Of a stretch of 64,000 nt of DNA, positions 1-64,000 are shown piece by piece. Below the pieces are notes generated by a model, which saw nothing but the letters and a program-made list of their open reading frames with translations, had not been told where the DNA came from and searched no databases. The stretch comes from Terriglobia bacterium (GTDB lineage Bacteria > Acidobacteriota > Terriglobia > Terriglobales > Acidobacteriaceae). The first letter of the stretch is position 1. The number at the start of each line of letters is the position of its first letter. Made by a program: the position numbers and the translations under genes. The stretch lies in assembly GCA_020073465.1 (NCBI GenBank), contig JAIQFC010000009.1:1-64000 (forward strand), read 5' to 3'.

Positions 1-87
1 CAAGTGCACTGGATCTTCACCCTGGCCTGTGCCGCCTACAATCTGGTGCGCATGCGAAACCTGGCCCCGGCAGTTCCGCTGGCATAA
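1..87 (+). CDS. C-terminal fragment of a transposase (DDE type), cut by the window edge
   Basis: Frame 1 reads QVHWIFTLACAAYNLVRMRNLAPAVPLA*, resembling the C-terminus of IS DDE transposases; followed by 'tttttcagcagcctgctaa' near 210-228, which resembles an IS end. Confidence 0.6.
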   Translation, partial: QVHWIFTLACAAYNLVRMRNLAPAVPLA

Positions 88-348
88 GTCGCGGCCGACG
101 TGTGTTTTGAGCAGCATCAAGTTAGAACCAGAGACCACAAAAACCAGAAATCCAACCGTTCGACATCATCAACCATGAACAACAGAAAGAAAAACACGCT
201 GCAAATCACTTTTTCAGCAGCCTGCTAAGGAAGGGAGCCCCGTCGCAAGGCTGGGTTGATTCTCCCAGAGGTGCCGATGAAGTCCGTCACGGGTGCGGCC
301 GCGACCATGAAGAGGATGACCTAGAATACCGAGGGGGAGGAAATTGGC

Positions 349-1791
349 GTGCTTCGTGGGCGTCCCATGCGCGTGCTGGTCTCATTGAGTGGCGTCGTAG
401 TGGTCACCTATGTGGCCTATCGGCTCATTCCCGTGAACGCCACAACCGTCGGGTTCGCCTATTTGCTCCTGATCCTAATTGTCGCCAGCACCTCGGGATT
501 TCTTGAGGCTGCCCTCTGTTCATTGCTTGCCACGCTCTTGTTCAATTTTTTCTTCTTGCCTCCGGTCGGAACGTTCACTGTCGCCGACCCGCAAAATTGG
601 GTCGCCCTGTTCAGCTTTCTGGCGACTTCTCTCATCGCCAGCCGATTGTCTACGAAGGCCAAAGCCAGGGCATCAGAGGCCATCGAGCGCCAGAGGGATC
701 TCGAGCGCCTCTATGCCTTCAGCCGTGCGATGTTGCTGATCGACAAGAGCTCTCCATTTGCGAAACAGCTTGTCGAGAAACTGGCGGAGATCTTTAACCT
801 GCAGGCTGCCGTGCTCTACGAACGCCATACCGGAGAGTTTTATTGTGTCGGGATCTCGGCACCCGAGGGATTTGAGGACGACCTTCGGCTTGCGGCATTG
901 CCCGATGCACGCTCCACGGAAGAGCGCCCCCCGTATGCGATCGTCGCCGTCCGTCGCGGCTCGGAGCCGGTCGCAAGCATGGCTTTGCGTGGCGCCACGA
1001 TGCCGGACTCCGTTTTGCAGGGTGTTGCGAACCTGGTCGCGATCGGCCTCGAACGGGCACGAGCGCAGGATCTAGCCCAGCAGGTCGAAGCTGCGCGGCA
1101 GAGTGAACAGCTAAGAACGACGCTCATTGATGCCATGGCCCACGAATTCAAAACGCCTCTGACTTTGATTAAGGCTGCAACCACGTCACTGCTGGCGAAT
1201 CCGGACGTGCCTACGGAAAGTAGGCAGGAACAGCTTACGATCGCGGACGAAGAGGCAGAACACCTGCGGGAGTTGATAGACGATGCGATTGAAATGGCGC
1301 GTCTCGATACCGCGCGCATCGAACTTCATCCGGAGATGGCAAACCTGCACGATACACTTCAGGATGTGCTTGCTTCCATGCGAACAGAAATCGATGAGCG
1401 TCCGGTCCGGATGCTCTGCCACGACCCCCTGCCTTCCATGGCCTTCGACAAACGCCTTATGAAACTAGCCATCCGGCAACTGTTGGACAATGCACTGAAA
1501 TACACGTCGGCGGAAACCGCGGTTGAAATGGGAGCGCAAGTGAAAGACGGCGTGTTGAGCGTGGAAATCACCGACTACGGTAAGGGCATACCAGCCGACG
1601 AGCAATTGCGGATTTTTGACAGGTTCTACAGGAGCCCCTCGATCAAACGTCAAATACCGGGTTCCGGTCTGGGTCTCAGCATCGCTCATGGCATTGTGCG
1701 AGCCCACAACGGCGAATTGACGGTTTCGAGCCGGCCAGGACAGACGACCTTCCGAATCACCCTGCCAGTCCTCCGCGAGGAGGTTGCTTGA
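349..1791 (+). CDS. KdpD-like sensor histidine kinase (DUF4118 membrane region + HisKA/HATPase), lacking the N-terminal KdpD/Usp domains
   Basis: H-box 'DAMAHEFKTPLTLIKAATTSLL', N/G boxes 'QLLDNALKYT', 'GSGLGLSIAHGIV'; four N-terminal TM-like segments. Confidence 0.88.
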   Translation: MLRGRPMRVLVSLSGVVVVTYVAYRLIPVNATTVGFAYLLLILIVASTSGFLEAALCSLLATLLFNFFFLPPVGTFTVADPQNWVALFSFLATSLIASRLSTKAKARASEAIERQRDLERLYAFSRAMLLIDKSSPFAKQLVEKLAEIFNLQAAVLYERHTGEFYCVGISAPEGFEDDLRLAALPDARSTEERPPYAIVAVRRGSEPVASMALRGATMPDSVLQGVANLVAIGLERARAQDLAQQVEAARQSEQLRTTLIDAMAHEFKTPLTLIKAATTSLLANPDVPTESRQEQLTIADEEAEHLRELIDDAIEMARLDTARIELHPEMANLHDTLQDVLASMRTEIDERPVRMLCHDPLPSMAFDKRLMKLAIRQLLDNALKYTSAETAVEMGAQVKDGVLSVEITDYGKGIPADEQLRIFDRFYRSPSIKRQIPGSGLGLSIAHGIVRAHNGELTVSSRPGQTTFRITLPVLREEVA

Positions 1792-2486
1792 GCGCGGGTC
1801 GCATCATTGTTGTCGATGACCAGCCGAAAATTCGGCGGTTCATGCGCACAACATTGGTGGCGGAGGGCTACGAGGTAGACGAAGCCAAAACCGGCGAAGA
1901 CGCGCTGGAGAGCATACGGGAGCTACACCCGGATCTGGTGGTGCTCGATATGAATATGCCTGGGATGGGCGGATTGGCGGTCTGCAGGGCCATTCGCAAG
2001 GACAGCGACGTAGCCATCATCATGCTGACCGTCCGCAATTCCGAAGAAGATAAAGTCGCCGCGCTCGATGCCGGAGCCGACGATTTTGTGACCAAGCCAT
2101 TCAGCACGCCAGAGCTAATGGCGCGCATACGCGCCGCCCTCAGGAGAGTGCCCAGTGCGCAGTCTTCGCCCAAGAAGATTCGCGCGGGCGAGATTGTGAT
2201 CGACTTTGATGAACGCACGGTATCCAGAGAAAGCGTGAGCACGCATCTAACCCCGAAAGAACTGGATTTGCTGCGCTATCTAACGCAGCACGCCAATCAA
2301 GTTGTGTCTCATCGCGAACTACTGCAAGCCGTCTGGGGCCCTGACTACGGAGATCAAGTCGACTATCTACGCGTCTTCGTCAAGAACTTGCGAAAGAAGA
2401 TGGAACCGAATCCCGAACGTCCGCAATACATCACAACCGAACCCTGGGTTGGCTATCGTTTCAAAGGAAGCGTCGAGTCTTTATAG
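1788..2486 (+). CDS. KdpE-like OmpR-family response regulator
   Basis: Receiver domain 'VVLDMNMPGMGG' and winged-helix C-terminus 'LRKKMEPNPERPQYITTEPWVGYRF'; 4-nt overlap with the kinase gene. Confidence 0.9.
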   Translation: MSAGRIIVVDDQPKIRRFMRTTLVAEGYEVDEAKTGEDALESIRELHPDLVVLDMNMPGMGGLAVCRAIRKDSDVAIIMLTVRNSEEDKVAALDAGADDFVTKPFSTPELMARIRAALRRVPSAQSSPKKIRAGEIVIDFDERTVSRESVSTHLTPKELDLLRYLTQHANQVVSHRELLQAVWGPDYGDQVDYLRVFVKNLRKKMEPNPERPQYITTEPWVGYRFKGSVESL

Positions 2487-2529
2487 AATCTTCATGCTTT
2501 CTCCAGTACTTCTTTAGGTCTTTTCGCTC

Positions 2530-2784
2530 ATGATCGAACGTGAAGGCCTCGAGGAGGACTGGTTCATGACTGCGTATTTGCTTGCGCTGATTCTGGCTGT
2601 GGGAATTTCATTCCTCCTATATTGCTTGTGGAACTTCGCCCGTGAGCTCAGGCCCCGCACGTCCCGCGCCGTCTTGTCTTCCAGTTCGTCGCCCCGCGTT
2701 GCGCTTAGCGCGACACCGATGTCCAGGTTCAGAAGCCAACCGCACATCGTTCAGTTGCGCGACGAAGGTCGCGCGGCATCTTAA
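2530..2784 (+). CDS. small putative membrane protein (start may be internal, at MTAYLL)
   Basis: 84-aa ORF with one clear TM segment 'TAYLLALILAVGISFLLYCLW'. Confidence 0.35.
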   Translation: MIEREGLEEDWFMTAYLLALILAVGISFLLYCLWNFARELRPRTSRAVLSSSSSPRVALSATPMSRFRSQPHIVQLRDEGRAAS

Positions 2785-3225
2785 TTAAAAGCCATCCTGG
2801 AAAATGCGGCTCTGACTCTCGGCCTTAAGAGATAGAAGAACAGGGCACCAGCGATAATGACGCCAGTGCCCCCGCGCAGCCAATCCCCCCTCAAGAGGTT
2901 GATGATGTCGCCAATGATTTGTGTGGCGATGATAGCGACGGCGAATTTCCATCCCCAGGGACGGCGTTGGAACCATCCGATTCCCGACACCACGAGGACG
3001 ACGGCGAGGAGCAGGAAGAGAATGCCAACCTTGCTTCCCAGAGGAGAGAGTTGCTTATGGGCCGTTGGATTGAGAGTCCAAACACGGTCGAGCGGTGTTC
3101 CGGGCAAAAGCAAAGTGGTCGCTGCGACACCAGCCATGCCCCCACCAAAGAACAAGAAGACGCCAATCGCAGTAAATCCGGGTGGTTTACCGTCGTCCTG
3201 TTGAGAGCAATAGCTGTGCAAGCGG
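2781..3225 (-). CDS. hypothetical multi-pass membrane protein (start approximate; ORF open to 3563)
   Basis: Hydrophobic segments 'GVFLFFGGGMAGVAATTLLL', 'GILFLLLAVVLVVSGIGWF', 'GVIIAGALFFYLL'; upstream part of the ORF is not protein-like. Confidence 0.5.
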
Positions 3226-3373
3226 AATTCCTCTTCCGACGACGGCAGTGAGACGAAATATACAGAGTACTCTCTGTCACTATTATACGAAGCGGTCGTC
3301 TGCGTCCGTGGGCCACAGATCCTGTATTTTCGAGGTTTTAGTATATTCAACGGATGCGTAGGGTCACCCTCCC

Positions 3374-4594
3374 ATGACGGCGATTTCCGGAGTGGAATTC
3401 CTAATTTGGCTGCTGATCGCCGCATCGGCCATTGCGCTGTTGGCGAAGTATCTGCGGATTCCCTACACCGTCGCATTTGTTCTTGGGGGATTGCTCCTGA
3501 GCCTGCTTCGTTTGCCGTTTCTCTCGCCGCTTCAGCCGGACCAGCGTCCGCATTGGCTAACACCCGATGTAATTTTGATTCTGTTTCTGCCTGCCCTTGT
3601 CTTCGAGGGCAGCGTCAAAATCGACCTGCGAGATCTCTTGCGCGACTCTGCGCCACTATTGGTTCTAGCCAATGTAGGGGTTCTTCTTGCCACCCTGGTG
3701 ACCGGTTCATTGATTCACTGGATGATTGGTGTACCGATTCTGATAGCGCTGCTTTTCGGGGCGATCATCTCTGCGACAGATCCTATTTCCGTCCTCGCCA
3801 TCTTCAAAGACCTCAGAATGAATAAGCGGCTTTCCGTCATTATTGAGGGCGAGAGTCTCTTGAATGATGGGACTGCCGTGGTCGTTTTTCAGATCCTGCT
3901 CACTGGTGTTATTGCGGGCGGGTTGAGCGCGGGAAATGGACTCGGGCAGTTTGTTTTGGCCGTTGTAGGGGGAACTGCTCTCGGATCTGTACTGGGGTAC
4001 GCCGCGAGCAAGCTTACGCAAGCGATTGACGATCCTCAAATCGAGATCACTCTTACCACAATCGTTGCCTACGGCAGTTATCTCCTTGCCAATCATCTGC
4101 ATTTGTCGGGTGTCATTGCGACCGCATCGGCAGGGTTGATTGTCGGCAATTTTGGGGCGAAGAAAGGGATGAGCGCCACGACCAAAGTTGCGCTGGAGTC
4201 GTTTTGGGAATACCTCGCCTTTGTGATGAACTCCCTCGTGTTTTTGCTCATCGGTCTGGAGGTCCACGTCGATTCGCTGGCTCACGCTTGGCGCCCTATA
4301 CTCTTCGCAATCGCAGCCGTCCTGATTGGCCGTTCGCTTTCTGTCTATCTTCTCGTTCCGCTGAGCAACATCTTTGCAGAAAGGATTCCCGTTCGTTGGC
4401 AGCATGTAATGGTCTGGGGTGGTTTGCGCGGGGCACTGGCTCTAGCACTGGCACTCAGCCTCGACAACACCTTTCCTTACCGAGATCGCATACTCGACCT
4501 GACCTTTGGTGTTGTAGTTTTCTCCATACTTGTACAGGGCCTCACAATAAGGCCGCTGCTAAGGGTGCTTGGTCTTGCGGATGGTCAAGCCTGA
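3374..4594 (+). CDS. CPA1-type Na+/H+ antiporter
   Basis: Multi-TM protein with 'GAIISATDPISVLAIFKDLRMNKRLSVIIEGESLLNDGTAVVVF' and 'VWGGLRGALALALALSL'. Confidence 0.92.
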   Translation: MTAISGVEFLIWLLIAASAIALLAKYLRIPYTVAFVLGGLLLSLLRLPFLSPLQPDQRPHWLTPDVILILFLPALVFEGSVKIDLRDLLRDSAPLLVLANVGVLLATLVTGSLIHWMIGVPILIALLFGAIISATDPISVLAIFKDLRMNKRLSVIIEGESLLNDGTAVVVFQILLTGVIAGGLSAGNGLGQFVLAVVGGTALGSVLGYAASKLTQAIDDPQIEITLTTIVAYGSYLLANHLHLSGVIATASAGLIVGNFGAKKGMSATTKVALESFWEYLAFVMNSLVFLLIGLEVHVDSLAHAWRPILFAIAAVLIGRSLSVYLLVPLSNIFAERIPVRWQHVMVWGGLRGALALALALSLDNTFPYRDRILDLTFGVVVFSILVQGLTIRPLLRVLGLADGQA

Positions 4595-4832
4595 GGTCAA
4601 CTCGCGGATTTGGTGCCTCTGGTCAACTTTCCGGCGAGAGAAGACTCTTAGCATACGAATCCACCCGCGCGACGACGAATTCATTGCAGCAGGCTGAGGA
4701 ATTCCGGCCGCGAACGATCTGGAGTCTTTCGAATGCGTTTACCTCCGCATTTAAAGAACTGGACGCCATCCCACAATTCAAGGCAACGGCCAAGCTGGGC
4801 GAATTCCTGGAAGCCCGGTTCTCACAATCATT

Positions 4833-6116
4833 CTAGGTGCGGGGCGGTCCCGGCCGGGCCGCCACGTCCCAACTAGCCATCCCTGGCTTCTTTCTGATGT
4901 AGATAAACATCCCGATGAGCATACCAACGGCAATGGCTATGGGGAGGTCGGTAACGATCGTCAAGAGAGACGTTGCGACCCACGCGGCTGCTTCAAGAAT
5001 TGGAGCCTTGATCAGGTGGGGAATTTCCTGCCAATTCGTCATACTGAAGACGCTTGACAGAATAAGCGCAGATATCACCGGCAACGGAATGAACCGAAAG
5101 AGAGGGGCCATAAGAAACAGGAACACGACGAGGAAAACCGCTTGCAGGACGCCTGCAATGGGAGTTTGCGCTCCGAGGCGCGCGTTGTCCAACGTGTGGG
5201 AGGAGACTCCAGAAGTCGGTAGCCCCCCGGCGAAAGCACAAGCTACATTCACGCCCCCTTGCACAAAGAGCTCACCATTTGAATTAGAGCGTTCGCCAGT
5301 GAGTTTGGCTGCGAGTCCCATAGCTTGGTATGACTCGGTGGCGACCAGAACTGCTATCGCGAACCCCTGGGCAAGAACGCTGCCAAGCAGATCGAGCTTG
5401 AAGGCTCCAGCCAGATGCATGCGGTATGACATCAAGTCTGATCCGAAGAGCGATTCGATAGTGTGCACGGGGAAATGTCCGAACTTCACCAACAAAGCAC
5501 CAATGGCAAGCGCGATAAGGCTGGTCGGAATGTATCTGGATGCTCTTCTGCAGGCCACTATCAGGATCAAGGTCGCAAAGGCCAAAATCATTGCGTGCGG
5601 CTCGATCTGCACGGGATATCGCACAAGCGCTAGCGCTGCGCGGGGGACTGGATCGGCGATGATTTGCGAACCGATGCCAAGAAGCGCGGGGACTTGCTGG
5701 CTAACGACAAGGACTGCGATACCCGTTGAGAAACCGACGACGACAGGACGCGGAAGCATTCGGATGCCTGCTCCGAGGCCGATTACCCCGACAAACACCA
5801 AGAGAACGCCCGCTAACAACGTAGACAGAGACAGAGCGATGATTCCTTCTCGGGCGACGATACTCGACGCAACTGCGACGAAGACAACGTTCGGCGCAGT
5901 GACGCGAATCTTGGAATCTCCAAACACTGAAGCTAGAAACCCAGCGATGGCCGCGCAGAAAACTCCGTAAAGTGGAGCTACTCCGGTAGCAACCGCGATG
6001 ACGATGGCGAGTGGAAAGATCTGCCAAGCGAGAAACAGCGCCGCGAACGCGTCTGAGCGGAAGCGGAAACGGTCGTAGTAGCTAAGACAGACTACGAACT
6101 TCGGCAGCCGAGTCAT
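4833..6116 (-). CDS. SulP-family anion permease without an evident STAS domain
   Basis: SulP-like N-terminus 'DAFAALFLAWQIFPLAIVIAVATGVAPLYGVFCAAIAGF', 'RPVVVGFSTGIAVLVVSQQVPALLG'. Confidence 0.88.
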   Translation of the reverse strand: MTRLPKFVVCLSYYDRFRFRSDAFAALFLAWQIFPLAIVIAVATGVAPLYGVFCAAIAGFLASVFGDSKIRVTAPNVVFVAVASSIVAREGIIALSLSTLLAGVLLVFVGVIGLGAGIRMLPRPVVVGFSTGIAVLVVSQQVPALLGIGSQIIADPVPRAALALVRYPVQIEPHAMILAFATLILIVACRRASRYIPTSLIALAIGALLVKFGHFPVHTIESLFGSDLMSYRMHLAGAFKLDLLGSVLAQGFAIAVLVATESYQAMGLAAKLTGERSNSNGELFVQGGVNVACAFAGGLPTSGVSSHTLDNARLGAQTPIAGVLQAVFLVVFLFLMAPLFRFIPLPVISALILSSVFSMTNWQEIPHLIKAPILEAAAWVATSLLTIVTDLPIAIAVGMLIGMFIYIRKKPGMASWDVAARPGPPRT

Positions 6117-6221
6117 ATATCGAACCGCTCAGTTTGCGGTGTCCGGAGCACGTCAGATTCCCCGCCTTGCTCAAGCGGAGACTCCGTGAATCCTCACCAC
6201 ACCAAAGATCCGAATTGCGTG

Positions 6222-7091
6222 TCAACCCGCGCGGTCGTTGTGCAGTCGTTCAGCCAGACGTCCGATGGCGAGGAGGATTCCATGAAGAAGAGCTTGTGGC
6301 CGAGGTGGACAACCAGGAATGTAAACATCCACCGGAAGTACTTTATCGACGCCTCCAAGAGACGCATAGTTCACGCCAAAGATGCCGCCACTGATTCCGC
6401 AAGCGCCAACCGCGACGACTACCTTTGGTTCCGCCATCGCCCGATACGTCTTCAAAAGCGCCAGCTCCATATTCCGCGTTACCGGGCCAGTGACGAGGAG
6501 CATGTCGGCATGACGAGGAGAGGCAACGAATTGGATTCCGAAGCGTTCGATGTCGTGGACCGGATTGTTCAAAGCGACAATCTCCAGTTCGCATCCGTTG
6601 CATGACCCCGCATCCACTTCACGGATGGCGAGAGACCGGCCCAGGATTTTATGGATGGTTTCGCGCGCCTTCTTCCCAAGGTTCTCGACGTCCGTTTCGA
6701 CATTCACCGACTTACGATCAACTTTACGCAACCCGCGATGCGTGCGGTCGGCATTCAGGGTGTATTCCGCGGTAAGAACCAGGTTACGGCGGTCCGACGC
6801 CGCCAGTTCAAATTCCTGGGTGATGCGCACCGCCTGCTCGGACGATGCTTCCGCGCATAAGCCGCAGAAGATACAGAGACCGTAATCGACAGTGACTTTC
6901 CGGGAATCACCTTTGTCGGACAGGGAAATAGCGCCGGTTGGACACACCTCGGCAGCCGGTCGCGCGTCCTTCCATTTGTCGAAGTCGAAGTCCGGACGTC
7001 CGCGAAAGCGTTCGGAGATCTTAATGGGCTCGGCCGCATAGTTTACGGTGACTGTTCCCGTGCTGGCCGTCTTTTGCAGAATCTTGAACAT
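6222..7091 (-). CDS. fused ferredoxin-like (HyfH-type) + NuoB/HyfI-type small subunit of a hydrogenase-4/complex-I-like complex
   Basis: 'EVCPTGAIS...CIFCGLC' followed by the NuoB-type set 'GSCNGCELE', 'GACGISGG', 'IPGCPPRPQ'. Confidence 0.87.
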   Translation of the reverse strand: MFKILQKTASTGTVTVNYAAEPIKISERFRGRPDFDFDKWKDARPAAEVCPTGAISLSDKGDSRKVTVDYGLCIFCGLCAEASSEQAVRITQEFELAASDRRNLVLTAEYTLNADRTHRGLRKVDRKSVNVETDVENLGKKARETIHKILGRSLAIREVDAGSCNGCELEIVALNNPVHDIERFGIQFVASPRHADMLLVTGPVTRNMELALLKTYRAMAEPKVVVAVGACGISGGIFGVNYASLGGVDKVLPVDVYIPGCPPRPQALLHGILLAIGRLAERLHNDRAG

Positions 7092-7094
7092 CGT

Positions 7095-8687
7095 TTACCG
7101 GTCCGTCCCCGAGTAGGAAAGGTTGAAGCTCTTGTTGATCACCGGAAAATCCGCAATGATGTTTCCCTGGACCGCTTCCACCAGCGCTGGCCAGTTGTTG
7201 AGCGAGGAGTCTTTGATCTTGCAGCGCTGCAGATGATTATCAGGCCCGGTGCGAATCCAATGGATGGTTTCCCCGCGCCAACCCTCGACTGCGCTCAGAG
7301 CACAGCGGTCTGACGGGATGGAGGGCACTGGCACACGGAACTCCCGCTGAAGAGCATCCGTCATAGCCTTCCGAACGATGCCAATGGATTCGTTCACTTC
7401 ATCGATGCGGACCTGCATCCGGTGCCAGACGTCTCCAGCCTGGTAGACCGGGACACGGAACGGGTAGCGAGAATACGCAGCGTAAGGGTGATCGCGGCGC
7501 ACGTCCAGATCGACCCCGGAGGCGCGTCCTCCCACGCCCACGATGCCCAGATCCCGGGCCTTGTCGGGCCGCAAGACTCCTGTCTGTTCCAGACGGTCGC
7601 GGGTGGATTCGGACCTATCAATCAGACTGATCAGGTCCTGAAATTCGCGTGCGAAGGAGTCCAGCGTGTCCCGCAACGTGTTCAGTTGCACCTGATCCCA
7701 GCCCCGGCGCACGCCGCCGACGCAGACCATGCCTCGCAACAGTCGGCTACCGGTCAACTGCTCGTTTAGGGTGACCATCGTCTCCTTCAAGCGGCTGGCA
7801 TGGGCGTTTGCAATGACGAAGCCGACATCTGTCACAATGGCGCCAATGTCGCCGACATGATTGCAGATTCTTTCCAGCTCCAGCAGGATGGTCCGCATCA
7901 CCAGACCGCGCAGCGGTACTTCAATGCTGGCCGCGCGTTCGATGGCCTGACAGAACGCCGTGCCGTGGGAGAAACTCGAATCTCCCGAAATGCTTTCAGC
8001 CAGGAAAACGGCCTTGTGTATGAGTAGCTTCTCAAAGAGTTTTTCGGTGCCCTTATGGGTGTAGAACATTCGAAGCTGCAGATAGAGTATGGGTTCACCC
8101 GCCACTGCGAAGTTGAAGTGACCCGGCTCGATGATCCCAGCATGGACCGGCCCTACGGGCACTTGCAACACACCTTCACCGAAAGCCGGCCGGTAGATGT
8201 GGCGTTCTCCTTCGAAGGGCGGTAACACGGTTTCGAGAGGAAAGTCCTTGCGCAAGGGATAAACGTCGGGCCAATTGTCATGCAAGGCGACCCTTCGGGG
8301 ATTCGGGTGTCCAACGGCCTTCAGGCCAAACCAATCCTGGATTTCGCGCTCTTGCCAGTTCACCGCGGGTAGTTCGGCGGAGAGCGAAGGAAACTCAAGA
8401 CTGTCGGATCGCACCGGCGCCTGCACGATCAGGTACTGAGCGCTACCTTTCTGTTCGAAGACATAGTAGTTGAAGAAAACTCCCTCCGCCGAGCGGCGGT
8501 CCTCAGCGAACACCGTAACCAGCCGGGCCCCGAATTCGCCTCGCAGGTGTTCTGTGATGGGCCGAATGTCGGCATCGCGGAGAAGAACGTAGACCTCATT
8601 CTCGCGATCCGCACGCACGGACTGAACCTGCGGACCAAGCTTCTGCCGAAGAGCTTCGAACATTGCGGAGGTCGATTGCGTCATCAT
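7095..8687 (-). CDS. NuoC/NuoD-fused large subunit (HyfG/HycE-like) without [NiFe] cysteine motifs
   Basis: 'NWQEREIQDWFGLKAVGHPNPRRVALHDNWP' (NuoC), 'IEPGHFNFAVAGE', 'ADFPVINKSFNLSYSGTD' (NuoD-like C-term). Confidence 0.88.
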   Translation of the reverse strand: MMTQSTSAMFEALRQKLGPQVQSVRADRENEVYVLLRDADIRPITEHLRGEFGARLVTVFAEDRRSAEGVFFNYYVFEQKGSAQYLIVQAPVRSDSLEFPSLSAELPAVNWQEREIQDWFGLKAVGHPNPRRVALHDNWPDVYPLRKDFPLETVLPPFEGERHIYRPAFGEGVLQVPVGPVHAGIIEPGHFNFAVAGEPILYLQLRMFYTHKGTEKLFEKLLIHKAVFLAESISGDSSFSHGTAFCQAIERAASIEVPLRGLVMRTILLELERICNHVGDIGAIVTDVGFVIANAHASRLKETMVTLNEQLTGSRLLRGMVCVGGVRRGWDQVQLNTLRDTLDSFAREFQDLISLIDRSESTRDRLEQTGVLRPDKARDLGIVGVGGRASGVDLDVRRDHPYAAYSRYPFRVPVYQAGDVWHRMQVRIDEVNESIGIVRKAMTDALQREFRVPVPSIPSDRCALSAVEGWRGETIHWIRTGPDNHLQRCKIKDSSLNNWPALVEAVQGNIIADFPVINKSFNLSYSGTDR

Positions 8688-10183
8688 CCGCCCACCACGA
8701 TGCCCACTGCACCCTGAATCAACCTAAACAATGGAGCCGGTATCCAGAAGCCCATCACGACAATCACCATAGCCAAACCCGCGACGGAGTATTTCTTCCA
8801 GGGGCACATGTCTGCCACCGGAAGGCCCGGGTCCTCTCCGAGAACCAGGCCGGTGATGTGCACGAGGAAGCCGGAAAAAATCAGCACGAGAAAGGAGACG
8901 AAAAAAATCGCCAGCACAAAATGGTCTCGCGTAAATCCTGCCCGCAGAACGGTGAACTCACTCTGGAAAAAGCTGAAGGGAGGCGAGCCAGTGACCGCAA
9001 GCGTCACCATAAGAAATGCGGCTCCGGTCAAGGGCATCGAATGGATCAACCCGCCTTTCGCCTTCCGGAAAAGATCAGTGTTCAGATGTTGCTGGACATT
9101 CCCAGCACAAAAGAAGAGCAGGGGCTTGGTCACCGAATGAAACGTCATGTGCAGAAGCATGCCCAGGATACCCAGAGGCCCTCCGAAGCCGAGTGCCAGC
9201 ACCATAATCCCGCTGTGGTCAATGCTCGAATAAGCTAACAGGCGTCGGAAGTTCTTCTGCACGAGGATGAAGGGGACGGCCACTCCCATGGAGAGCAGCC
9301 CGAACAGAATGAGGAGCTGCGAGCCAAACTGCGGCCCGAGGCATTTCGAACTAAGGATGTAGAACCGGACCAGACCGTAGAGGGCGCAGTTGAGCACGCC
9401 GGTGGCAAGCATCGCTGCTCCCGGGATCGGCGCCTCACTATACGCATCCGGCTTCCAGGTATGCATGGGAGCGATGCCCGCTTTGGTTCCGTATCCGAGG
9501 AGAATGAGGATGAAGGCTAGCCGCATGGTCGGCTTGTCAAACTGGGCGGCGTTTCCCGCGAGGACGGACCAGTTCAGGCCCGCAAGCGTGTCCGTACCGA
9601 GGGCCCCATAGGCGGAATAGTAGGTCAGAATCGTCCCGAACAACGCCATTGAAAGACCAACGCCCCCGATGATGGCATACTTCCATGCCGCCTCAAGAGA
9701 GGTTTCGCGTCCGTAAAACATAACTAGAAACACCGACGCCAAGGTAGTTCCCTCAACCGCCACCCAGAGTATTCCCAAATTGTTGGCGAGCGCGACCAGC
9801 GTCATAGCGAAAACCAGGAAGGGCATGAGAGCGTAATACTCACGCAGCTTGTCGACGGCAAACCGGCCACCCACCTCCTCGGCCTGCTGCAAAACTCCGC
9901 TATTCTCTTCGTGACGAAAATAACCGACCGCATAAATGGAGCAGACCAGGGACACAAAAGCTGACAAGAGCACGACTAACGCACTAAGAGCGTCGGCGTA
10001 AAAGAACCCATCCCACAATGAAACCGGACCGCCGCGAAGCACCTGACGAACCAACAGGGCGGCAAGGCCGAGCAGAATGGCGAAGGCCGCAAGATTGACG
10101 ACCTCCATCATGTGCCTCCTTCGTAAGAAGAAGGCCACGGGACCGGCGGCCAAAGGAACAATGAGGAGTACGAGCAAAATCAT
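8684..10183 (-). CDS. hydrogenase-4 subunit F / NuoL-M-N-type proton-translocating subunit
   Basis: 'LGYGTKAGIAPMHTWKPDAYSEAPIPGAAMLATGVLNCALYGLVRF' antiporter-like signature. Confidence 0.9.
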   Translation of the reverse strand: MILLVLLIVPLAAGPVAFFLRRRHMMEVVNLAAFAILLGLAALLVRQVLRGGPVSLWDGFFYADALSALVVLLSAFVSLVCSIYAVGYFRHEENSGVLQQAEEVGGRFAVDKLREYYALMPFLVFAMTLVALANNLGILWVAVEGTTLASVFLVMFYGRETSLEAAWKYAIIGGVGLSMALFGTILTYYSAYGALGTDTLAGLNWSVLAGNAAQFDKPTMRLAFILILLGYGTKAGIAPMHTWKPDAYSEAPIPGAAMLATGVLNCALYGLVRFYILSSKCLGPQFGSQLLILFGLLSMGVAVPFILVQKNFRRLLAYSSIDHSGIMVLALGFGGPLGILGMLLHMTFHSVTKPLLFFCAGNVQQHLNTDLFRKAKGGLIHSMPLTGAAFLMVTLAVTGSPPFSFFQSEFTVLRAGFTRDHFVLAIFFVSFLVLIFSGFLVHITGLVLGEDPGLPVADMCPWKKYSVAGLAMVIVVMGFWIPAPLFRLIQGAVGIVVGG

Positions 10184-10191
10184 AAGTTTGC

Positions 10192-10840
10192 TTACTCTCT
10201 CAACTTCCGCAGCTTGCTGACGTCCATGGAGTCGAACGTCTCGCCGATACGGAAGACGAGAATGCCGAGCACCAATACCGCGACTAGAACATCAAAAAAG
10301 ATGCCAATCTCAACCACCAATGGCATTCCATAGGTCAATGAAATCGCGGACCTGCGTCAATGCCTTGCGGCGGTTTACCATCACAAAGAAGCCAATCAGG
10401 AAAAGTGCGATGGCAACGGCGAGCGTGTTATGTCCAAGCGCCGCCCGGGCAGAGGTCTCTTCCGGATGGTAGAAAGACTCCGCGACCACGTAGCCCAACA
10501 AAGTCAGACCGCCTGAGATGAGGATCGACAGGGGCACATTGATTAGCGGCTCGATCTCCCGCCGGATCCCGATTCTCTCCACCAAGCGCTCCAGCAACCG
10601 GGGAAGCAGTCCCGCTTTCAAGAAGACCGTGAGCAGAGCGGCAATATAAATGTGGCTGGCCTGGTTGAAATAGGCGATGACGGCCGCAATCGCTCCCAAA
10701 AGAAACGACTGCACCGCGAAGATGCGAATGCTCGAAACGATCCCGCGCTGCCCGACTGCGGCGATCTGCAGCACCAAGACCAGCGCCGCCATCAGGGTGA
10801 TGATTCTGTTGCCAAGCTCGGGGTTGGGGACAAAGGGCAT
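10192..10840 (-). pseudogene. hyfE-like membrane subunit, apparently frameshifted near 10348
   Basis: N-terminal frame (MPFVPNPELGNRIITLM...NRRKALTQV) stops at 10310; a second frame continues AISLTYGMPLVVEIGIFFDVLVAVLVLGILVFRIGETFDSMDVSKLRKLRE* to 10192. Confidence 0.7.
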
Positions 10841-10848
10841 AGGCAGCC

Positions 10849-11790
10849 TTAGAACAGAAATGTCGAAATGAGCGCGAGCGCTCCTAGAATGAAAGCAACC
10901 ATAAGCAATTCCGGCACTCGAAACAGACGCAACTTCGCGTTGGTGGTTTCGACCAGAACAATCATGCAAGCGAGCAAAAGCAACTTCGCAAGATAGAAAG
11001 CCAGCCCCACGCCGATGGTTTGGAGCGTCCAGTCAGAACTCAATCCGAACGGGAAGAATGTATTGACGAGCAACGTCATGAGCACCAACTGCTTGATGGA
11101 AGCGCCCCATTCGATCAGAGCGAGATACGGTCCCGAATACTCAAGGACCATCGCTTCATGGATCATGGTCAATTCGAGGTGGGTCGCCGGGTTGTCCACT
11201 GGTATTCGTCCGGTCTCGGCAATCAGCACAATGAAGAGCGCCGCAAATGCCAGCATCTGCGACGGCGCCAGGAACCTCCAGCTCTGCCCTACAGCGACTT
11301 TCGCCATTTCGCTCAGATTCGTGGAGTTTGCGCCCAATGCCACGGTGAAAATTGCGAGCATCATGGCCGGTTCCGCGATTGCGGAAATCGTCATTTCGCG
11401 ACTGCTGCCCAGACCACCGAAGGAGCTTCCGGTGTCGAGCCCGCCAAGGGCAAGGAAGAAGCGACCAAGTGCCAAAAGATAAACCACTGCGAGCACGCCA
11501 CCGAACAGGCTGAAAGGGGCATGAGTCGTAGTCATAGGAATCATGAGTCCGACCAGCGTGGCCGTCCCAAAGACCATGTAGGGGGTCGCCGAGAAAATCC
11601 ACGATGCCGTTTCTGGAATGACCATTCCCTTGCGCAGTAACTTGAAAATGTCCCGGTAGGATTGCAGGATGCCCGGTCCGCGGCGGGTCTGAAGTCTCGC
11701 TTTCAACGTCTTAATCATGCCGCTGAGCAAGGGAGCAACCAGCATTAGCAACACTAATTGCAGCGCCGAGTTGATAAGGACTTCGGTCAC
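10849..11790 (-). CDS. hydrogenase-4 subunit C / NuoH-like membrane subunit
   Basis: 'RRGPGILQSYRDIFKLLRKG', 'ETGRIPVDNPATHLELTMIHEAMVLEYSGPYLALIEW'. Confidence 0.92.
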   Translation of the reverse strand: MTEVLINSALQLVLLMLVAPLLSGMIKTLKARLQTRRGPGILQSYRDIFKLLRKGMVIPETASWIFSATPYMVFGTATLVGLMIPMTTTHAPFSLFGGVLAVVYLLALGRFFLALGGLDTGSSFGGLGSSREMTISAIAEPAMMLAIFTVALGANSTNLSEMAKVAVGQSWRFLAPSQMLAFAALFIVLIAETGRIPVDNPATHLELTMIHEAMVLEYSGPYLALIEWGASIKQLVLMTLLVNTFFPFGLSSDWTLQTIGVGLAFYLAKLLLLACMIVLVETTNAKLRLFRVPELLMVAFILGALALISTFLF

Positions 11791-13832
11791 TTGCGAACCC
11801 CGAACAGTAAAAGCAAGACGAGGGTTACAAAGATGTACGCCAAGTAGGCGTGAATGCTTCCCGCCTGAATAGTCCGCATTCTGCTGGAGACCCGGAAGAT
11901 GAACTCTTGCAGAGGAGCATAAAGCCGCTTCTCGAACGTAGACTCGATTTGACTCTCGAAACGGATCTCTTTCGGAAAATACGGCGAGACATCGAAGACG
12001 GCCTGAATTTCCCGGCGCGGCTTGTACAGCACGGAGAAGATCATCCGCAGCGCTTTTGAGAATGCGGTGGCCGTGTATTCATTTTCTTCCGAAAGTCCAG
12101 GCAAGCCGCAGTCCCACACTGGTCCGCGCTTGCGCCCGAACCTTCTCACCCCGATCGCTACCAGGAGAGCCGCGGGGACTATCAGAACCAGGAGTCCAAC
12201 CGCGATGACCAAGGGCGATACGGTACCGCTGGTACGCATGCCGGCGGAGAGTACCAGCCCATGACTAGTCACCAGATGAGCGGAGACTCGCTGTCCGAGC
12301 AATTGCTCAGTCATCGCGTCAAATACCGGGAGAAACCAGGTCACACCTAAGCCCAGAGCGGCACAAGCCAGCGTCAACCATCCCATGCCAATCAGCATGG
12401 TGCGGGGCGCCTCGTGTGCATTCCGGGATTCGGCTGCACGCGGCAGCGCCAGGAACGTGATCGCGAAAGCTTTCACAAAGCAAGCGGCTGCCAGCGCCCC
12501 GGTCAACGCCAGCATGGAACCAGCCAGCGGAAACAGGATTCGCGTCAAGCCGCTGACCGCGCCGAATCCGGCCAGGAGCGCTTGGTAGGTCAGCCACTCG
12601 CTGGCAAATCCGTTCAGCGGGGGAAGGCCGGAAATGGCGATCGCGCCTATCAGGAAACAGAACGCGGTCACCGGCATCGGACGGATGAGCCCTCCCATTT
12701 CCTCCATGTTGCGCGTTCCCGTCGAATGCAGCACGGACCCGGCCCCCAGGAACAACAGACACTTGAAGATGGCATGATTCAAAGTGTGGAACATCGCTGC
12801 GATCAGGGCCACGGCCGCAAGTGTCGGATGCCCAGCCACGCGGAAAATCAAGGCCGCGCCCAGGCCCATGAGAATGATGCCGATATTCTCGATGCTGTGG
12901 TACGCCAGCAGACGTTTGAGATCGTGCTCCATCAAGGCGTACAAGACCCCCAGAACGGCAGAAACGACTCCGACGATGAGAACCAGCAAGCCGGCCCAGG
13001 ACGGCACTCCTCCCAGCGAATCCAGGAAAATACGGGTCATGCCATAGATTCCGGTTTTGATCACGATCCCGGAAAGCAGGGCTGAGACATTGCTCGGCGC
13101 GACCGGGTGTGCCGCGGGCAGCCAGATATGGAAGGGGATAACACCCGCCTTGATACCGAATCCCAGGAAGAACAGCACAAACGCAGCGGTCTGCTGTCCA
13201 CCGCTGAGTTGGGCTGCGATGGGACGGAAGCTCGCGAATTCGGCGCTGCCAGTGGCGTTGATCAATAGAGCGAAGCCAAGAAGCAGGCACCCGGCGTCGA
13301 TATGCGCCATGATGATGTAGAGCAGACCCGCTCGTCTGGTCTCCCGGTCTTCGTGGTAGAAGGTCACCAGTCCGTAAGCGGCCAGCGCCATCACTTCCCA
13401 TGCGATCAGAAACAGGAAGGCATTTGCGGCGGTAAAGACACCCGTCAGGCTGAGTAGTAAGAGATTGAACAAGAAGCCGAAAAGGCCGATGTTTCTCTTG
13501 CCCTCGAATTCTTTCAGGTAGCCGAAAGAATAGATGGAGACTGCGGCCACGGGAATCGCGAGGGCCAGATTGAAGAAGCCGGCTAGAGCATCGTAGGAGA
13601 AGCTGTAGGCGAAAAGCGGAATTCCGGAAGGAACCGACCACGCAACCGGCGTGCCTCGAAGAATGGCGAGAACGGAGGTTAGTCCTCCCAGCGCTGCTCC
13701 GGCCAAGGCGGCGCTGCAACAGATACGTCGGGCCACCGCCGGTTTTCGCCAGCAGGCGAGAGAGGCGAAGGCGCCGGCCGCATAGGCGGCCAGGCTAAGC
13801 GCGAAGGCGATAGGCAGCGAAATCATATTCAC
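11787..13832 (-). CDS. hydrogenase-4 subunit B / NuoL-like antiporter subunit
   Basis: 'GFGIKAGVIPFHIWLPAAHPVAPSNVSALLSGIVIKTGIYG'; 4-nt overlap with the downstream NuoH-like gene. Confidence 0.92.
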   Translation of the reverse strand: MNMISLPIAFALSLAAYAAGAFASLACWRKPAVARRICCSAALAGAALGGLTSVLAILRGTPVAWSVPSGIPLFAYSFSYDALAGFFNLALAIPVAAVSIYSFGYLKEFEGKRNIGLFGFLFNLLLLSLTGVFTAANAFLFLIAWEVMALAAYGLVTFYHEDRETRRAGLLYIIMAHIDAGCLLLGFALLINATGSAEFASFRPIAAQLSGGQQTAAFVLFFLGFGIKAGVIPFHIWLPAAHPVAPSNVSALLSGIVIKTGIYGMTRIFLDSLGGVPSWAGLLVLIVGVVSAVLGVLYALMEHDLKRLLAYHSIENIGIILMGLGAALIFRVAGHPTLAAVALIAAMFHTLNHAIFKCLLFLGAGSVLHSTGTRNMEEMGGLIRPMPVTAFCFLIGAIAISGLPPLNGFASEWLTYQALLAGFGAVSGLTRILFPLAGSMLALTGALAAACFVKAFAITFLALPRAAESRNAHEAPRTMLIGMGWLTLACAALGLGVTWFLPVFDAMTEQLLGQRVSAHLVTSHGLVLSAGMRTSGTVSPLVIAVGLLVLIVPAALLVAIGVRRFGRKRGPVWDCGLPGLSEENEYTATAFSKALRMIFSVLYKPRREIQAVFDVSPYFPKEIRFESQIESTFEKRLYAPLQEFIFRVSSRMRTIQAGSIHAYLAYIFVTLVLLLLFGVRK

Positions 13833-13951
13833 GAGACCTTCTCACTCTGCTGCGATGAGAGAATTCTCGCGTAGCGTAGCTCAACGGAGTTTGTACGGGC
13901 CATACGTCCCCTCACCAATATGTAACGGCACTCCAATGTCCATCCGCCGCG

Positions 13952-15700
13952 CTAAGACCCCTCACCCGATGAGGCCGTCCTCACTGGCATCGCCGGCGAA
14001 ACATCGCTGCTTCTTCGGCCCCAGGTTGTCCCCGCCGGATGTCGCTTCACCACCTCGTGGTACAGGTCTCTGGCTCGGTCGAGGGCTTCTGCCACACTCA
14101 GGCAGATATTATCCTCAGCCACGTGGGGGTGAAATTCAGCCTCATGGAGCCGTTTCGCCGGCTGTTCTCTCGCGCCACAAAGAATGAGTTCTCTGCCGGA
14201 TTCGTGCACCCGGTCTGCAAAATTCTCCAGCGCCTGTAGGCCGGTGGAGTCGATGGCCGTCATATTGCGGAGTCTCAGAATAATGATAGGCGGGAGATCA
14301 GGCAAACGAGAAACAATCGTATCGATTTTATCGGTTGAGCCAAACAAGAAGGGGCCATGTATCCTGAAGATGCTGACGTAGGAAGGAATTTCCTTGTGCT
14401 GCAAAATATGAACGTGCCCCTCATGGATGTATTCCGCGGTCGCCTCCGACACCGTGGTCGTCTGTGTGACTTTCCGGATGAACACCAGCACTGCCAGAAT
14501 CATGCCGGCTTCCACGGCGACGGTCAGATCGGCGAAGACGGTCAGCATAAACGTCACAAACCAAGCGACAATCTCGAACTTCGATTGTTTGAACAGCTCC
14601 GGAATCTCACGCCATTCGCCCATGTTGTAGGAGACCACTAGCAAGATGGCCGCTAAGACGGATAGAGGAATGAAGCGGGCCAGTGGCGCGGCGAAAAGAA
14701 TGATCGCGAGAAGGGTGAGAGCGTGGATCATTCCTGCGACGGGCGTCTTGGCGCCAGAGCGGATGTTGGTGGCGGTGCGAGCGATCGCTCCCGTGGCCGG
14801 TAGTCCCCCGAAGAGCGGTGAGAGAATGTTGGCAACGCCCTGGCCGATCAGTTCGACGTTCGGGTTGTGTTTATCGCCGCTCATGCGGTCGGAAACCACG
14901 GCGGACATCAGCGACTCGATGGCGCCGAGCATGGCGACGGTGATGGCTGGGGAGATGAGAGGCCGCAGCAGGTCCACCCGAAAGTGCGGAATGACTAACT
15001 TGGGAAATCCGGAGGGGATACCGCCAAAGCGAGTGCCAATGGTTTCAACCGGGAGTTTGAAGATAATCACTGCCGCGGTCCCAGCAAATAGAGCAACGAT
15101 GTAACCTGGGACTCTCTTCACAAAAATCATGAAGAGGATGATCGCGAAGAGTGCACCAACTGACAGAGTTGTTTCCAGCGGCGAAAATGATGAGAAGTTG
15201 TGCGCGTAGGTCAGAATCCGCGCCGCGAATTCCCCTGGGACCTTGTCTATTTTCAGCCCAAAGAAATCCTTGATCTGGGTGCTGGCGATAATAACCGCAA
15301 TGCCGTTCGTGAAACCAACGACCACGGGGCGCGGTATGAACTTGACCGCCGTTCCCAGGCCCGTCGCGCCCAGAATCAGGAGGATCACCCCGGCCATCAG
15401 GGTGCACATGAACAGCCCGTCAACCCCATGTTTCGCGACAATGCCAAAAACCACGACGACGAACGCGCCCGTTGGACCACCGATCTGGGTGGAAGAACCT
15501 CCCAAAGCTGAGATCGCAAAGCCTGCGACGATTGCGCAATACAGACCCGTTTGAGGGGGCACGCCCGAAGCGATGGCGAAAGCCATCGCCAAAGGAAGCG
15601 CGACGAGTCCGACGGTGATCCCTGCCAGAAGGTCCGACACGAACATACGTCTCGTGTAAGACTTGAAACAGAGAACAGATTTCGGTAGCCAATTACCCAT
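13952..15700 (-). CDS. SulP-family permease with C-terminal STAS domain
   Basis: 'VSDLLAGITVGLVALPLAMAFAIASGVPPQTGLYCAIVAGF' plus STAS-like 'IIILRLRNMTAIDSTGLQALENFADRVHESGRELILCG'. Confidence 0.93.
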   Translation of the reverse strand: MGNWLPKSVLCFKSYTRRMFVSDLLAGITVGLVALPLAMAFAIASGVPPQTGLYCAIVAGFAISALGGSSTQIGGPTGAFVVVVFGIVAKHGVDGLFMCTLMAGVILLILGATGLGTAVKFIPRPVVVGFTNGIAVIIASTQIKDFFGLKIDKVPGEFAARILTYAHNFSSFSPLETTLSVGALFAIILFMIFVKRVPGYIVALFAGTAAVIIFKLPVETIGTRFGGIPSGFPKLVIPHFRVDLLRPLISPAITVAMLGAIESLMSAVVSDRMSGDKHNPNVELIGQGVANILSPLFGGLPATGAIARTATNIRSGAKTPVAGMIHALTLLAIILFAAPLARFIPLSVLAAILLVVSYNMGEWREIPELFKQSKFEIVAWFVTFMLTVFADLTVAVEAGMILAVLVFIRKVTQTTTVSEATAEYIHEGHVHILQHKEIPSYVSIFRIHGPFLFGSTDKIDTIVSRLPDLPPIIILRLRNMTAIDSTGLQALENFADRVHESGRELILCGAREQPAKRLHEAEFHPHVAEDNICLSVAEALDRARDLYHEVVKRHPAGTTWGRRSSDVSPAMPVRTASSGEGS

Positions 15701-15822
15701 GTTGTGTTTTCTCTTTAAATGAGCACGACATCTTCACTAGTAGAGTTTACTGGCGGCTGTCGTATCGGGGCACTTTGTCGAGAAATTGTTTGACGTAGTT
15801 TGTTCTATCTTGGGCCAGGCAG

Positions 15823-16194
15823 TCAGATCGAGGCTGGCTTAGTTTGCCCCCGAATCTGATTCGACCGTTCTCGGATGCTCGCCGCTTCGGCCCCACGTTG
15901 GAGACTGGCGAGGAACTCAGCGTGCGCATCGAAGATGTTGGCAAGGAAGACATCGTGGGGACCGAGCATCTTCTCAACGTGACTGGCCACCTGTTGAAAA
16001 AGAGCCTCAGCAGCCTTGTACCGTCCGGACTGATGCAGGTCTCGTGCTAGAGACAGCAAACCGACTGCATCTGCTACCACGGTGGGCTTATCGATTCTCG
16101 CCATTCGTATCCAGTCTTTCCGTAACGGGAAGTACCGACTTCGAGGGGTGCGTCCATGGCCGTACTCGATCTCAGCTCCAGGCACGGACCTCAT
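15823..16194 (-). CDS. small TPR-like protein
   Basis: 'LLSLARDLHQSGRYKAAEALFQQVASHVEKMLGPHDVFLANIFDAHAEFLASLQR'. Confidence 0.6.
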   Translation of the reverse strand: MRSVPGAEIEYGHGRTPRSRYFPLRKDWIRMARIDKPTVVADAVGLLSLARDLHQSGRYKAAEALFQQVASHVEKMLGPHDVFLANIFDAHAEFLASLQRGAEAASIRERSNQIRGQTKPASI

Positions 16195-16490
16195 CGACCA
16201 ATCTTCTGTGCTTTCTCCAACAGAGTTTTTTCCGGGCTTCCGTACGCACGTCGCAGAAGCTCATAAACAGCTTGCCGGTCTTTCTGGATTCGAGTAACGA
16301 GTGCGTTGCCATTCTCTTTATGCTCGGGGTTGTCAATCCTTTGAGCCGCTTCCAAAGCGCGGCCGTACAGCGCATGGGCCACGACGTAATTTCGATTCTC
16401 ACAATGACGATTCGCCTGCAAGCATAAGTTCTCAGCGAATGCCCTCAGTTGCCGGAGATGAATGGTATCGATCCCTTTGGAATTGCTCAT
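16191..16490 (-). CDS. small TPR-like helical protein (start taken at MSNSKG; ORF open to 16913)
   Basis: 'ANRHCENRNYVVAHALYGRALEAAQRIDNPEHKENGNALVTRIQ'; ATG overlaps the stop codon of an upstream small ORF. Confidence 0.55.
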   Translation of the reverse strand: MSNSKGIDTIHLRQLRAFAENLCLQANRHCENRNYVVAHALYGRALEAAQRIDNPEHKENGNALVTRIQKDRQAVYELLRRAYGSPEKTLLEKAQKIGR

Positions 16491-16657
16491 CGAATATTCC
16501 CCCTGACGGGCATGTAGATTGCGGCAAGGATCAGGAGAATCAACACCATTGCCCCCAGAAACGTGAATACCCGTTGAAACTTTGTAAAAAAGAGGGGACT
16601 CTCCGTGTATTTGCCTACCTTCTGTTGCTTGCTGCCCGCCGATAGCCGAAACTGCAT
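16487..16657 (-). CDS. putative 56-aa single-pass membrane peptide, absent from the ORF track
   Basis: Reading of the minus strand: MQFRLSAGSKQQKVGKYTESPLFFTKFQRVFTFLGAMVLILLILAAIYMPVRGNIR*; ATGA overlap with the next gene. Confidence 0.45.
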   Translation of the reverse strand: MQFRLSAGSKQQKVGKYTESPLFFTKFQRVFTFLGAMVLILLILAAIYMPVRGNIR

Positions 16658-16930
16658 TTGTGGCGTTCGTAATTCTGGCTGGCGGAAACATCCGCGCCGC
16701 CGCCTCGCGTATCACATCAGGTGTGTTTCCATCCACCTGGATCTCGAATTCGTGATCTGCGCAGTTTCTCAAGGCGATCGTGATCAGTTCCGCAATTCGC
16801 TCCTCTGGCATCAGTCGCTCCAAGCGTCGCGTCTGTTTGGAAACGACAGCGCAGAGCAGATACAAGTTGACCTGGCCCTCGCACAACAACCTCGTACTCG
16901 CTCGTGCCCGCAAGACTCTCCCCCTCCGCG

Positions 16931-17173
16931 CTATCCCCGATTTCCGGGGGCCACTTCCTCCGCTGGGTGGTCTACTCGCCTGGTTGCTTCTTCCAGAGGC
17001 AGGCCGCGAGTCATGAAAAGCAGGATTCCCCGAAGCCGGTACATGTCCCGAGACGAGTAAAAAACCCGCCCCGCCTTCGGGATCCCCTTAACGATCCCCT
17101 TCTGTTCGAAGTCGCTGAGTTCCGCGGCCGAGATTTGCAGCCTTTCGAGTAAATGTTCCGCGGGAAAGTACAT
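16931..17173 (-). CDS. MerR-type HTH protein
   Basis: 'RLQISAAELSDFEQKGIVKGIPKAGRVFYSSRDMYRLRGILLFMTRGLPLEEATRRV'. Confidence 0.7.
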   Translation of the reverse strand: MYFPAEHLLERLQISAAELSDFEQKGIVKGIPKAGRVFYSSRDMYRLRGILLFMTRGLPLEEATRRVDHPAEEVAPGNRG

Positions 17174-17364
17174 TAAGAGCTCTCCTTGTTAGCCGAACCA
17201 ACCCGATGACATCCGCCTGCGGCAGTCAAATCCCACCACCGGTACGCCGAATATGAATAGCCCGGACACGCTCCGGGCTGTTACTGCAGGTCGAGTTCGA
17301 CCAATTTGCCGAACGTGCCCTTGTTGTTGGGCGGCCTTCCCTGCGTCATACGCACAGCAACTCC

Positions 17365-17808
17365 TCACTCCAGGTGTCCTTCAGAAGCTTCTCGCTCTGT
17401 CCAGTACCTTGGGATTGAGTAGGCCTGGATCTGAGTTCGACAGAAACGAGCACCGTAGGCCCTCCAGATCGCTTTCGAGCGACTCTTCATCGCAATGGCC
17501 TCAGCTTGGCGATTGGTTCTCAGAAGCAGTTCGGAATAGCATTCCAGCACCTCAGCCATCATCGGATGTTGCTGCCCCAGGTTTCTCTCAACTAGACCAC
17601 GCGCACGTTGATAGAGTTTCTCGGCGGCTGCATACCGTCTTTTCTTGAAAAGCTCCTCTCCCCAAATCACGAAGCTTCGCGCGGCAACCGCAGTCCTCTC
17701 CTGAGTAGCTCCTATGACCATGTCGTCGAGTTCTCTATCTACGAGCAATTCAGCGCTCCTGGACGTTGGCCGGCATCGCGATGCAACCGCTTGATGTTTA
17801 CCGCGCAC
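17365..17808 (-). CDS. TPR-like protein
   Basis: 'GEELFKKRRYAAAEKLYQRARGLVERNLGQQHPMMAEVLECYSELLLRTNRQAEA'; true start uncertain. Confidence 0.55.
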   Translation of the reverse strand: MRGKHQAVASRCRPTSRSAELLVDRELDDMVIGATQERTAVAARSFVIWGEELFKKRRYAAAEKLYQRARGLVERNLGQQHPMMAEVLECYSELLLRTNRQAEAIAMKSRSKAIWRAYGARFCRTQIQAYSIPRYWTEREASEGHLE

Positions 17809-17978
17809 GGCCGCTCAAACCCGTACTGAAGTTCAAACTCCACCGAGTGACCTACCCTGAGCTTGTCCACCCCGTCTCTGCTTGCCTCGGACCGCTCAAA
17901 GCAAACTTCCTTCCCGTCTTCGGCCAAAATGCAGCCGGAACCGTCTTTCCGCGAAACCCGCGTGATTGAACCGCACAT
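17739..17978 (-). CDS. cold-shock-domain-like small protein
   Basis: 'GSITRVSRKDGSGCILAEDGKEVCFERSEAS...LRVGHSVEFELQYGFERPCAVNIKRL' resembles a divergent CSD/OB fold. Confidence 0.5.
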   Translation of the reverse strand: MCGSITRVSRKDGSGCILAEDGKEVCFERSEASRDGVDKLRVGHSVEFELQYGFERPCAVNIKRLHRDAGQRPGALNCS

Positions 17979-17993
17979 CGGACAGGTTCTCCT

Positions 17994-18602
17994 TCAAGGT
18001 GCAACAGAACTGGCCATGAATATCCGGGCACTACGATTAAATTGCTGGCACTCGATATCGGAGGTCTGGCAGCTTTGATCAACATTGTCCCAAGCTTTAA
18101 CTCCAACGATTTGATCGGAGTCAATCCCAGAACTTCCCAGAAATTTCCTGACTACAGCGCCGCGAGCCTCAGCCAGTGTGCGTGTGCAAGTCTCCGAGCC
18201 TCCCGAATCACACGAACCGACTATCAGAATTCGCGCTTCGCGGTGCAGTCGCAGCCAAGCGGCCGCTCGTTTCAGCATGTTCCTCCCTGCAACGGTTAGT
18301 TCAAGGCTGTTCGGGCCGAACTGGATCGGGTGCCTGAGAAAAGGAGGATCTGAGATTGCCACGGAAGCCTCCGCGGGGGCGGTACCGGAGGCTTTGGAAG
18401 GGTTGAGTCCGGAAGCCTGCTGCTGACTGAAGAAAGATTCGGAAGGCACCACACTCAGGTTCCTTTTTGCAGGAAGCGCCGCTTGCAAAACAGGAGGCGC
18501 CGGAGAACCGGCTGTCCGTCCGTGCATCGGCAACAGATCGCCAGCGAATAAAACTGAAGTACCTAATATTACGATATTTGAATATATGCTCACAAAAAAC
18601 AC
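17994..18602 (-). CDS. OmpA-like C-terminal domain protein (start uncertain)
   Basis: 'ELTVAGRNMLKRAAAWLRLHREARILIVGSCDSGGSETCTRTLAEARGAVVRKFLGSSGIDSDQI'. Confidence 0.65.
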   Translation of the reverse strand: MFFVSIYSNIVILGTSVLFAGDLLPMHGRTAGSPAPPVLQAALPAKRNLSVVPSESFFSQQQASGLNPSKASGTAPAEASVAISDPPFLRHPIQFGPNSLELTVAGRNMLKRAAAWLRLHREARILIVGSCDSGGSETCTRTLAEARGAVVRKFLGSSGIDSDQIVGVKAWDNVDQSCQTSDIECQQFNRSARIFMASSVAP

Positions 18603-18606
18603 GGTC

Positions 18607-18945
18607 CTAGCCTCTGTTGGCAGAAGTGACGGCCAACTGCGACAACAGGTCTTTTACCTCGATCAGGTGGTTGTTAAAAATCTTCTTGGCGACATCCAAC
18701 AGCTTGAAGACTTCAGGGTCGGGAACGGAATACAAAACGCTCTGTCCGTCTTTCCTGCCCACAACGATGCTGCGCGTCCTCAGGACGGCCAATTGCTGCG
18801 ATAGCGTGCTCTGTTCCACGTCCAGGCGCACACAAAGGTCATTCACGCCGACTTCGCCGCGGCGCAACTCGTCCAAGATCCTAATGCGTAGGGGGTGAGC
18901 CAGTGCTTTGAAGAACTCAGCCTTGAATTGACTCAGTTCGGCCAT
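18607..18945 (-). CDS. ArsR/SmtB-family transcriptional regulator
   Basis: 'FFKALAHPLRIRILDELRRGEVGVNDLCVRLDVEQSTLSQQLAVLRTRSIVVGRKDGQSVLYSV'. Confidence 0.9.
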   Translation of the reverse strand: MAELSQFKAEFFKALAHPLRIRILDELRRGEVGVNDLCVRLDVEQSTLSQQLAVLRTRSIVVGRKDGQSVLYSVPDPEVFKLLDVAKKIFNNHLIEVKDLLSQLAVTSANRG

Positions 18946-18950
18946 TCGAT

Positions 18951-18968
18951 CAATATATTTGCATATTG
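18951..18968. promoter_or_regulatory. candidate ArsR operator CAATAT-N6-ATATTG upstream of the arsR-like gene
   Basis: Perfect 6-bp inverted repeat 5 bp upstream of the start codon. Confidence 0.45.
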
Positions 18969-19247
18969 CAATTTACAGCGTCAAGCTGAATTTACCCGCA
19001 TTCAACCATCAGACTCACTGAAAACCTAAGCAGACCTTGCCGGTGTATGCACTGGAACCAGTATGGCGAGGGACGACGTCAATTCGGAGAAATTGTCTCA
19101 GGCGTGTTCACCCCAGTGCTCGCCAAACACCTCGAAGTCGTCGCTGCTCGACCGCATCTCCGCCGGTGTTGAGAGGAACCGTTCTTCTCCCGCTGATCGG
19201 CCGTCAGTACACATGAAGGGTTCTTGACCGACTGTTGTCGTGGAGGA

Positions 19248-20510
19248 TCAATCACTTGCCGCTCTTGCTACGTATCCGGCCAGGGCTCCTGCATTGATCT
19301 TTTCCAAGACATCCTTTGACTGCACTCCCTTCAAGTAGACCATCGTGGATTTGATATCCCGGTGCCCCATCCAGGTCTGGAGCGTGCGAATATCCACTCC
19401 GTGCCGCAAGTGCTCTGTGGCAAACGTGTGACGGAATTTGTGAAGGAAGTAGTGCTGGCAGTATGGACCTTTCGAGCAGCGGTTGCCATGCTTGGTGATG
19501 CATTGTCCACAATTCAGTTTCGCCCGCTCGGCGACCCGCTTGACGATCATGTCCGTCTCTGTGTTGGGATTGCCTTTGGAATTTGGGAAAACCAATTGGG
19601 CGGGCAATGCGTTACGCCTCTCTTTCAGCGTCTGGAGTTGCTGGATCAGCGCAGTCGGTAGGGGAACGCATCTTTCTTCCCAGTTCTTGGGCCTGAATCT
19701 CCAGATTGGCTTTGTCGTAACGCGAACCACGCTGTTGTGAAAGTCGACGTCTCGCCAGGTCACACACTGCGCTTCTCTGTCACGGAATCCCGATCCCACC
19801 ATGAACTTGAGAAAGATCGCCTCTTCGTCATCGGCGTGCCGCAGCATGGCCTGTATTTCTTCGGGCTCATAAATGACACGAATTTTCTCGACGTAGTTGG
19901 GCCAATCACTCGCTTGAATCAACTTGGTCTTGTCATACCGTTTGAGCATTTGCAGCACCACCACCAGCTTGTCATATACCGTACGGTGGCCGAGACCCAG
20001 CGCGTAGCAATGGGTCATGAATTTCAAAATGTCCCCACGCGAGACATCCTCGACAGATTGCGTCGTACAGGACTGACGGAAGAGCTTGTTTAGAGTATAG
20101 CGGTAGGTCAGGTATGTGCGTGGCGAGCGGTGGTTCTCAATGAACTCAAGATAGTTGTCGATCGCGGTGCCGAGGCCTAATCGGGCGGAGGGAATGCTGG
20201 CCGGTGCTGACCGAGTCTCGACGACACCGGCGCGCACGGCCTCAACCTCAATCGCTTTGCGCCGAGCCTCCTCCACCACCGCCGCAAAATCTCGTACGGC
20301 TTTGCGGCGCCGCCGATTGCCAATTTCATACCACTCTATGTAGTAGGTCCCTTCCGAGTGGTGTTCATCGAGGCTTGCGATCAGAACGTGGTCGCGCACG
20401 AGCTTGCCGCTTTTCTCGACGACATTGGCAAACCGCCACTTCTCACCTACTTTTACATATTTGAGAATCTTGACCCTATTTGCATACTTGTGTCTTCTTG
20501 GCATTTCCAT
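19248..20510 (-). CDS. tyrosine-type site-specific recombinase/integrase
   Basis: 'KFRHTFATEHLRHGVDIRTLQTWMGHRDIKSTMVYL' (HxxR...H) catalytic region. Confidence 0.9.
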   Translation of the reverse strand: MEMPRRHKYANRVKILKYVKVGEKWRFANVVEKSGKLVRDHVLIASLDEHHSEGTYYIEWYEIGNRRRRKAVRDFAAVVEEARRKAIEVEAVRAGVVETRSAPASIPSARLGLGTAIDNYLEFIENHRSPRTYLTYRYTLNKLFRQSCTTQSVEDVSRGDILKFMTHCYALGLGHRTVYDKLVVVLQMLKRYDKTKLIQASDWPNYVEKIRVIYEPEEIQAMLRHADDEEAIFLKFMVGSGFRDREAQCVTWRDVDFHNSVVRVTTKPIWRFRPKNWEERCVPLPTALIQQLQTLKERRNALPAQLVFPNSKGNPNTETDMIVKRVAERAKLNCGQCITKHGNRCSKGPYCQHYFLHKFRHTFATEHLRHGVDIRTLQTWMGHRDIKSTMVYLKGVQSKDVLEKINAGALAGYVARAASD

Positions 20511-20685
20511 CTCCTCGGTTGAGGGGATGGACGATAGATCGGATCGTGAATTCGGTCAAATTCGGGAACGGAATGGACTCAGGAGACTCTATTGACAAAA
20601 TCAGGCTTGTTTTATCTCGACAGGAAGAACGACAGGAACTCGGGAACCCACTGAAAACAAACGATGGCTCTGCTGAGGCAGCGTT

Positions 20686-21438
20686 CTAACAGACTCGTCT
20701 GCCGGCCAAGTCGGAGGCTACGCTAGCGAGCGTTTCGGACTTCTTATGTGATTCATTTGATCCCCTCTGGGCCATACCCAGGAGATGAATCCCGGTCTCA
20801 CCGAGCGGCCAGAAGCCGAGCCGAGACCAGTACGCTCTAAGCTTGCGCACGGCCTCATCCCGTCCAACGCCGGGTGCCTTCAATCTTTTCAGTGCCTTCT
20901 GATCGCGGGCGAAGGCAGGAGTAAATTGCAGCGGCCAAGGTTTGCACGCCACCAGCCCACAACCAGGACCGAAGATGTCGATAGTCCTGTCGACCGCAGC
21001 CGGACCGACCCCCAAACCCCGCCATCTCGGACGGATCTCCATGCAGTCGATGATTAGCAGGTCACATCCGGAAGCCTCATATTCATCTTGTATTTCTTCT
21101 CTCCAGTAACCGGTTTCCAAGTCGAACAGGAGTTCCCAGTATTCCGCAATGCTTCCCGCGACGCCGTCTCCTAGCCTCTCCGTCCTAATGCCATAGTCCA
21201 TGGCTTCACCGAATTGCACTAAGGACGCCCTTAGGTAACCAGCGTCTTCCTCGTCTTGAAGATCCTCAGTCTTGACGAAAACCCTGCCCAAAATGGAATG
21301 GACAAAATCTGTGTCAACGTATTCTTCGCGCAACGAGGCGCGGACCGCGAACTCGACGCTCGCAACTATATTCGTCTTAGCTTCGTCTGCTTTCCGCGAA
21401 ACATCGGCTTCTTTTGCAGTCTTCATCTCGCACCTCAT
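20686..21438 (-). CDS. hypothetical GNAT-like protein
   Basis: 'LLIIDCMEIRPRWRGLGVGPAAVDRTIDIFGPGCGLVACKPWPLQF' resembles GNAT motif A. Confidence 0.45.
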   Translation of the reverse strand: MRCEMKTAKEADVSRKADEAKTNIVASVEFAVRASLREEYVDTDFVHSILGRVFVKTEDLQDEEDAGYLRASLVQFGEAMDYGIRTERLGDGVAGSIAEYWELLFDLETGYWREEIQDEYEASGCDLLIIDCMEIRPRWRGLGVGPAAVDRTIDIFGPGCGLVACKPWPLQFTPAFARDQKALKRLKAPGVGRDEAVRKLRAYWSRLGFWPLGETGIHLLGMAQRGSNESHKKSETLASVASDLAGRRVC

Positions 21439-21905
21439 CCCGCTGTTTACCGTAATGATCGGAATTCGTCAAACGGAGTAGATCACTAGGTCGGAGTGCA
21501 CGAGGGTTTTCTGCTGAGAACGCTACGGGTGGTGACTCGATCGGCGTCTGCGACAGTGCTTCCAGCTATTGGCGGGCTTTTCTCTCGTAACCAAAGCGGT
21601 TCAAAGTAGTTACGCGTAGCACCGAGCTGCATGGACCTTTGCGCAACCTGTTTAGTCGGTCCAAGTGTGGCTCAATCAAAGGGACAGCGGCGGCTGTTGA
21701 CACAAAGCCCTAAACGATGGCGCAGCAAGACGTTACTTAACGAGAATCACACGCTTCGAAGAACAGGAGAAAAACAACAAGCAAGCCCGTTTGACCAATA
21801 TCTACTTTCCGCTTAAATAGGAATTCGCGGATGCAATGCTGTAGGTCGGTGGCTTTTCTGGCCGGGTCACTGGGCAGTGCGAAACTCCGCCGATAAGAGG
21901 ACCCC

Positions 21906-22193
21906 ATGTCGACCCAGCCCGGTCCGGCCAATCCGGCCATTTCCTTTTCAACGGCACCAGAACCGTACGTCGACGTCAAGCGAGCAGCTTCCTATTTGTC
22001 CGTCGCAGTCAAGACGCTCAATGAATGGGCTCGCCTTGAGAAAATCCCTGCCTACCCGTGGGGGGACGGCAGCAGGAAGACCTGGCGATTCAAACTCAGC
22101 GAACTGGACGAGTGGATGCAGAGGAGGATAAACTCCGTTCGTCGTCCGCCTCTTTCGGAAAGGACGGTAAGACGTGAGAAAGAGGCACACTAG
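21906..22193 (+). CDS. excisionase-like HTH protein
   Basis: 'DVKRAASYLSVAVKTLNEWARLEKIPAYPWGDGSRKTWRFKLSELDEWMQRR'; immediately upstream of the integrase. Confidence 0.7.
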   Translation: MSTQPGPANPAISFSTAPEPYVDVKRAASYLSVAVKTLNEWARLEKIPAYPWGDGSRKTWRFKLSELDEWMQRRINSVRRPPLSERTVRREKEAH

Positions 22194-23400
22194 TACAGGA
22201 TTTCCAAGTGTAGTTAAACGCAAGAACGGAAAGAGAGTAGTCATCTGGCGATGGTACGAGAAGGGCCAGGACGGCAAGTCTCGCGAGCGCTGGAAGACAC
22301 TCGGTTTGGCCAGTCGGTTCAAGTCTGATGCCGCGGCACAGCAAGAAGCAGAACGTCTCGGCCTGGGCAGACCTATCGAAGAGGGGCCGCGAACTCTGAA
22401 GGAACTTGTCGATCACTGGCAGGATACGGAGTGCCCAGGGACGGACGAGGACCCGAATGAACGTCGGGCTTTCTCCACTCGGGACAACTACCGCGGCTAT
22501 TTGCGGAAGTGGGTCAAACCGCGATGGGGAGACCAAGCTTTGGATGAGGTAAAGGCCGTGGCCGTAGAGAGTTGGCTGTCAACTTTGAAAAAAGACGATG
22601 GCGCGGCTCTAGCCGATGGTTCGAAAAAGAAGATCAGGGACCTGATGCATCTTCTGTACGAGCACGCAATCCGCTATGAATGGACAGACCGTAATCCGAT
22701 TACGTCTGTACGGCAAAGCGGCGTGCGCCAGGCAACACCGATCCGCCTTACCGTTGACCAGCTTTCCCAACTCATCTACGGTGAGCTGAAACAACGAGAA
22801 CGACTGATGGTGTTACTGGATTTCGGAACCGGATTGCGGAGGGGCGAACTCAGCGGCGTTCGCTGGGAAGACATCTGCTTCGAGGACAAGGTCCTGACCC
22901 CAAAACGCTCAATCGTGAAGCAGCGTATCGGTAAGGTCAAGACGGAAGCTTCGAAAAAGAGCATCCCACTGGATGATGTGCTGATCGAAGAATTGCTGGC
23001 TTGGCGTCGGGAGACTCCCTATGCCCAGGACAGCGACTACGTCTTCGCCAGCGCGAAGATGAGAGGTAAGCAGCCGTACTGGATGAGTCGCATCATGCAG
23101 CATCACATCAAGCCAGTCGCCGCGAAAAGCGGGATCGAGATTAAAGGATGGCACACATTACGCCATTCCTACACGACCCTGCTGCGCCAGAACAACAACA
23201 ACCCCAAAGTGGTGCAAGGCCTGTTGCGGCATGCCTCGTACTCAATCACGATGAATGTCTACGATGAAGCTATGTCGGAAGAGAAGCGCAATGCCCATCG
23301 TGGAGTGATCCAGCAGCTTAACCGTAGCGTAACCCGTAGTGCGCCAAAAACGGCAATCCCGCAAGTTGTTGATAAGGTTGGCGTCCCCGACGGGATTTGA
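22174..23400 (+). CDS. tyrosine-type integrase
   Basis: 'LLDFGTGLRRGELSGVRWEDI' and 'GWHTLRHSYTTLLRQNNNNPKVVQGLLRHASYSITMNVYDEA'. Confidence 0.93.
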   Translation: MRKRHTSTGFPSVVKRKNGKRVVIWRWYEKGQDGKSRERWKTLGLASRFKSDAAAQQEAERLGLGRPIEEGPRTLKELVDHWQDTECPGTDEDPNERRAFSTRDNYRGYLRKWVKPRWGDQALDEVKAVAVESWLSTLKKDDGAALADGSKKKIRDLMHLLYEHAIRYEWTDRNPITSVRQSGVRQATPIRLTVDQLSQLIYGELKQRERLMVLLDFGTGLRRGELSGVRWEDICFEDKVLTPKRSIVKQRIGKVKTEASKKSIPLDDVLIEELLAWRRETPYAQDSDYVFASAKMRGKQPYWMSRIMQHHIKPVAAKSGIEIKGWHTLRHSYTTLLRQNNNNPKVVQGLLRHASYSITMNVYDEAMSEEKRNAHRGVIQQLNRSVTRSAPKTAIPQVVDKVGVPDGI

Positions 23401-23424
23401 ACCCGTGTTACCGCCGTGAAAGGG
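23379..23424 (-). other. tRNA-Glu 3'-half identity block (candidate attachment-site core) containing the integrase stop codon
   Basis: Minus strand reads ...CTTTCACGGCGGTAACACGGGTTCAAATCCCGTCGGGGACGCCA (anticodon loop, variable region, T-arm, CCA); the 5' half does not continue. Confidence 0.75.
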
Positions 23425-23503
23425 GCTCAACAACTCGTAACTAATTGAAACTAGACGGCACCGACAGCCCATTTTGGAGCCGTAAGTAATGATTTGGAAC
23501 CTT

Positions 23504-23707
23504 ATTGGACCCTGATTGGACCCAAGTTTTTCTGCACAAGAACTTGGAAACAAATCACAAAAACTGCTGCGGCAGTTCGCAAAGTTTCTACCGCGTGTTC
23601 TCGCCGCTGGATGGCGAACACACCTCACGAAAATTTCCGCAAGATTTTCCCAACTGAAAATCTGTGCACAATCCAGCGAAAAATCAGGGTCCAATTGGAC
23701 CCTGATT
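23504..23707. repeat. iterated ATTGGACCC sites (23504, 23515, 23694; inverted at 23687-23695) including a 26-bp perfect palindrome at 23682-23707
   Basis: AATCAGGGTCCAATTGGACCCTGATT is its own reverse complement; ATTGGACCCTGATT occurs at 23504-23517 and 23694-23707. Confidence 0.85.
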
Positions 23708-23736
23708 CCGGGGAAACGAGCCGGGGGACAGTCACC

Positions 23737-24531
23737 TCAACAATTGTGTCTCCATAAAGAACTAGGAACACTGATTAGCTGAATTATTGCGTGCCTTCGG
23801 TTTTCGACCGCCTGAGCCATCCGATCTAAAGTGATCGCGAGAATCGTTATTCCGATCGCTGCGGCCATGACTCGGGGGACGTTGTACAAGCTAGCCGCTC
23901 TGAGGATCACAAATCCCAGTCCCTTGTTGGCGGCGATGAATTCGCCAATAAAGGCACCCAACAGGCCGAATCCAACATTCAGACGCATAGAACTTAATAC
24001 CCAATCTAACGATCCGGGAACAATGACTTTGGCAAATATCTGTTTCCGCGTCGCGTTCATGCCCTTTAGAACGTCAATATACTCGGAAGAAACAGAAGTC
24101 GCGCCTCGGTGCGATTGTGTAAATGCCACGAACACGGTTGAGAACACTGCCAAGGCAACTTTCATCTTTAGGCCAATTCCAAACCAAACAATCATCAGTG
24201 GTGCAAATGCAAAAACAGGCAGAGTCCCAAGACCGAGCACGAACGGTCTGGCAATCCTGGCGGTAGTGTCGGAATACCAAAGGGCTAGCCCAGCGCCGCT
24301 CCCAACAAGTGTTCCGATCAGCAGACCGCTCAATGCCTCGAAACCTGTGGTCAGAAAGTGCAGAACAAAGTGTCCCTCGGTGATGAGTTGTCGAAGTTCA
24401 GATAGAGTGGTCAGTGGGGTACCCACAAAAAAGAACGCCGTACTAGATGCTCGTCCAATTACCTCCCAAAGGACAAAGAACATCAAAGCGATCGTGATTT
24501 GAATGGCGACGATCTTAACTCGGTTCTTCAT
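23737..24531 (-). CDS. ABC transporter permease (nitrate/sulfonate/taurine type)
   Basis: BPD_transp_1-like protein with TM segments and 'LGAFIGEFIAANKGLGFVILRAASLYNVPRVMAAAIGI'. Confidence 0.85.
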   Translation of the reverse strand: MKNRVKIVAIQITIALMFFVLWEVIGRASSTAFFFVGTPLTTLSELRQLITEGHFVLHFLTTGFEALSGLLIGTLVGSGAGLALWYSDTTARIARPFVLGLGTLPVFAFAPLMIVWFGIGLKMKVALAVFSTVFVAFTQSHRGATSVSSEYIDVLKGMNATRKQIFAKVIVPGSLDWVLSSMRLNVGFGLLGAFIGEFIAANKGLGFVILRAASLYNVPRVMAAAIGITILAITLDRMAQAVENRRHAIIQLISVPSSLWRHNC

Positions 24532-25302
24532 GCACTCCCTTCAGGTCATTCCAGATGCGCACAAAGAGATCCGAGAATTCAGGCGACTTTCGAGATTTGA
24601 CCGCGTTCTCGGGCGCTATCGAAAGCCGAGGACGATATGAAGCAACGATGCGCCCCGGTCTTCCGCTCATAACAACGATCTCATCCGCCAAGAAAATCGC
24701 TTCTTCAATGTTGTGAGTTACAAAAATTGTCGTAATCGCATTCACTCGACACATTCTCTTAAATCTGGTGTTCAAATCCAATCTTGTGACGAAATCTATC
24801 GCGGAGAACGGCTCATCGCACAACATCAGCTGTGGGCTACTCTCAAGAGCACGAATGACCGAAATTCTCTGTCTCATCCCGCCCGATAGCTCTCCGGGGA
24901 GACTTCGCTCGAACCCCTTTAGTCCATATTCTTCGATGGAGTCCAGAACACTCCTTACGCGGGCTCGGTTCAACTCGCCCTTCAGTTCCAGTCCGAGGCA
25001 GGCGTTTTGCAGCGAGTTGCGCCAAGGCAAAAGCGAGGCTTCTTGTGGGACGTACGCTATTCCTCCCGCAATGAGCCGGGGGTTGAGTTCGATCCGACCT
25101 GCCGTGGGGGAAAGAAGTCTGGCCAAGAGTTTCAGCAGAGTTGACTTCCCGCACCCGCTTGGTCCGACGACACAGAACAGTTCGCCGAACGAAACCTTGA
25201 AGCTGACTTCCGACAGTGCAGTGACGGTTTCGGGGCCGCTCTTGAACGTCTTGCAAATCCGATCGACTGCGACAGCAGGTGACGAGTCTTGACCTGCCGT
25301 CA
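24515..25302 (-). CDS. ABC transporter ATP-binding protein (start near MTAGQD; ORF open to 25489)
   Basis: Walker A 'GPSGCGKST', signature 'LSGGMRQR', Walker B 'LMLCDEPFSAID'. Confidence 0.9.
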
Positions 25303-26709
25303 TCGGCCTGTTACCCCCGGCTTGTCCGCTTTTGGAGCGAACGCAAGAATGCCGATTGCTCCTAGATATATGCTTGTAATGCCCAAAATTGACGTAGCAA
25401 AATCCCACACGTGGAACTTGTAGTGCCACGCAATTGAGAGCGCTATGGCGAATATCCAGACGAGACCGTAAAAGGCTCCGGCAGCGCATTTCGGATTACG
25501 GCGGATCACGCGGGGCACGACTGTTGCTATTGCCAGTCCTAATGTGGCAATACCAGCCACGAGCCATCCTTGGTTGTCATGCAACAGATCGCCTGCGACA
25601 AAGCCCGTCGCGAGCAAAATGAGGATCAAAGGAATCACCAGCCAAAGATTCTTTTCCTGCTTGGACGGGACTTCAACCCGGAAACGGTTAAGTACCTCCA
25701 CCTCTACAGCTCTCGTGGCCCAGTGCGTGTATGGAGCAGCAAGAGTAGCAAAGACCTCCTGAGCCTTCATTCGACTGGCATTGTCATACTCGTTGCCGTG
25801 CGAAAAACAGTGAGCTTTGGCTGCGTTTGACCAGTGAGCCTCGCTAACTTCGACGCTTGACGGAAACACCTGTGAGTCACGCGCCATTTGAAGGGCTCTC
25901 AATATCCTCTCTTGAGGCTTCCGTTCGAAATAGTTGTGCGCGAATTCCACTACTTTTGCGTCAGCGAATCGGACAAGAGCCATTGCACGTTGCAGACCTC
26001 GAATTATCCCCAACGTAATCAGTTCATTTTCCTTTGCCAAAACGAAGTCGGTACGTCCAATTAGCGCGGTTACCAAAACATTGTTGTACTCTTGAGTTTT
26101 GCCAAGAGCTAAATCGATGTCGAAGCCGTCAAGCTTTCGTCTCACCAAAAAATCCTCTATCCCCAACGGATCAGGAGAGAGAGCAATTGTGCCCAAAGCG
26201 CTCTCACCGAGTCTGACTAACTCGTCGGGGGGTTCTACGCTTACAATTTGGGGTGTCTTTCCTGCTTCCAGGTAGACTCGTCTTGCGATTCCGTATGAGG
26301 TGGAGCCCTCATCGTATGCAATGATTGCATCGAAATTGGCAAGATCAGCCGGAAAATTAACTTCTCTGGAACCTCTATCTATCGCCCAAAATGCTGCGTT
26401 GGTCACCATGCCCGCAAGAAGAGTTGGTGCCGGAGTCTTGTGTAAGGGCCAAGCAAGAATACTGGTTGGGTCACATACAGCGTACTGAACGCCGGCATTC
26501 TCTTCAGAGGCAGTGTCCATGAGGCACTTGAGAACGCCTTTATCCGTTCGATCTTTCCTCTGCTGCGGGAGTACGACGGTTACTTCGAATCCCTCAGGTA
26601 GGTAGCCGAAAAAATTGCACTCTACAGCGTAATACAGTGGCAAGTACAAAAAGAACTTGCCCATCTGAACGATCTTTATTTGTTTTTTCTCTGCCAAGCG
26701 TAACCTCAC
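25300..26709 (-). CDS. substrate-binding-like domain without signal peptide fused to a C-terminal multi-TM domain
   Basis: 'KIVQMGKFFLYLPLYYAVECNFFGYLPEGFEV' resembles the NMT1/THI5-like N-lobe; C-terminus has about four TM segments. Confidence 0.65.
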   Translation of the reverse strand: MRLRLAEKKQIKIVQMGKFFLYLPLYYAVECNFFGYLPEGFEVTVVLPQQRKDRTDKGVLKCLMDTASEENAGVQYAVCDPTSILAWPLHKTPAPTLLAGMVTNAAFWAIDRGSREVNFPADLANFDAIIAYDEGSTSYGIARRVYLEAGKTPQIVSVEPPDELVRLGESALGTIALSPDPLGIEDFLVRRKLDGFDIDLALGKTQEYNNVLVTALIGRTDFVLAKENELITLGIIRGLQRAMALVRFADAKVVEFAHNYFERKPQERILRALQMARDSQVFPSSVEVSEAHWSNAAKAHCFSHGNEYDNASRMKAQEVFATLAAPYTHWATRAVEVEVLNRFRVEVPSKQEKNLWLVIPLILILLATGFVAGDLLHDNQGWLVAGIATLGLAIATVVPRVIRRNPKCAAGAFYGLVWIFAIALSIAWHYKFHVWDFATSILGITSIYLGAIGILAFAPKADKPGVTGR

Positions 26710-26724
26710 TTCACCACCAGTGCG

Positions 26725-27723
26725 CTATTTCGTGATTCGACAATTCGAACTCGCCCAGTCCGCAAAACTGTCGTCAACGTAACTGGTCATAGGCAATGGA
26801 TTTTCGAGGTCCCCAACAATTTTTCGAAGAGAAATCGCTTTTTGCCATGCGTCTTCTTTAACACCTAAATCAACGGGAATGATTCCCTCCTCGGAAACAC
26901 GCGATAGAGCCGCTTTCGCAATCTCCGGCTTAACCTCCGGGAATCTGCGGTTGAGTATCTCTAAGGCCCTGTCAGGGTGGAGTCTGATGTAGTCCAATGA
27001 CATCTGAAGGCCACACGTCACGTGCTTTGCGAGATTTGGATCGCTCTTGAGGGCTGCAGGTGTCGCACTTAATCCGGTGATAGCAAACGGGCCATAAACG
27101 TCTTTCATGGAGTACACAATCTTCGCGTTCTCCGACAAGGCTTGAGAAACGTTTGGCTCCAATTCCAGACCGATGTCTACTTGGCCAGTCCTCAACATCG
27201 CGAAAATGGTGCCAAAGGCTCCTTCGCGAATGTCTGGCTGCAGTCCCGCATCTAGGAACATCTTCTTCTGTAACGTGTAGGCCGTGGAGGGTGCTGGGAA
27301 TGTACCAACTACGTGGCCCTTCAAGTCTTTGGGGTCCTTGATAGTTGCCATCTTTTGGTTGAAGGTGATGCCCCAGAATGGAACGCCATTCACAATGCTC
27401 GCGATTATCCTTCCTGGTTGGCCCCTGTGTTCCGAAATCGCGACAAATGTTGGATCACCAATTCCGAATTGAGCGCTTCCGCTCAGGACCGCGGCCCAGG
27501 TCTTCTCGTCGCCACCCGTACTCACAATATTTACTTCTAGACCTTGTTCGCGAAAGAAACCGGCATCAGTGGCGACATACAGAGGAGCATAGAGGAAAAA
27601 GTCACCGGACTGAGCTATTGTGATTTGCTTAATAGGCGTAGGACGTGGCCATTTGTTCCACGCGAAAAAAGCTGCAATCACGCAGGCAGCGGCGATCAGC
27701 AAAAACCAAGTACGTCGTGACAC
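26725..27723 (-). CDS. ABC transporter substrate-binding protein (NMT1/THI5-like)
   Basis: N-terminal TM/signal 'FLLIAAACVIAAFFAWNKW', 'ITIAQSGDFFLYAPLYVATDAGFFREQGLEVNIVSTGG'. Confidence 0.88.
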   Translation of the reverse strand: MSRRTWFLLIAAACVIAAFFAWNKWPRPTPIKQITIAQSGDFFLYAPLYVATDAGFFREQGLEVNIVSTGGDEKTWAAVLSGSAQFGIGDPTFVAISEHRGQPGRIIASIVNGVPFWGITFNQKMATIKDPKDLKGHVVGTFPAPSTAYTLQKKMFLDAGLQPDIREGAFGTIFAMLRTGQVDIGLELEPNVSQALSENAKIVYSMKDVYGPFAITGLSATPAALKSDPNLAKHVTCGLQMSLDYIRLHPDRALEILNRRFPEVKPEIAKAALSRVSEEGIIPVDLGVKEDAWQKAISLRKIVGDLENPLPMTSYVDDSFADWASSNCRITK

Positions 27724-27927
27724 ACAATTCCTCCCCGCTTAACAATCTACGAGAACCTTGTGACCGCAAAATATAGCATGTAATGGACTTAATACGCACT
27801 GTTTTGTTGCTTGATCGGACCATGGCCTGGGGAGCACGAGGGGCGCGGCCAGAGCGCCCCTCGAAAATTTTGGAGATTAAGGATGTTTTGGAACAGCATG
27901 GTGGGCCTTCGCCGGGATCAGCGTGTT

Positions 27928-28173
27928 CTATTGCTTCGTGAATTCGGTAGGCTTCCGGTGCTCTCGAATCTGAGAGTAGCTCACGGCCAGCTCAGTCCCG
28001 AGTCCAAGTCTACCTTCGCAATCGTTCAGGGGCTCGTTGTCCAGAATGCCAAAGACCAGTTGCTTTTCCGGGTCGCAGCGCGTCACGCGTACCCACATCC
28101 ATTCGCCAATGCCTGTGGTCTCGTCGGGAAACTCAACCTTTACATAGTCACCTTGTGCGTAGAGCGGCATCAT
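27928..28173 (-). CDS. small conserved-looking hypothetical protein
   Basis: 'DYVKVEFPDETTGIGEWMWVRVTRCDPEKQLVFGILDNEPL'; stop/start overlap with the ArdC-like gene. Confidence 0.6.
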   Translation of the reverse strand: MMPLYAQGDYVKVEFPDETTGIGEWMWVRVTRCDPEKQLVFGILDNEPLNDCEGRLGLGTELAVSYSQIREHRKPTEFTKQ

Positions 28174-29438
28174 GCTGCTCCCTGAGTGTCTGAATCAACA
28201 GGCTGGCATGAACCTTGATGACCACGCGGTAGCCAGCACGTGGGGATCAAGCGGCAATCCTGCTTGAGTGATCTGTTCTGCTCTCGCCACCAGAAGCGAT
28301 TGGCCTTCATCGCAGCGTCATTGGCCTTTGTGCCTGCATTGTATGCCGCTTGAAAGTCGAATGGCCACAGACCTTGCCAGTCTTCCATCGTCATGTTGAT
28401 TGAGCGAAGGGCAGTTTGGACTTCGCCAATCCAGACTTGAAATGCATCGGTCATCGTTACCATTTTAGATTGAAAACCAGAGGTAAGGCCAACCAGCTGA
28501 CGCCGCTCGATTTGAGGAACAGTAACCGCATCCTTGGGGCTGATCGCCCCAAGGATAACGGTAGACGTGCGCTGGACTACTTCCAGACTCTCTTTCAAGA
28601 GATTCGCATCCCCGTGATAGAGCTGGATGTAATCACTTGAACCAGTTCCGGTTTCGAGTCCAAGAGCATGGCAGACCACAAACGCCACGGCCTCGGCTTC
28701 AGTTTCCCGCACAGTCTTGGTTGTCAAAGTGCGGCGCTCGGCTCGGTGCAACATCTCGTGCGCCAGTTCATGCACAAAAGTTGCCAGCGTCTCGGATGGC
28801 TCCATGTTCGGCAGAATGCGAATCAGGCCGCCATAAGACATGCCCCTCGCCGGTGCAATCTTGTCGGAATACTCCAGCTTGATTCCCTGCGCGCTCGTGA
28901 AGTCGGCCAACTTGTCCAGCTTGTCGCCTACTTCGCCCTTGAATGTGCTGCCGAGTTCGGGTAGTTCTGCGCCTTCGGTCTGGCCAACATCGAACACATA
29001 CACGGCACGAAAACCCACTAGGCGCGGCTCTGGCTTGTCGGTTCTGGCGTCGCTCTGCTGGCTCTGGTCGCCGTCGCTTACAGTGCGTTTGTAGCCAATC
29101 ATCGGGGCAAAGATCATAATCCCCTTTTCCCCGCGTTTCACTCTCCGGCCCAACTCGTTCCATGCGCGAATACCCGCAACTCTGGTTGCCGTTGGACGCT
29201 GGCTAGCAATCAAGAGAATGTTCTGAAAACTGTAGTTGTGAAACTGCGACATTGCAGTGAGATATGCAGAGAGAGCATCACTGTGTCCGGCTTCCAAAGC
29301 CTTGACCAGAGCGTCAATGCTAGCTTTAACGAGTTCCTGATTGTTTTTTGTTTTGCTTGAATCCTTCAATAACATTTTTAATCCCCTGTTCCGCCGGGTA
29401 GGCTGTTTTTGTCTTTCACTTGAGCGGCAGCGAGACAA
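28170..29438 (-). CDS. ArdC-like antirestriction protein (ssDNA-binding N-terminus + zincin metallopeptidase)
   Basis: 'SAYLTAMSQFHNYSFQNILLIASQRPTATRVAGIRAWNELGRRVKRGEKGI' and zinc motif 'FVHELAHEMLH...ETEAEAVAFVV'; start may be internal (MLLKDSSK). Confidence 0.85.
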   Translation of the reverse strand: MSRCRSSERQKQPTRRNRGLKMLLKDSSKTKNNQELVKASIDALVKALEAGHSDALSAYLTAMSQFHNYSFQNILLIASQRPTATRVAGIRAWNELGRRVKRGEKGIMIFAPMIGYKRTVSDGDQSQQSDARTDKPEPRLVGFRAVYVFDVGQTEGAELPELGSTFKGEVGDKLDKLADFTSAQGIKLEYSDKIAPARGMSYGGLIRILPNMEPSETLATFVHELAHEMLHRAERRTLTTKTVRETEAEAVAFVVCHALGLETGTGSSDYIQLYHGDANLLKESLEVVQRTSTVILGAISPKDAVTVPQIERRQLVGLTSGFQSKMVTMTDAFQVWIGEVQTALRSINMTMEDWQGLWPFDFQAAYNAGTKANDAAMKANRFWWREQNRSLKQDCRLIPTCWLPRGHQGSCQPVDSDTQGAA

Positions 29439-29688
29439 AAACAGTTACCGGCGGACACGGGGAAAACGCAGCGGAGCGAAGGGTGGCAGGCCGCGAGCGT
29501 CGGCGCGGTGAGTGCCAAAATGCTTTTGGGTTATGTTTTGGCGCGAAAGCGGCGCTTAGACCTCGTGACCGTCCGAGCCGTGGCCGAACGGCGACCACCG
29601 TAGCAGAGCGCAGTGGACGAAGACGCGCAGCCTCATTGCTCTGCCGCTTTCAATTCGATTCGCAGGAAGAATCCAATACACTGTTCTG

Positions 29689-31182
29689 GTGGACAAGTCC
29701 GTTCAATCCGAGCCTGTGGTGGTGTGGCTTTCGGACTTCAGCGAAGTAGGCGTTCAAGAGGCGACGCTAGAACGGATCAAACAGGCCGGAGGAAGGCTTT
29801 ATCTTAACGTTAAGTTGCCGAGCATCGGGTATTGCGACAGTCACTTGGACATCGCCAGCGACTACTTGGATGCACTCTTTGTCGGGGAAACAATCTATCC
29901 ACTATGCACTCGCGTTGATTGGCAGCACGAATATCGAGAATCATCACACCTCCATTACATTCAATATTGTCTTGAATCTCGCAATTTGACGCCTCTCATC
30001 GACAAGCTCCGGTGGTTGGCTTGCGGTATAGATTGCGAAGACGACTGCGATCAGGAGACTTTCGAGCAGGTTCGGAGCTGCGTAAGCGATTTCGAGTCTG
30101 AACTTCCATTTCGCCGTGTGCATTTTGTCGAATTGGCAGACAACTACATGATTAACCAAGTTACTGGACAGTCTTACGAAAACATTGGGGATGATGCGGA
30201 TTCCGTAGTTTGGAACGAGTTTTTTCCTAATCAGCCAGAATGCAAATTTGGATACATCTTGTCGGCGATGACCCACGAGTTTGGAGGACAATGCTTTTCG
30301 TCAACGTCTGACTGGATAATTGCTGCGGGGCTTCCGATAGAACAACTTCTTGTGAAGTATGGCGGACTGGATGGAGAGATTCAACTAAGCCAGGCGGCGA
30401 TGATCCGTTGTGGCGACATGGATGTCGCGACTAATGATCGCGTTGCCGTGAAAATTGAGTATTCGGCATTCGAGGATGGAGTGCGGATGTTGAGAGAAAC
30501 TGGACGGCTCAACGAGCCGGGGTCGCAATCGTTTCGGATTTCACAAGACGGGTCGATCCTGATTGCCGACATAGGCAACTGGATGTTTGTCAATTTTGCA
30601 GCGGGGGAATCTCGGTTGGGGAAGGTGCAATTGGAGTCAGTTATTGCACGGTTGGGGATGGGGGTCGAGAGCCTGCGCCAATGCCTTGGACGACCAACAA
30701 TGATTGCTTGCAATTGGGACGGTCTTTCAGATGAGCGATTTGAGCGTTTGTGTTGCGACGTATTGGAACGTTGTGGTCATTATGACCGAGAGAGAATCAC
30801 CAAGATGGGGCGCTCACGCTCGCGAGATGGTGGCCGAGACATCATCGCATTTTCCAACCCGCGAGCTGGCCGACCAAGCCGCAAGTTCATCTTCCAGTGT
30901 AAGAGGATTGGAAAAGACAAAGCCTTGGGTGGTAAAAACGTCTCAGTCTCGGATGTGGTTGATCAATTCGGAGCCGGGGGGTTCGGTGTAATGACCTCTG
31001 GACTGATTGACGCGACTCTGTACGACAAGGTTGAGCAAATAGCAAACAACAGGTCGATTGATCGCGACTGGTGGGATCAGCTCAGGCTGGAACGATTCTT
31101 GGCGGAAAACACAGACATCAAGAATCGCTATTTTGACGGTTCGGGAGAACCACAAAATACATGGCAGAGAAGCCAGCATTAG
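29689..31182 (+). CDS. Mrr-like restriction endonuclease with a large uncharacterised N-terminal region
   Basis: 'LSDERFERLCCDVLERCGHYDRERITKMGRSRSRDGGRDIIAF...KFIFQCKR' (PD-(D/E)xK type: D...QxK); GTG start. Confidence 0.7.
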   Translation: MDKSVQSEPVVVWLSDFSEVGVQEATLERIKQAGGRLYLNVKLPSIGYCDSHLDIASDYLDALFVGETIYPLCTRVDWQHEYRESSHLHYIQYCLESRNLTPLIDKLRWLACGIDCEDDCDQETFEQVRSCVSDFESELPFRRVHFVELADNYMINQVTGQSYENIGDDADSVVWNEFFPNQPECKFGYILSAMTHEFGGQCFSSTSDWIIAAGLPIEQLLVKYGGLDGEIQLSQAAMIRCGDMDVATNDRVAVKIEYSAFEDGVRMLRETGRLNEPGSQSFRISQDGSILIADIGNWMFVNFAAGESRLGKVQLESVIARLGMGVESLRQCLGRPTMIACNWDGLSDERFERLCCDVLERCGHYDRERITKMGRSRSRDGGRDIIAFSNPRAGRPSRKFIFQCKRIGKDKALGGKNVSVSDVVDQFGAGGFGVMTSGLIDATLYDKVEQIANNRSIDRDWWDQLRLERFLAENTDIKNRYFDGSGEPQNTWQRSQH

Positions 31183-31288
31183 GGCGGGTCCTGAAGAGTT
31201 GGGCCATAGACGACCGATGAGATGAGATTGGCCGAAAACGGTTTAGTCTGATCAACATACAGAAAACAATAGACATAATCACTATTCT

Positions 31289-31336
31289 TGTATCTTTTCC
31301 TGGGTATTTGTCTGTAATTACCCAGGTTTAGGTACA
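31289..31336 (+). repeat. copy 1 of a 48-bp palindromic operator-like repeat upstream of abiEi-like
   Basis: TGTATCTTTTCCTGGGTATTTGTCTGTAATTACCCAGGTTTAGGTACA. Confidence 0.85.
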
Positions 31337-31416
31337 AACTTGGGAAGGATCCGCTGGCCGTCTGGGATTCAAGATAAGCGCCAGAAAAATAAAGGGATTA
31401 ACGCCACATTCGCACC

Positions 31417-31464
31417 TGTACCTTTTCCTGGGTATTTATGAATATCTACCCAGGTTTTGGTACA
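31417..31464 (+). repeat. copy 2 of the 48-bp palindromic operator-like repeat
   Basis: TGTACCTTTTCCTGGGTATTTATGAATATCTACCCAGGTTTTGGTACA; arms TGTACC-N4-CCTGGGTA / TACCCAGG-N4-GGTACA. Confidence 0.85.
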
Positions 31465-31475
31465 CTTTCCAGGTC

Positions 31476-32087
31476 GTGAAAAAGACGAAAACAAGTGAAC
31501 TGCTACGTCTTGTCGAGCGGAAGCAGACCATTCGCCCCCGTGACCTAGACGGCGTTGGCATCCCGCGCAACTATCTTGGGCGACTCGTGCGCACCGGAAA
31601 GCTGCAAAAACTCGGGCGTGGTCTCTACACGACGAAAACAGCGCTGCCTTCAGAAAACTCCACCCTCCTAGAAGTAAACCAGCGGGTTCCGAAAGCCGTC
31701 ATCTGTCTTCTGTCCGCACTCCGTTTTCATGAGATCGGAACGCAACTGCCGTCAGAGGTCTGGATTGCGGTCGATGTGAAAGCATGGCACGCTTGGCATC
31801 CAATACCGGATTATCCGAATGTCAGAATTGTCCGGTTCTCAGGTAGGGCGATGCAATTCGGGGTACAAGAACATCGCCTCGGTGCAAGAACAATTCGGGT
31901 GTTTAGTCCAGCCAAGACGGTCGCTGATTGTTTTAAGTTCCGAAACAAGATTGGTACAGACGTAGCAATTGAGGCGCTTCGAGAATGTTATCGGGAGAAG
32001 AAGGCTTCAATCGATGACCTTTGGGAAGCGGCCAAGATATGCCGCGTAACAAATGTGATAAGGCCCTACCTGGAGTCCCTCCATTGA
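31476..32087 (+). CDS. AbiEi-family antitoxin / type IV TA transcriptional regulator
   Basis: 'ELLRLVERKQTIRPRDLDGVGIPRNYLGRLVRTGKLQKLGRGLYTT' wHTH start typical of AbiEi; followed by an AbiEii-like gene. Confidence 0.88.
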   Translation: MKKTKTSELLRLVERKQTIRPRDLDGVGIPRNYLGRLVRTGKLQKLGRGLYTTKTALPSENSTLLEVNQRVPKAVICLLSALRFHEIGTQLPSEVWIAVDVKAWHAWHPIPDYPNVRIVRFSGRAMQFGVQEHRLGARTIRVFSPAKTVADCFKFRNKIGTDVAIEALRECYREKKASIDDLWEAAKICRVTNVIRPYLESLH

Positions 32088-33001
32088 GTAAAGGCCCAAC
32101 GAACATCGCGGCGTCGGTTCACCAGCGTCTGTTGAATCTGGCACACGAGCGAAAAGAAGATTTTGGATTCTTGTTGACAAAGTACGCCTTGGAACGAATG
32201 CTCTTTCGTATTTCGCAATCCAAGTATCGGGATGTATTTATTCTGAAGGGCGCATTGATGTTTGAGCTCTGGACAGCGCAACCTTATCGTCCGACTCGGG
32301 ACGCGGATTTCCTTGCCACCGGCGAAAATTCTCTTGAGCGGCTGGGTTCCATCTTCAAGGAGGTCTGCGGAACGGTCGTCGTCAATGATGGGTTACGCTT
32401 CGATCCCGAAAGCGTGGTAGCTATGCGGATCAAGGAGGACGCGGAGTACGAGGGAGTGCGGGTCAGCATCGTCGGATATCTCGGGAAGGCTCGTGTCCCC
32501 ACTCAGATCGACATCGGATTTGGAGACGCCATAACGCCTGCGGTAGCAAAAATGGAATTTCCCTCGATGCTTGATTTCCCTAAAGCCACACTACTCACGT
32601 ATCCGAAGGAGACGGCCATTGCGGAGAAATTCGAAGCGATGGTGAAGTTGGGGATGGCAAACAGTCGAATGAAGGATTTCTATGACGTGCGCAGCTTGTC
32701 TCGGGCCTTTCCGTTCAATGGACGGATACTTTCGGATGCAATCCGGAACACTTTCGACAGGCGGAATACTCCGGTTCCCGGTAAAAAAGCTCCAGTTGCG
32801 TTTACCACTGAGTTCTTCGCTGACGAGAATAAGAAAAAACAATGGAATGCTTTCTGCAACAAGAACAGCAGCTACATCGCTGATACGCCTCTGGAGGGCG
32901 TTTGCTTGGAGATTGCAGGGTTCCTGATGCCAGTAGTGGAAGCCATGGGCAAGAAGGAACCATTTGATCACTTGTGGTCCCCTCATGGTCCTTGGATTTG
33001 A
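32084..33001 (+). CDS. AbiEii/AbiGii-like nucleotidyltransferase toxin (TTG start at 32084 proposed; ORF open from 32021)
   Basis: 'DVFILKGALMFELWTAQPYRPTRDADFLATGEN' NTase motif (GxxL...DxD), 'ETAIAEKFEAMVKLGMANSRMKDFYD'. Confidence 0.88.
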   Translation: MSKGPTNIAASVHQRLLNLAHERKEDFGFLLTKYALERMLFRISQSKYRDVFILKGALMFELWTAQPYRPTRDADFLATGENSLERLGSIFKEVCGTVVVNDGLRFDPESVVAMRIKEDAEYEGVRVSIVGYLGKARVPTQIDIGFGDAITPAVAKMEFPSMLDFPKATLLTYPKETAIAEKFEAMVKLGMANSRMKDFYDVRSLSRAFPFNGRILSDAIRNTFDRRNTPVPGKKAPVAFTTEFFADENKKKQWNAFCNKNSSYIADTPLEGVCLEIAGFLMPVVEAMGKKEPFDHLWSPHGPWI

Positions 33002-33130
33002 GATAGTCGAGCGCCGTGCATCGTGGAACCGGTTTAGGAACGACGTTGGGATCGACCACTGGGCGTGCAAGATTCCCACAACAAGCGAGAGTGGTTTAGT
33101 TGGATTCGTCAATTTCCCGACTGAACCTCG

Positions 33131-35086
33131 CTACTCAAGTGCATATACCTGTTCGAGAAGCTGTGACATCCACCCAGGCTGTCGGTTGTCCGGCGTTCCC
33201 ACAATCATGGCACGATCAAGACCCTGATTGATAGTTTCACAGGAAGTCTCAGGCAGAAGAATACAAGCGTGACAGGCGGCGAGGTTGGCTAGACGCGATC
33301 CCTGTCCACCAAGATTTTCTGAACAGACCGGATCTGCGGAACACCACGACGCGCGATTGAGGGCTCGATGTACGACGGGTCCAAGTCGGTCCGGTCTGCC
33401 GAGACGAACAAGCCCTCCCAAAGTTCCTTCCGAGTCTCCAGCCGCCGTATAGATAAGAATTCCGGCCATCGGTGCGTTCGTATCAGCGGATATATACAGA
33501 CGCTCGCGGAGTGATGCCGTGCTATATCCGCATTCGAAAACAAATTGATTGATGAGAACGTGCGCGAAGCTATGCACAAGAAGATAGCGGGAGGCCCACG
33601 ATCGGTTTGCGGGGGCGAGCGGAGGAAGCGTTTGAAATACGTCCGCCAGTCGGATAACAAACTGATCGCTCAACCGACTCCTGAGCCAGTTTGCGTTAGT
33701 GTTCTGCCAGTCATTAAGCCGATCCTCATTCAATTCGAGGTAAATGCCTTCGCCGAATACCTCGATTGCTGGCAGCCACCTTTCCTGCGCCTGATTTGGA
33801 GGATCACGAAAAAGTTGCCCCATCGCAGATGCCGGCATTCCCGACAAAAGCTGACGACTGGGTTCTAACCGATCAAAACCATAGAAAACTCTTGTCTCAC
33901 GCAAACGTTCTACCAGATTCACCTTGCTTAACCACGATACAAGGTCGTTAGGGACATCCGCCGGGATCACTCTCAGATTAGGAATTTTGTCTGGGTCGTT
34001 GACCTCGACCCGGATGACATTGAACTCAGCTCTACGGAAGGCAAGCAAGTCTGACTCGGGGATGGCGGGAAGAGCCGCGTTTGGTGCGAACGCTGCGGCT
34101 GTCCCAAGAAGACTCTCCAAAGCCTTCTCCACTTGGCCTGCTTCTCTTACCAGTCCTCGCCCTTGGAGTGACACTTGGGCTAGGGCTACCGCGCCTTGTC
34201 GATTGTTCATGTTCCAGAGGGTCTTAGCGATTCCACATGTCCCAGGGTCCTGCTCAATCTCATTTCGGATCTGGCTGACCTCTTCATCTTGTTCTTGCAA
34301 ATCTGGAAGAAGGATGGCAGAAATGGTCTTCGGAAAATAAATGTTGGTCTGATTAATTAGTGCGCCAACCAAGGGGCGGTTGCAGGTTTCGTTGGCACCT
34401 TCACCCAACCATGGCCGGTCGCCGGGACAGTTGATACCTGCCTTTTGGAAAGAACTGCGTTCACCTTCCTCTTCGTCCGGTTTCATCGTAGTGCCTGCAA
34501 GGGATTTTCCCTTACGGCCCGACGATCCGTCCGGGCAGGTAAGACACTCGATCCGGATACTCGTGAGTTCCGAGCCACCGCGATCAGTTAACCTGAGACC
34601 GTCGTCTCCCGCACACTGACACCCTATCCAGTCCTTCCACGGAAATTCGCAAAGATGTCCTGCCGCACACACTGAGATAAAACGGACAGGCTTCCATCTT
34701 CCACCACCGGGTGCTGGGTCAAGTCGCTGGGTATTCAGATTGAACCTGCGCATTTCGCCCGATCTGGTGTTGCGATACCAGCGCGGAAAACGAAGTGCTG
34801 GCACGTAGAGCTGGGCATTTGGGGGTGACGTCTGTCCCGACCGCGCTATGCGGAAGTCCGGCGGCGCACAGAATCTGCCAACATCCAGCAATGAGGCAAG
34901 GCGCGGCTCGAACCGCTCGAATTCAGAGCGATCTTGGCAGGGCAGCAAGCCGCGCGTCTGGTCCCATCGCTTGAACCAGTGATCGAGTCCACAGATCACG
35001 TGGGGCGTGCCACGGCGATCAGTGTAGATGCTGCCTGGGCCGAAAGGTGCAATGATCTGGCCTAGCCGAATTGGTCTATTTGCCAT
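33131..35086 (-). CDS. DrmB-like DUF1998 protein
   Basis: 'RLGQIIAPFGPGSIYTDRRG', 'RYLLVHSFAHVLINQFVFECGYSTASLRERLYI...AGILIYTAAGDSEGTLGGLV', C-terminal Cys cluster 'LANLAACHACILLPETSC'. Confidence 0.85.
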   Translation of the reverse strand: MANRPIRLGQIIAPFGPGSIYTDRRGTPHVICGLDHWFKRWDQTRGLLPCQDRSEFERFEPRLASLLDVGRFCAPPDFRIARSGQTSPPNAQLYVPALRFPRWYRNTRSGEMRRFNLNTQRLDPAPGGGRWKPVRFISVCAAGHLCEFPWKDWIGCQCAGDDGLRLTDRGGSELTSIRIECLTCPDGSSGRKGKSLAGTTMKPDEEEGERSSFQKAGINCPGDRPWLGEGANETCNRPLVGALINQTNIYFPKTISAILLPDLQEQDEEVSQIRNEIEQDPGTCGIAKTLWNMNNRQGAVALAQVSLQGRGLVREAGQVEKALESLLGTAAAFAPNAALPAIPESDLLAFRRAEFNVIRVEVNDPDKIPNLRVIPADVPNDLVSWLSKVNLVERLRETRVFYGFDRLEPSRQLLSGMPASAMGQLFRDPPNQAQERWLPAIEVFGEGIYLELNEDRLNDWQNTNANWLRSRLSDQFVIRLADVFQTLPPLAPANRSWASRYLLVHSFAHVLINQFVFECGYSTASLRERLYISADTNAPMAGILIYTAAGDSEGTLGGLVRLGRPDRLGPVVHRALNRASWCSADPVCSENLGGQGSRLANLAACHACILLPETSCETINQGLDRAMIVGTPDNRQPGWMSQLLEQVYALE

Positions 35087-35108
35087 ACGTGTTGATCGGT
35101 CGTCCCAA

Positions 35109-38100
35109 CTAGTATCCTTGCGTGATCGTTAACTCAGCGTTGCCGTCAACCTGTCGCATACTCGTTGGAACTGCTACCCCGCGTTGTTTCTGAACGATGG
35201 TCGCAAACTGGCCAGGCCAGAGCATTAGGTATTCCCCAGTGGTCGACGGTGGGAACTCTTCCCATTCAAGAGGGCCTTGTTCCCATTTTGCTTGCAGTTC
35301 TTGTCGAACTGCCTCCAGTTCCTGTAACGATCTCGCCTGGTCCTCAGGCAACTGAACAGCGACACAGCGATCTCGCAGCAACTCTGTCCCGGTGTTGATC
35401 GCATTTTCGTACGCCGAATAGTTTTGAACTGAGGCATCGCTGTCTTGACGGGCCCAAGCGAGGAGTGCACCCGGAAGGGCACGTCGAATCGCGGAAAGAG
35501 CGAACGGCGTAGCTGAAGTGGGTTCAACACGTTCATAGAGTCGGCGATGATAGCTGTGGAATTGTTCAAAATGAGAGCGATCACGGCTCTTTGATGGGTT
35601 ATAAATTGTGAGAATCAGTCCGGGTCGCTCATTCCAGCGCCGCCCTACACGACCGGTCACTTGTATGTATTGTGCGGTGGTTTTGGGCTGGCCCACGACC
35701 CCCATGAGTGAAAGCCGTTCGATATCGACTCCGACCTCGATAATATTGGACGCGAGACAAACATCAAGTACTTTGTTGCCGCCCTCAGTGTAGTTGGTAG
35801 AGAGTTGATCCATCATGCCTACGATTTCCGGTTGCGATAGCCGGCTCGTCAGCTCTTCGACGATTCTCAGGTTTCGCCGATCTTGTGGTGCGAAATTTTC
35901 CCTGCTGAAGATGAATTTCAACCGTGAACGAATGTCTGAATCAAAAAGTGTTTTGGCGCCTCCGAGCTCTCGGAGGCTGTTGTAGAAGACCAACAAAGTC
36001 CACCAAGCATCGCGGCGATCCGGAGGGAACGATTGTGGGCGGAAGAGGGCTGATGAGAATGCTCGTACCTGAGTCGTGAGAACGGACCCATAGTCATTGG
36101 CGTGGATTCCGAGATAGAGGCGGCCGGATAGGAGCCTTCCATCATCTCCACGCGCGTATGTGCCAAAAAACGAGTCACCCATAACCAAACCGGGGCTTGG
36201 AAAAAGCTGTGTTTGAGGTCTGGCGTAAAGGGCCTTTACTTGGTCTGCCGCACCGCGAATGGTTGCGGTTGATGCAATTAGTTTGGGTTTTATCCAAGTG
36301 TCATTAACGAAGCGAGAACAAAGACGTTCGAAAATGCCTTCGTACAAACCATACATTGTTCCCAAAGGACCCGAAATGAGATGGAGTTCATCCTGAACGA
36401 TCAATCCAGGTGGCACGTGAGTCTGATGGGCCCTTCCGTCAACGATTGTGCGGCCGAATAATGCCCCAGCCTCCGGCTTGTAAGCGATCATTGCAAATTT
36501 GTCAGCCGTGGCGATTATGAGCGAGGGCGGGTTACGGTAAATCCGTTCATCAATAACTTCGACTGGCAGCCAATCCTGCCAATGTTCCGAACCAAAATCG
36601 CAGGAACCATCGGGGCAAAGCAAGAGCGGCCCTTCGGTAGGGTGGTCATAGATGCCCTTGACGCATAGAGCTTTCCATCTATTTTGCGGTACGTTCCTTG
36701 GTTTTGAACCGTCATACCTACCGATTTCCGACCTACACCACGGACACTCCGTCAAGACGAGCGGGTTTCCGGCTGTCGGCTCTGACCGGAACGCGCTCAC
36801 TTCGGTCTTGGCTTGCGCAATCTTGTTTGGCGACGCGGTGCCGCCTATCCACAGGCCCAGAGAAAACCGTGCTCCGGGTATGGGTGCAATACTGTGTTTT
36901 GCCGGATTGCGACGCAGGAATTCCATTGCGCAGATGAGGCTGGCTGCACGCTGAAACTGCTGCGTCGTCAGCATTCTCAATGTGTAGCGCATCAATGTAT
37001 TCGTGCCGTCACGGGCAGGTACAGGTGTTTCAGGTTCCATCAAGAGTCGTTGATGGAACATATAAAACGCCATCACTGCCAGATAGGCTTCCGTCTTGCC
37101 GCCACCAGTGGGAAACCATATCAGGTCAACAACCTCTCGATCAGATGAGTTGTCGTTGCTCACGCCGTCAATCGACATCAACAGGAAAGCGATCTGGAAA
37201 GCACGCCAATAACCCAAGCTCGAAGTTTCACGATTCTGGGAAAAGACCCGCCAAGGTGAGTCGTTATTTCCTTCCGGCAATATAACCCCTGCATCTTCGT
37301 TCCAACGCAATGGTCGTCTGTTCAGCTGTTTGGTCGCGATTTGCTGGAGAAGCATTGCCAGGTTTGCGAGCTTGAAAGCTTTTCTTGCTTGCTGGTCGGC
37401 GCGCAGAATCTCTATTCCCCTATTGATGCGGTTCAAACAAGCGGTTGCAGCAAGGAGATGACGACTAGCAACGGGTCTCAAGTCAGTTGGCAGAGCATCT
37501 ATTTCCGCTCGCCTTTGGCCAATCCAACTTTGGTACTCCGTGGCCACATTCGTCAGCTTCGGCCATGCACCTGTGTCAAGAGCATCGGGCAGAGCTGCCA
37601 AGTCTCGCATTGAGAGACGTACGCGGTTACCTGCTTGGTCAGCGATATCCGGAGTCATACTCGGGGTCTGAACGGCTGGCATCACGTCTGCGTATAACAC
37701 TCTGGGTTCTTGGCCAGGCTCAGAGTCCCAACCCGCAGCGCATCCGTGTCCAATGCCCCAAGTCGCAGATTCCCTATATAAAAGGGCGAGAGACTGCTCT
37801 TCGGAATCAAGTTGCGAAAATGGCCGCTGGCTCTCCGGATATTTTTCAAAGTGCCCACCTTCGGTCACCACCTCGAAACATGTTTGATAAAGAGTTGCTT
37901 CGCGAGGGTCATTCCCTTGGGCGAGTTGGCTTGAGTTGCGAAGCACAAGTGTCACGAGCCAGACGCCATCTGCATTTTGGACACGGCGAGGATATAGCTC
38001 GAACCTTAATGCGATTGGTGAACCCGTGGGCATGGTGACGTCCCGGGGTACTACTTGTCCTGATTGGAGATCATCGCGACTGATGACAACAGTTGTATCC

Positions 38101-38738
38101 GGGCCGACTGCGGGCAATCTACGCCACATCGGGGCGTCCTTCGCGTTCCCCTGGTCGTCGGTCCATCGCCGAGTGCATTTTTCATAACGACCGTTAAGGG
38201 GAAATTCCGGAACGACTTCTCCTTGCCAGAAAAGTTGTTTCTTTCGTGGTAACGTGACGATAATTTGGCCACCTACGCTTAGGCGAACACAGAAAGAAAT
38301 TCCGATAGTCGAAGGATGCCGGATGTCCGGGCTGGTCACCTCGAAGTCATCTGAAGGATCTGCCGGATCATTTCCATCTGCGGACTCAGGTTCTGCCTCC
38401 TCACCGTCCACGTCCTCCTGGAGATCATCGGAGTCGGGCTCAATGCCGAGAGTATCGGAGGCTTGTGCCGCCTGATCCGGAGGTGGAGGTGGTACCTGCG
38501 TCCCAGGATGCAAGAGGCCAGTGCCGTATTTGCGATGGGGAATTTCGCGTTGAAAGTACAAGACCTCTTGAAGGTCAGCGGTCGGATCTGGTCTCCAGGC
38601 TAATGGGCCACTCCTTAGCGCGACTGGATCGACAAAATCGCTGCCGTTAAAGTCTATGACGACGGGTTCCGTTATGGGCCGCGAAGGACCAACCAGCTCT
38701 CCGCGAATCCAGTCAATGAGTCGAGAGCGCTCAATCAT
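35109..38738 (-). CDS. DrmA-like superfamily 2 helicase
   Basis: Walker A '[21 protein letters not shown]', motif II '[15 protein letters not shown]', motif VI-like '[18 protein letters not shown]'. Confidence 0.85.
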   Translation of the reverse strand: [1209 protein letters not shown]

Positions 38739-40456
38739 GAAAGAGCCTTTCCGGTAAACCAGCCGATCAGAGTCTTCTGCGAGCTCTTGTCACACAACAC
38801 GCGCACAGATTCGCTCGCCCTCGTCATGCCTGTGTAGAACAGATGTCGATGGAAGTCCGCTGCCCCAAGAACTACGTCAGTAATGATGACAACCTTATTC
38901 TCCAAGCCTTTGAAGGCGTGCACGGAAGTATAACCTGTGCCATCACCGGACTTCCACGCCGGGTGTAAATTGAAGCCCGTTCCTGCGAGCCGAGCCGCAG
39001 CACAATCATCGGAGTTACGGAATGAGAGAACAGTGATTTCAGAAGATTTATAGCCCTTGCTCCGAAACTCCTTCAACCACTTCGCAAGTATGTCCAGTTG
39101 CTGCGAGTCTTGCTCATAAAAAGAAATGTCATAGTTCTGAATTCCGCCGCCAGGACGCATATATCCGGAATAAACCAGCTTATCGAAGCCACTTAAACGA
39201 ACAGCCGAATCTCCAATGATTTTGTAGTTGCGACAATTCTCGGACAAACGGTAGTTTGTCGGTTTTGCGGAGGCTTGTATCGAAGCGAGAGAGTGCTCCA
39301 TTGGGCCCCGCTCTCCAAACACTTGGTTGTCGAAATCACCGAACAGACAGAACGAACCTCCAACGCCTCCATCCAAGAAACGTGTCAAACACTCCCATAA
39401 ACGTGGCCTTGCGAGCAGATCCTGCGCCTCATCAACAACAAGATAGTCGAACGAGGCGACAGCCCTAAATTCAGGGTCTGTTAGACGTTCTTCCAGTTGT
39501 TCGGGTAAATCGTGCTCCCAATAGCTCTGTGTCGGTTCTTTAGGGATGCTAAGGCCGGTCATCTCTGCCAAGATTCGGATTGCTCTGCCCACGATCAGGT
39601 TCGGAAGGATTGGAGTAGAGTGTTGGACCTGCTGTTTCATCCAGTCACCAATGAGTTGGTTAAAGCACACCAAGCCTACGCGTCGATCCGCTGCGGCCCT
39701 GCGGGCAACCTCCATCGCAATGAGTGTTTTCCCTGTGCCAGCCGGGCCATTGATAATCACTCTCTTGTTAAGCGCTGTGAGTTGAAGCACTGGTTTTTGC
39801 TGGTCGCGCAGAAGACGCTCAATCTCCTCCTCGTGACGCTGGATTTCCTCGCGGAGGCCTGACCTACGCTTTTGAACGGGGAAGCAAAAGCCAATAATGG
39901 CGTCAATCTGAGCACGAGAAAGCGGATTTGTAAGTGGCTGAAGGTTATGGTCTACCTGTATGCTCATTCGCATTTTCGCCCGGAGATCGGCACAGAAATC
40001 TTCTCCCCGAGCGAACGTGCGGAACGTGCGGCTATCCACCAATTCCCAAGGCTGAACAGAGAGGTTTGGTGACAGATCAAAACGAGCATTTGGGAATACA
40101 CAGCAGTGAACAACAGGAACATTTCGGAACTGCGGAGCTAGATCACGGAGCCGACGATAGAATGTGTGCTGGCCATCAGAGGCTTGCTTGAACGGTGAGC
40201 GCTTGATTTCTGGCGGATTCCATTGATCATTCTCGAATGAGATTGTCTCTTGAGACTTGACCTCGATGCAGAGCAAGCCGGTATCCGGCACAATAAGCAC
40301 AAAATCAATTTCGGTTCGCAGCCCGCGATTCCAAGGCGTCAAATCGAGCGAGTGCAATGCGACCCAGTCGTTGGGTCCCATGGCAAGCATGTTGAAGACA
40401 TCACGCTCGCCAGGAGGCGTTTGATCATCGGTGAATGAAGGTATCAGACGCGCCAT
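38735..40456 (-). CDS. NERD nuclease-related domain + UvrD/superfamily 1-type helicase
   Basis: N-term 'GLRTEIDFVLIVPDTGLLCIEVKS' (NERD), 'INGPAGTGKTLIAMEVARRAA', 'DYLVVDEAQDLL', 'TSVHAFKGLENKVVIITDV'. Confidence 0.88.
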   Translation of the reverse strand: MARLIPSFTDDQTPPGERDVFNMLAMGPNDWVALHSLDLTPWNRGLRTEIDFVLIVPDTGLLCIEVKSQETISFENDQWNPPEIKRSPFKQASDGQHTFYRRLRDLAPQFRNVPVVHCCVFPNARFDLSPNLSVQPWELVDSRTFRTFARGEDFCADLRAKMRMSIQVDHNLQPLTNPLSRAQIDAIIGFCFPVQKRRSGLREEIQRHEEEIERLLRDQQKPVLQLTALNKRVIINGPAGTGKTLIAMEVARRAAADRRVGLVCFNQLIGDWMKQQVQHSTPILPNLIVGRAIRILAEMTGLSIPKEPTQSYWEHDLPEQLEERLTDPEFRAVASFDYLVVDEAQDLLARPRLWECLTRFLDGGVGGSFCLFGDFDNQVFGERGPMEHSLASIQASAKPTNYRLSENCRNYKIIGDSAVRLSGFDKLVYSGYMRPGGGIQNYDISFYEQDSQQLDILAKWLKEFRSKGYKSSEITVLSFRNSDDCAAARLAGTGFNLHPAWKSGDGTGYTSVHAFKGLENKVVIITDVVLGAADFHRHLFYTGMTRASESVRVLCDKSSQKTLIGWFTGKALS

Positions 40457-42051
40457 TGCTCAACCGTATCAAGGTCAGTAATGACTTTGAGGAGGGGTTC
40501 CGGTGCGAGGAAACCTTCTTCGACAGAACGCACTTTGTAAAATCGCACTTCTCCTTGCAATGGTTTATCGGCTGGTATTGGGACCTCGAAGACGCTCCGC
40601 ATTTTCGCTTGGTTTCGGATTTCAGGCAGAGACTCATTTAGAATTACGAATAGCTCCTCATCGATGATTTCATGTTCCTGCATGCCAGTCTGAATCGCTT
40701 CGCCACGTGCACGGGCGATTTCGTTCCACGCGTACTCCCACCACTGGCGGCGCAACGCGCGGGAACTTTCAGACGCTTCGTGGTCAATCCCAAGGACGCC
40801 GACCAAGACTTGAAAGTGTCGCCTCTGTTGAGGGGCATGAATAACAGTTGACGGCGGTCTACACCACTGCCTGACGCAGGAGCGAAGATTCCTTAGTTCA
40901 ATCCCGCCTTCTCGCAATCGAGTAAGCAAGTCCTCGGGAGTGTACTTAAATTTGTCTCTGAGGCGGTCTTTCCAAATGCGACTGTAGTGTCCTTCACCTG
41001 CCCTTAATGCTCCGAGATCTGCTGTACCCAAAAGAGGCCAGATAACGAACATGTCTTCAGTGAGCGTCTCCCCTGGTAGTCTGTAACCAATCGGGTCCTC
41101 AATATCGGGGGTGGGGTCGAATGTTGCCACTTGTGAGTGGGGTGGATACAGAATTCCATCTTCCTCGTCAACTTGAACGAGAGTCGCTCTACGCATCTCC
41201 GTAGAGTGACTTAATTCATAAAAGAACCCGAGATCATCTAAATCCGGGCCTGACACGGAATCAGATGATGAATCTCCGTAGTGCGTGACATCACGGGTCC
41301 AGGAGAGAGCTCCGCGCGTGATTTGTTGATCCGCGGGTCGCGTTGAGGCTGCACCTGTTCTGGTAGCGCTACGAGAAACAGGATCGTAGCCAAAATCTTC
41401 TTCGTCCGCACAGCCCGACCAAACGATCTGAACCAAAGTAGCGAAACGCGGAGCGCTCAGAAGAGCGTCAGGAGCAGAGCCCCATCCTCTTGACCGCAGA
41501 GGCCCAACCTTTATCAGTGTTTGAAATGGATTGGCTTCTCTGTAATCCCGAACTGAATGAAGGAACGAATCCCCTGATAGAGGTGCCTCTTCGAAGATTG
41601 ACTCGAAGTGAACGCGTGACCTCCTGTGGCAATAGATCCGCCATAGTCTTCCTTGCGTCCTAAGCTGGCGAACTGTGTCGAGGATTTGCGTGCGGGCAGG
41701 ATTTTCAACGCCCTGTATGGTGAGTGCCGCTTCGCACGCGAGATCATATGCTCTCCGAATTTCTTCTCCCCACCTTTTCTCAACCGCATCGGCATCACCC
41801 AGGCCAGATATTAATTCTAGTAGGGCACCATCGAACGCAATTGGAACAGTGAGCCATTCTGACAAATGGGCACGAAGTCCATCTGCGACCTCTTGCGAAT
41901 CTGTGTCATCGCCTTCCCTAAGTCTCGAAACGATTGATCGGATACTCTTTCTTAGCGCACTGAAAACAGGAGAATGTATCTCCCGCCGTTCGATAACAAA
42001 AGAGTGGTTTTGATCGATAAAATCAAGTACTTGTGAAGGCGTTACTGGCAC
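40444..42051 (-). CDS. uncharacterised 535-aa protein of the DISARM-like operon
   Basis: Full-length ORF embedded in the operon with overlap to the next gene; no motif recognised with confidence. Confidence 0.7.
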   Translation of the reverse strand: MPVTPSQVLDFIDQNHSFVIERREIHSPVFSALRKSIRSIVSRLREGDDTDSQEVADGLRAHLSEWLTVPIAFDGALLELISGLGDADAVEKRWGEEIRRAYDLACEAALTIQGVENPARTQILDTVRQLRTQGRLWRIYCHRRSRVHFESIFEEAPLSGDSFLHSVRDYREANPFQTLIKVGPLRSRGWGSAPDALLSAPRFATLVQIVWSGCADEEDFGYDPVSRSATRTGAASTRPADQQITRGALSWTRDVTHYGDSSSDSVSGPDLDDLGFFYELSHSTEMRRATLVQVDEEDGILYPPHSQVATFDPTPDIEDPIGYRLPGETLTEDMFVIWPLLGTADLGALRAGEGHYSRIWKDRLRDKFKYTPEDLLTRLREGGIELRNLRSCVRQWCRPPSTVIHAPQQRRHFQVLVGVLGIDHEASESSRALRRQWWEYAWNEIARARGEAIQTGMQEHEIIDEELFVILNESLPEIRNQAKMRSVFEVPIPADKPLQGEVRFYKVRSVEEGFLAPEPLLKVITDLDTVEQWRV

Positions 42052-42054
42052 TTC

Positions 42055-43035
42055 TCACCTCCGCTTCAGCGCAGAAATCGTAATTCCGCCCGGCGCTTGC
42101 GGCAACTGATTTAGCAGGTCGTTGTCGGGGGCGTACCATTGCGCCAATTCTGCGATCTTAACGCCAATTGATTCGAGTCTGTCTCTTTCCAAAACGCGAT
42201 GAACCACTCCGACAATAGTGCTGTCACGAAATTCAGTAGCTTCGATCACCTTGAGAAAAGCACCATCTCCGTCTGTCACTACGACTCGTGTGCAACCGGT
42301 GGATCTGTCGATCTGACCGGTTCGCGTGTTGAAAAACGTAACTCTTGAAATGGTTCCAGGGGACCAACGCTGAATAGTGAGAAGATTGGGAAGCGCCACA
42401 ACTTGGTCTTGGATTTGGAAACGGATCGAATCTAGGATGCCCTTTGAAACTGATTCTCCAGAAACGCGACCGGCGAGGCAAATACCCGAGTCCGACTTGC
42501 TGAGGTTCGATTGCATGGGTGCCTGTGCGCCCTGAATCATTTCTCCGTAAAAGGAAGCATAGGGCAAACCCGTGCCTTGAATATTTTGCATTGGGGCTTC
42601 ACCATCAAATCGCCACTCGTTGGCATGTGACGGGAAAATGACCGTCCGCAATGGCCCATTCCTGGCTGAAGCAGTGTGTGCCCCTCGTACCCATACAAAT
42701 CCTCTTGGATCTTTGCTTTCCAGCCGAAAGCGTCCCCTGAAAGTGTCGTGACGCAAGAAGGTCTCGCATTCTCTCTGGTCCGCGAGCCGCTCCATGCGCT
42801 GGAAATGTGAGAGAGAATCGTTGGCATCAACGAGGGCGAGCCGGCGTCGCATCGCACCTAGAGCTACAAGACCAGCAGCAGGAGATTCACACGGCATTGA
42901 GACGATGGCGATTCTGCGTAGACCGGACTCCAGATCGGCCCACATAAAGCCGCACTTGATCAGGAACTCCACCCACCGTGGAATCTCCCGCCAAGCTCCG
43001 CCTGCTTCAGATATCTGTATGAGTTGTCTTTGCAA
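42055..43035 (-). CDS. uncharacterised 326-aa protein of the DISARM-like operon
   Basis: Full-length ORF overlapping vsr-like by 29 nt; 'TRVVVTDGDGAFLKVIEATEFRDSTIVGVVHRVLERDRLESIGVKIAELAQWYAPD'. Confidence 0.7.
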   Translation of the reverse strand: MQRQLIQISEAGGAWREIPRWVEFLIKCGFMWADLESGLRRIAIVSMPCESPAAGLVALGAMRRRLALVDANDSLSHFQRMERLADQRECETFLRHDTFRGRFRLESKDPRGFVWVRGAHTASARNGPLRTVIFPSHANEWRFDGEAPMQNIQGTGLPYASFYGEMIQGAQAPMQSNLSKSDSGICLAGRVSGESVSKGILDSIRFQIQDQVVALPNLLTIQRWSPGTISRVTFFNTRTGQIDRSTGCTRVVVTDGDGAFLKVIEATEFRDSTIVGVVHRVLERDRLESIGVKIAELAQWYAPDNDLLNQLPQAPGGITISALKRR

Positions 43036-43432
43036 AAAAGCGTTCCAGCTGTTTTGTCAACTTTACTTCGTCTTTTGCCTTGCAAGCCCAGATAGTCAGA
43101 ACGCGCCAACCCCCCGCTCGCAATTGCTTGGTGACCTTTGCATCGCGAGCGACATTGCTATCGAACTTGGTTTGCCAAAACCGCGTGTTGGTTTTTGGCG
43201 TTGCGGTGGATTTGCACCCGTGCCTATGCCAGAAGCACCCGTGCACAAGTAAGACAATTTTGTATTTATGCAAGACGATGTCCGGACAGCCGGGCAACGC
43301 GCGGACGTGCAAACGGTACCGAAAGCCCATTCTGCGAAGCAGCGAACGGACGATCAATTCAGGCTTAGTATTTCTGCCCCGAATTCTCGACATATTCCAA
43401 CTACGCTTCTGCTTTGAAATGCGGTCGGCCAC
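43007..43432 (-). CDS. vsr: very short patch repair (Vsr) endonuclease
   Basis: 'RSWNMSRIRGRNTKPELIVRSLLRRMGFRYRLHVRALPGCPDIVLHKYKIVLLVHGCFWHRHGCKSTATPKTN'. Confidence 0.93.
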   Translation of the reverse strand: MADRISKQKRSWNMSRIRGRNTKPELIVRSLLRRMGFRYRLHVRALPGCPDIVLHKYKIVLLVHGCFWHRHGCKSTATPKTNTRFWQTKFDSNVARDAKVTKQLRAGGWRVLTIWACKAKDEVKLTKQLERFFAKTTHTDI

Positions 43433-43459
43433 GGGCTTAATGATGCCTTGTTTGAGGCT

Positions 43460-45040
43460 TTAGGAAAAGAGGTTTAACACAATCTCCGCTATTTGGAGCG
43501 CTAAAAGAGGTGGGACAGCATTCCCCACTTGGTGATATTGAGCTGTTCGGGGGCCCATGAAGTAGTAATTATCAGGGAACGTCTGAAGACGTGCCGCTTC
43601 CCGCACGGTTAGGCTCCGGCATTGTGTGGGATCGGGATGAATGAAGTAATGGCCGTCCTTGCTGATGTGCGATGTAATTGTTGTAGATGGTCGGTGCTTT
43701 AGCTGTACTCGGAAGCGGTCAGCAAATACAGTGTCATCGTTGTCCGAGCGTCCCTTCTTTGCGTTCTTATGCGCGGGCAGAAGAAAACTTGGAAAATCGT
43801 CGAGAATCGGCGACCTGTTCCTTAATGTCGCAAAACAAGACGCATAAAAATAGCGCCAGAGGTCCTCGGGTATGTGACTTCGGGCGGAGTGATTACAGAC
43901 CCCCTCCAATCTCTCGTCAAAAAACCAATTCCGCTCCCACGCAGGCTTACTGCCACTCTTCATATACTCGCCGCCAGTGCTCAAATGATCGAGCTCGGAC
44001 GACAAATCTTCCATGACTCGACGCACGTCACGATAGGCGGGTCGCTCTAATGTCTTGTAGGTAAGGACTGCTTGGACTGCATCAGCCCATGCCTCATCGG
44101 AGTCTTGGGTTCGCGACAGGCGGCTTCGGAGGGCCGGCAAGTCCTGTATCGCTTTCCACATCGTTATTGTCTCGCGATTATCAGGAAGGTGCTTTGGCTC
44201 GATACCGATATCCGACCTGACGCCAACGAGAATCAAACGGTGACGAGCCTGCGGAACGCCGTGATTCTCTGAGCGAATAACATACTTGGCAGGATCATCA
44301 TTCGCAGTAGACCCGTTTTGCGGTTGCTCATTCGGCTTCGCCAACGAATACAGCTTGTACTCAAGTAGCCCCCCAAGTAACCCGTTCTTGGAGTCGCCGG
44401 CCTCTCGCGGATGTTGGAGGTCACAGATAATTCGCTGAATGATTTTCTTACCGTACTTCTTGGATGAAAGGAGGCCCTTGACGTTCTCCATTACAAAAAC
44501 AGGAGGACGGTGCACCGCGATGATACGAAGGTACTCCTTGTAAAGCAAATGTCGCTTGTCCCTCGCATAATGCCAAGCACTCGCACCCTTGATGCGGCTA
44601 CGGCCCACCTGTGAGTACACTTGGCATGGCGGACCACCGATTAGCACCCACGTCTTTGCTCCCCCTAGCGCGTTCCTTATCCTTCGATCCACTTCGCTGG
44701 CGGGATAGCCATCACCGCCAAGTTCCGCTTGCCACACCTCTTCTTGGGCTTTCTCTGCTTCGGCAGGAAATTCCTTAGATAACGTGGGCCAATCTACTCT
44801 TGAGGATTTTATTTGTTCATAGTACAGAGCGGGTTTTTCGCGATCTGGAAATTGTCGGAAAAAGCTACGAAGTAGCAGGGTCTCATGGGCAAAGGGATCT
44901 TTTTCAATAGAGAGAGCAATCTTGAATGCGCGATTTCCATACGAGTCGCGTAGGGCGCTGAACCCCTCTCCAAGTCCGCCCGGACCAGCAAAGAGATCTA
45001 ACACAGGAATCGTTGAGATGCCTGATGCGTATCCTCGCAT
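43460..45040 (-). CDS. C5-cytosine DNA methyltransferase
   Basis: Motif I 'VLDLFAGPGGLGEGF', motif IV 'LIGGPPCQVYSQVG', motif VI 'FVMENVKGLLS', motif X 'YHQVGNAVPPLLA'. Confidence 0.93.
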   Translation of the reverse strand: MRGYASGISTIPVLDLFAGPGGLGEGFSALRDSYGNRAFKIALSIEKDPFAHETLLLRSFFRQFPDREKPALYYEQIKSSRVDWPTLSKEFPAEAEKAQEEVWQAELGGDGYPASEVDRRIRNALGGAKTWVLIGGPPCQVYSQVGRSRIKGASAWHYARDKRHLLYKEYLRIIAVHRPPVFVMENVKGLLSSKKYGKKIIQRIICDLQHPREAGDSKNGLLGGLLEYKLYSLAKPNEQPQNGSTANDDPAKYVIRSENHGVPQARHRLILVGVRSDIGIEPKHLPDNRETITMWKAIQDLPALRSRLSRTQDSDEAWADAVQAVLTYKTLERPAYRDVRRVMEDLSSELDHLSTGGEYMKSGSKPAWERNWFFDERLEGVCNHSARSHIPEDLWRYFYASCFATLRNRSPILDDFPSFLLPAHKNAKKGRSDNDDTVFADRFRVQLKHRPSTTITSHISKDGHYFIHPDPTQCRSLTVREAARLQTFPDNYYFMGPRTAQYHQVGNAVPPLLALQIAEIVLNLFS

Positions 45041-45043
45041 GTC

Positions 45044-45385
45044 TTAGTGCCTGGCGCGTCTCTGGACGTCGCCCCAGATGTAGCGCGCTTCGTCGGTATC
45101 GATCTCTGCAAGGTGCCGGAAGTTGGGGGAGATTGACCACTTCGGCTTTCCGGTTGCGTCAGTGGCGCCAATCCGACTCTGGATGTTTGAGGCTTCGGAA
45201 TACTCAGCAAACATCCGCTGCGAAGCCCGTCGGGCAGCCCTAATCACACTCGCTTCCGAACCGTTGTGAGGCTCGACTATGGTGCCGACCTTGTTGCCAT
45301 CGCGGTCGCGTACATCCCGAACGACCACGTTGGAAAAGCTAGCGCCCAACGTATGCGTCTGTTGGTTTTTGCAGATTTCCGTCAT
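45044..45385 (-). CDS. small hypothetical protein (113 aa from MTEICKNQ)
   Basis: RBS-like AGAAGGAAAC precedes the ATG; stop 3 nt before the methyltransferase start. Confidence 0.6.
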   Translation of the reverse strand: MTEICKNQQTHTLGASFSNVVVRDVRDRDGNKVGTIVEPHNGSEASVIRAARRASQRMFAEYSEASNIQSRIGATDATGKPKWSISPNFRHLAEIDTDEARYIWGDVQRRARH

Positions 45386-45401
45386 CCAGTTTCCTTCTTG
45401 G

Positions 45402-45644
45402 TTAGTCAGCGATTGAAATGTCGAAGCCAAACTTCTGCAAAATCCTGTATGCGTCTTGGGAAGTGATTTCGATCGCGGGTACAGTAGTAGCAGCCGCGAC
45501 AATCTGACGGATGGGGAAGCTCTTTCCATTCAGCACGACGGAGTACTTTTGAATTCGCCCCGGAGACATTCCTCTTGCAACGGAGACGATGTCTTCTTTT
45601 CGCAGGTCGAATGTCCTGCCTCTAAGCGTGAATTTCACGCTCAT
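45402..45644 (-). CDS. small standalone protein resembling the ScoMcrA-type N-terminal head domain
   Basis: 'FDLRKEDIVSVARGMSPGRIQKYSVVLNGKSFPIRQIVAAATTVPAIEITSQDAYRILQKFGFDI'; strong SD AGGGAGG. Confidence 0.55.
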   Translation of the reverse strand: MSVKFTLRGRTFDLRKEDIVSVARGMSPGRIQKYSVVLNGKSFPIRQIVAAATTVPAIEITSQDAYRILQKFGFDISIAD

Positions 45645-45677
45645 AGTTATTGCCTCCCTTAGGGCCTGCAAGAAAAC

Positions 45678-45706
45678 ATAGTACTACTCATACTAGTTCT
45701 ACACAA
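45678..45706 (-). promoter_or_regulatory. candidate promoter of the DISARM-like operon
   Basis: Minus strand TTGTGT (45701-45706), 17-bp spacer, TACTAT (45678-45683), then SD and ATG at 45644. Confidence 0.4.
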
Positions 45707-45756
45707 CATATTTACAGGCCAAGAAGTGCAATTCATGATTTATAGAAGCAGTCTTC

Positions 45757-46728
45757 TCATCCACGGATTTCAGCCGCAACACTGAGGTTGCATTGCTGCT
45801 TTTCGTTGTCGAAACCCTCTACGGCAACGATTTCTGAGACAGCGCGTTGGCCCCGGACGCGCCCTATGTGAACCAAAAGATCTACGGCGCTCCCGATGTT
45901 CGCCATGATCGCCCGGTGCGGTAATTCGATCCCACTCTGCAAAACGCAATCCGCGAATCGAGTGACAGCTTGGCGGGCAGAATTGGCATGGAGCGTACAG
46001 AGACTCCCTGCGTGTCCTGTGTTCAATGCTTGGAGCAAATCGAAGGCTTCCCCGCCACGCACCTCGCCCACGATGATTCTGTCCGGCCTGTGGCGCAGCG
46101 CCGCCTTCAACAAGTCGCGGACCGTCACGGCTGGCAATCCGGTCTGTTCGCGGCGGGTTTCAAACCGCACGAGATTGCTCTTGCGAATGTTGAGTTCCGC
46201 CGTGTCTTCAATAAGGAGAATCCGTTCATCATCCGGAATGGAATCAGCAAGAATATTCAGAAGGGTAGTCTTTCCACTGCCCGTACCTCCGCTGATGAGG
46301 ATGTTTTGACGGCTGCCGACCTTCTCGCGGAGCAATATGGCGGTTTCCTGGCTGAGGGTCCCGTTTTCGATAAGGTCAGCCATAGTGAAGTGTCTGGTGT
46401 TGAATTTACGGATTGTGAGGGTAATTCCGTCAATACTGCACGGTGGGAGCACTGCGGCCACGCGGCTCCCGTCTGGCAGGCGGGAATCCAAGATCGGCTT
46501 CTCTTCGGAGATATCGTCCCCCAACCGGCGCGCAATGTTGCGCACGGCGGCGTTAAGCGCTTGCTCCGAAATGGCAATGCCTGGAACCTGAGTGAGCTGG
46601 CCGCGCCGTTCAATGAAGATCTGAGACCCGGCGTTCACCATGATTTCCGAGATGTCTGGGTCCAGAATGAGATGTTCTATTGGCCGCAGAAACGGCAGTA
46701 TCGTTTCAAACTGCATCGCTTTCCTCAC
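45757..46728 (-). CDS. VirB11/TrbB-like T4SS ATPase
   Basis: 'NILISGGTGSGKTTLLNILADSIPDDERILLIEDTAEL', 'GEVRGGEAFDLLQALNTGHAGSLCTLHANSA'. Confidence 0.93.
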   Translation of the reverse strand: MRKAMQFETILPFLRPIEHLILDPDISEIMVNAGSQIFIERRGQLTQVPGIAISEQALNAAVRNIARRLGDDISEEKPILDSRLPDGSRVAAVLPPCSIDGITLTIRKFNTRHFTMADLIENGTLSQETAILLREKVGSRQNILISGGTGSGKTTLLNILADSIPDDERILLIEDTAELNIRKSNLVRFETRREQTGLPAVTVRDLLKAALRHRPDRIIVGEVRGGEAFDLLQALNTGHAGSLCTLHANSARQAVTRFADCVLQSGIELPHRAIMANIGSAVDLLVHIGRVRGQRAVSEIVAVEGFDNEKQQCNLSVAAEIRG

Positions 46729-48749
46729 AACAACCCACGGGCGATCTGGTCAAAATAAGAAACATTCGGGTCGAGGTAATACGGTTTCAAGTAGCAGAGT
46801 GTCGCCGGCATTGGATTCAGACCGTCATATGGAAGTACGACTGCCTGCGCGTTGGCGAGTTCCGCCAGAAACTTCTGGCTGAATCTGTAATCGAGCCTCA
46901 CGCTGTAGCTTTTGGAAGCGCTGATGCTACCTCGGTCTGAAACGGTTTTACCCGTCAACAGGCTCAGTTTTGAATCCTGCCCAGATTCGGAGATGTTGTA
47001 GGTCACGAACGGCCTGTCCTCACGGCCACACAATTCGCTAGCGAGTCTGGTTGAGAAATCGTCGGCAAGGGCCAGGAATATCTTTGTGCGGAAGGTTTGG
47101 AGAAGCGTCCTGTAGCTGTCGCCGGAGAGCGTTGATTTCAACGAACTGATGCTCTGTGTTGCGACAATGGGGATACATTTCGATTGCCGTGACAAACTGA
47201 AGAACTTTTCGTCGCCGATTGGATCACTCTCGCCGACTGTGGCAAAACTCTGGTATTCATCACACATCAAGAAGACTTGCCGGAAATACCTTTCCCGATC
47301 GCGCTCCATCTCCGGTATTCGGCCCAGAACTGCCCGCTGAAAATCCAACTTGAGCATCGTTCCGAGAATTCTGGCGAGACTGGCATTCAAGGAAATTGGG
47401 AAGTTGAGGGCGCATATCTTTCCGTGCTCGATCAGCCAATTGAATGACGGAAAGGGTTTGCCATAGGGGAAGGTGCCGTTCTCATTGGGGACGTTTAGTG
47501 CTGGATCGTACGTTTGCTTGGGCGGGCAGAAAATCCGCTTCACCGCGGGATTGATGTCGAAGAGCGAGAGAAAAATAGAAACACCTTCGACAATCGAGCT
47601 GCGCAACTTCCTTTCCAGCCCCATCCAGTCGTCGAAATACCAGCGCTTTACGGCTTCCAATTGCTGCCGCTTGATGTCGTCCAGATCGGAGGAAGCCTCG
47701 ACGGTGAATCTCTGGCATTCGAGAGCAGTTCCTTGCTTGCCGAGCAGTTCTTCCAATCTGACCGATACCGGGGCCTTGTACATCCCTTTGGCCTCGTCAT
47801 ATGCAAATACGAATTCTGCAAATGTGCTGGCGAACTTTTCGTTTCCATAGACCTCGGGGGCAACGCAGACGTACTCGCGAGTCTCGAATCTGGCCTTTCC
47901 CTCCTCAATTCTCTTCTCTAACTTCAGGGGTGAGATCGCGCACTCGTAAACATCAAAGAACGTCACATAATCGTAGAGCACCTTGTGCAGCAGAATGATG
48001 TGCTGAAGCATATTGGTGTAAGCCTGCTGCCAGAATGGTTCTTTGCCATGTCCGTACAAATTGTTTAGCAGCGAAGCCACGCTATAGGCTAAAGCTGATG
48101 AATCCAGGTCGCTGTGCAGAGGGTTGTAGCGGTAGTCGGAATTCAAGGCGATTTCCACGTAGTCGTCCTCGCGGTCATGCTGTCGGGCAATCTCCCGAAT
48201 CTGGTGGCAGAAATCTCCTTTGACCTCCAGCACGAGCCCGCCAATCCGTTTGGCCGGCTCATCAGCTTTAAATGCGATGAGCTGCTCGGCAAATGGACGC
48301 ATACAGCATGTTGTTTTTCCCGTTCCAACTGCCCCGAACACTCCAATGCCGGTAAACAATCCTTTTTCTGGAATCGTCAGCCATTGCGGCTCGCTGGCGG
48401 GACTGATTCTTGTCGGGTGATGAATCTCTCCGACGACAAGGAACAGATCGTCCCTGAATTTTGGGTCGGGATACAGCGGAAGGGGATTCCGCTTCTGTTT
48501 CCGCTTCCGAGCAAAACTCAATACGTAGATCCCCGAGAAGGCAGCGGAGTAGATGAAGAACGGCGTGCTGAACAAGAACAGCGTGTAGCTCCCCGCGAGA
48601 ACCGAGTAAACGAGCGGGTCTCTGAGGGCCACGTATTGCAGGTACAGGTTGCCCTGGGGAAATGGACACATAGTGAACAGGATGAGTCCGGTCATGCCGG
48701 CAAGAACCAAGCTCACAAACGTCCGCGAATTGGCGATTTTCTCCAGCAT
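46725..48749 (-). CDS. VirD4/TraG-like coupling protein
   Basis: N-terminal TMs, 'GVFGAVGTGKTTCCMRPF', 'VFLMCDEYQSFA'. Confidence 0.85.
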   Translation of the reverse strand: MLEKIANSRTFVSLVLAGMTGLILFTMCPFPQGNLYLQYVALRDPLVYSVLAGSYTLFLFSTPFFIYSAAFSGIYVLSFARKRKQKRNPLPLYPDPKFRDDLFLVVGEIHHPTRISPASEPQWLTIPEKGLFTGIGVFGAVGTGKTTCCMRPFAEQLIAFKADEPAKRIGGLVLEVKGDFCHQIREIARQHDREDDYVEIALNSDYRYNPLHSDLDSSALAYSVASLLNNLYGHGKEPFWQQAYTNMLQHIILLHKVLYDYVTFFDVYECAISPLKLEKRIEEGKARFETREYVCVAPEVYGNEKFASTFAEFVFAYDEAKGMYKAPVSVRLEELLGKQGTALECQRFTVEASSDLDDIKRQQLEAVKRWYFDDWMGLERKLRSSIVEGVSIFLSLFDINPAVKRIFCPPKQTYDPALNVPNENGTFPYGKPFPSFNWLIEHGKICALNFPISLNASLARILGTMLKLDFQRAVLGRIPEMERDRERYFRQVFLMCDEYQSFATVGESDPIGDEKFFSLSRQSKCIPIVATQSISSLKSTLSGDSYRTLLQTFRTKIFLALADDFSTRLASELCGREDRPFVTYNISESGQDSKLSLLTGKTVSDRGSISASKSYSVRLDYRFSQKFLAELANAQAVVLPYDGLNPMPATLCYLKPYYLDPNVSYFDQIARGLL

Positions 48750-48755
48750 GGCAAC

Positions 48756-49061
48756 TCACCTTTTCGAGGCACTCATTGGGAGACTCTTGTCCACCGATTG
48801 AGCAGTCCCGTTGTGATTCTGGTCTGTCGGCACGCGCCTGCGTGGACCACGCCGTGGTTGCGAATCATTCTTGTGCAGTTCGTACCAAGGCTTGAATTCG
48901 CCGTCGCTTTGGAACAAGAATTTCAACGCGCCCGAAACTACTTGGTCATTCGTAGCGCCGCTGAACCGGCAATAGGCACGCAATGTCTCTTGCACGTCGT
49001 TTTCAATTGCGGCTTTGATCTGAGACCTGGATTGCTTTTTCTCGACCTGAATAATTGGCAT
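48756..49061 (-). CDS. small DNA-binding-like (possible RHH/mobilisation accessory) protein
   Basis: 'IENDVQETLRAYCRFSGATNDQVVSGALKFLFQSD' is RHH-like; adjacent to the coupling protein. Confidence 0.5.
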   Translation of the reverse strand: MPIIQVEKKQSRSQIKAAIENDVQETLRAYCRFSGATNDQVVSGALKFLFQSDGEFKPWYELHKNDSQPRRGPRRRVPTDQNHNGTAQSVDKSLPMSASKR

Positions 49062-49085
49062 CTTCTTCTCCTTTTGACTTCAGCT

Positions 49086-49169
49086 ACGGTACTGCGGGGA
49101 GCGGCCTCCGAAGCCGGTCACGGGCACGCCGCGCTAGGCGGCGGGCGGGGTCGCTCCCCGCAGTACCGT
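49086..49169. repeat. 18-bp perfect inverted repeat ACGGTACTGCGGGGAGCG...CGCTCCCCGCAGTACCGT with GC-rich 48-nt loop
   Basis: Arms 49086-49103 and 49152-49169. Confidence 0.85.
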
Positions 49170-49222
49170 TGCACTTGACCTTGTGTTTGTCTTTGCAACC
49201 ACGTTTGGAATCTCCATATGTT

Positions 49223-50284
49223 TTAAGCCCCTTGTGCACTGCTATCCCGTTCCGCAAGCTGGGCGGATGATTGGGCGGCTTCCCCGACCGCAGATGGAGC
49301 GAGCCGCCCAAGGTTCGGTACCACAAGGAATGTTTCAAAATGCACGCCAGGACTACTGATCTCGGCCCCCCAGTCGATCTCCGGCAACTTTCCTGTTTGT
49401 TTCCAGTTTTGGTATTGACTTTCGTACTTGGCCTCGGAGTACCGTTTGATCCCACGTTGCCACTCAATTACCTCTCGGTGGGCGAGTTCTTTGAAGCGCT
49501 TTTCTTCGGCCATCTTCCGCAGCCTGAAAAACGTTGCAAGGTGTCTTTGTTCCCGCTGGCGCTCGGTTCGTGACAAAGCCTGAGTGAATACCTCTCTCGC
49601 GGATGAAAAGCTCGTTGTGGAGGTCGAGACGAATATCAATTTGAAACTGCCGCTCAAAGCATCAAACAAAGCCCGATACCTCTGGATGAAGGAAGCAAAG
49701 GTTTGTAAAGAACGAATGTCGTCCTCGATGTAGGTGAAATTCGTAAGCGATGTCGATGCGTCCCCTGAGATAAATATTGGAAACTTCTCAACGAAGTAGC
49801 GACGCGTTTCTGCCCCCGTCTGTCCGCGAAAGAGTTTCCCGGGCAAGGCATCTGGACCAACGTGTTTCGCCTCGGCGAAATAGGAAACTTTGTCGGTCTC
49901 TTTTTCGAGGAATTGGCAGTCGAGATGTGACAACACATAGTCCAAGCCCAGGACTCTTACAGCTGCCTTTTCCAACAGTCCGTAGCGCCCCGGTTTACGG
50001 TGGCGAGAATTCTCGTTCCCGAGTGCGGCGTAGATCGTGCGTGAGAACAGGTGGTAAATCTTCTGGGTGCCGCGCTCGGGCAGGTGTTCCCGCACGTGCT
50101 GTTTCTGGATGGCTTTCTTGAGGAAATACGTCGCGGGACCTCGGCCAGCAACATCCACAAACTGCATGAACTGCCGTTGAAGGAAGAAACCCGAATGCAC
50201 GGCCACGACGTACAGAAACTCCGCCTCTCGCGGCGTGTACCCAAATTGCGTTAGGGCTGCGATGGCCTCTGGACGAATTCTCAT
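49223..50284 (-). CDS. replication-relaxation/mobilisation family-like protein
   Basis: 'ALTQFGYTPREAEFLYVVAVHSGFFLQRQFMQFVDVAGRGPATYFLKKAIQKQHVREHL' wHTH typical of ICE mobilisation proteins. Confidence 0.55.
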   Translation of the reverse strand: MRIRPEAIAALTQFGYTPREAEFLYVVAVHSGFFLQRQFMQFVDVAGRGPATYFLKKAIQKQHVREHLPERGTQKIYHLFSRTIYAALGNENSRHRKPGRYGLLEKAAVRVLGLDYVLSHLDCQFLEKETDKVSYFAEAKHVGPDALPGKLFRGQTGAETRRYFVEKFPIFISGDASTSLTNFTYIEDDIRSLQTFASFIQRYRALFDALSGSFKLIFVSTSTTSFSSAREVFTQALSRTERQREQRHLATFFRLRKMAEEKRFKELAHREVIEWQRGIKRYSEAKYESQYQNWKQTGKLPEIDWGAEISSPGVHFETFLVVPNLGRLAPSAVGEAAQSSAQLAERDSSAQGA

Positions 50285-51117
50285 AACGACATCACCTCAC
50301 CGATCAAGTCCTCACCGCGTTCGGCTGACCGTCCGCGATAGTCCTGGTTGTAGAGCTTGAATCCAGCCGCTTGTTTGGCGGCAATCTGGCGGGCCTTGTA
50401 GTGTCCGGTCACACATTCAAGGTCCACCTTGCATTGCTCCTGATCTCGGGACTCGAATTCGATGCGAACGTCCGGGAACTGAATCTTGCCTTCCACGATC
50501 TTTAGTCCGTGCGTCTCGGCAATTTCCTGGCGTTGTCGATCACGCTCTGCCGGCGGAATGGTCTGGATTCTTGCGAGTTGGCGATTGACCTGCTTCTTCA
50601 GTTCGAAATCGAGCACAACTCGTTTTGGTGTGCCACCCCCCTTGGAGATTTTCCGTGCCTCTTTTTGGTACACGTCATAGATAGCGGCATCGTGGCGCAG
50701 TTCCCGTTTCTTCACGATTCCCGAGTAGACGACTTGGTCTCGGTTGGAGAGGGCAGACTGCGTAAGTTCCTTCCCGGCTCTTGTCAAAGAGATGTATTCA
50801 CCACTTGCCCTCGAACCGGACTGGACGGTAAGAAGGCGTTGCTCGCGGAGACTTCGCAGGTCTTTGCGGAATCGTTCGTCATCGTTGTCGTAAAGATGTT
50901 TTCGCAGGGAGTTAGCGGTGATGGTTCTGAAGGCTCCCAAGTCCTGGAGCATTCTTGACTGGTCGGAACTCAGCCGATGCCGCTGGCCACGACTTTGGTA
51001 GATGCTTTTGCCCTCATGGTCACGGTTCTCGTGAGAAATCGGGCGCGGTGACCGTTCGGTCGATCTGCCCTGGCATTGAGTCGGTCTTAACGTCTCGTCA
51101 TTTATCGTGCGGCCCAT
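50281..51117 (-). CDS. replication-relaxation/mobilisation family-like protein (second copy type)
   Basis: 'RMLQDLGAFRTITANSLRKHLYDNDDERFRKDLRSLREQRLLTV' wHTH; 4-nt overlap with the downstream gene. Confidence 0.55.
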   Translation of the reverse strand: MGRTINDETLRPTQCQGRSTERSPRPISHENRDHEGKSIYQSRGQRHRLSSDQSRMLQDLGAFRTITANSLRKHLYDNDDERFRKDLRSLREQRLLTVQSGSRASGEYISLTRAGKELTQSALSNRDQVVYSGIVKKRELRHDAAIYDVYQKEARKISKGGGTPKRVVLDFELKKQVNRQLARIQTIPPAERDRQRQEIAETHGLKIVEGKIQFPDVRIEFESRDQEQCKVDLECVTGHYKARQIAAKQAAGFKLYNQDYRGRSAERGEDLIGEVMSL

Positions 51118-51120
51118 TGC

Positions 51121-51414
51121 CTACTCCTCGGACCGTTCGCGAATCTCAGTGGAGAGGTCGTCCTCTCCGATTCTGAGCTGCTTGTCCACGTACACCAGCT
51201 TCTGGCCGGTGTGCTTGAGGAAGAACCGTCTTGCGAGCAGGAAGAACGCTGCGAACAAATTGGCGAACAGGAGTGCCGCATACAAACCGATGGCCCATCC
51301 GTAGTTACGAAAGATTGCCGCCCGGTACGGCACCAGGAATTTCAGACGATCCATCAACAGAAACCCGAACGCCATGAAGAGGGTAAGTGCCAGGAGCAGT
51401 GTGTTTCCAATCAT
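51121..51414 (-). CDS. small two-TM protein of the conjugation module
   Basis: 'TLLLALTLFMAFGFLLMDRL', 'GWAIGLYAALLFANLFAAFFLLARRFF'. Confidence 0.6.
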   Translation of the reverse strand: MIGNTLLLALTLFMAFGFLLMDRLKFLVPYRAAIFRNYGWAIGLYAALLFANLFAAFFLLARRFFLKHTGQKLVYVDKQLRIGEDDLSTEIRERSEE

Positions 51415-51713
51415 TGGTAGACCTCTGCGTACTCAGACGCAGAGACTTCGCGTTTTGACTCGGGCTTGTTGAAAGGAGACACCACTATTGAAAGTGTTGA
51501 TCGTTTCTGACTCGCCTGTGATCCATGAGTTGCCAGGAACACCAGATTCCACAAGCCGACATCCCGGTACTATTCCCGGACGGCTGGAGCGTAGCGCGGC
51601 TTGCCCCTTAGTCGTGCCCTGCTCATGTGAACGATCAATAGGCACATTGGGGGCGAGAAATGCTTGATACTCGCGTTGGCGTGTCTATTGAACCGAGCTG
51701 ATATCTGCTGGTC

Positions 51714-54524
51714 TCACGATCCGCAACACCTTTTGAACTTCAGGCCTGACCCGCAAGGACAAAGGTCGTTTCGCCCAACCTTGCTCTTTTTCCGGATCGC
51801 TTCCTTCGGGATCTTCAGCGCGGGAAGCTGGCGCGGGCTGCGCAGACGGAGCTCACCTGCTTTGATTCGATCGACCTTTCTAGCCTGAGTTTCGTACTCG
51901 GCAGCTTGTTCCGTGCCTTCAACGATATAGGGTCCCAACTCTTGAAGCGTACTGGAGGCAAGATGAAACTCCCCGCAGAATGCGAGTACAACCGCGTATT
52001 GGCAACGGACGGGAACCAAGGCACCAATCATCCCTTGGTCATGAATGAGAGGAAGCAAAAACTGCTCGGTGAAATCTCGGGCACCGACCGCGTCTCCCCT
52101 TTCAGTGAGACACTCATGGACGAAGTCCAGCCCGACTCGTACAGCAGAAATGAATGAACTGGATAGTAGGAAGAACTTGTGGGCATGGAGCTTTGCAAAA
52201 GGCTGCACTTGCCCCATCCTAGCTGCTGCCGAAGCCTGAAGATCCAGGCTGTCCGCCAACCTCTTTACTTCGTCCTGGTTTTCATCAAAATTTCGGATTT
52301 TGGCCTTGGTCTCATACAGCTTATGAAAGAGCACGTCGTTGATCGAGATGCCTAGCAGCTGGTAGTACTCGCCGACCAACCGGGTGGCGATCTGGTGAGC
52401 TAGGTCGGGGCGTCCGCTGGTGAGTAGGCCGTGAGCGTAGTTGTAGGTAACAATCCGGCGCGCCATGGCGTCCTGGCTCGAAGCGAGCGCGCGACGGTAG
52501 GCACCTTGGAGCTTAGTCAGATCTGATTCCAATCCAATAAACAGTAGCTCCTTTGAGAGAGCCGCCGTTCGGATGGTTTCAGAGGGCACGAACTCCTTGA
52601 GGAGCGCCTGAATGTTCTCGATGTGGGGGCGAGCCGCTGCGACGTTCTTCCGGTTGATAGCCCAGTACGCGAGCGTGTCTTCGGCCCAAAACCTGTCTTC
52701 AGGCGACAGGGATGTATCGTTGGCTGCCTTCATGAGCAGATCAGACATTTCGTCCTCAAGCCCGAACTCAAGCACAATCTCCGCAGTGTTCGTGAGCAAG
52801 TCGACCAAATTTTGGATGCGCTTGGTCTCGAACATGAGGCGCGCCAGCAAGCGAAAACGGTCAGGGCCTCCACCTTCCCGATGCGCCCAAACGAACTGAT
52901 AAAGCTCTTCACGAGCACTCGCTACAACGGCAGCAGGAACTTCCGAGAGAAGCTCGCTCACCAACAGTCGGAAACTGTCATGCAGAATGACGTCGCCGCC
53001 TGCTGAGGATCGAATGATCCCCCACGAGTGGAGTGCATGGAGGTGACGGGCGGCCTGAGTGCGGGTCAGCCCCAGCGCGGGCGCTGTCACTTGGAGAACG
53101 ACGTCACGATGAAATGGAACGGTAAAGATCGCTAGCAAAGAGGCAAATGCCTTCGTGTCTTCGGACAGCCGTTCGAGAACCTGAGAAACGATGACCTCTT
53201 GACTGGTCGTATGAATTGAGACGTGATCTGAAAGATCCGCAACGTAGGAAGCCACGTTGCCCTGGTACGCTTCTTTGCAGATCCTGCTCGCATCCCGTAC
53301 AAACAGTGGTAGAGCACCTGTGAGATCGTGAAGCCGCTCGAAGTCCTCGATGCTGCCGAAGCATCCGATGGCCGTTGCTTCTTGTGCAATGGTGTCTCTG
53401 GACCAGCCGGATAGCGTCTCCGCCCTTGCTCCGGTCGAGGTCACAAAGAACTCGCTGCCGGGCCAATCCTGTGCGAGGACGATCCATTTCACGCTTCGCA
53501 TGGAACGAACGATTTCGACCATCACATCGTTGGCTACACGGTGAGCATTATCGAAAACGATCGTCATGCCCTTGCGGTGCTCGGCCACATAGCGGTCGAT
53601 GACCCGAAGGCTTTGGATACCGGAGACGCCGGGCAGCAAAATCTTTTGCCGCTCTGGGCTGGTGTCGGGAAGAACATATGCGGCCATCTCTCTGGCAAGC
53701 GCGGAAGGAATACCTGCACTTGGCATCTCTGCCACATCGAAATAGAGCAACGGATCGGCGGTATGGGCGCCGACCTCGCCAACCCATGACGTCTTGCCTG
53801 ATCCAGAGAAGCCAGTGAGGAGACGAACCAGTTCTTCAGATTGATATGCAGGTTCGCTCTCCTGTGGCCGGTAGTTGTCCAATGCTTCTGGCAGATTTTG
53901 GAGCTGAGTGATCAGTTGCTCCAAGAGTGGTTGCAACTCTTCAGCCTTAAGCGCGTGTTCGTTCTGCATTGCCCCCGTCGCCAGATATTGAACCAGCGCC
54001 CCTAGCTTCCAGACGAGGGTTTCCGGCTGCAAGGTAGAATGCGGCACCTGTCTTGCTAGACGGACACACGTCTCAGACATCTCAGGCAGGGAAGCGCCTG
54101 GAACAGGAAGAAGTGAGGCGTCGCCGGTGCAGGTCAATGGGGTCCGCAGATGTACGTCAGCAGGCCAGTCGTTCTGAACTCGGCGCGCCAGGTCAGGTCC
54201 AGGTTCTGCGTTCGAAATAATCCAGCATACTGGTATGCCGGCCCGATGGTTGGATTGGTGTTCCTTGCGGATCTCCGCGAAGCGTTCAAGAACGTCGGAG
54301 ATATCACCGAAAGTGAGATTATCCGTCCGTTTCTTTACCTGGATATAGAGCCGCTGCTCTGGAAGCTCCGCTTCGATGTCCTCGTCTCGCTCAACGCTAA
54401 TCTGACTCCACCCAATCCGAGCCCCACTCAAGAGAATGGAAACGGCGTACAGGTGCTGGTACAAGAAACCACCGTGGACGTTCTCGATTCGCCGTAGCTG
54501 TGCTTCATCTAGTACGGGTGGCAT
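51714..54524 (-). CDS. STAND-type NTPase with N-terminal Cap4/DUF4297-like nuclease domain, helical repeats and C-terminal SEC-C zinc motif
   Basis: 'GGFLYQHLYAVSILL...ISVERDEDIEAELPEQRLYIQVKKR', Walker A 'LLTGFSGSGKTSW', 'GMTIVFDNAH', C-term 'GRNDLCPCGSGLKFKRCCG'. Confidence 0.8.
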   Translation of the reverse strand: MPPVLDEAQLRRIENVHGGFLYQHLYAVSILLSGARIGWSQISVERDEDIEAELPEQRLYIQVKKRTDNLTFGDISDVLERFAEIRKEHQSNHRAGIPVCWIISNAEPGPDLARRVQNDWPADVHLRTPLTCTGDASLLPVPGASLPEMSETCVRLARQVPHSTLQPETLVWKLGALVQYLATGAMQNEHALKAEELQPLLEQLITQLQNLPEALDNYRPQESEPAYQSEELVRLLTGFSGSGKTSWVGEVGAHTADPLLYFDVAEMPSAGIPSALAREMAAYVLPDTSPERQKILLPGVSGIQSLRVIDRYVAEHRKGMTIVFDNAHRVANDVMVEIVRSMRSVKWIVLAQDWPGSEFFVTSTGARAETLSGWSRDTIAQEATAIGCFGSIEDFERLHDLTGALPLFVRDASRICKEAYQGNVASYVADLSDHVSIHTTSQEVIVSQVLERLSEDTKAFASLLAIFTVPFHRDVVLQVTAPALGLTRTQAARHLHALHSWGIIRSSAGGDVILHDSFRLLVSELLSEVPAAVVASAREELYQFVWAHREGGGPDRFRLLARLMFETKRIQNLVDLLTNTAEIVLEFGLEDEMSDLLMKAANDTSLSPEDRFWAEDTLAYWAINRKNVAAARPHIENIQALLKEFVPSETIRTAALSKELLFIGLESDLTKLQGAYRRALASSQDAMARRIVTYNYAHGLLTSGRPDLAHQIATRLVGEYYQLLGISINDVLFHKLYETKAKIRNFDENQDEVKRLADSLDLQASAAARMGQVQPFAKLHAHKFFLLSSSFISAVRVGLDFVHECLTERGDAVGARDFTEQFLLPLIHDQGMIGALVPVRCQYAVVLAFCGEFHLASSTLQELGPYIVEGTEQAAEYETQARKVDRIKAGELRLRSPRQLPALKIPKEAIRKKSKVGRNDLCPCGSGLKFKRCCGS

Positions 54525-54694
54525 TGTCCCTGCGTCCTTACTCGAATAATGTCGCCGAGACTAACAATTGTATTTGGTTTGCTCGTCAAGAGTGAGCCTC
54601 TCGTCGTAGAGGCCGAAACAGATTTCCATTGTGTGTGGCTGATCAGGCTGGGCGGGAGGCGAATTGTTATCCTCGGCGACTTAGAATAGGGAGC

Positions 54695-56254
54695 ATGGCC
54701 GAGAATCCTTCAGATCCTGTGGCGTTTTATGACGCTCTAGTAAAGGTTGAGTTAGCCGGAAGGAGCGTTGCCGAAGCCCTAGAGATCCTCGGGCACCTCG
54801 TCGACCTCTCTGATGACCTCGGGAAACCCGATGGCGCGCGCAGGGCTTTGGAAATGGCGGACCAACTGGAATCGATGAAGATCGAGGAGAGTGACGCGGC
54901 GCTTCTGGAATATTTCCGCGCGAATACGTGGGCCGCCCTTAATCGGCATGAGACCGCCAATCCATGGGACTGGGAACACCCGGCACTCGGAAACCAGATT
55001 TTCCATCTCCGCAAATGTGTCAGTCATTCTGGCTTCGCCAAGATGGGTAAGCTTCGGCGCTGCCAGGTCTTCACGAATCTTGGGAACTGTATGGATACGG
55101 TCGGCCGGTTTGTCGAAGCGCTCGAATATTGGGAGCAAGCGCTCGCCCTGCAGCCTAAGTTCGGAATGGCTGTTGGAAACCGGGGCTGTGGATTAGAGAC
55201 TTATGCTCAAGCACTCTATGACCGGGGCCATCAACTGCTCTTTGCCAAGTTCGCTCACGCAGGTGTCACGTCGGCACTCGGGAAAGACGTCTTGTTTGAT
55301 GGGATCTATCCGCAAGCCTTGGCTCATTTTGAGTCGGTCAAGAACCGGATTGAGTCGGTGGTGCCAAATCTCAGCGAAATTGATATTCATGACCATCCCA
55401 TGGGCGACAAAGAGGACGAACAAGGCTATCGTGCATGGTGTTTACAAAACAGGCTATTCCTCAATCCACTCAACGATCTTGGCCCACACTCGATTGCCAA
55501 TCGAGACGTATTGATGTTGCCCACTTTCACGACGAAGGTGAAAGAGCCGCCAACGCTGGTCGGCTTTTTCAACCAACTGAAGCAAGAGTACGCATCGGCG
55601 CGCTGGCTCCTGTATGAAGGGATCCAAACGGATAAAGTCCACTTCTCCGATCGCGAAGTTCTCTTGTACAACACACTTGACTACTCCTGTCATTCTCTTG
55701 CCGTTGAAAAGACCAAAATCGCTTTTCGGATGGCATATTCACTGTTCGACAAGCTGGCTTTCTTCCTAAACGAATACCTCCAGCTCGGGATAAAGGACCG
55801 CGACGTTTACTTCAAAACCCTCTGGTACCAACACCGCAGCTCGAAGCCGTTCCCGCTCCGCTCGCAGTTCGTGAATCTGGACAACTTGCCCTTTCGCGGT
55901 CTGTTCTGGCTCGCGAAAGATCTATTCGACGAACAATACGGTGACGTCATCGAGCCCGAAGCGCGCGACTACTACGTGATTCGCAATCGCTTGGAGCACA
56001 GCTACCTCAGGGTTCACGAAGACTTCGCAGGTATCATGCCTCCCGAGTTGGAAATCTTCTCGAATCGTCTGGCGTATTCCATAGCTCGGGGCGACCTCAA
56101 CGCAAAGACGTTGAGGCTTTTCAAACTGGTCCGCGCGGCAATGATTTACGTACTTCTCGGGATGCATCGCGAAGAAGCCCGCAGGGTGCACGATGAACAA
56201 AAGTCTGCGCTCCCGATGCACATCGCTCTCTGGGAAGATGATTGGAAACGATGA
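54695..56254 (+). CDS. TPR + LA2681-like HEPN domain protein (start at MAENPS; ORF open from 54629)
   Basis: TPR 'VFTNLGNCMDTVGRFVEALEYWEQALALQPKFGMAVGNRG'; HEPN Rx4H 'RNRLEHSYLRVHED' after 'AFRMAYSLFDKLAFFLNEYLQLGI'. Confidence 0.8.
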   Translation: MAENPSDPVAFYDALVKVELAGRSVAEALEILGHLVDLSDDLGKPDGARRALEMADQLESMKIEESDAALLEYFRANTWAALNRHETANPWDWEHPALGNQIFHLRKCVSHSGFAKMGKLRRCQVFTNLGNCMDTVGRFVEALEYWEQALALQPKFGMAVGNRGCGLETYAQALYDRGHQLLFAKFAHAGVTSALGKDVLFDGIYPQALAHFESVKNRIESVVPNLSEIDIHDHPMGDKEDEQGYRAWCLQNRLFLNPLNDLGPHSIANRDVLMLPTFTTKVKEPPTLVGFFNQLKQEYASARWLLYEGIQTDKVHFSDREVLLYNTLDYSCHSLAVEKTKIAFRMAYSLFDKLAFFLNEYLQLGIKDRDVYFKTLWYQHRSSKPFPLRSQFVNLDNLPFRGLFWLAKDLFDEQYGDVIEPEARDYYVIRNRLEHSYLRVHEDFAGIMPPELEIFSNRLAYSIARGDLNAKTLRLFKLVRAAMIYVLLGMHREEARRVHDEQKSALPMHIALWEDDWKR

Positions 56255-56287
56255 TGTCCTCGACATTGCCAGTTGGTTGCGTGACTG

Positions 56288-56539
56288 TCATGTCCCGTAC
56301 TTCATACCGTTGCCCCCTGACGACCCGTTGCGTTTCCGGTTCGCCTGTTCGATTTCCTGTTTGATCCATTCTGCAAGCTCTGCGGGGCAGAAGCGCACTG
56401 CACCCTTGACGTGGAAGCAAGGGATCAGTCCAGCCTTGGCCATCTTGTAGATGTGCTGTGGCGTAACGCCCAGCATTTTTGCCACCTCAGCAACTTTCAG
56501 GGCCTCTTTGCGGTTTTCTAAGATCTCGATCAGTCTCAT
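56288..56539 (-). CDS. excisionase/MerR-like HTH DNA-binding protein
   Basis: 'LKVAEVAKMLGVTPQHIYKMAKAGLIPCFHVKGAVRFCPAELAEWIKQE'. Confidence 0.8.
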   Translation of the reverse strand: MRLIEILENRKEALKVAEVAKMLGVTPQHIYKMAKAGLIPCFHVKGAVRFCPAELAEWIKQEIEQANRKRNGSSGGNGMKYGT

Positions 56540-57039
56540 CGCCGTTAAACTTTTGAGTAACCTGTGCGGTCGTCAAAAGCACCTCCGATTCAATCCCCAG
56601 ATTTTTCTTGCCTGAAAGAGACACGAACACAACAATTGCCAACCCGTTTGCGCGACGAGAGTTGCTGATTGTTTGTGTGAGTTGCCCAGGCAGACACAGG
56701 GAGGGCAATGGACAATCCAGTAATAACCCAGCGGCACGCGAAGAGTTGCAGTGGCGCACGTCATAAACTTCTCGGCTGACGCGATTCGCGCCGAAAGCGC
56801 CCCGACAAGGCGCTATTCACTTAGACACTTGATAAGTACGATGCGTTCCGAGCACCTCAAGTAAGACTTTAAATGTCTCTGAATTGTCAAAACTTCGGCT
56901 GCTCGGGGATAGGTGCCGCTGTATCCCGCGTCCCGCGCGGTGTTCAACGGAATCAATTTTCTTAAACTGCGTGGGCCAGAACCGCATTTGGCCTCTGGAA
57001 GCAGAACTTCCAGCATCTCTTCCGCGTCTGAGTGTTCAT

Positions 57040-57060
57040 ACGTGCAGCAAGACTGCACGT
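57040..57060. promoter_or_regulatory. perfect 8-bp stem/5-nt loop hairpin upstream of the T4SS operon
   Basis: ACGTGCAG-CAAGA-CTGCACGT ending 15 bp before the virB2-like ATG. Confidence 0.6.
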
Positions 57061-57075
57061 TTCAGGATGTGACTT

Positions 57076-57327
57076 ATGAACCTGATGCTCACGCTGATCC
57101 TTCTGCAATCCGGCAACAGTCCATGGGAAAACGCTGTCCAGCAGCTCCAAACGGCCTTCACTGGCCCGATTGCCAAGGGTCTGAGCCTTGTCGCAATCGT
57201 GGTTGGCGGTTTGATGTTTGCCTTCGGTGAAGGCGGAAACAAGCGGATGTTTGCCGGAATTGTCTTCGGCATTGGAATGGCAATCGCAGCGGTGAACTTT
57301 CTGTCCTGGCTCTTTCCGGGATCGTAG
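57076..57327 (+). CDS. VirB2/TrbC-like pilin
   Basis: 'WENAVQQLQTAFTGPIAKGLSLVAIVVGGLMFAFGEGGNKRMFAGIVFGIGMAIAAVNFLSWL'. Confidence 0.85.
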   Translation: MNLMLTLILLQSGNSPWENAVQQLQTAFTGPIAKGLSLVAIVVGGLMFAFGEGGNKRMFAGIVFGIGMAIAAVNFLSWLFPGS

Positions 57328-57336
57328 GAGATAGCA

Positions 57337-57636
57337 ATGCCGACGGAGCGCCGTATCAACGCCACTCACAAGGCGATCAACAAACCGCTCACAATTCTGG
57401 GCGCGGAAAGAAAGCTGTTCTTCGTTGCGCTCATCATGGGCGCGGCGGCTTTCAACCTTTTCGGCAGTTTATTCGGCGGCATGTTGCTCTTCGGGTGCCT
57501 CTTCCTTCTGGCGCAGTGGGCGACGAGGACGGACCCGCAGATCCTGCGAATCCTGCTCAACTCGGGCAAGTTCCGTCGTGAGTATGACCCGGCGAAGTTC
57601 TTCGAGCCGAGTCTCCGGGTGATTGAACATGCTTAG
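57337..57636 (+). CDS. VirB3/TrbD-like protein
   Basis: Two-TM small protein, position in T4SS order, 'ATHKAINKPLTILGAERKLFFVALIMGAA'. Confidence 0.85.
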   Translation: MPTERRINATHKAINKPLTILGAERKLFFVALIMGAAAFNLFGSLFGGMLLFGCLFLLAQWATRTDPQILRILLNSGKFRREYDPAKFFEPSLRVIEHA

Positions 57637-60079
57637 GCTTTCAAAGATCGTCAAGAGCTACAAGGAGACCGGAGCTCTCAATGAGCATGTGGCGGTCTTT
57701 GGCTTTCTGGATGATCAGGTCTTCTTGACCAAAGGCGGTGACGTTGGCGTTGTACTCAGAGTCGAGGGAGTTGATTACGAGTGTTTGGATCACAAGCAGA
57801 CTGACAGCCTGACCAAGCGCCTGGAATCAGCTCTACGGCTTCTGGGGCCGCAGTACCGCGTCTATCAGATCCTCTTCAAGTCCAGTGGCGAGACGATCCC
57901 GCATGGCGAATACGACAACCCGGTCGTGAGGCAAGCGGTTGATGACCGGACAGCCTACTTTGAGAGGAAAGCCGGCGAACTCTACTCCCTCCGGATTTAC
58001 TACGTCATCCTCTATGAAGGCATGGCGCATCATCGCAGCGTCACGGGTGCGATTGCGAAGCTCGCGTCGGAGCCGAAGGAAGGGCTCGAAGAGCTGAGGG
58101 GCTTGCTCAGCAGTAAGAAGCAAACCCTATTGATCGGCAGTGCGATTGACAGGCAACACCGCACGTTGCGGCATCAAGTTCGCAGCCTCATTCTTCAGCT
58201 CAGCGATTTTGTCGCGATTGAAACGTGCGGCAAGCAGGAAGCCTTCAAGGTTCTGAAAAGGCTCCTGAACTTTTCCCCGGCGAAGATTGCACATGCGCGG
58301 CTGAAATATGACACGCATGTGGATTACTTCCTGGCTGATTCGGCGCTTGAGTGTTATCCGGGTCATCTCCTGATCGACGACTGCTACGTGAAAGCCCTCT
58401 CCCTAAAAGAGCCCACCGCGCAGAGCTGGCCCTTGATTCTTCGGCAATTGCTGGAAGTCGGGGCCAGCTATCACATCGTTACGGAGTGGAAGGCACAGGA
58501 CAATACGGCCGCCCGCAAGCGGATTCAGTCCATGCGGCGTCACTTCCACAACAGCAAGACTTCGCTCTTTAGCCAGCTCAAGGCCGACGGCTCAACGAAT
58601 CCGGGCGAACTGCTGGTAGACGACTCCAAGGAATCGCTCGTCCGCAGCCTTGGTGAATGCCTGAAGGAAATCGAGCTTAATGGGAATTACTTCGGGGAGT
58701 TCTCGCTCACGGTCGTTGTTTACGACAAGGACTTATCTGCCGTCGAAAAGGCGTGCGCTGAGTTCTACAAAGTGTTTTCGATGCACGATGGCTTGCTGTT
58801 CGAGGAACGCTACAACCTGCTGAATGCGTTCTTCGCGACAGTTCCGGGAAACCGCCATTTCAATCTTCGGTATCTCTGGTTGCTGAACGCAAATTATGCT
58901 GACTATTCGTTTCTGTTCACGTTGCACAGTGGGGAGCGACAGAACAAGCACCTAAAAGCCGAATACTTGGCAGTGCTTGAGACGAATCACGGTACGCCTT
59001 ACTTCCTGAACCTGCACTATCAGGACACGGCTCACACCGTTGTCCTGGGCCGAACCGGATCGGGCAAGTCGTTTTTCCTAAACTTCCTCATCACGAATCT
59101 ACAGAAGTACGACCCGTACACGTTCATTTTCGATCTGGGAGGGAGTTTTAGCAGCGTTACACAGCTCTTTGGCGGCGCTTATCTGAAGGTCAGCGCGGAG
59201 CATTCGGAATTCACGATCAATCCGTTTTCACTGGAGCCGACACCTGAGAACCTGAACTTCCTTTTCTCTTTCGTCAAGGTGCTCGCCGAAGGTCGTGGCG
59301 TGATTCCTCTGACACAGGCGGAAGAAAAGGATCTCTTCGGACAGATCCAGAACCTGTACATCCTGCCGGCGAACTTGCGGACCCTGAGCGTCTTGGCAAA
59401 TACGTTGCAGAAATCGTTGGCCAATCGGCTGGAGAAGTGGGTGCGGGGCGGGCAATACGAGCACGTCTTCGACAACGAGAGCGATACGCTGACGCTTTCG
59501 CATTTTCAGTGTTTCGATTTCGAGGGGATGGACCGCTACCCCGGACTGATTGAGCCTCTGCTCTTCTACATCCTGCATCGGGCGAATGCATTCATCTACA
59601 GCTCGGAGGCTGTCACGAAGTTCAAGGCGTTCTTCATTGATGAGGCTTGGCGATTCTTCGGGCATCCGGCAATTCGCAACTACATCGTGGAGGCCCTGAA
59701 GACCTGGCGCAAGAAGAATGCCGCCATGATCCTCTCGACGCAATCACTCGATGAGTTGGACAAGTCGGAGATTGTGAACGTTGTGATTGAAAGCTGTGCA
59801 ACCAAGATTTTTCTGGCAAACCCGGACATGGATCGCGACCTGTACCGGAACACTTTCCACTTGAACGACAACGAGATTGAGATGATTTCGGCCCTGATTC
59901 CCAAGCGGCAGGCTTTGGTGAAGCGGCCCGATCTGGCGAAGGTCGTCAACCTTGAGGTTGATGAAAAGAGCTACTGGCTGTACACGAGCGACCCGAATGA
60001 GAGTTTCAGGCGCGAGCAGGCGTTTCGTGAGCATGGCTTTGAAAAAGGTTTGGAGGTTTTGGCAAGGAGTTCCCTATGA
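57623..60079 (+). CDS. VirB4/TrbE-like conjugal transfer ATPase
   Basis: 'TVVLGRTGSGKSFFLNFLITNLQKYDPYTFIFDLGGSF', 'FFIDEAWRFFGHPAIRNYIVEALKTWRKKNAAMILSTQSLDEL'. Confidence 0.95.
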   Translation: MNMLRLSKIVKSYKETGALNEHVAVFGFLDDQVFLTKGGDVGVVLRVEGVDYECLDHKQTDSLTKRLESALRLLGPQYRVYQILFKSSGETIPHGEYDNPVVRQAVDDRTAYFERKAGELYSLRIYYVILYEGMAHHRSVTGAIAKLASEPKEGLEELRGLLSSKKQTLLIGSAIDRQHRTLRHQVRSLILQLSDFVAIETCGKQEAFKVLKRLLNFSPAKIAHARLKYDTHVDYFLADSALECYPGHLLIDDCYVKALSLKEPTAQSWPLILRQLLEVGASYHIVTEWKAQDNTAARKRIQSMRRHFHNSKTSLFSQLKADGSTNPGELLVDDSKESLVRSLGECLKEIELNGNYFGEFSLTVVVYDKDLSAVEKACAEFYKVFSMHDGLLFEERYNLLNAFFATVPGNRHFNLRYLWLLNANYADYSFLFTLHSGERQNKHLKAEYLAVLETNHGTPYFLNLHYQDTAHTVVLGRTGSGKSFFLNFLITNLQKYDPYTFIFDLGGSFSSVTQLFGGAYLKVSAEHSEFTINPFSLEPTPENLNFLFSFVKVLAEGRGVIPLTQAEEKDLFGQIQNLYILPANLRTLSVLANTLQKSLANRLEKWVRGGQYEHVFDNESDTLTLSHFQCFDFEGMDRYPGLIEPLLFYILHRANAFIYSSEAVTKFKAFFIDEAWRFFGHPAIRNYIVEALKTWRKKNAAMILSTQSLDELDKSEIVNVVIESCATKIFLANPDMDRDLYRNTFHLNDNEIEMISALIPKRQALVKRPDLAKVVNLEVDEKSYWLYTSDPNESFRREQAFREHGFEKGLEVLARSSL

Positions 60080-60831
60080 AACGAGCAATCACAATCACTT
60101 TCCTCGCGGTCCTGGCGCTTTCGGCTGCGGCCCAGAATCGCGAGGCACGAACGGTCAAATATGCAGCCAAGGACATCGTTCTGATTAAGGCGAAGCTCCG
60201 CTATACGACGCTGATTGTCCTCCCCCAGAACGAGAAGATTCTCGACTTCGTTACCGGGGACAAGGATTTCTGGGTGGTCGAAGGAACCCAGAATTTCTGT
60301 TATATCAAACCGGCGAAGCAAGGAACGAGCACGGACGTGACGCTGATTACTGCGTCGGGCAACGTGTATTCGTTCCTCGTGAAGGAAGTCGGAGAAAGCG
60401 ATGATCCCGACGTGAAGGTGTTCATCGAGCCCAAGGATCAGTCCATCGTCCAGGCTATTAATGCTCCTCCCAAGTTTGTGCCATCGAGCGACGTGGAAGC
60501 GTTGCGAGTGCAGGCTGCAATTGCTGCAACTCGCGCTGAGCGAGACAAAGAGACCTTCCGAGCCGATTATCCGGTGAACAGGCTGAAATTCGACTACGCC
60601 TTTGATAAGGACAAGAAGCCCTTTCTCGTGTCGGCGATCTATCACGATGACAGGTTCACGTACATCCGCTCTGCCGCACAGGAGAAGCCCACGCTATACG
60701 AGGTCAAAGACGGCTCACCGAATCTCATCAACTTTGATCTGCGGAACGGCGTTTATGTCGTGCCGAAGATCCTTGACTCTGGCTATCTCGTAATCGGGAA
60801 GCACCGCATGGATTTCAAGAGGCAGGAGTAG
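60076..60831 (+). CDS. VirB9/TrbG-like protein
   Basis: Signal peptide, 'LPQNEKILDFVTGDKDFWVVEGTQNFCYIKPAKQGTSTDVTLITASGNVYSFLV', 'PKILDSGYLVIGKHRMDFKR'. Confidence 0.9.
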   Translation: MKRAITITFLAVLALSAAAQNREARTVKYAAKDIVLIKAKLRYTTLIVLPQNEKILDFVTGDKDFWVVEGTQNFCYIKPAKQGTSTDVTLITASGNVYSFLVKEVGESDDPDVKVFIEPKDQSIVQAINAPPKFVPSSDVEALRVQAAIAATRAERDKETFRADYPVNRLKFDYAFDKDKKPFLVSAIYHDDRFTYIRSAAQEKPTLYEVKDGSPNLINFDLRNGVYVVPKILDSGYLVIGKHRMDFKRQE

Positions 60832-60835
60832 TGCC

Positions 60836-62071
60836 ATGTCGCAGGTCAACGAAACTCAGAATCTGACGCCCAATGTCCAGGACAAGCGAAAGCCTGCTCC
60901 GGGTGTCCTGCCCAAGAATGCTCAGACTTGGGTCGTGATGGGTCTGACCGCAGTCATCATGATCATGCTTTGGGTCTCGGGGCCGGCGAAAGGCGCGAAG
61001 TCATCGCAAAAGCCGGAGACTGCAAAGGCCGAAACAGTCGTTGGACTGAGCCCTGCAGAAATCGCATCCCGCCTTGAGCAGGTACGGCGTGACCAGCAGA
61101 CGCCCCTTACCCCGGCACAGCGTCTTTTCGGCCAACAGCCCGGACGTGTGGATGACCCGAGTCCGGCCATAGTGAACCAAGGCTCCGCTCCCCCCGCGGA
61201 GCAAGATCCGATCAAACAAGATTTGCGTCGTCGGGAGTACATGGCGCGTTTCGCGTCCAATGTGTCCCTGAGCTACCGCGCGCCGCAGGCTGGCGACCCA
61301 ACCAAAACGACTGCGGACCCGACAACCCAATTGGCGATGGATTTGTCAGCCCTTGAGATGCCGAGCCCTCCCCCAACTCCCCCTGCCAATGGCGTGCCGC
61401 AGACATCGCAACTGTCCGCCAATTCTGAAGAGCCGTCGAAGAAGAGGAGCAATCCGAATTTCAATCAGTCGAGCGGCAAAGACTACTTGGTCTTTGAAGG
61501 GACGGTCCTTGAAACCACGCTGGTCACGAGATTGAACGGTGACTTCAGCGGTCCTGTCATTTGCATGATGACCAATAGCATCTACTCCCACGACGGACAG
61601 CGCCTGCTCATCCCTGCCGGCACAAAAGTCATGGGACAAACGAAGCGGGTCGAGGGCTTCGGGCAGACGCGCCTGGCTGTGGTCTTTCATCGGCTCATCA
61701 TGCCGGACGGCTACTCCGTTGACCTCGATCAATTCCAGGGCTTGAACCAGATTGGCGAAACTGGTCTCAAGGACAAAGTTAATCATCACTACCTGCAAAT
61801 ATTTGGCGCATCCATCGCAGTTGGCGCGATCGGGGGGCTGGCCGAAGTCGGCACCAACACAACGAGTCTCGGACTTGCCGAGACTCCGGCAGATGCTTAC
61901 CGACAGGGCATCGCCACAAGCCTCTCGCAGTCGTCAATGCACATTCTGGATAGGTTTCTGAACCTGCTCCCAACGATCACCATTCGAGAAGGGCACCGCG
62001 TGAAGGTGTACCTCATGCAAGACCTTCTCGTTCCCGACTACGCACAACACGAAATGCCTTCGGACATTTAA
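60836..62071 (+). CDS. VirB10/TrbI-like protein
   Basis: N-terminal TM, proline-rich region, 'FEGTVLETTLVTRLNGDFSGPVICMMTNSIYSHDGQRLLIPAGTKVMGQTK'. Confidence 0.93.
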   Translation: MSQVNETQNLTPNVQDKRKPAPGVLPKNAQTWVVMGLTAVIMIMLWVSGPAKGAKSSQKPETAKAETVVGLSPAEIASRLEQVRRDQQTPLTPAQRLFGQQPGRVDDPSPAIVNQGSAPPAEQDPIKQDLRRREYMARFASNVSLSYRAPQAGDPTKTTADPTTQLAMDLSALEMPSPPPTPPANGVPQTSQLSANSEEPSKKRSNPNFNQSSGKDYLVFEGTVLETTLVTRLNGDFSGPVICMMTNSIYSHDGQRLLIPAGTKVMGQTKRVEGFGQTRLAVVFHRLIMPDGYSVDLDQFQGLNQIGETGLKDKVNHHYLQIFGASIAVGAIGGLAEVGTNTTSLGLAETPADAYRQGIATSLSQSSMHILDRFLNLLPTITIREGHRVKVYLMQDLLVPDYAQHEMPSDI

Positions 62072-62080
62072 GGAGTACCT

Positions 62081-62878
62081 ATGAAACGCAAAATTGCATT
62101 GATATCGCTTCTGCTGGCTTTCTCAGTCAGCCCTGTTTTCGCTCAGTTTGGCAGTGGGATCGTTTATGACCCAACGAACTACCACAACGCTGTGCTGCGT
62201 TATCTGCAATTGCAGAAACAATTGCAGCAGCTTCAGCAGTCGTACAACGTCCACATGCAGCAATTCATGTTTATCCAGTCGCAGGCTCGCCAACTCCAGA
62301 ACATGGTGGCCCGGTATCGCGCCATTCCTACGCTCTGGACGAACCTGAGTGCGGCCAACACGCTCGGCAACACGTCCCGCTGGGTCAATGGCATCAACTC
62401 GGGAACTTACAGCATCGCGCAGCAGGGCTACGGGCAGATCAATAGGTCTTTGAGCGATCCAACCGGAGTGAACACCTACGACGGCCTAAAGCGTTCGTAC
62501 GGGCTGGAAGAGTTATCAGATGGCTCCACGGTTAACAGCATGGCAACAATCGGCGAGATGCGGAACCATGCTCAGCAACTTGAGACGCACATCAAGCAAC
62601 TCGAAGACGATTCGCTGTCGTCCGACTCTGATCTCAATACGCAGGTTGCGGTCCTGAATAAGATCAATGCTGCCAGCATGTTGCTTGTGCGCACGATGCA
62701 AGACACGAACAAGCTCCTGGCGTCGCTGCTGGAACAGCAACTTGTCACGACCGAGCGCAACCGCACGACCGGCGTTGGCACCATCAACACAGAGCTGTAT
62801 CGGCAACAGCATTTCTCGGACACCATGAGTTTCACTGGCTCCATCCCGACACAGCTTCAAACGCCTACGGGCCGGTAA
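62081..62878 (+). CDS. TrbJ/VirB5-like protein
   Basis: Signal peptide, 'GSGIVYDPTNYHNAVLRYLQLQKQLQQLQQSYNVH', coiled-coil/Q-rich. Confidence 0.85.
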   Translation: MKRKIALISLLLAFSVSPVFAQFGSGIVYDPTNYHNAVLRYLQLQKQLQQLQQSYNVHMQQFMFIQSQARQLQNMVARYRAIPTLWTNLSAANTLGNTSRWVNGINSGTYSIAQQGYGQINRSLSDPTGVNTYDGLKRSYGLEELSDGSTVNSMATIGEMRNHAQQLETHIKQLEDDSLSSDSDLNTQVAVLNKINAASMLLVRTMQDTNKLLASLLEQQLVTTERNRTTGVGTINTELYRQQHFSDTMSFTGSIPTQLQTPTGR

Positions 62879-62892
62879 CGCGGGAGTATGAA

Positions 62893-63747
62893 ATGTTTGC
62901 TCCCGTCCAAGATCCGCTCACCTCCCTCGAAGACATCATTCGAGGCCTGATGACCTCGAAGCTCGACCTGTTCGTTGGAATGGGCCAGAACCTCTTCCGG
63001 GGCTTTGCCACGATCCTTATTGCGTGGTTTGGAGTGCAGTCAGCCCTCTCAAGCGCTGAAGGTGGCGAGGGTTTCAACTTCGCCCGCTTCAGCCGCTTGT
63101 TGCTTGTGATCGCGTTTGGCTTTGCGATGGTCAAGTATTACAGCACGCCAATTCCCGGCTTTGGCATGAGCTTCCCCGACTTGGTGATGCAAGAGGCATC
63201 ATCTCTCTCAAACAGCATCGGCATGGACCAGGCGCGTCTGATCGAAACCAAAGTGACTGAGGTTGAGCAAGGAATGGAACAGCCGAGCGCCATCAATTTT
63301 CATGAGACTCTGACGTTCGTGGTTCTGTACGTGATTTTGGCTACCGTGCAGGCCGTCGTGCTCATGATCATAGGATTCGGCTTAATTGCCCAAGCCGTGT
63401 TGTTGCTGGTCGGGCCTGTATTCATACCGTTCTTCGTTGTCCCCAAGATGGACTGGCTTTTCTGGGGATGGTTCAAGGCTTTCCTTCAGTACTCGTTCTA
63501 TCAGGTGGTTGCCAGTGCATTCGTGTACATCTTCGGGAAGCTGCTGCTGGCGTTCTTCGCTATTGACACGGGCGGGTTGACGGTCGAGCAGTGGATGACC
63601 GCATTCCCTGCAATGTTTATCTTCCTGCTGATCGCAATTTACGGGCTCCTGAAGATTCCCGCTTTGACGAATCACCTGTTTAGCGGGGCTGCTGGAGCAG
63701 ATTCCGGGCTGGCGGCGGCAATGGTCGCTTACATCAGTCGAGGGTAA
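62893..63747 (+). CDS. TrbL/VirB6-like membrane protein
   Basis: Polytopic protein at the expected position, 'GFGLIAQAVLLLVGPVFIPFFVVPKMDWLFWGWFKAFLQYSFYQVVASAFVYIFGKLLL'. Confidence 0.88.
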   Translation: MFAPVQDPLTSLEDIIRGLMTSKLDLFVGMGQNLFRGFATILIAWFGVQSALSSAEGGEGFNFARFSRLLLVIAFGFAMVKYYSTPIPGFGMSFPDLVMQEASSLSNSIGMDQARLIETKVTEVEQGMEQPSAINFHETLTFVVLYVILATVQAVVLMIIGFGLIAQAVLLLVGPVFIPFFVVPKMDWLFWGWFKAFLQYSFYQVVASAFVYIFGKLLLAFFAIDTGGLTVEQWMTAFPAMFIFLLIAIYGLLKIPALTNHLFSGAAGADSGLAAAMVAYISRG

Positions 63748-63751
63748 GGCC

Positions 63752-64000
63752 ATGTGTGCAGAAGAGAAACAAGACGCTACTTTCAGTGCCGCCAAGCAGC
63801 TCTACGCAGAGCAATTTGGGGATGCCATTGTCACGAACACGTACTTGAAGCTCGCGCTGTTGGCGATGGCGGTGGTCTCGGCAGGCTTGATCTATGCGAA
63901 CGTCAGAACTGTTCGCATGGTTGAGAACTTTAAGCCTCTGGTCATCCGCATCAATGATATCGGCAGAGCGGAGGCCGTGAGGTACGACACCCTCGGCTAC
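63752..64000 (+). CDS. TrbF/VirB8-like protein, N-terminal part (runs off the window)
   Basis: MCAEEKQDATFSAAKQLYAEQFGDAIVTNTYLKLALLAMAVVSAGLIYANV... single TM then periplasmic start. Confidence 0.75.
   Translation, partial: MCAEEKQDATFSAAKQLYAEQFGDAIVTNTYLKLALLAMAVVSAGLIYANVRTVRMVENFKPLVIRINDIGRAEAVRYDTLGY

Follow-up and report, generated by a model that had tools for sequence, protein, structure and literature searches.

DISARM class II is composed of the C5-cytosine methyltransferase DrmMII together with DrmE, DrmA, DrmB and DrmC (Ofir 2018; PADLOC definition, PMC9252829), and PADLOC requires DrmC for a type II call (PMC9252829). For the Serratia class I system, whose DrmA-DrmB pair has been solved (7s9v/7s9w), a trigger loop, a preference for 5' overhangs and sensitivity to methylation have been described, with 5mC lowering the DrmAB ATPase (PMC9142583). 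DrmC is reported to be dispensable and is absent from many DISARM systems, which leaves open the identity of the nuclease, so the way in which DISARM destroys phage DNA is unsettled (PMC9142583). Two further systems, ARMADA and TALON, carry a Vsr-type nuclease domain and a NERD nuclease, respectively (Bell 2025 preprint, PMC12458937). Here, I describe a locus at 33131-45644 in a Terriglobia bacterium (contig JAIQFC010000009.1, positions 1-64,000; these 64,000 nucleotides, the whole stretch analyzed, are called the window) that, judged from its sequence, is a class-II-like DISARM that lacks DrmC, has DrmE split between two genes and carries a gene for a NERD-UvrD nuclease-helicase in the interval from DrmE to DrmA. 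DISARM itself is known; what is so far undescribed is this recurring version with a two-gene DrmE and NERD-UvrD, of which the literature that could be searched gave no account, although it mentions uncharacterized 'DISARM-like' cassettes.

A sequence-only reading of the window had proposed nine tightly spaced, co-directional genes on the minus strand, and all nine open reading frames are present there, closely packed and with the coordinates it had given. From the first gene to the last, the junctions are a 16-nt gap, a 3-nt gap, a 27-nt gap, a 29-nt overlap, a 3-nt gap (between DrmE-N and DrmE-C), a 13-nt overlap, a 4-nt overlap of the ATGA type and a 22-nt gap, and because these are all short, it is plausible that the nine genes form one operon. 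A good ribosome-binding site (AGGGAGG) lies upstream of the ATG at 45644, and no sigma-70-like promoter match above shuffles was found upstream of the operon on its strand. The leading gene (45402-45644) encodes an 80-aa protein with weak similarity to SCO5918_fam (NF038312, 28.6 bits against a cut-off of 60), followed, at the start of the same putative transcription unit, by a 113-aa protein (45044-45385) matching no family among the PADLOC, Pfam and NCBIfam models; as neither small gene has convincing relatives in approximately 110 related loci, the conserved unit is five to seven genes, not nine.

At the other end of the operon stands the DISARM core, a DrmA helicase with a separate DrmB/DUF1998 gene, which the sequence-only reading had recognized and which is borne out by the match of both proteins to the solved pair 7s9v. 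DrmB (33131-35086, 651 aa), a DUF1998/MZB zinc-binding canopy protein, scores 380 bits against NCBIfam DrmB_fam (cut-off 240) and matches chain 7s9v_B with E 2.5e-61, and its five Cys are invariant in 68/68 relatives. DrmA (35109-38738, 1209 aa), an SF2 helicase of the DISARM clade, matches PADLOC DrmA (E 6.7e-198) and chain 7s9v_A (E 2.6e-123) and reaches 813 bits with NCBIfam DISARM_DrmAS, which is under the 950-bit equivalog cut-off; across 70 relatives the core residues of Walker A, DEXH and motif VI show little or no variation, and an acidic segment at about aa 80-142 aligns collinearly with the Serratia DrmA trigger loop. The locus is not a Druantia type II system (DruM plus a large DruE helicase), the DruE match being limited to a short stretch of DrmA with E 7.5e-4.

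The two proteins that had been left unassigned, and taken to stand in place of DISARM parts, are by profile comparison such a part themselves, and together they would constitute a split DrmE, the hallmark of class II. The 535-aa protein (DrmE-C, 40444-42051, GTG start) corresponds to the C-terminal half of DrmE (hhalign, E 4e-34), and its family HMM matches full-length DrmE with E values down to 3e-32, while residues 73-315 of the 326-aa protein (DrmE-N, 42055-43035, TTG start) are collinear with DrmE 72-312 (hhalign, E 7e-5; score 45 versus a shuffled-control maximum of 18.8). The homology of DrmE-N is weak at the sequence level. The summed length of the halves is 861 aa versus about 840 aa for DrmE, and their AF2 models have pLDDT values of 92 (DrmE-N, an alpha/beta fold in which the P-loop motif is absent) and 88.6 (DrmE-C). 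Neither half in the window was detected by PADLOC or NCBIfam models, single-sequence tblastn with both proteins gave no matches on plasmids, and tblastn with the 535-aa protein among 61 relatives matched only the window's own genome; single-sequence searches cannot bridge the divergence within the DrmE-half families. HMM searches of both families against PDB sequences returned nothing credible, and Foldseek searches with the AF2 models found nothing significant in the PDB (best E 0.024 and 0.0037) or, for the DrmE-C half, in BFVD (best E 0.015). The Foldseek pointers toward SF2/SNF2 helicase folds are weak and inconsistent and none is significant, so the idea that DrmE may be a degenerate helicase is only a lead.

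The split recurs with both halves as intact open reading frames in approximately 70 loci from many phyla, without any open reading frame spanning both, and these loci fall together in the DrmA tree as a single clade with support 100, so that the split maps to one event. The survey did not recover the nine-gene order as such; what is strictly conserved, in order and strand, is a five-gene cassette (DrmE-N, DrmE-C, NERD-UvrD, DrmA, DrmB) in 49 loci from about 12 phyla, whereas just one sampled locus, L056 from the isolate Noviherbaspirillum galbum, repeats the seven-gene order exactly. The core proteins of the nearest relative (L053) are 48-77% identical. The NERD-UvrD fusion (38735-40456, 573 aa), a PD-(D/E)xK nuclease domain joined to an SF1 helicase, had been correctly named from the sequence, with Pfam detecting NERD (E 2.8e-12) and UvrD_C_2; residues D51, E65 and K67 of the nuclease domain are retained by 66-67 of the 67 relatives, along with the helicase motifs, and in fused-DrmE loci a NERD-helicase also lies between DrmE and DrmA. 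In 21 relatives of the same clade, DrmE-N, DrmE-C and DrmA (with or without DrmB) are kept and the NERD-helicase is absent, and no constant substitute nuclease was found in their neighborhoods, which means that the family must also be able to work by some means other than the NERD protein.

The methyltransferase and Vsr that had been read at this locus are likewise genuine. The 526-aa C5-cytosine methyltransferase (43460-45040) matches PF00145, has DrmMII as its best PADLOC match (E 4e-84) and conserves the PC and ENV motifs, so class II is represented by its DrmMII component, with motifs that are those of 5mC methyltransferases in general. The 141-aa Vsr T:G mismatch endonuclease (43007-43432, GTG start) scores 142 bits against TIGR00632 (cut-off 98), and D51, C66, H69, C73 and W109 are invariant in 25/25. 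Both are exchangeable satellites, differing among loci in position, strand and sequence and not always being present: about 40 of 50 NERD-containing loci have a 5mC methyltransferase in the stretch that was fetched, and about one fifth do not, some stretches being short. The place of Vsr is taken in some relatives by an HhH-GPD glycosylase, which can be fused to the methyltransferase; the two are unrelated mismatch-repair enzymes. A link between the NERD-helicase and mismatch-repair enzymes, strong by raw counts (27/41 versus 1/12, Fisher p 6e-4), comes down to only two independent tree contrasts and is not claimed, and association with McrBC is confined to a minority of loci.

Set beside class II, the locus has DrmA, DrmB, DrmE (in two genes), a C5 methyltransferase and the operon context in common. 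However, it differs in the split of DrmE, the NERD-UvrD gene between DrmE and DrmA, the added Vsr, a DrmA under the NCBI cut-off and DrmE halves missed by database models; and its lack of DrmC, which PADLOC requires for type II, keeps it from matching class II exactly. The sequence-only reading rightly saw no DrmC phospholipase-D protein and no DrmD. No split-DrmE locus has DrmC adjoining DrmB. With Serratia class I, the locus shares the DrmA/DrmB pair, the helicase motifs and an acidic loop at the trigger-loop position, but neither DrmD (SNF2) nor the adenine methyltransferase DrmMI is among the operon genes and the DrmA N-terminus is shorter. Of the earlier suggestion of a DISARM subtype or a DISARM-related array, the former stands and the latter does not: a YprA-family helicase is shared with ARMADA and TALON, as are NERD with TALON and a Vsr-type nuclease domain with ARMADA, but here the helicase groups with DrmA, DUF1998 is on its own gene, PglX and BrxHII genes are absent, NERD forms a single protein with an SF1 helicase and Vsr is free-standing. 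Nor is the locus a TALON (ARMADA-like helicase, NERD nuclease, TPR-CSD and TBP genes), with no family match to TPR-CSD or TBP among the operon genes. PADLOC RTasNERD-Hel and C3a187, from other defense systems, resemble the NERD-UvrD fusion in architecture and length, but their model names denote other contexts and here the gene is fixed between DrmE and DrmA.

From the gene identities, conserved catalytic residues, split DrmE and conserved cassette computed here, I read the locus as a DISARM-type restriction system in which the NERD-helicase is the likely DNA-destroying effector, and I consider this class-II-like account, mechanism included, reasonably probable. The C5 methyltransferase would mark host DNA; DrmA-DrmB, restrained by the acidic trigger loop, would load on phage DNA whose 5' ends are single-stranded, its ATPase damped by host-type 5mC, if the trigger-loop, 5'-overhang and methylation properties of Serratia DISARM hold here by analogy; the DrmE-N/DrmE-C pair may serve as sensor or scaffold; the unwound phage DNA would be degraded by the NERD-helicase; and Vsr would repair T:G mismatches arising from 5mC deamination.

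The effector step has a competitor in which NERD-UvrD only assists with processing or loading, perhaps by supplying ssDNA to DrmAB, and phage is stopped by DrmAB translocation plus any host nuclease. The 21 NERD-less relatives and the proposed recruitment of host PLD nucleases by DISARM (PMC9142583) speak for it, but the retention of the NERD active site and the translational coupling of the gene inside the core in 49 loci speak against it, and I hold it to be unlikely, if worth serious attention. The methyltransferase could also belong to a solitary Dcm-Vsr pair that merely neighbors a DISARM-like core and has no part in its self/non-self discrimination, in which case Vsr may only stabilize the methyltransferase gene, a role that has been proposed for VsrA of Caulobacter. 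This would fit the variability of the satellites, the L056 methyltransferase sharing just about 29% identity along a portion of its sequence, a second Dcm-Vsr pair in the same genome and the ability of Vsr to stabilize a solitary 5mC methyltransferase gene (PMC12907096); it is, however, rather unlikely given the methyltransferase in most NERD-containing stretches, the place of DrmMII in the class II definition and the reduced DrmAB ATPase with 5mC in the solved system.

Doubts about the integrity of the locus weigh less. A decayed or silent remnant on a conjugative element would suit the TTG and GTG starts of the DrmE genes and the missing promoter match, but every open reading frame is full length with catalytic motifs intact and the core proteins are 48-77% identical to those of L053, making this quite improbable. 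That an ordinary class II DrmE was mis-called or broken by a frameshift or sequencing error, as its summed length might suggest, is contradicted by the recurrence of the same split, with intact halves in one clade, and can be given almost no credence.

Because existing models miss both DrmE halves, such systems probably go under-called or are recorded as incomplete DISARM, and the natural split offers two separately expressible halves of this subunit. More tentatively, and with somewhat more doubt than belief, they may represent a distinct, widespread DISARM class with a two-gene DrmE, a 5mC methyltransferase accompanied by Vsr or an HhH-GPD glycosylase, and a NERD effector that would be the missing DISARM nuclease. 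In any event, a nuclease-helicase conserved between DrmE and DrmA across many phyla is a direct candidate for the destruction of phage DNA by DISARM.

The nine minus-strand open reading frames that the sequence-only reading had assigned to one operon (33131-45644) were all found where it placed them, and their junctions range from a 29-nt overlap to a 27-nt gap. DrmB (33131-35086) scores above the NCBI DrmB family cut-off, DrmA (35109-38738) is clear yet falls below the NCBI equivalog cut-off, and both match 7s9v, the solved DrmAB complex of Serratia class I DISARM. The 573-aa protein (38735-40456) fuses a NERD nuclease to a UvrD-type helicase; two further genes encode Vsr (141 aa) and a C5 methyltransferase (526 aa), for which DrmMII is the top PADLOC model. 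The 535-aa, 326-aa and 113-aa proteins matched nothing in the family-model libraries, and the sole library match of the 80-aa protein (45402-45644) is a weak one, to the SCO5918 family.

Iterative profiles were built from the ORFs of more than 90 loci, collected by DrmA-based searches of plasmids and one genome per species, and they enlarged the two families to 76 (535-aa) and 75 (326-aa) members. The second half of the NCBI DrmE model matched members of the 535-aa family, whose profile in turn matched nine of eleven full-length single-gene DrmE proteins over residues ~320-830 (E 7e-19 to 3e-32; the other two weakly) and DrmE as a profile at E 4e-34. The 326-aa family aligned with DrmE 72-312 (score 45, E 7e-5, probability 63-77%), against a maximum of 18.8 for 40 block-shuffled versions, 10.7 for the reversed profile and 26 for the NERD family, and the two halves meet at the DrmE cut point. 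From these matches, controls and junction, we read the pair as a split DrmE: by sequence, the 535-aa protein is firmly the C-terminal half, and assignment of the 326-aa protein as the N-terminal half is well supported, if short of proof. No collected locus carries both families in a single ORF; on a Priestia megaterium plasmid (L040) the C-terminal half is itself cut into ORFs of 206 and 278 aa. AF2 models of the N- and C-terminal halves are confident (pLDDT 92 and 88.6) and found no significant matches in PDB or BFVD. The N-terminal half places a strand-loop-helix with invariant P48 at the RecA-fold P-loop position and lacks the GKT motif; at most, this hints at an inactive helicase-like fold.

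Among the best 80 matches to a query built from this same clade, so that counts describe the clade and not natural frequencies, 49 loci share the order 326-aa, 535-aa, NERD-helicase, DrmA, with DrmB next wherever the contig extends far enough, and 21, mostly in Bacillota and cyanobacteria, have the order without the NERD gene. Hosts span Pseudomonadota, Acidobacteriota, Chlorobiota, Gemmatimonadota, Actinomycetota, Thermodesulfobacteriota, Planctomycetota, Chloroflexota, Nitrospirota, Myxococcota, Armatimonadota and Kiritimatiellota, though many genomes are metagenome bins, so any one of these host labels could be in error. The window's seven-gene order, from methyltransferase and Vsr to DrmB, recurs exactly in Noviherbaspirillum galbum (L056).

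We propose that the locus is a DISARM-type restriction system in which the NERD-helicase serves as effector. Nuclease residues D51, E65 and K67 are conserved in 66-67 of 67 relatives, as are the SF1 motifs; the DrmA Walker A (70/70) and five DrmB cysteines (68/68) are invariant. A poorly conserved acidic segment of DrmA (~aa 80-142; 32% D/E, 2% K/R) is placed by alignment (window 116 onward with Serratia 209 onward) at the position of the published trigger loop, 176-232 (PMC9142583). The main weakness of the effector proposal is the 21 relatives lacking both NERD and DrmC, in whose neighbourhoods no constant replacement nuclease was found.

The methyltransferase lies inside the fetched stretch of ~40 of 50 NERD-containing loci and Vsr (D51, C66, H69, C73 and W109 conserved in 25/25) in about half, at either end of the cassette and on either strand. 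An HhH-GPD glycosylase adjoins the methyltransferase in 11 of these loci. The two are separate neighbouring genes in L042, L068, L073, L075, L090 and others; in three loci they share one ORF near the cassette, with the glycosylase N-terminal and the C5-cytosine methyltransferase C-terminal (L079:9907-12057; L080:3248-5173 and L081:3119-5143, both minus strand), a fusion that Pfam confirms in L079 and L080. Two unrelated mismatch-type repair enzymes in one place fit a role for Vsr in repairing deaminated 5mC, the glycosylase being putative in specificity; alternatively, Vsr may stabilise the methyltransferase gene, the role suggested for VsrA of Caulobacter (PMC12907096). The window's own genome has a second C5 methyltransferase-Vsr pair elsewhere (contig C16, 88697-90773).

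Within the searchable literature, NERD is mentioned together with DISARM or DUF1998 solely in the 2025 YprA-family preprint (Bell 2025, PMC12458937), as a component of TALON. Since that preprint states that the DISARM-like clade contains many uncharacterised classes, and a DISARM-like cassette associated with McrBC is mentioned both there and in eLife 2024, other groups have probably already come across parts of the clade surveyed here. McrB-like genes lie within 10 kb of the cassette in L113 (with a McrC-like gene), L119, L120, L074, L110 and L038, and may represent this association.

On a FastTree DrmA tree every split-DrmE locus falls in a single clade (support 100), next to loci carrying fused DrmE with a NERD-helicase; a single change suffices for the split, and NERD-helicase presence requires six. 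Azospirillum, Shinella and Rhizobium plasmids (L034, L035, L037), ordered UvrD-type helicase, DrmA, DrmB, NERD-helicase, form a separate clade (support 100). Beyond the drmB end of the operon lie a convergent AbiEi/AbiEii type IV toxin-antitoxin pair (31476-33001, plus), a 497-aa protein with an Mrr-type nuclease domain (PF04471; 29689-31182, plus), a candidate further defence gene, and an adjoining ArdC-N anti-restriction protein (28170-29438, minus). Upstream, 45757-60079 holds type IV secretion genes, including a T2SSE/VirB11-type ATPase adjoining the operon (45757-46728), a TraD-type coupling protein (46725-48749) and a VirB4/TraG-type ATPase, so the operon is probably part of a conjugative element, and the spread of the window's 12-member subclade over four phyla suggests horizontal transfer.
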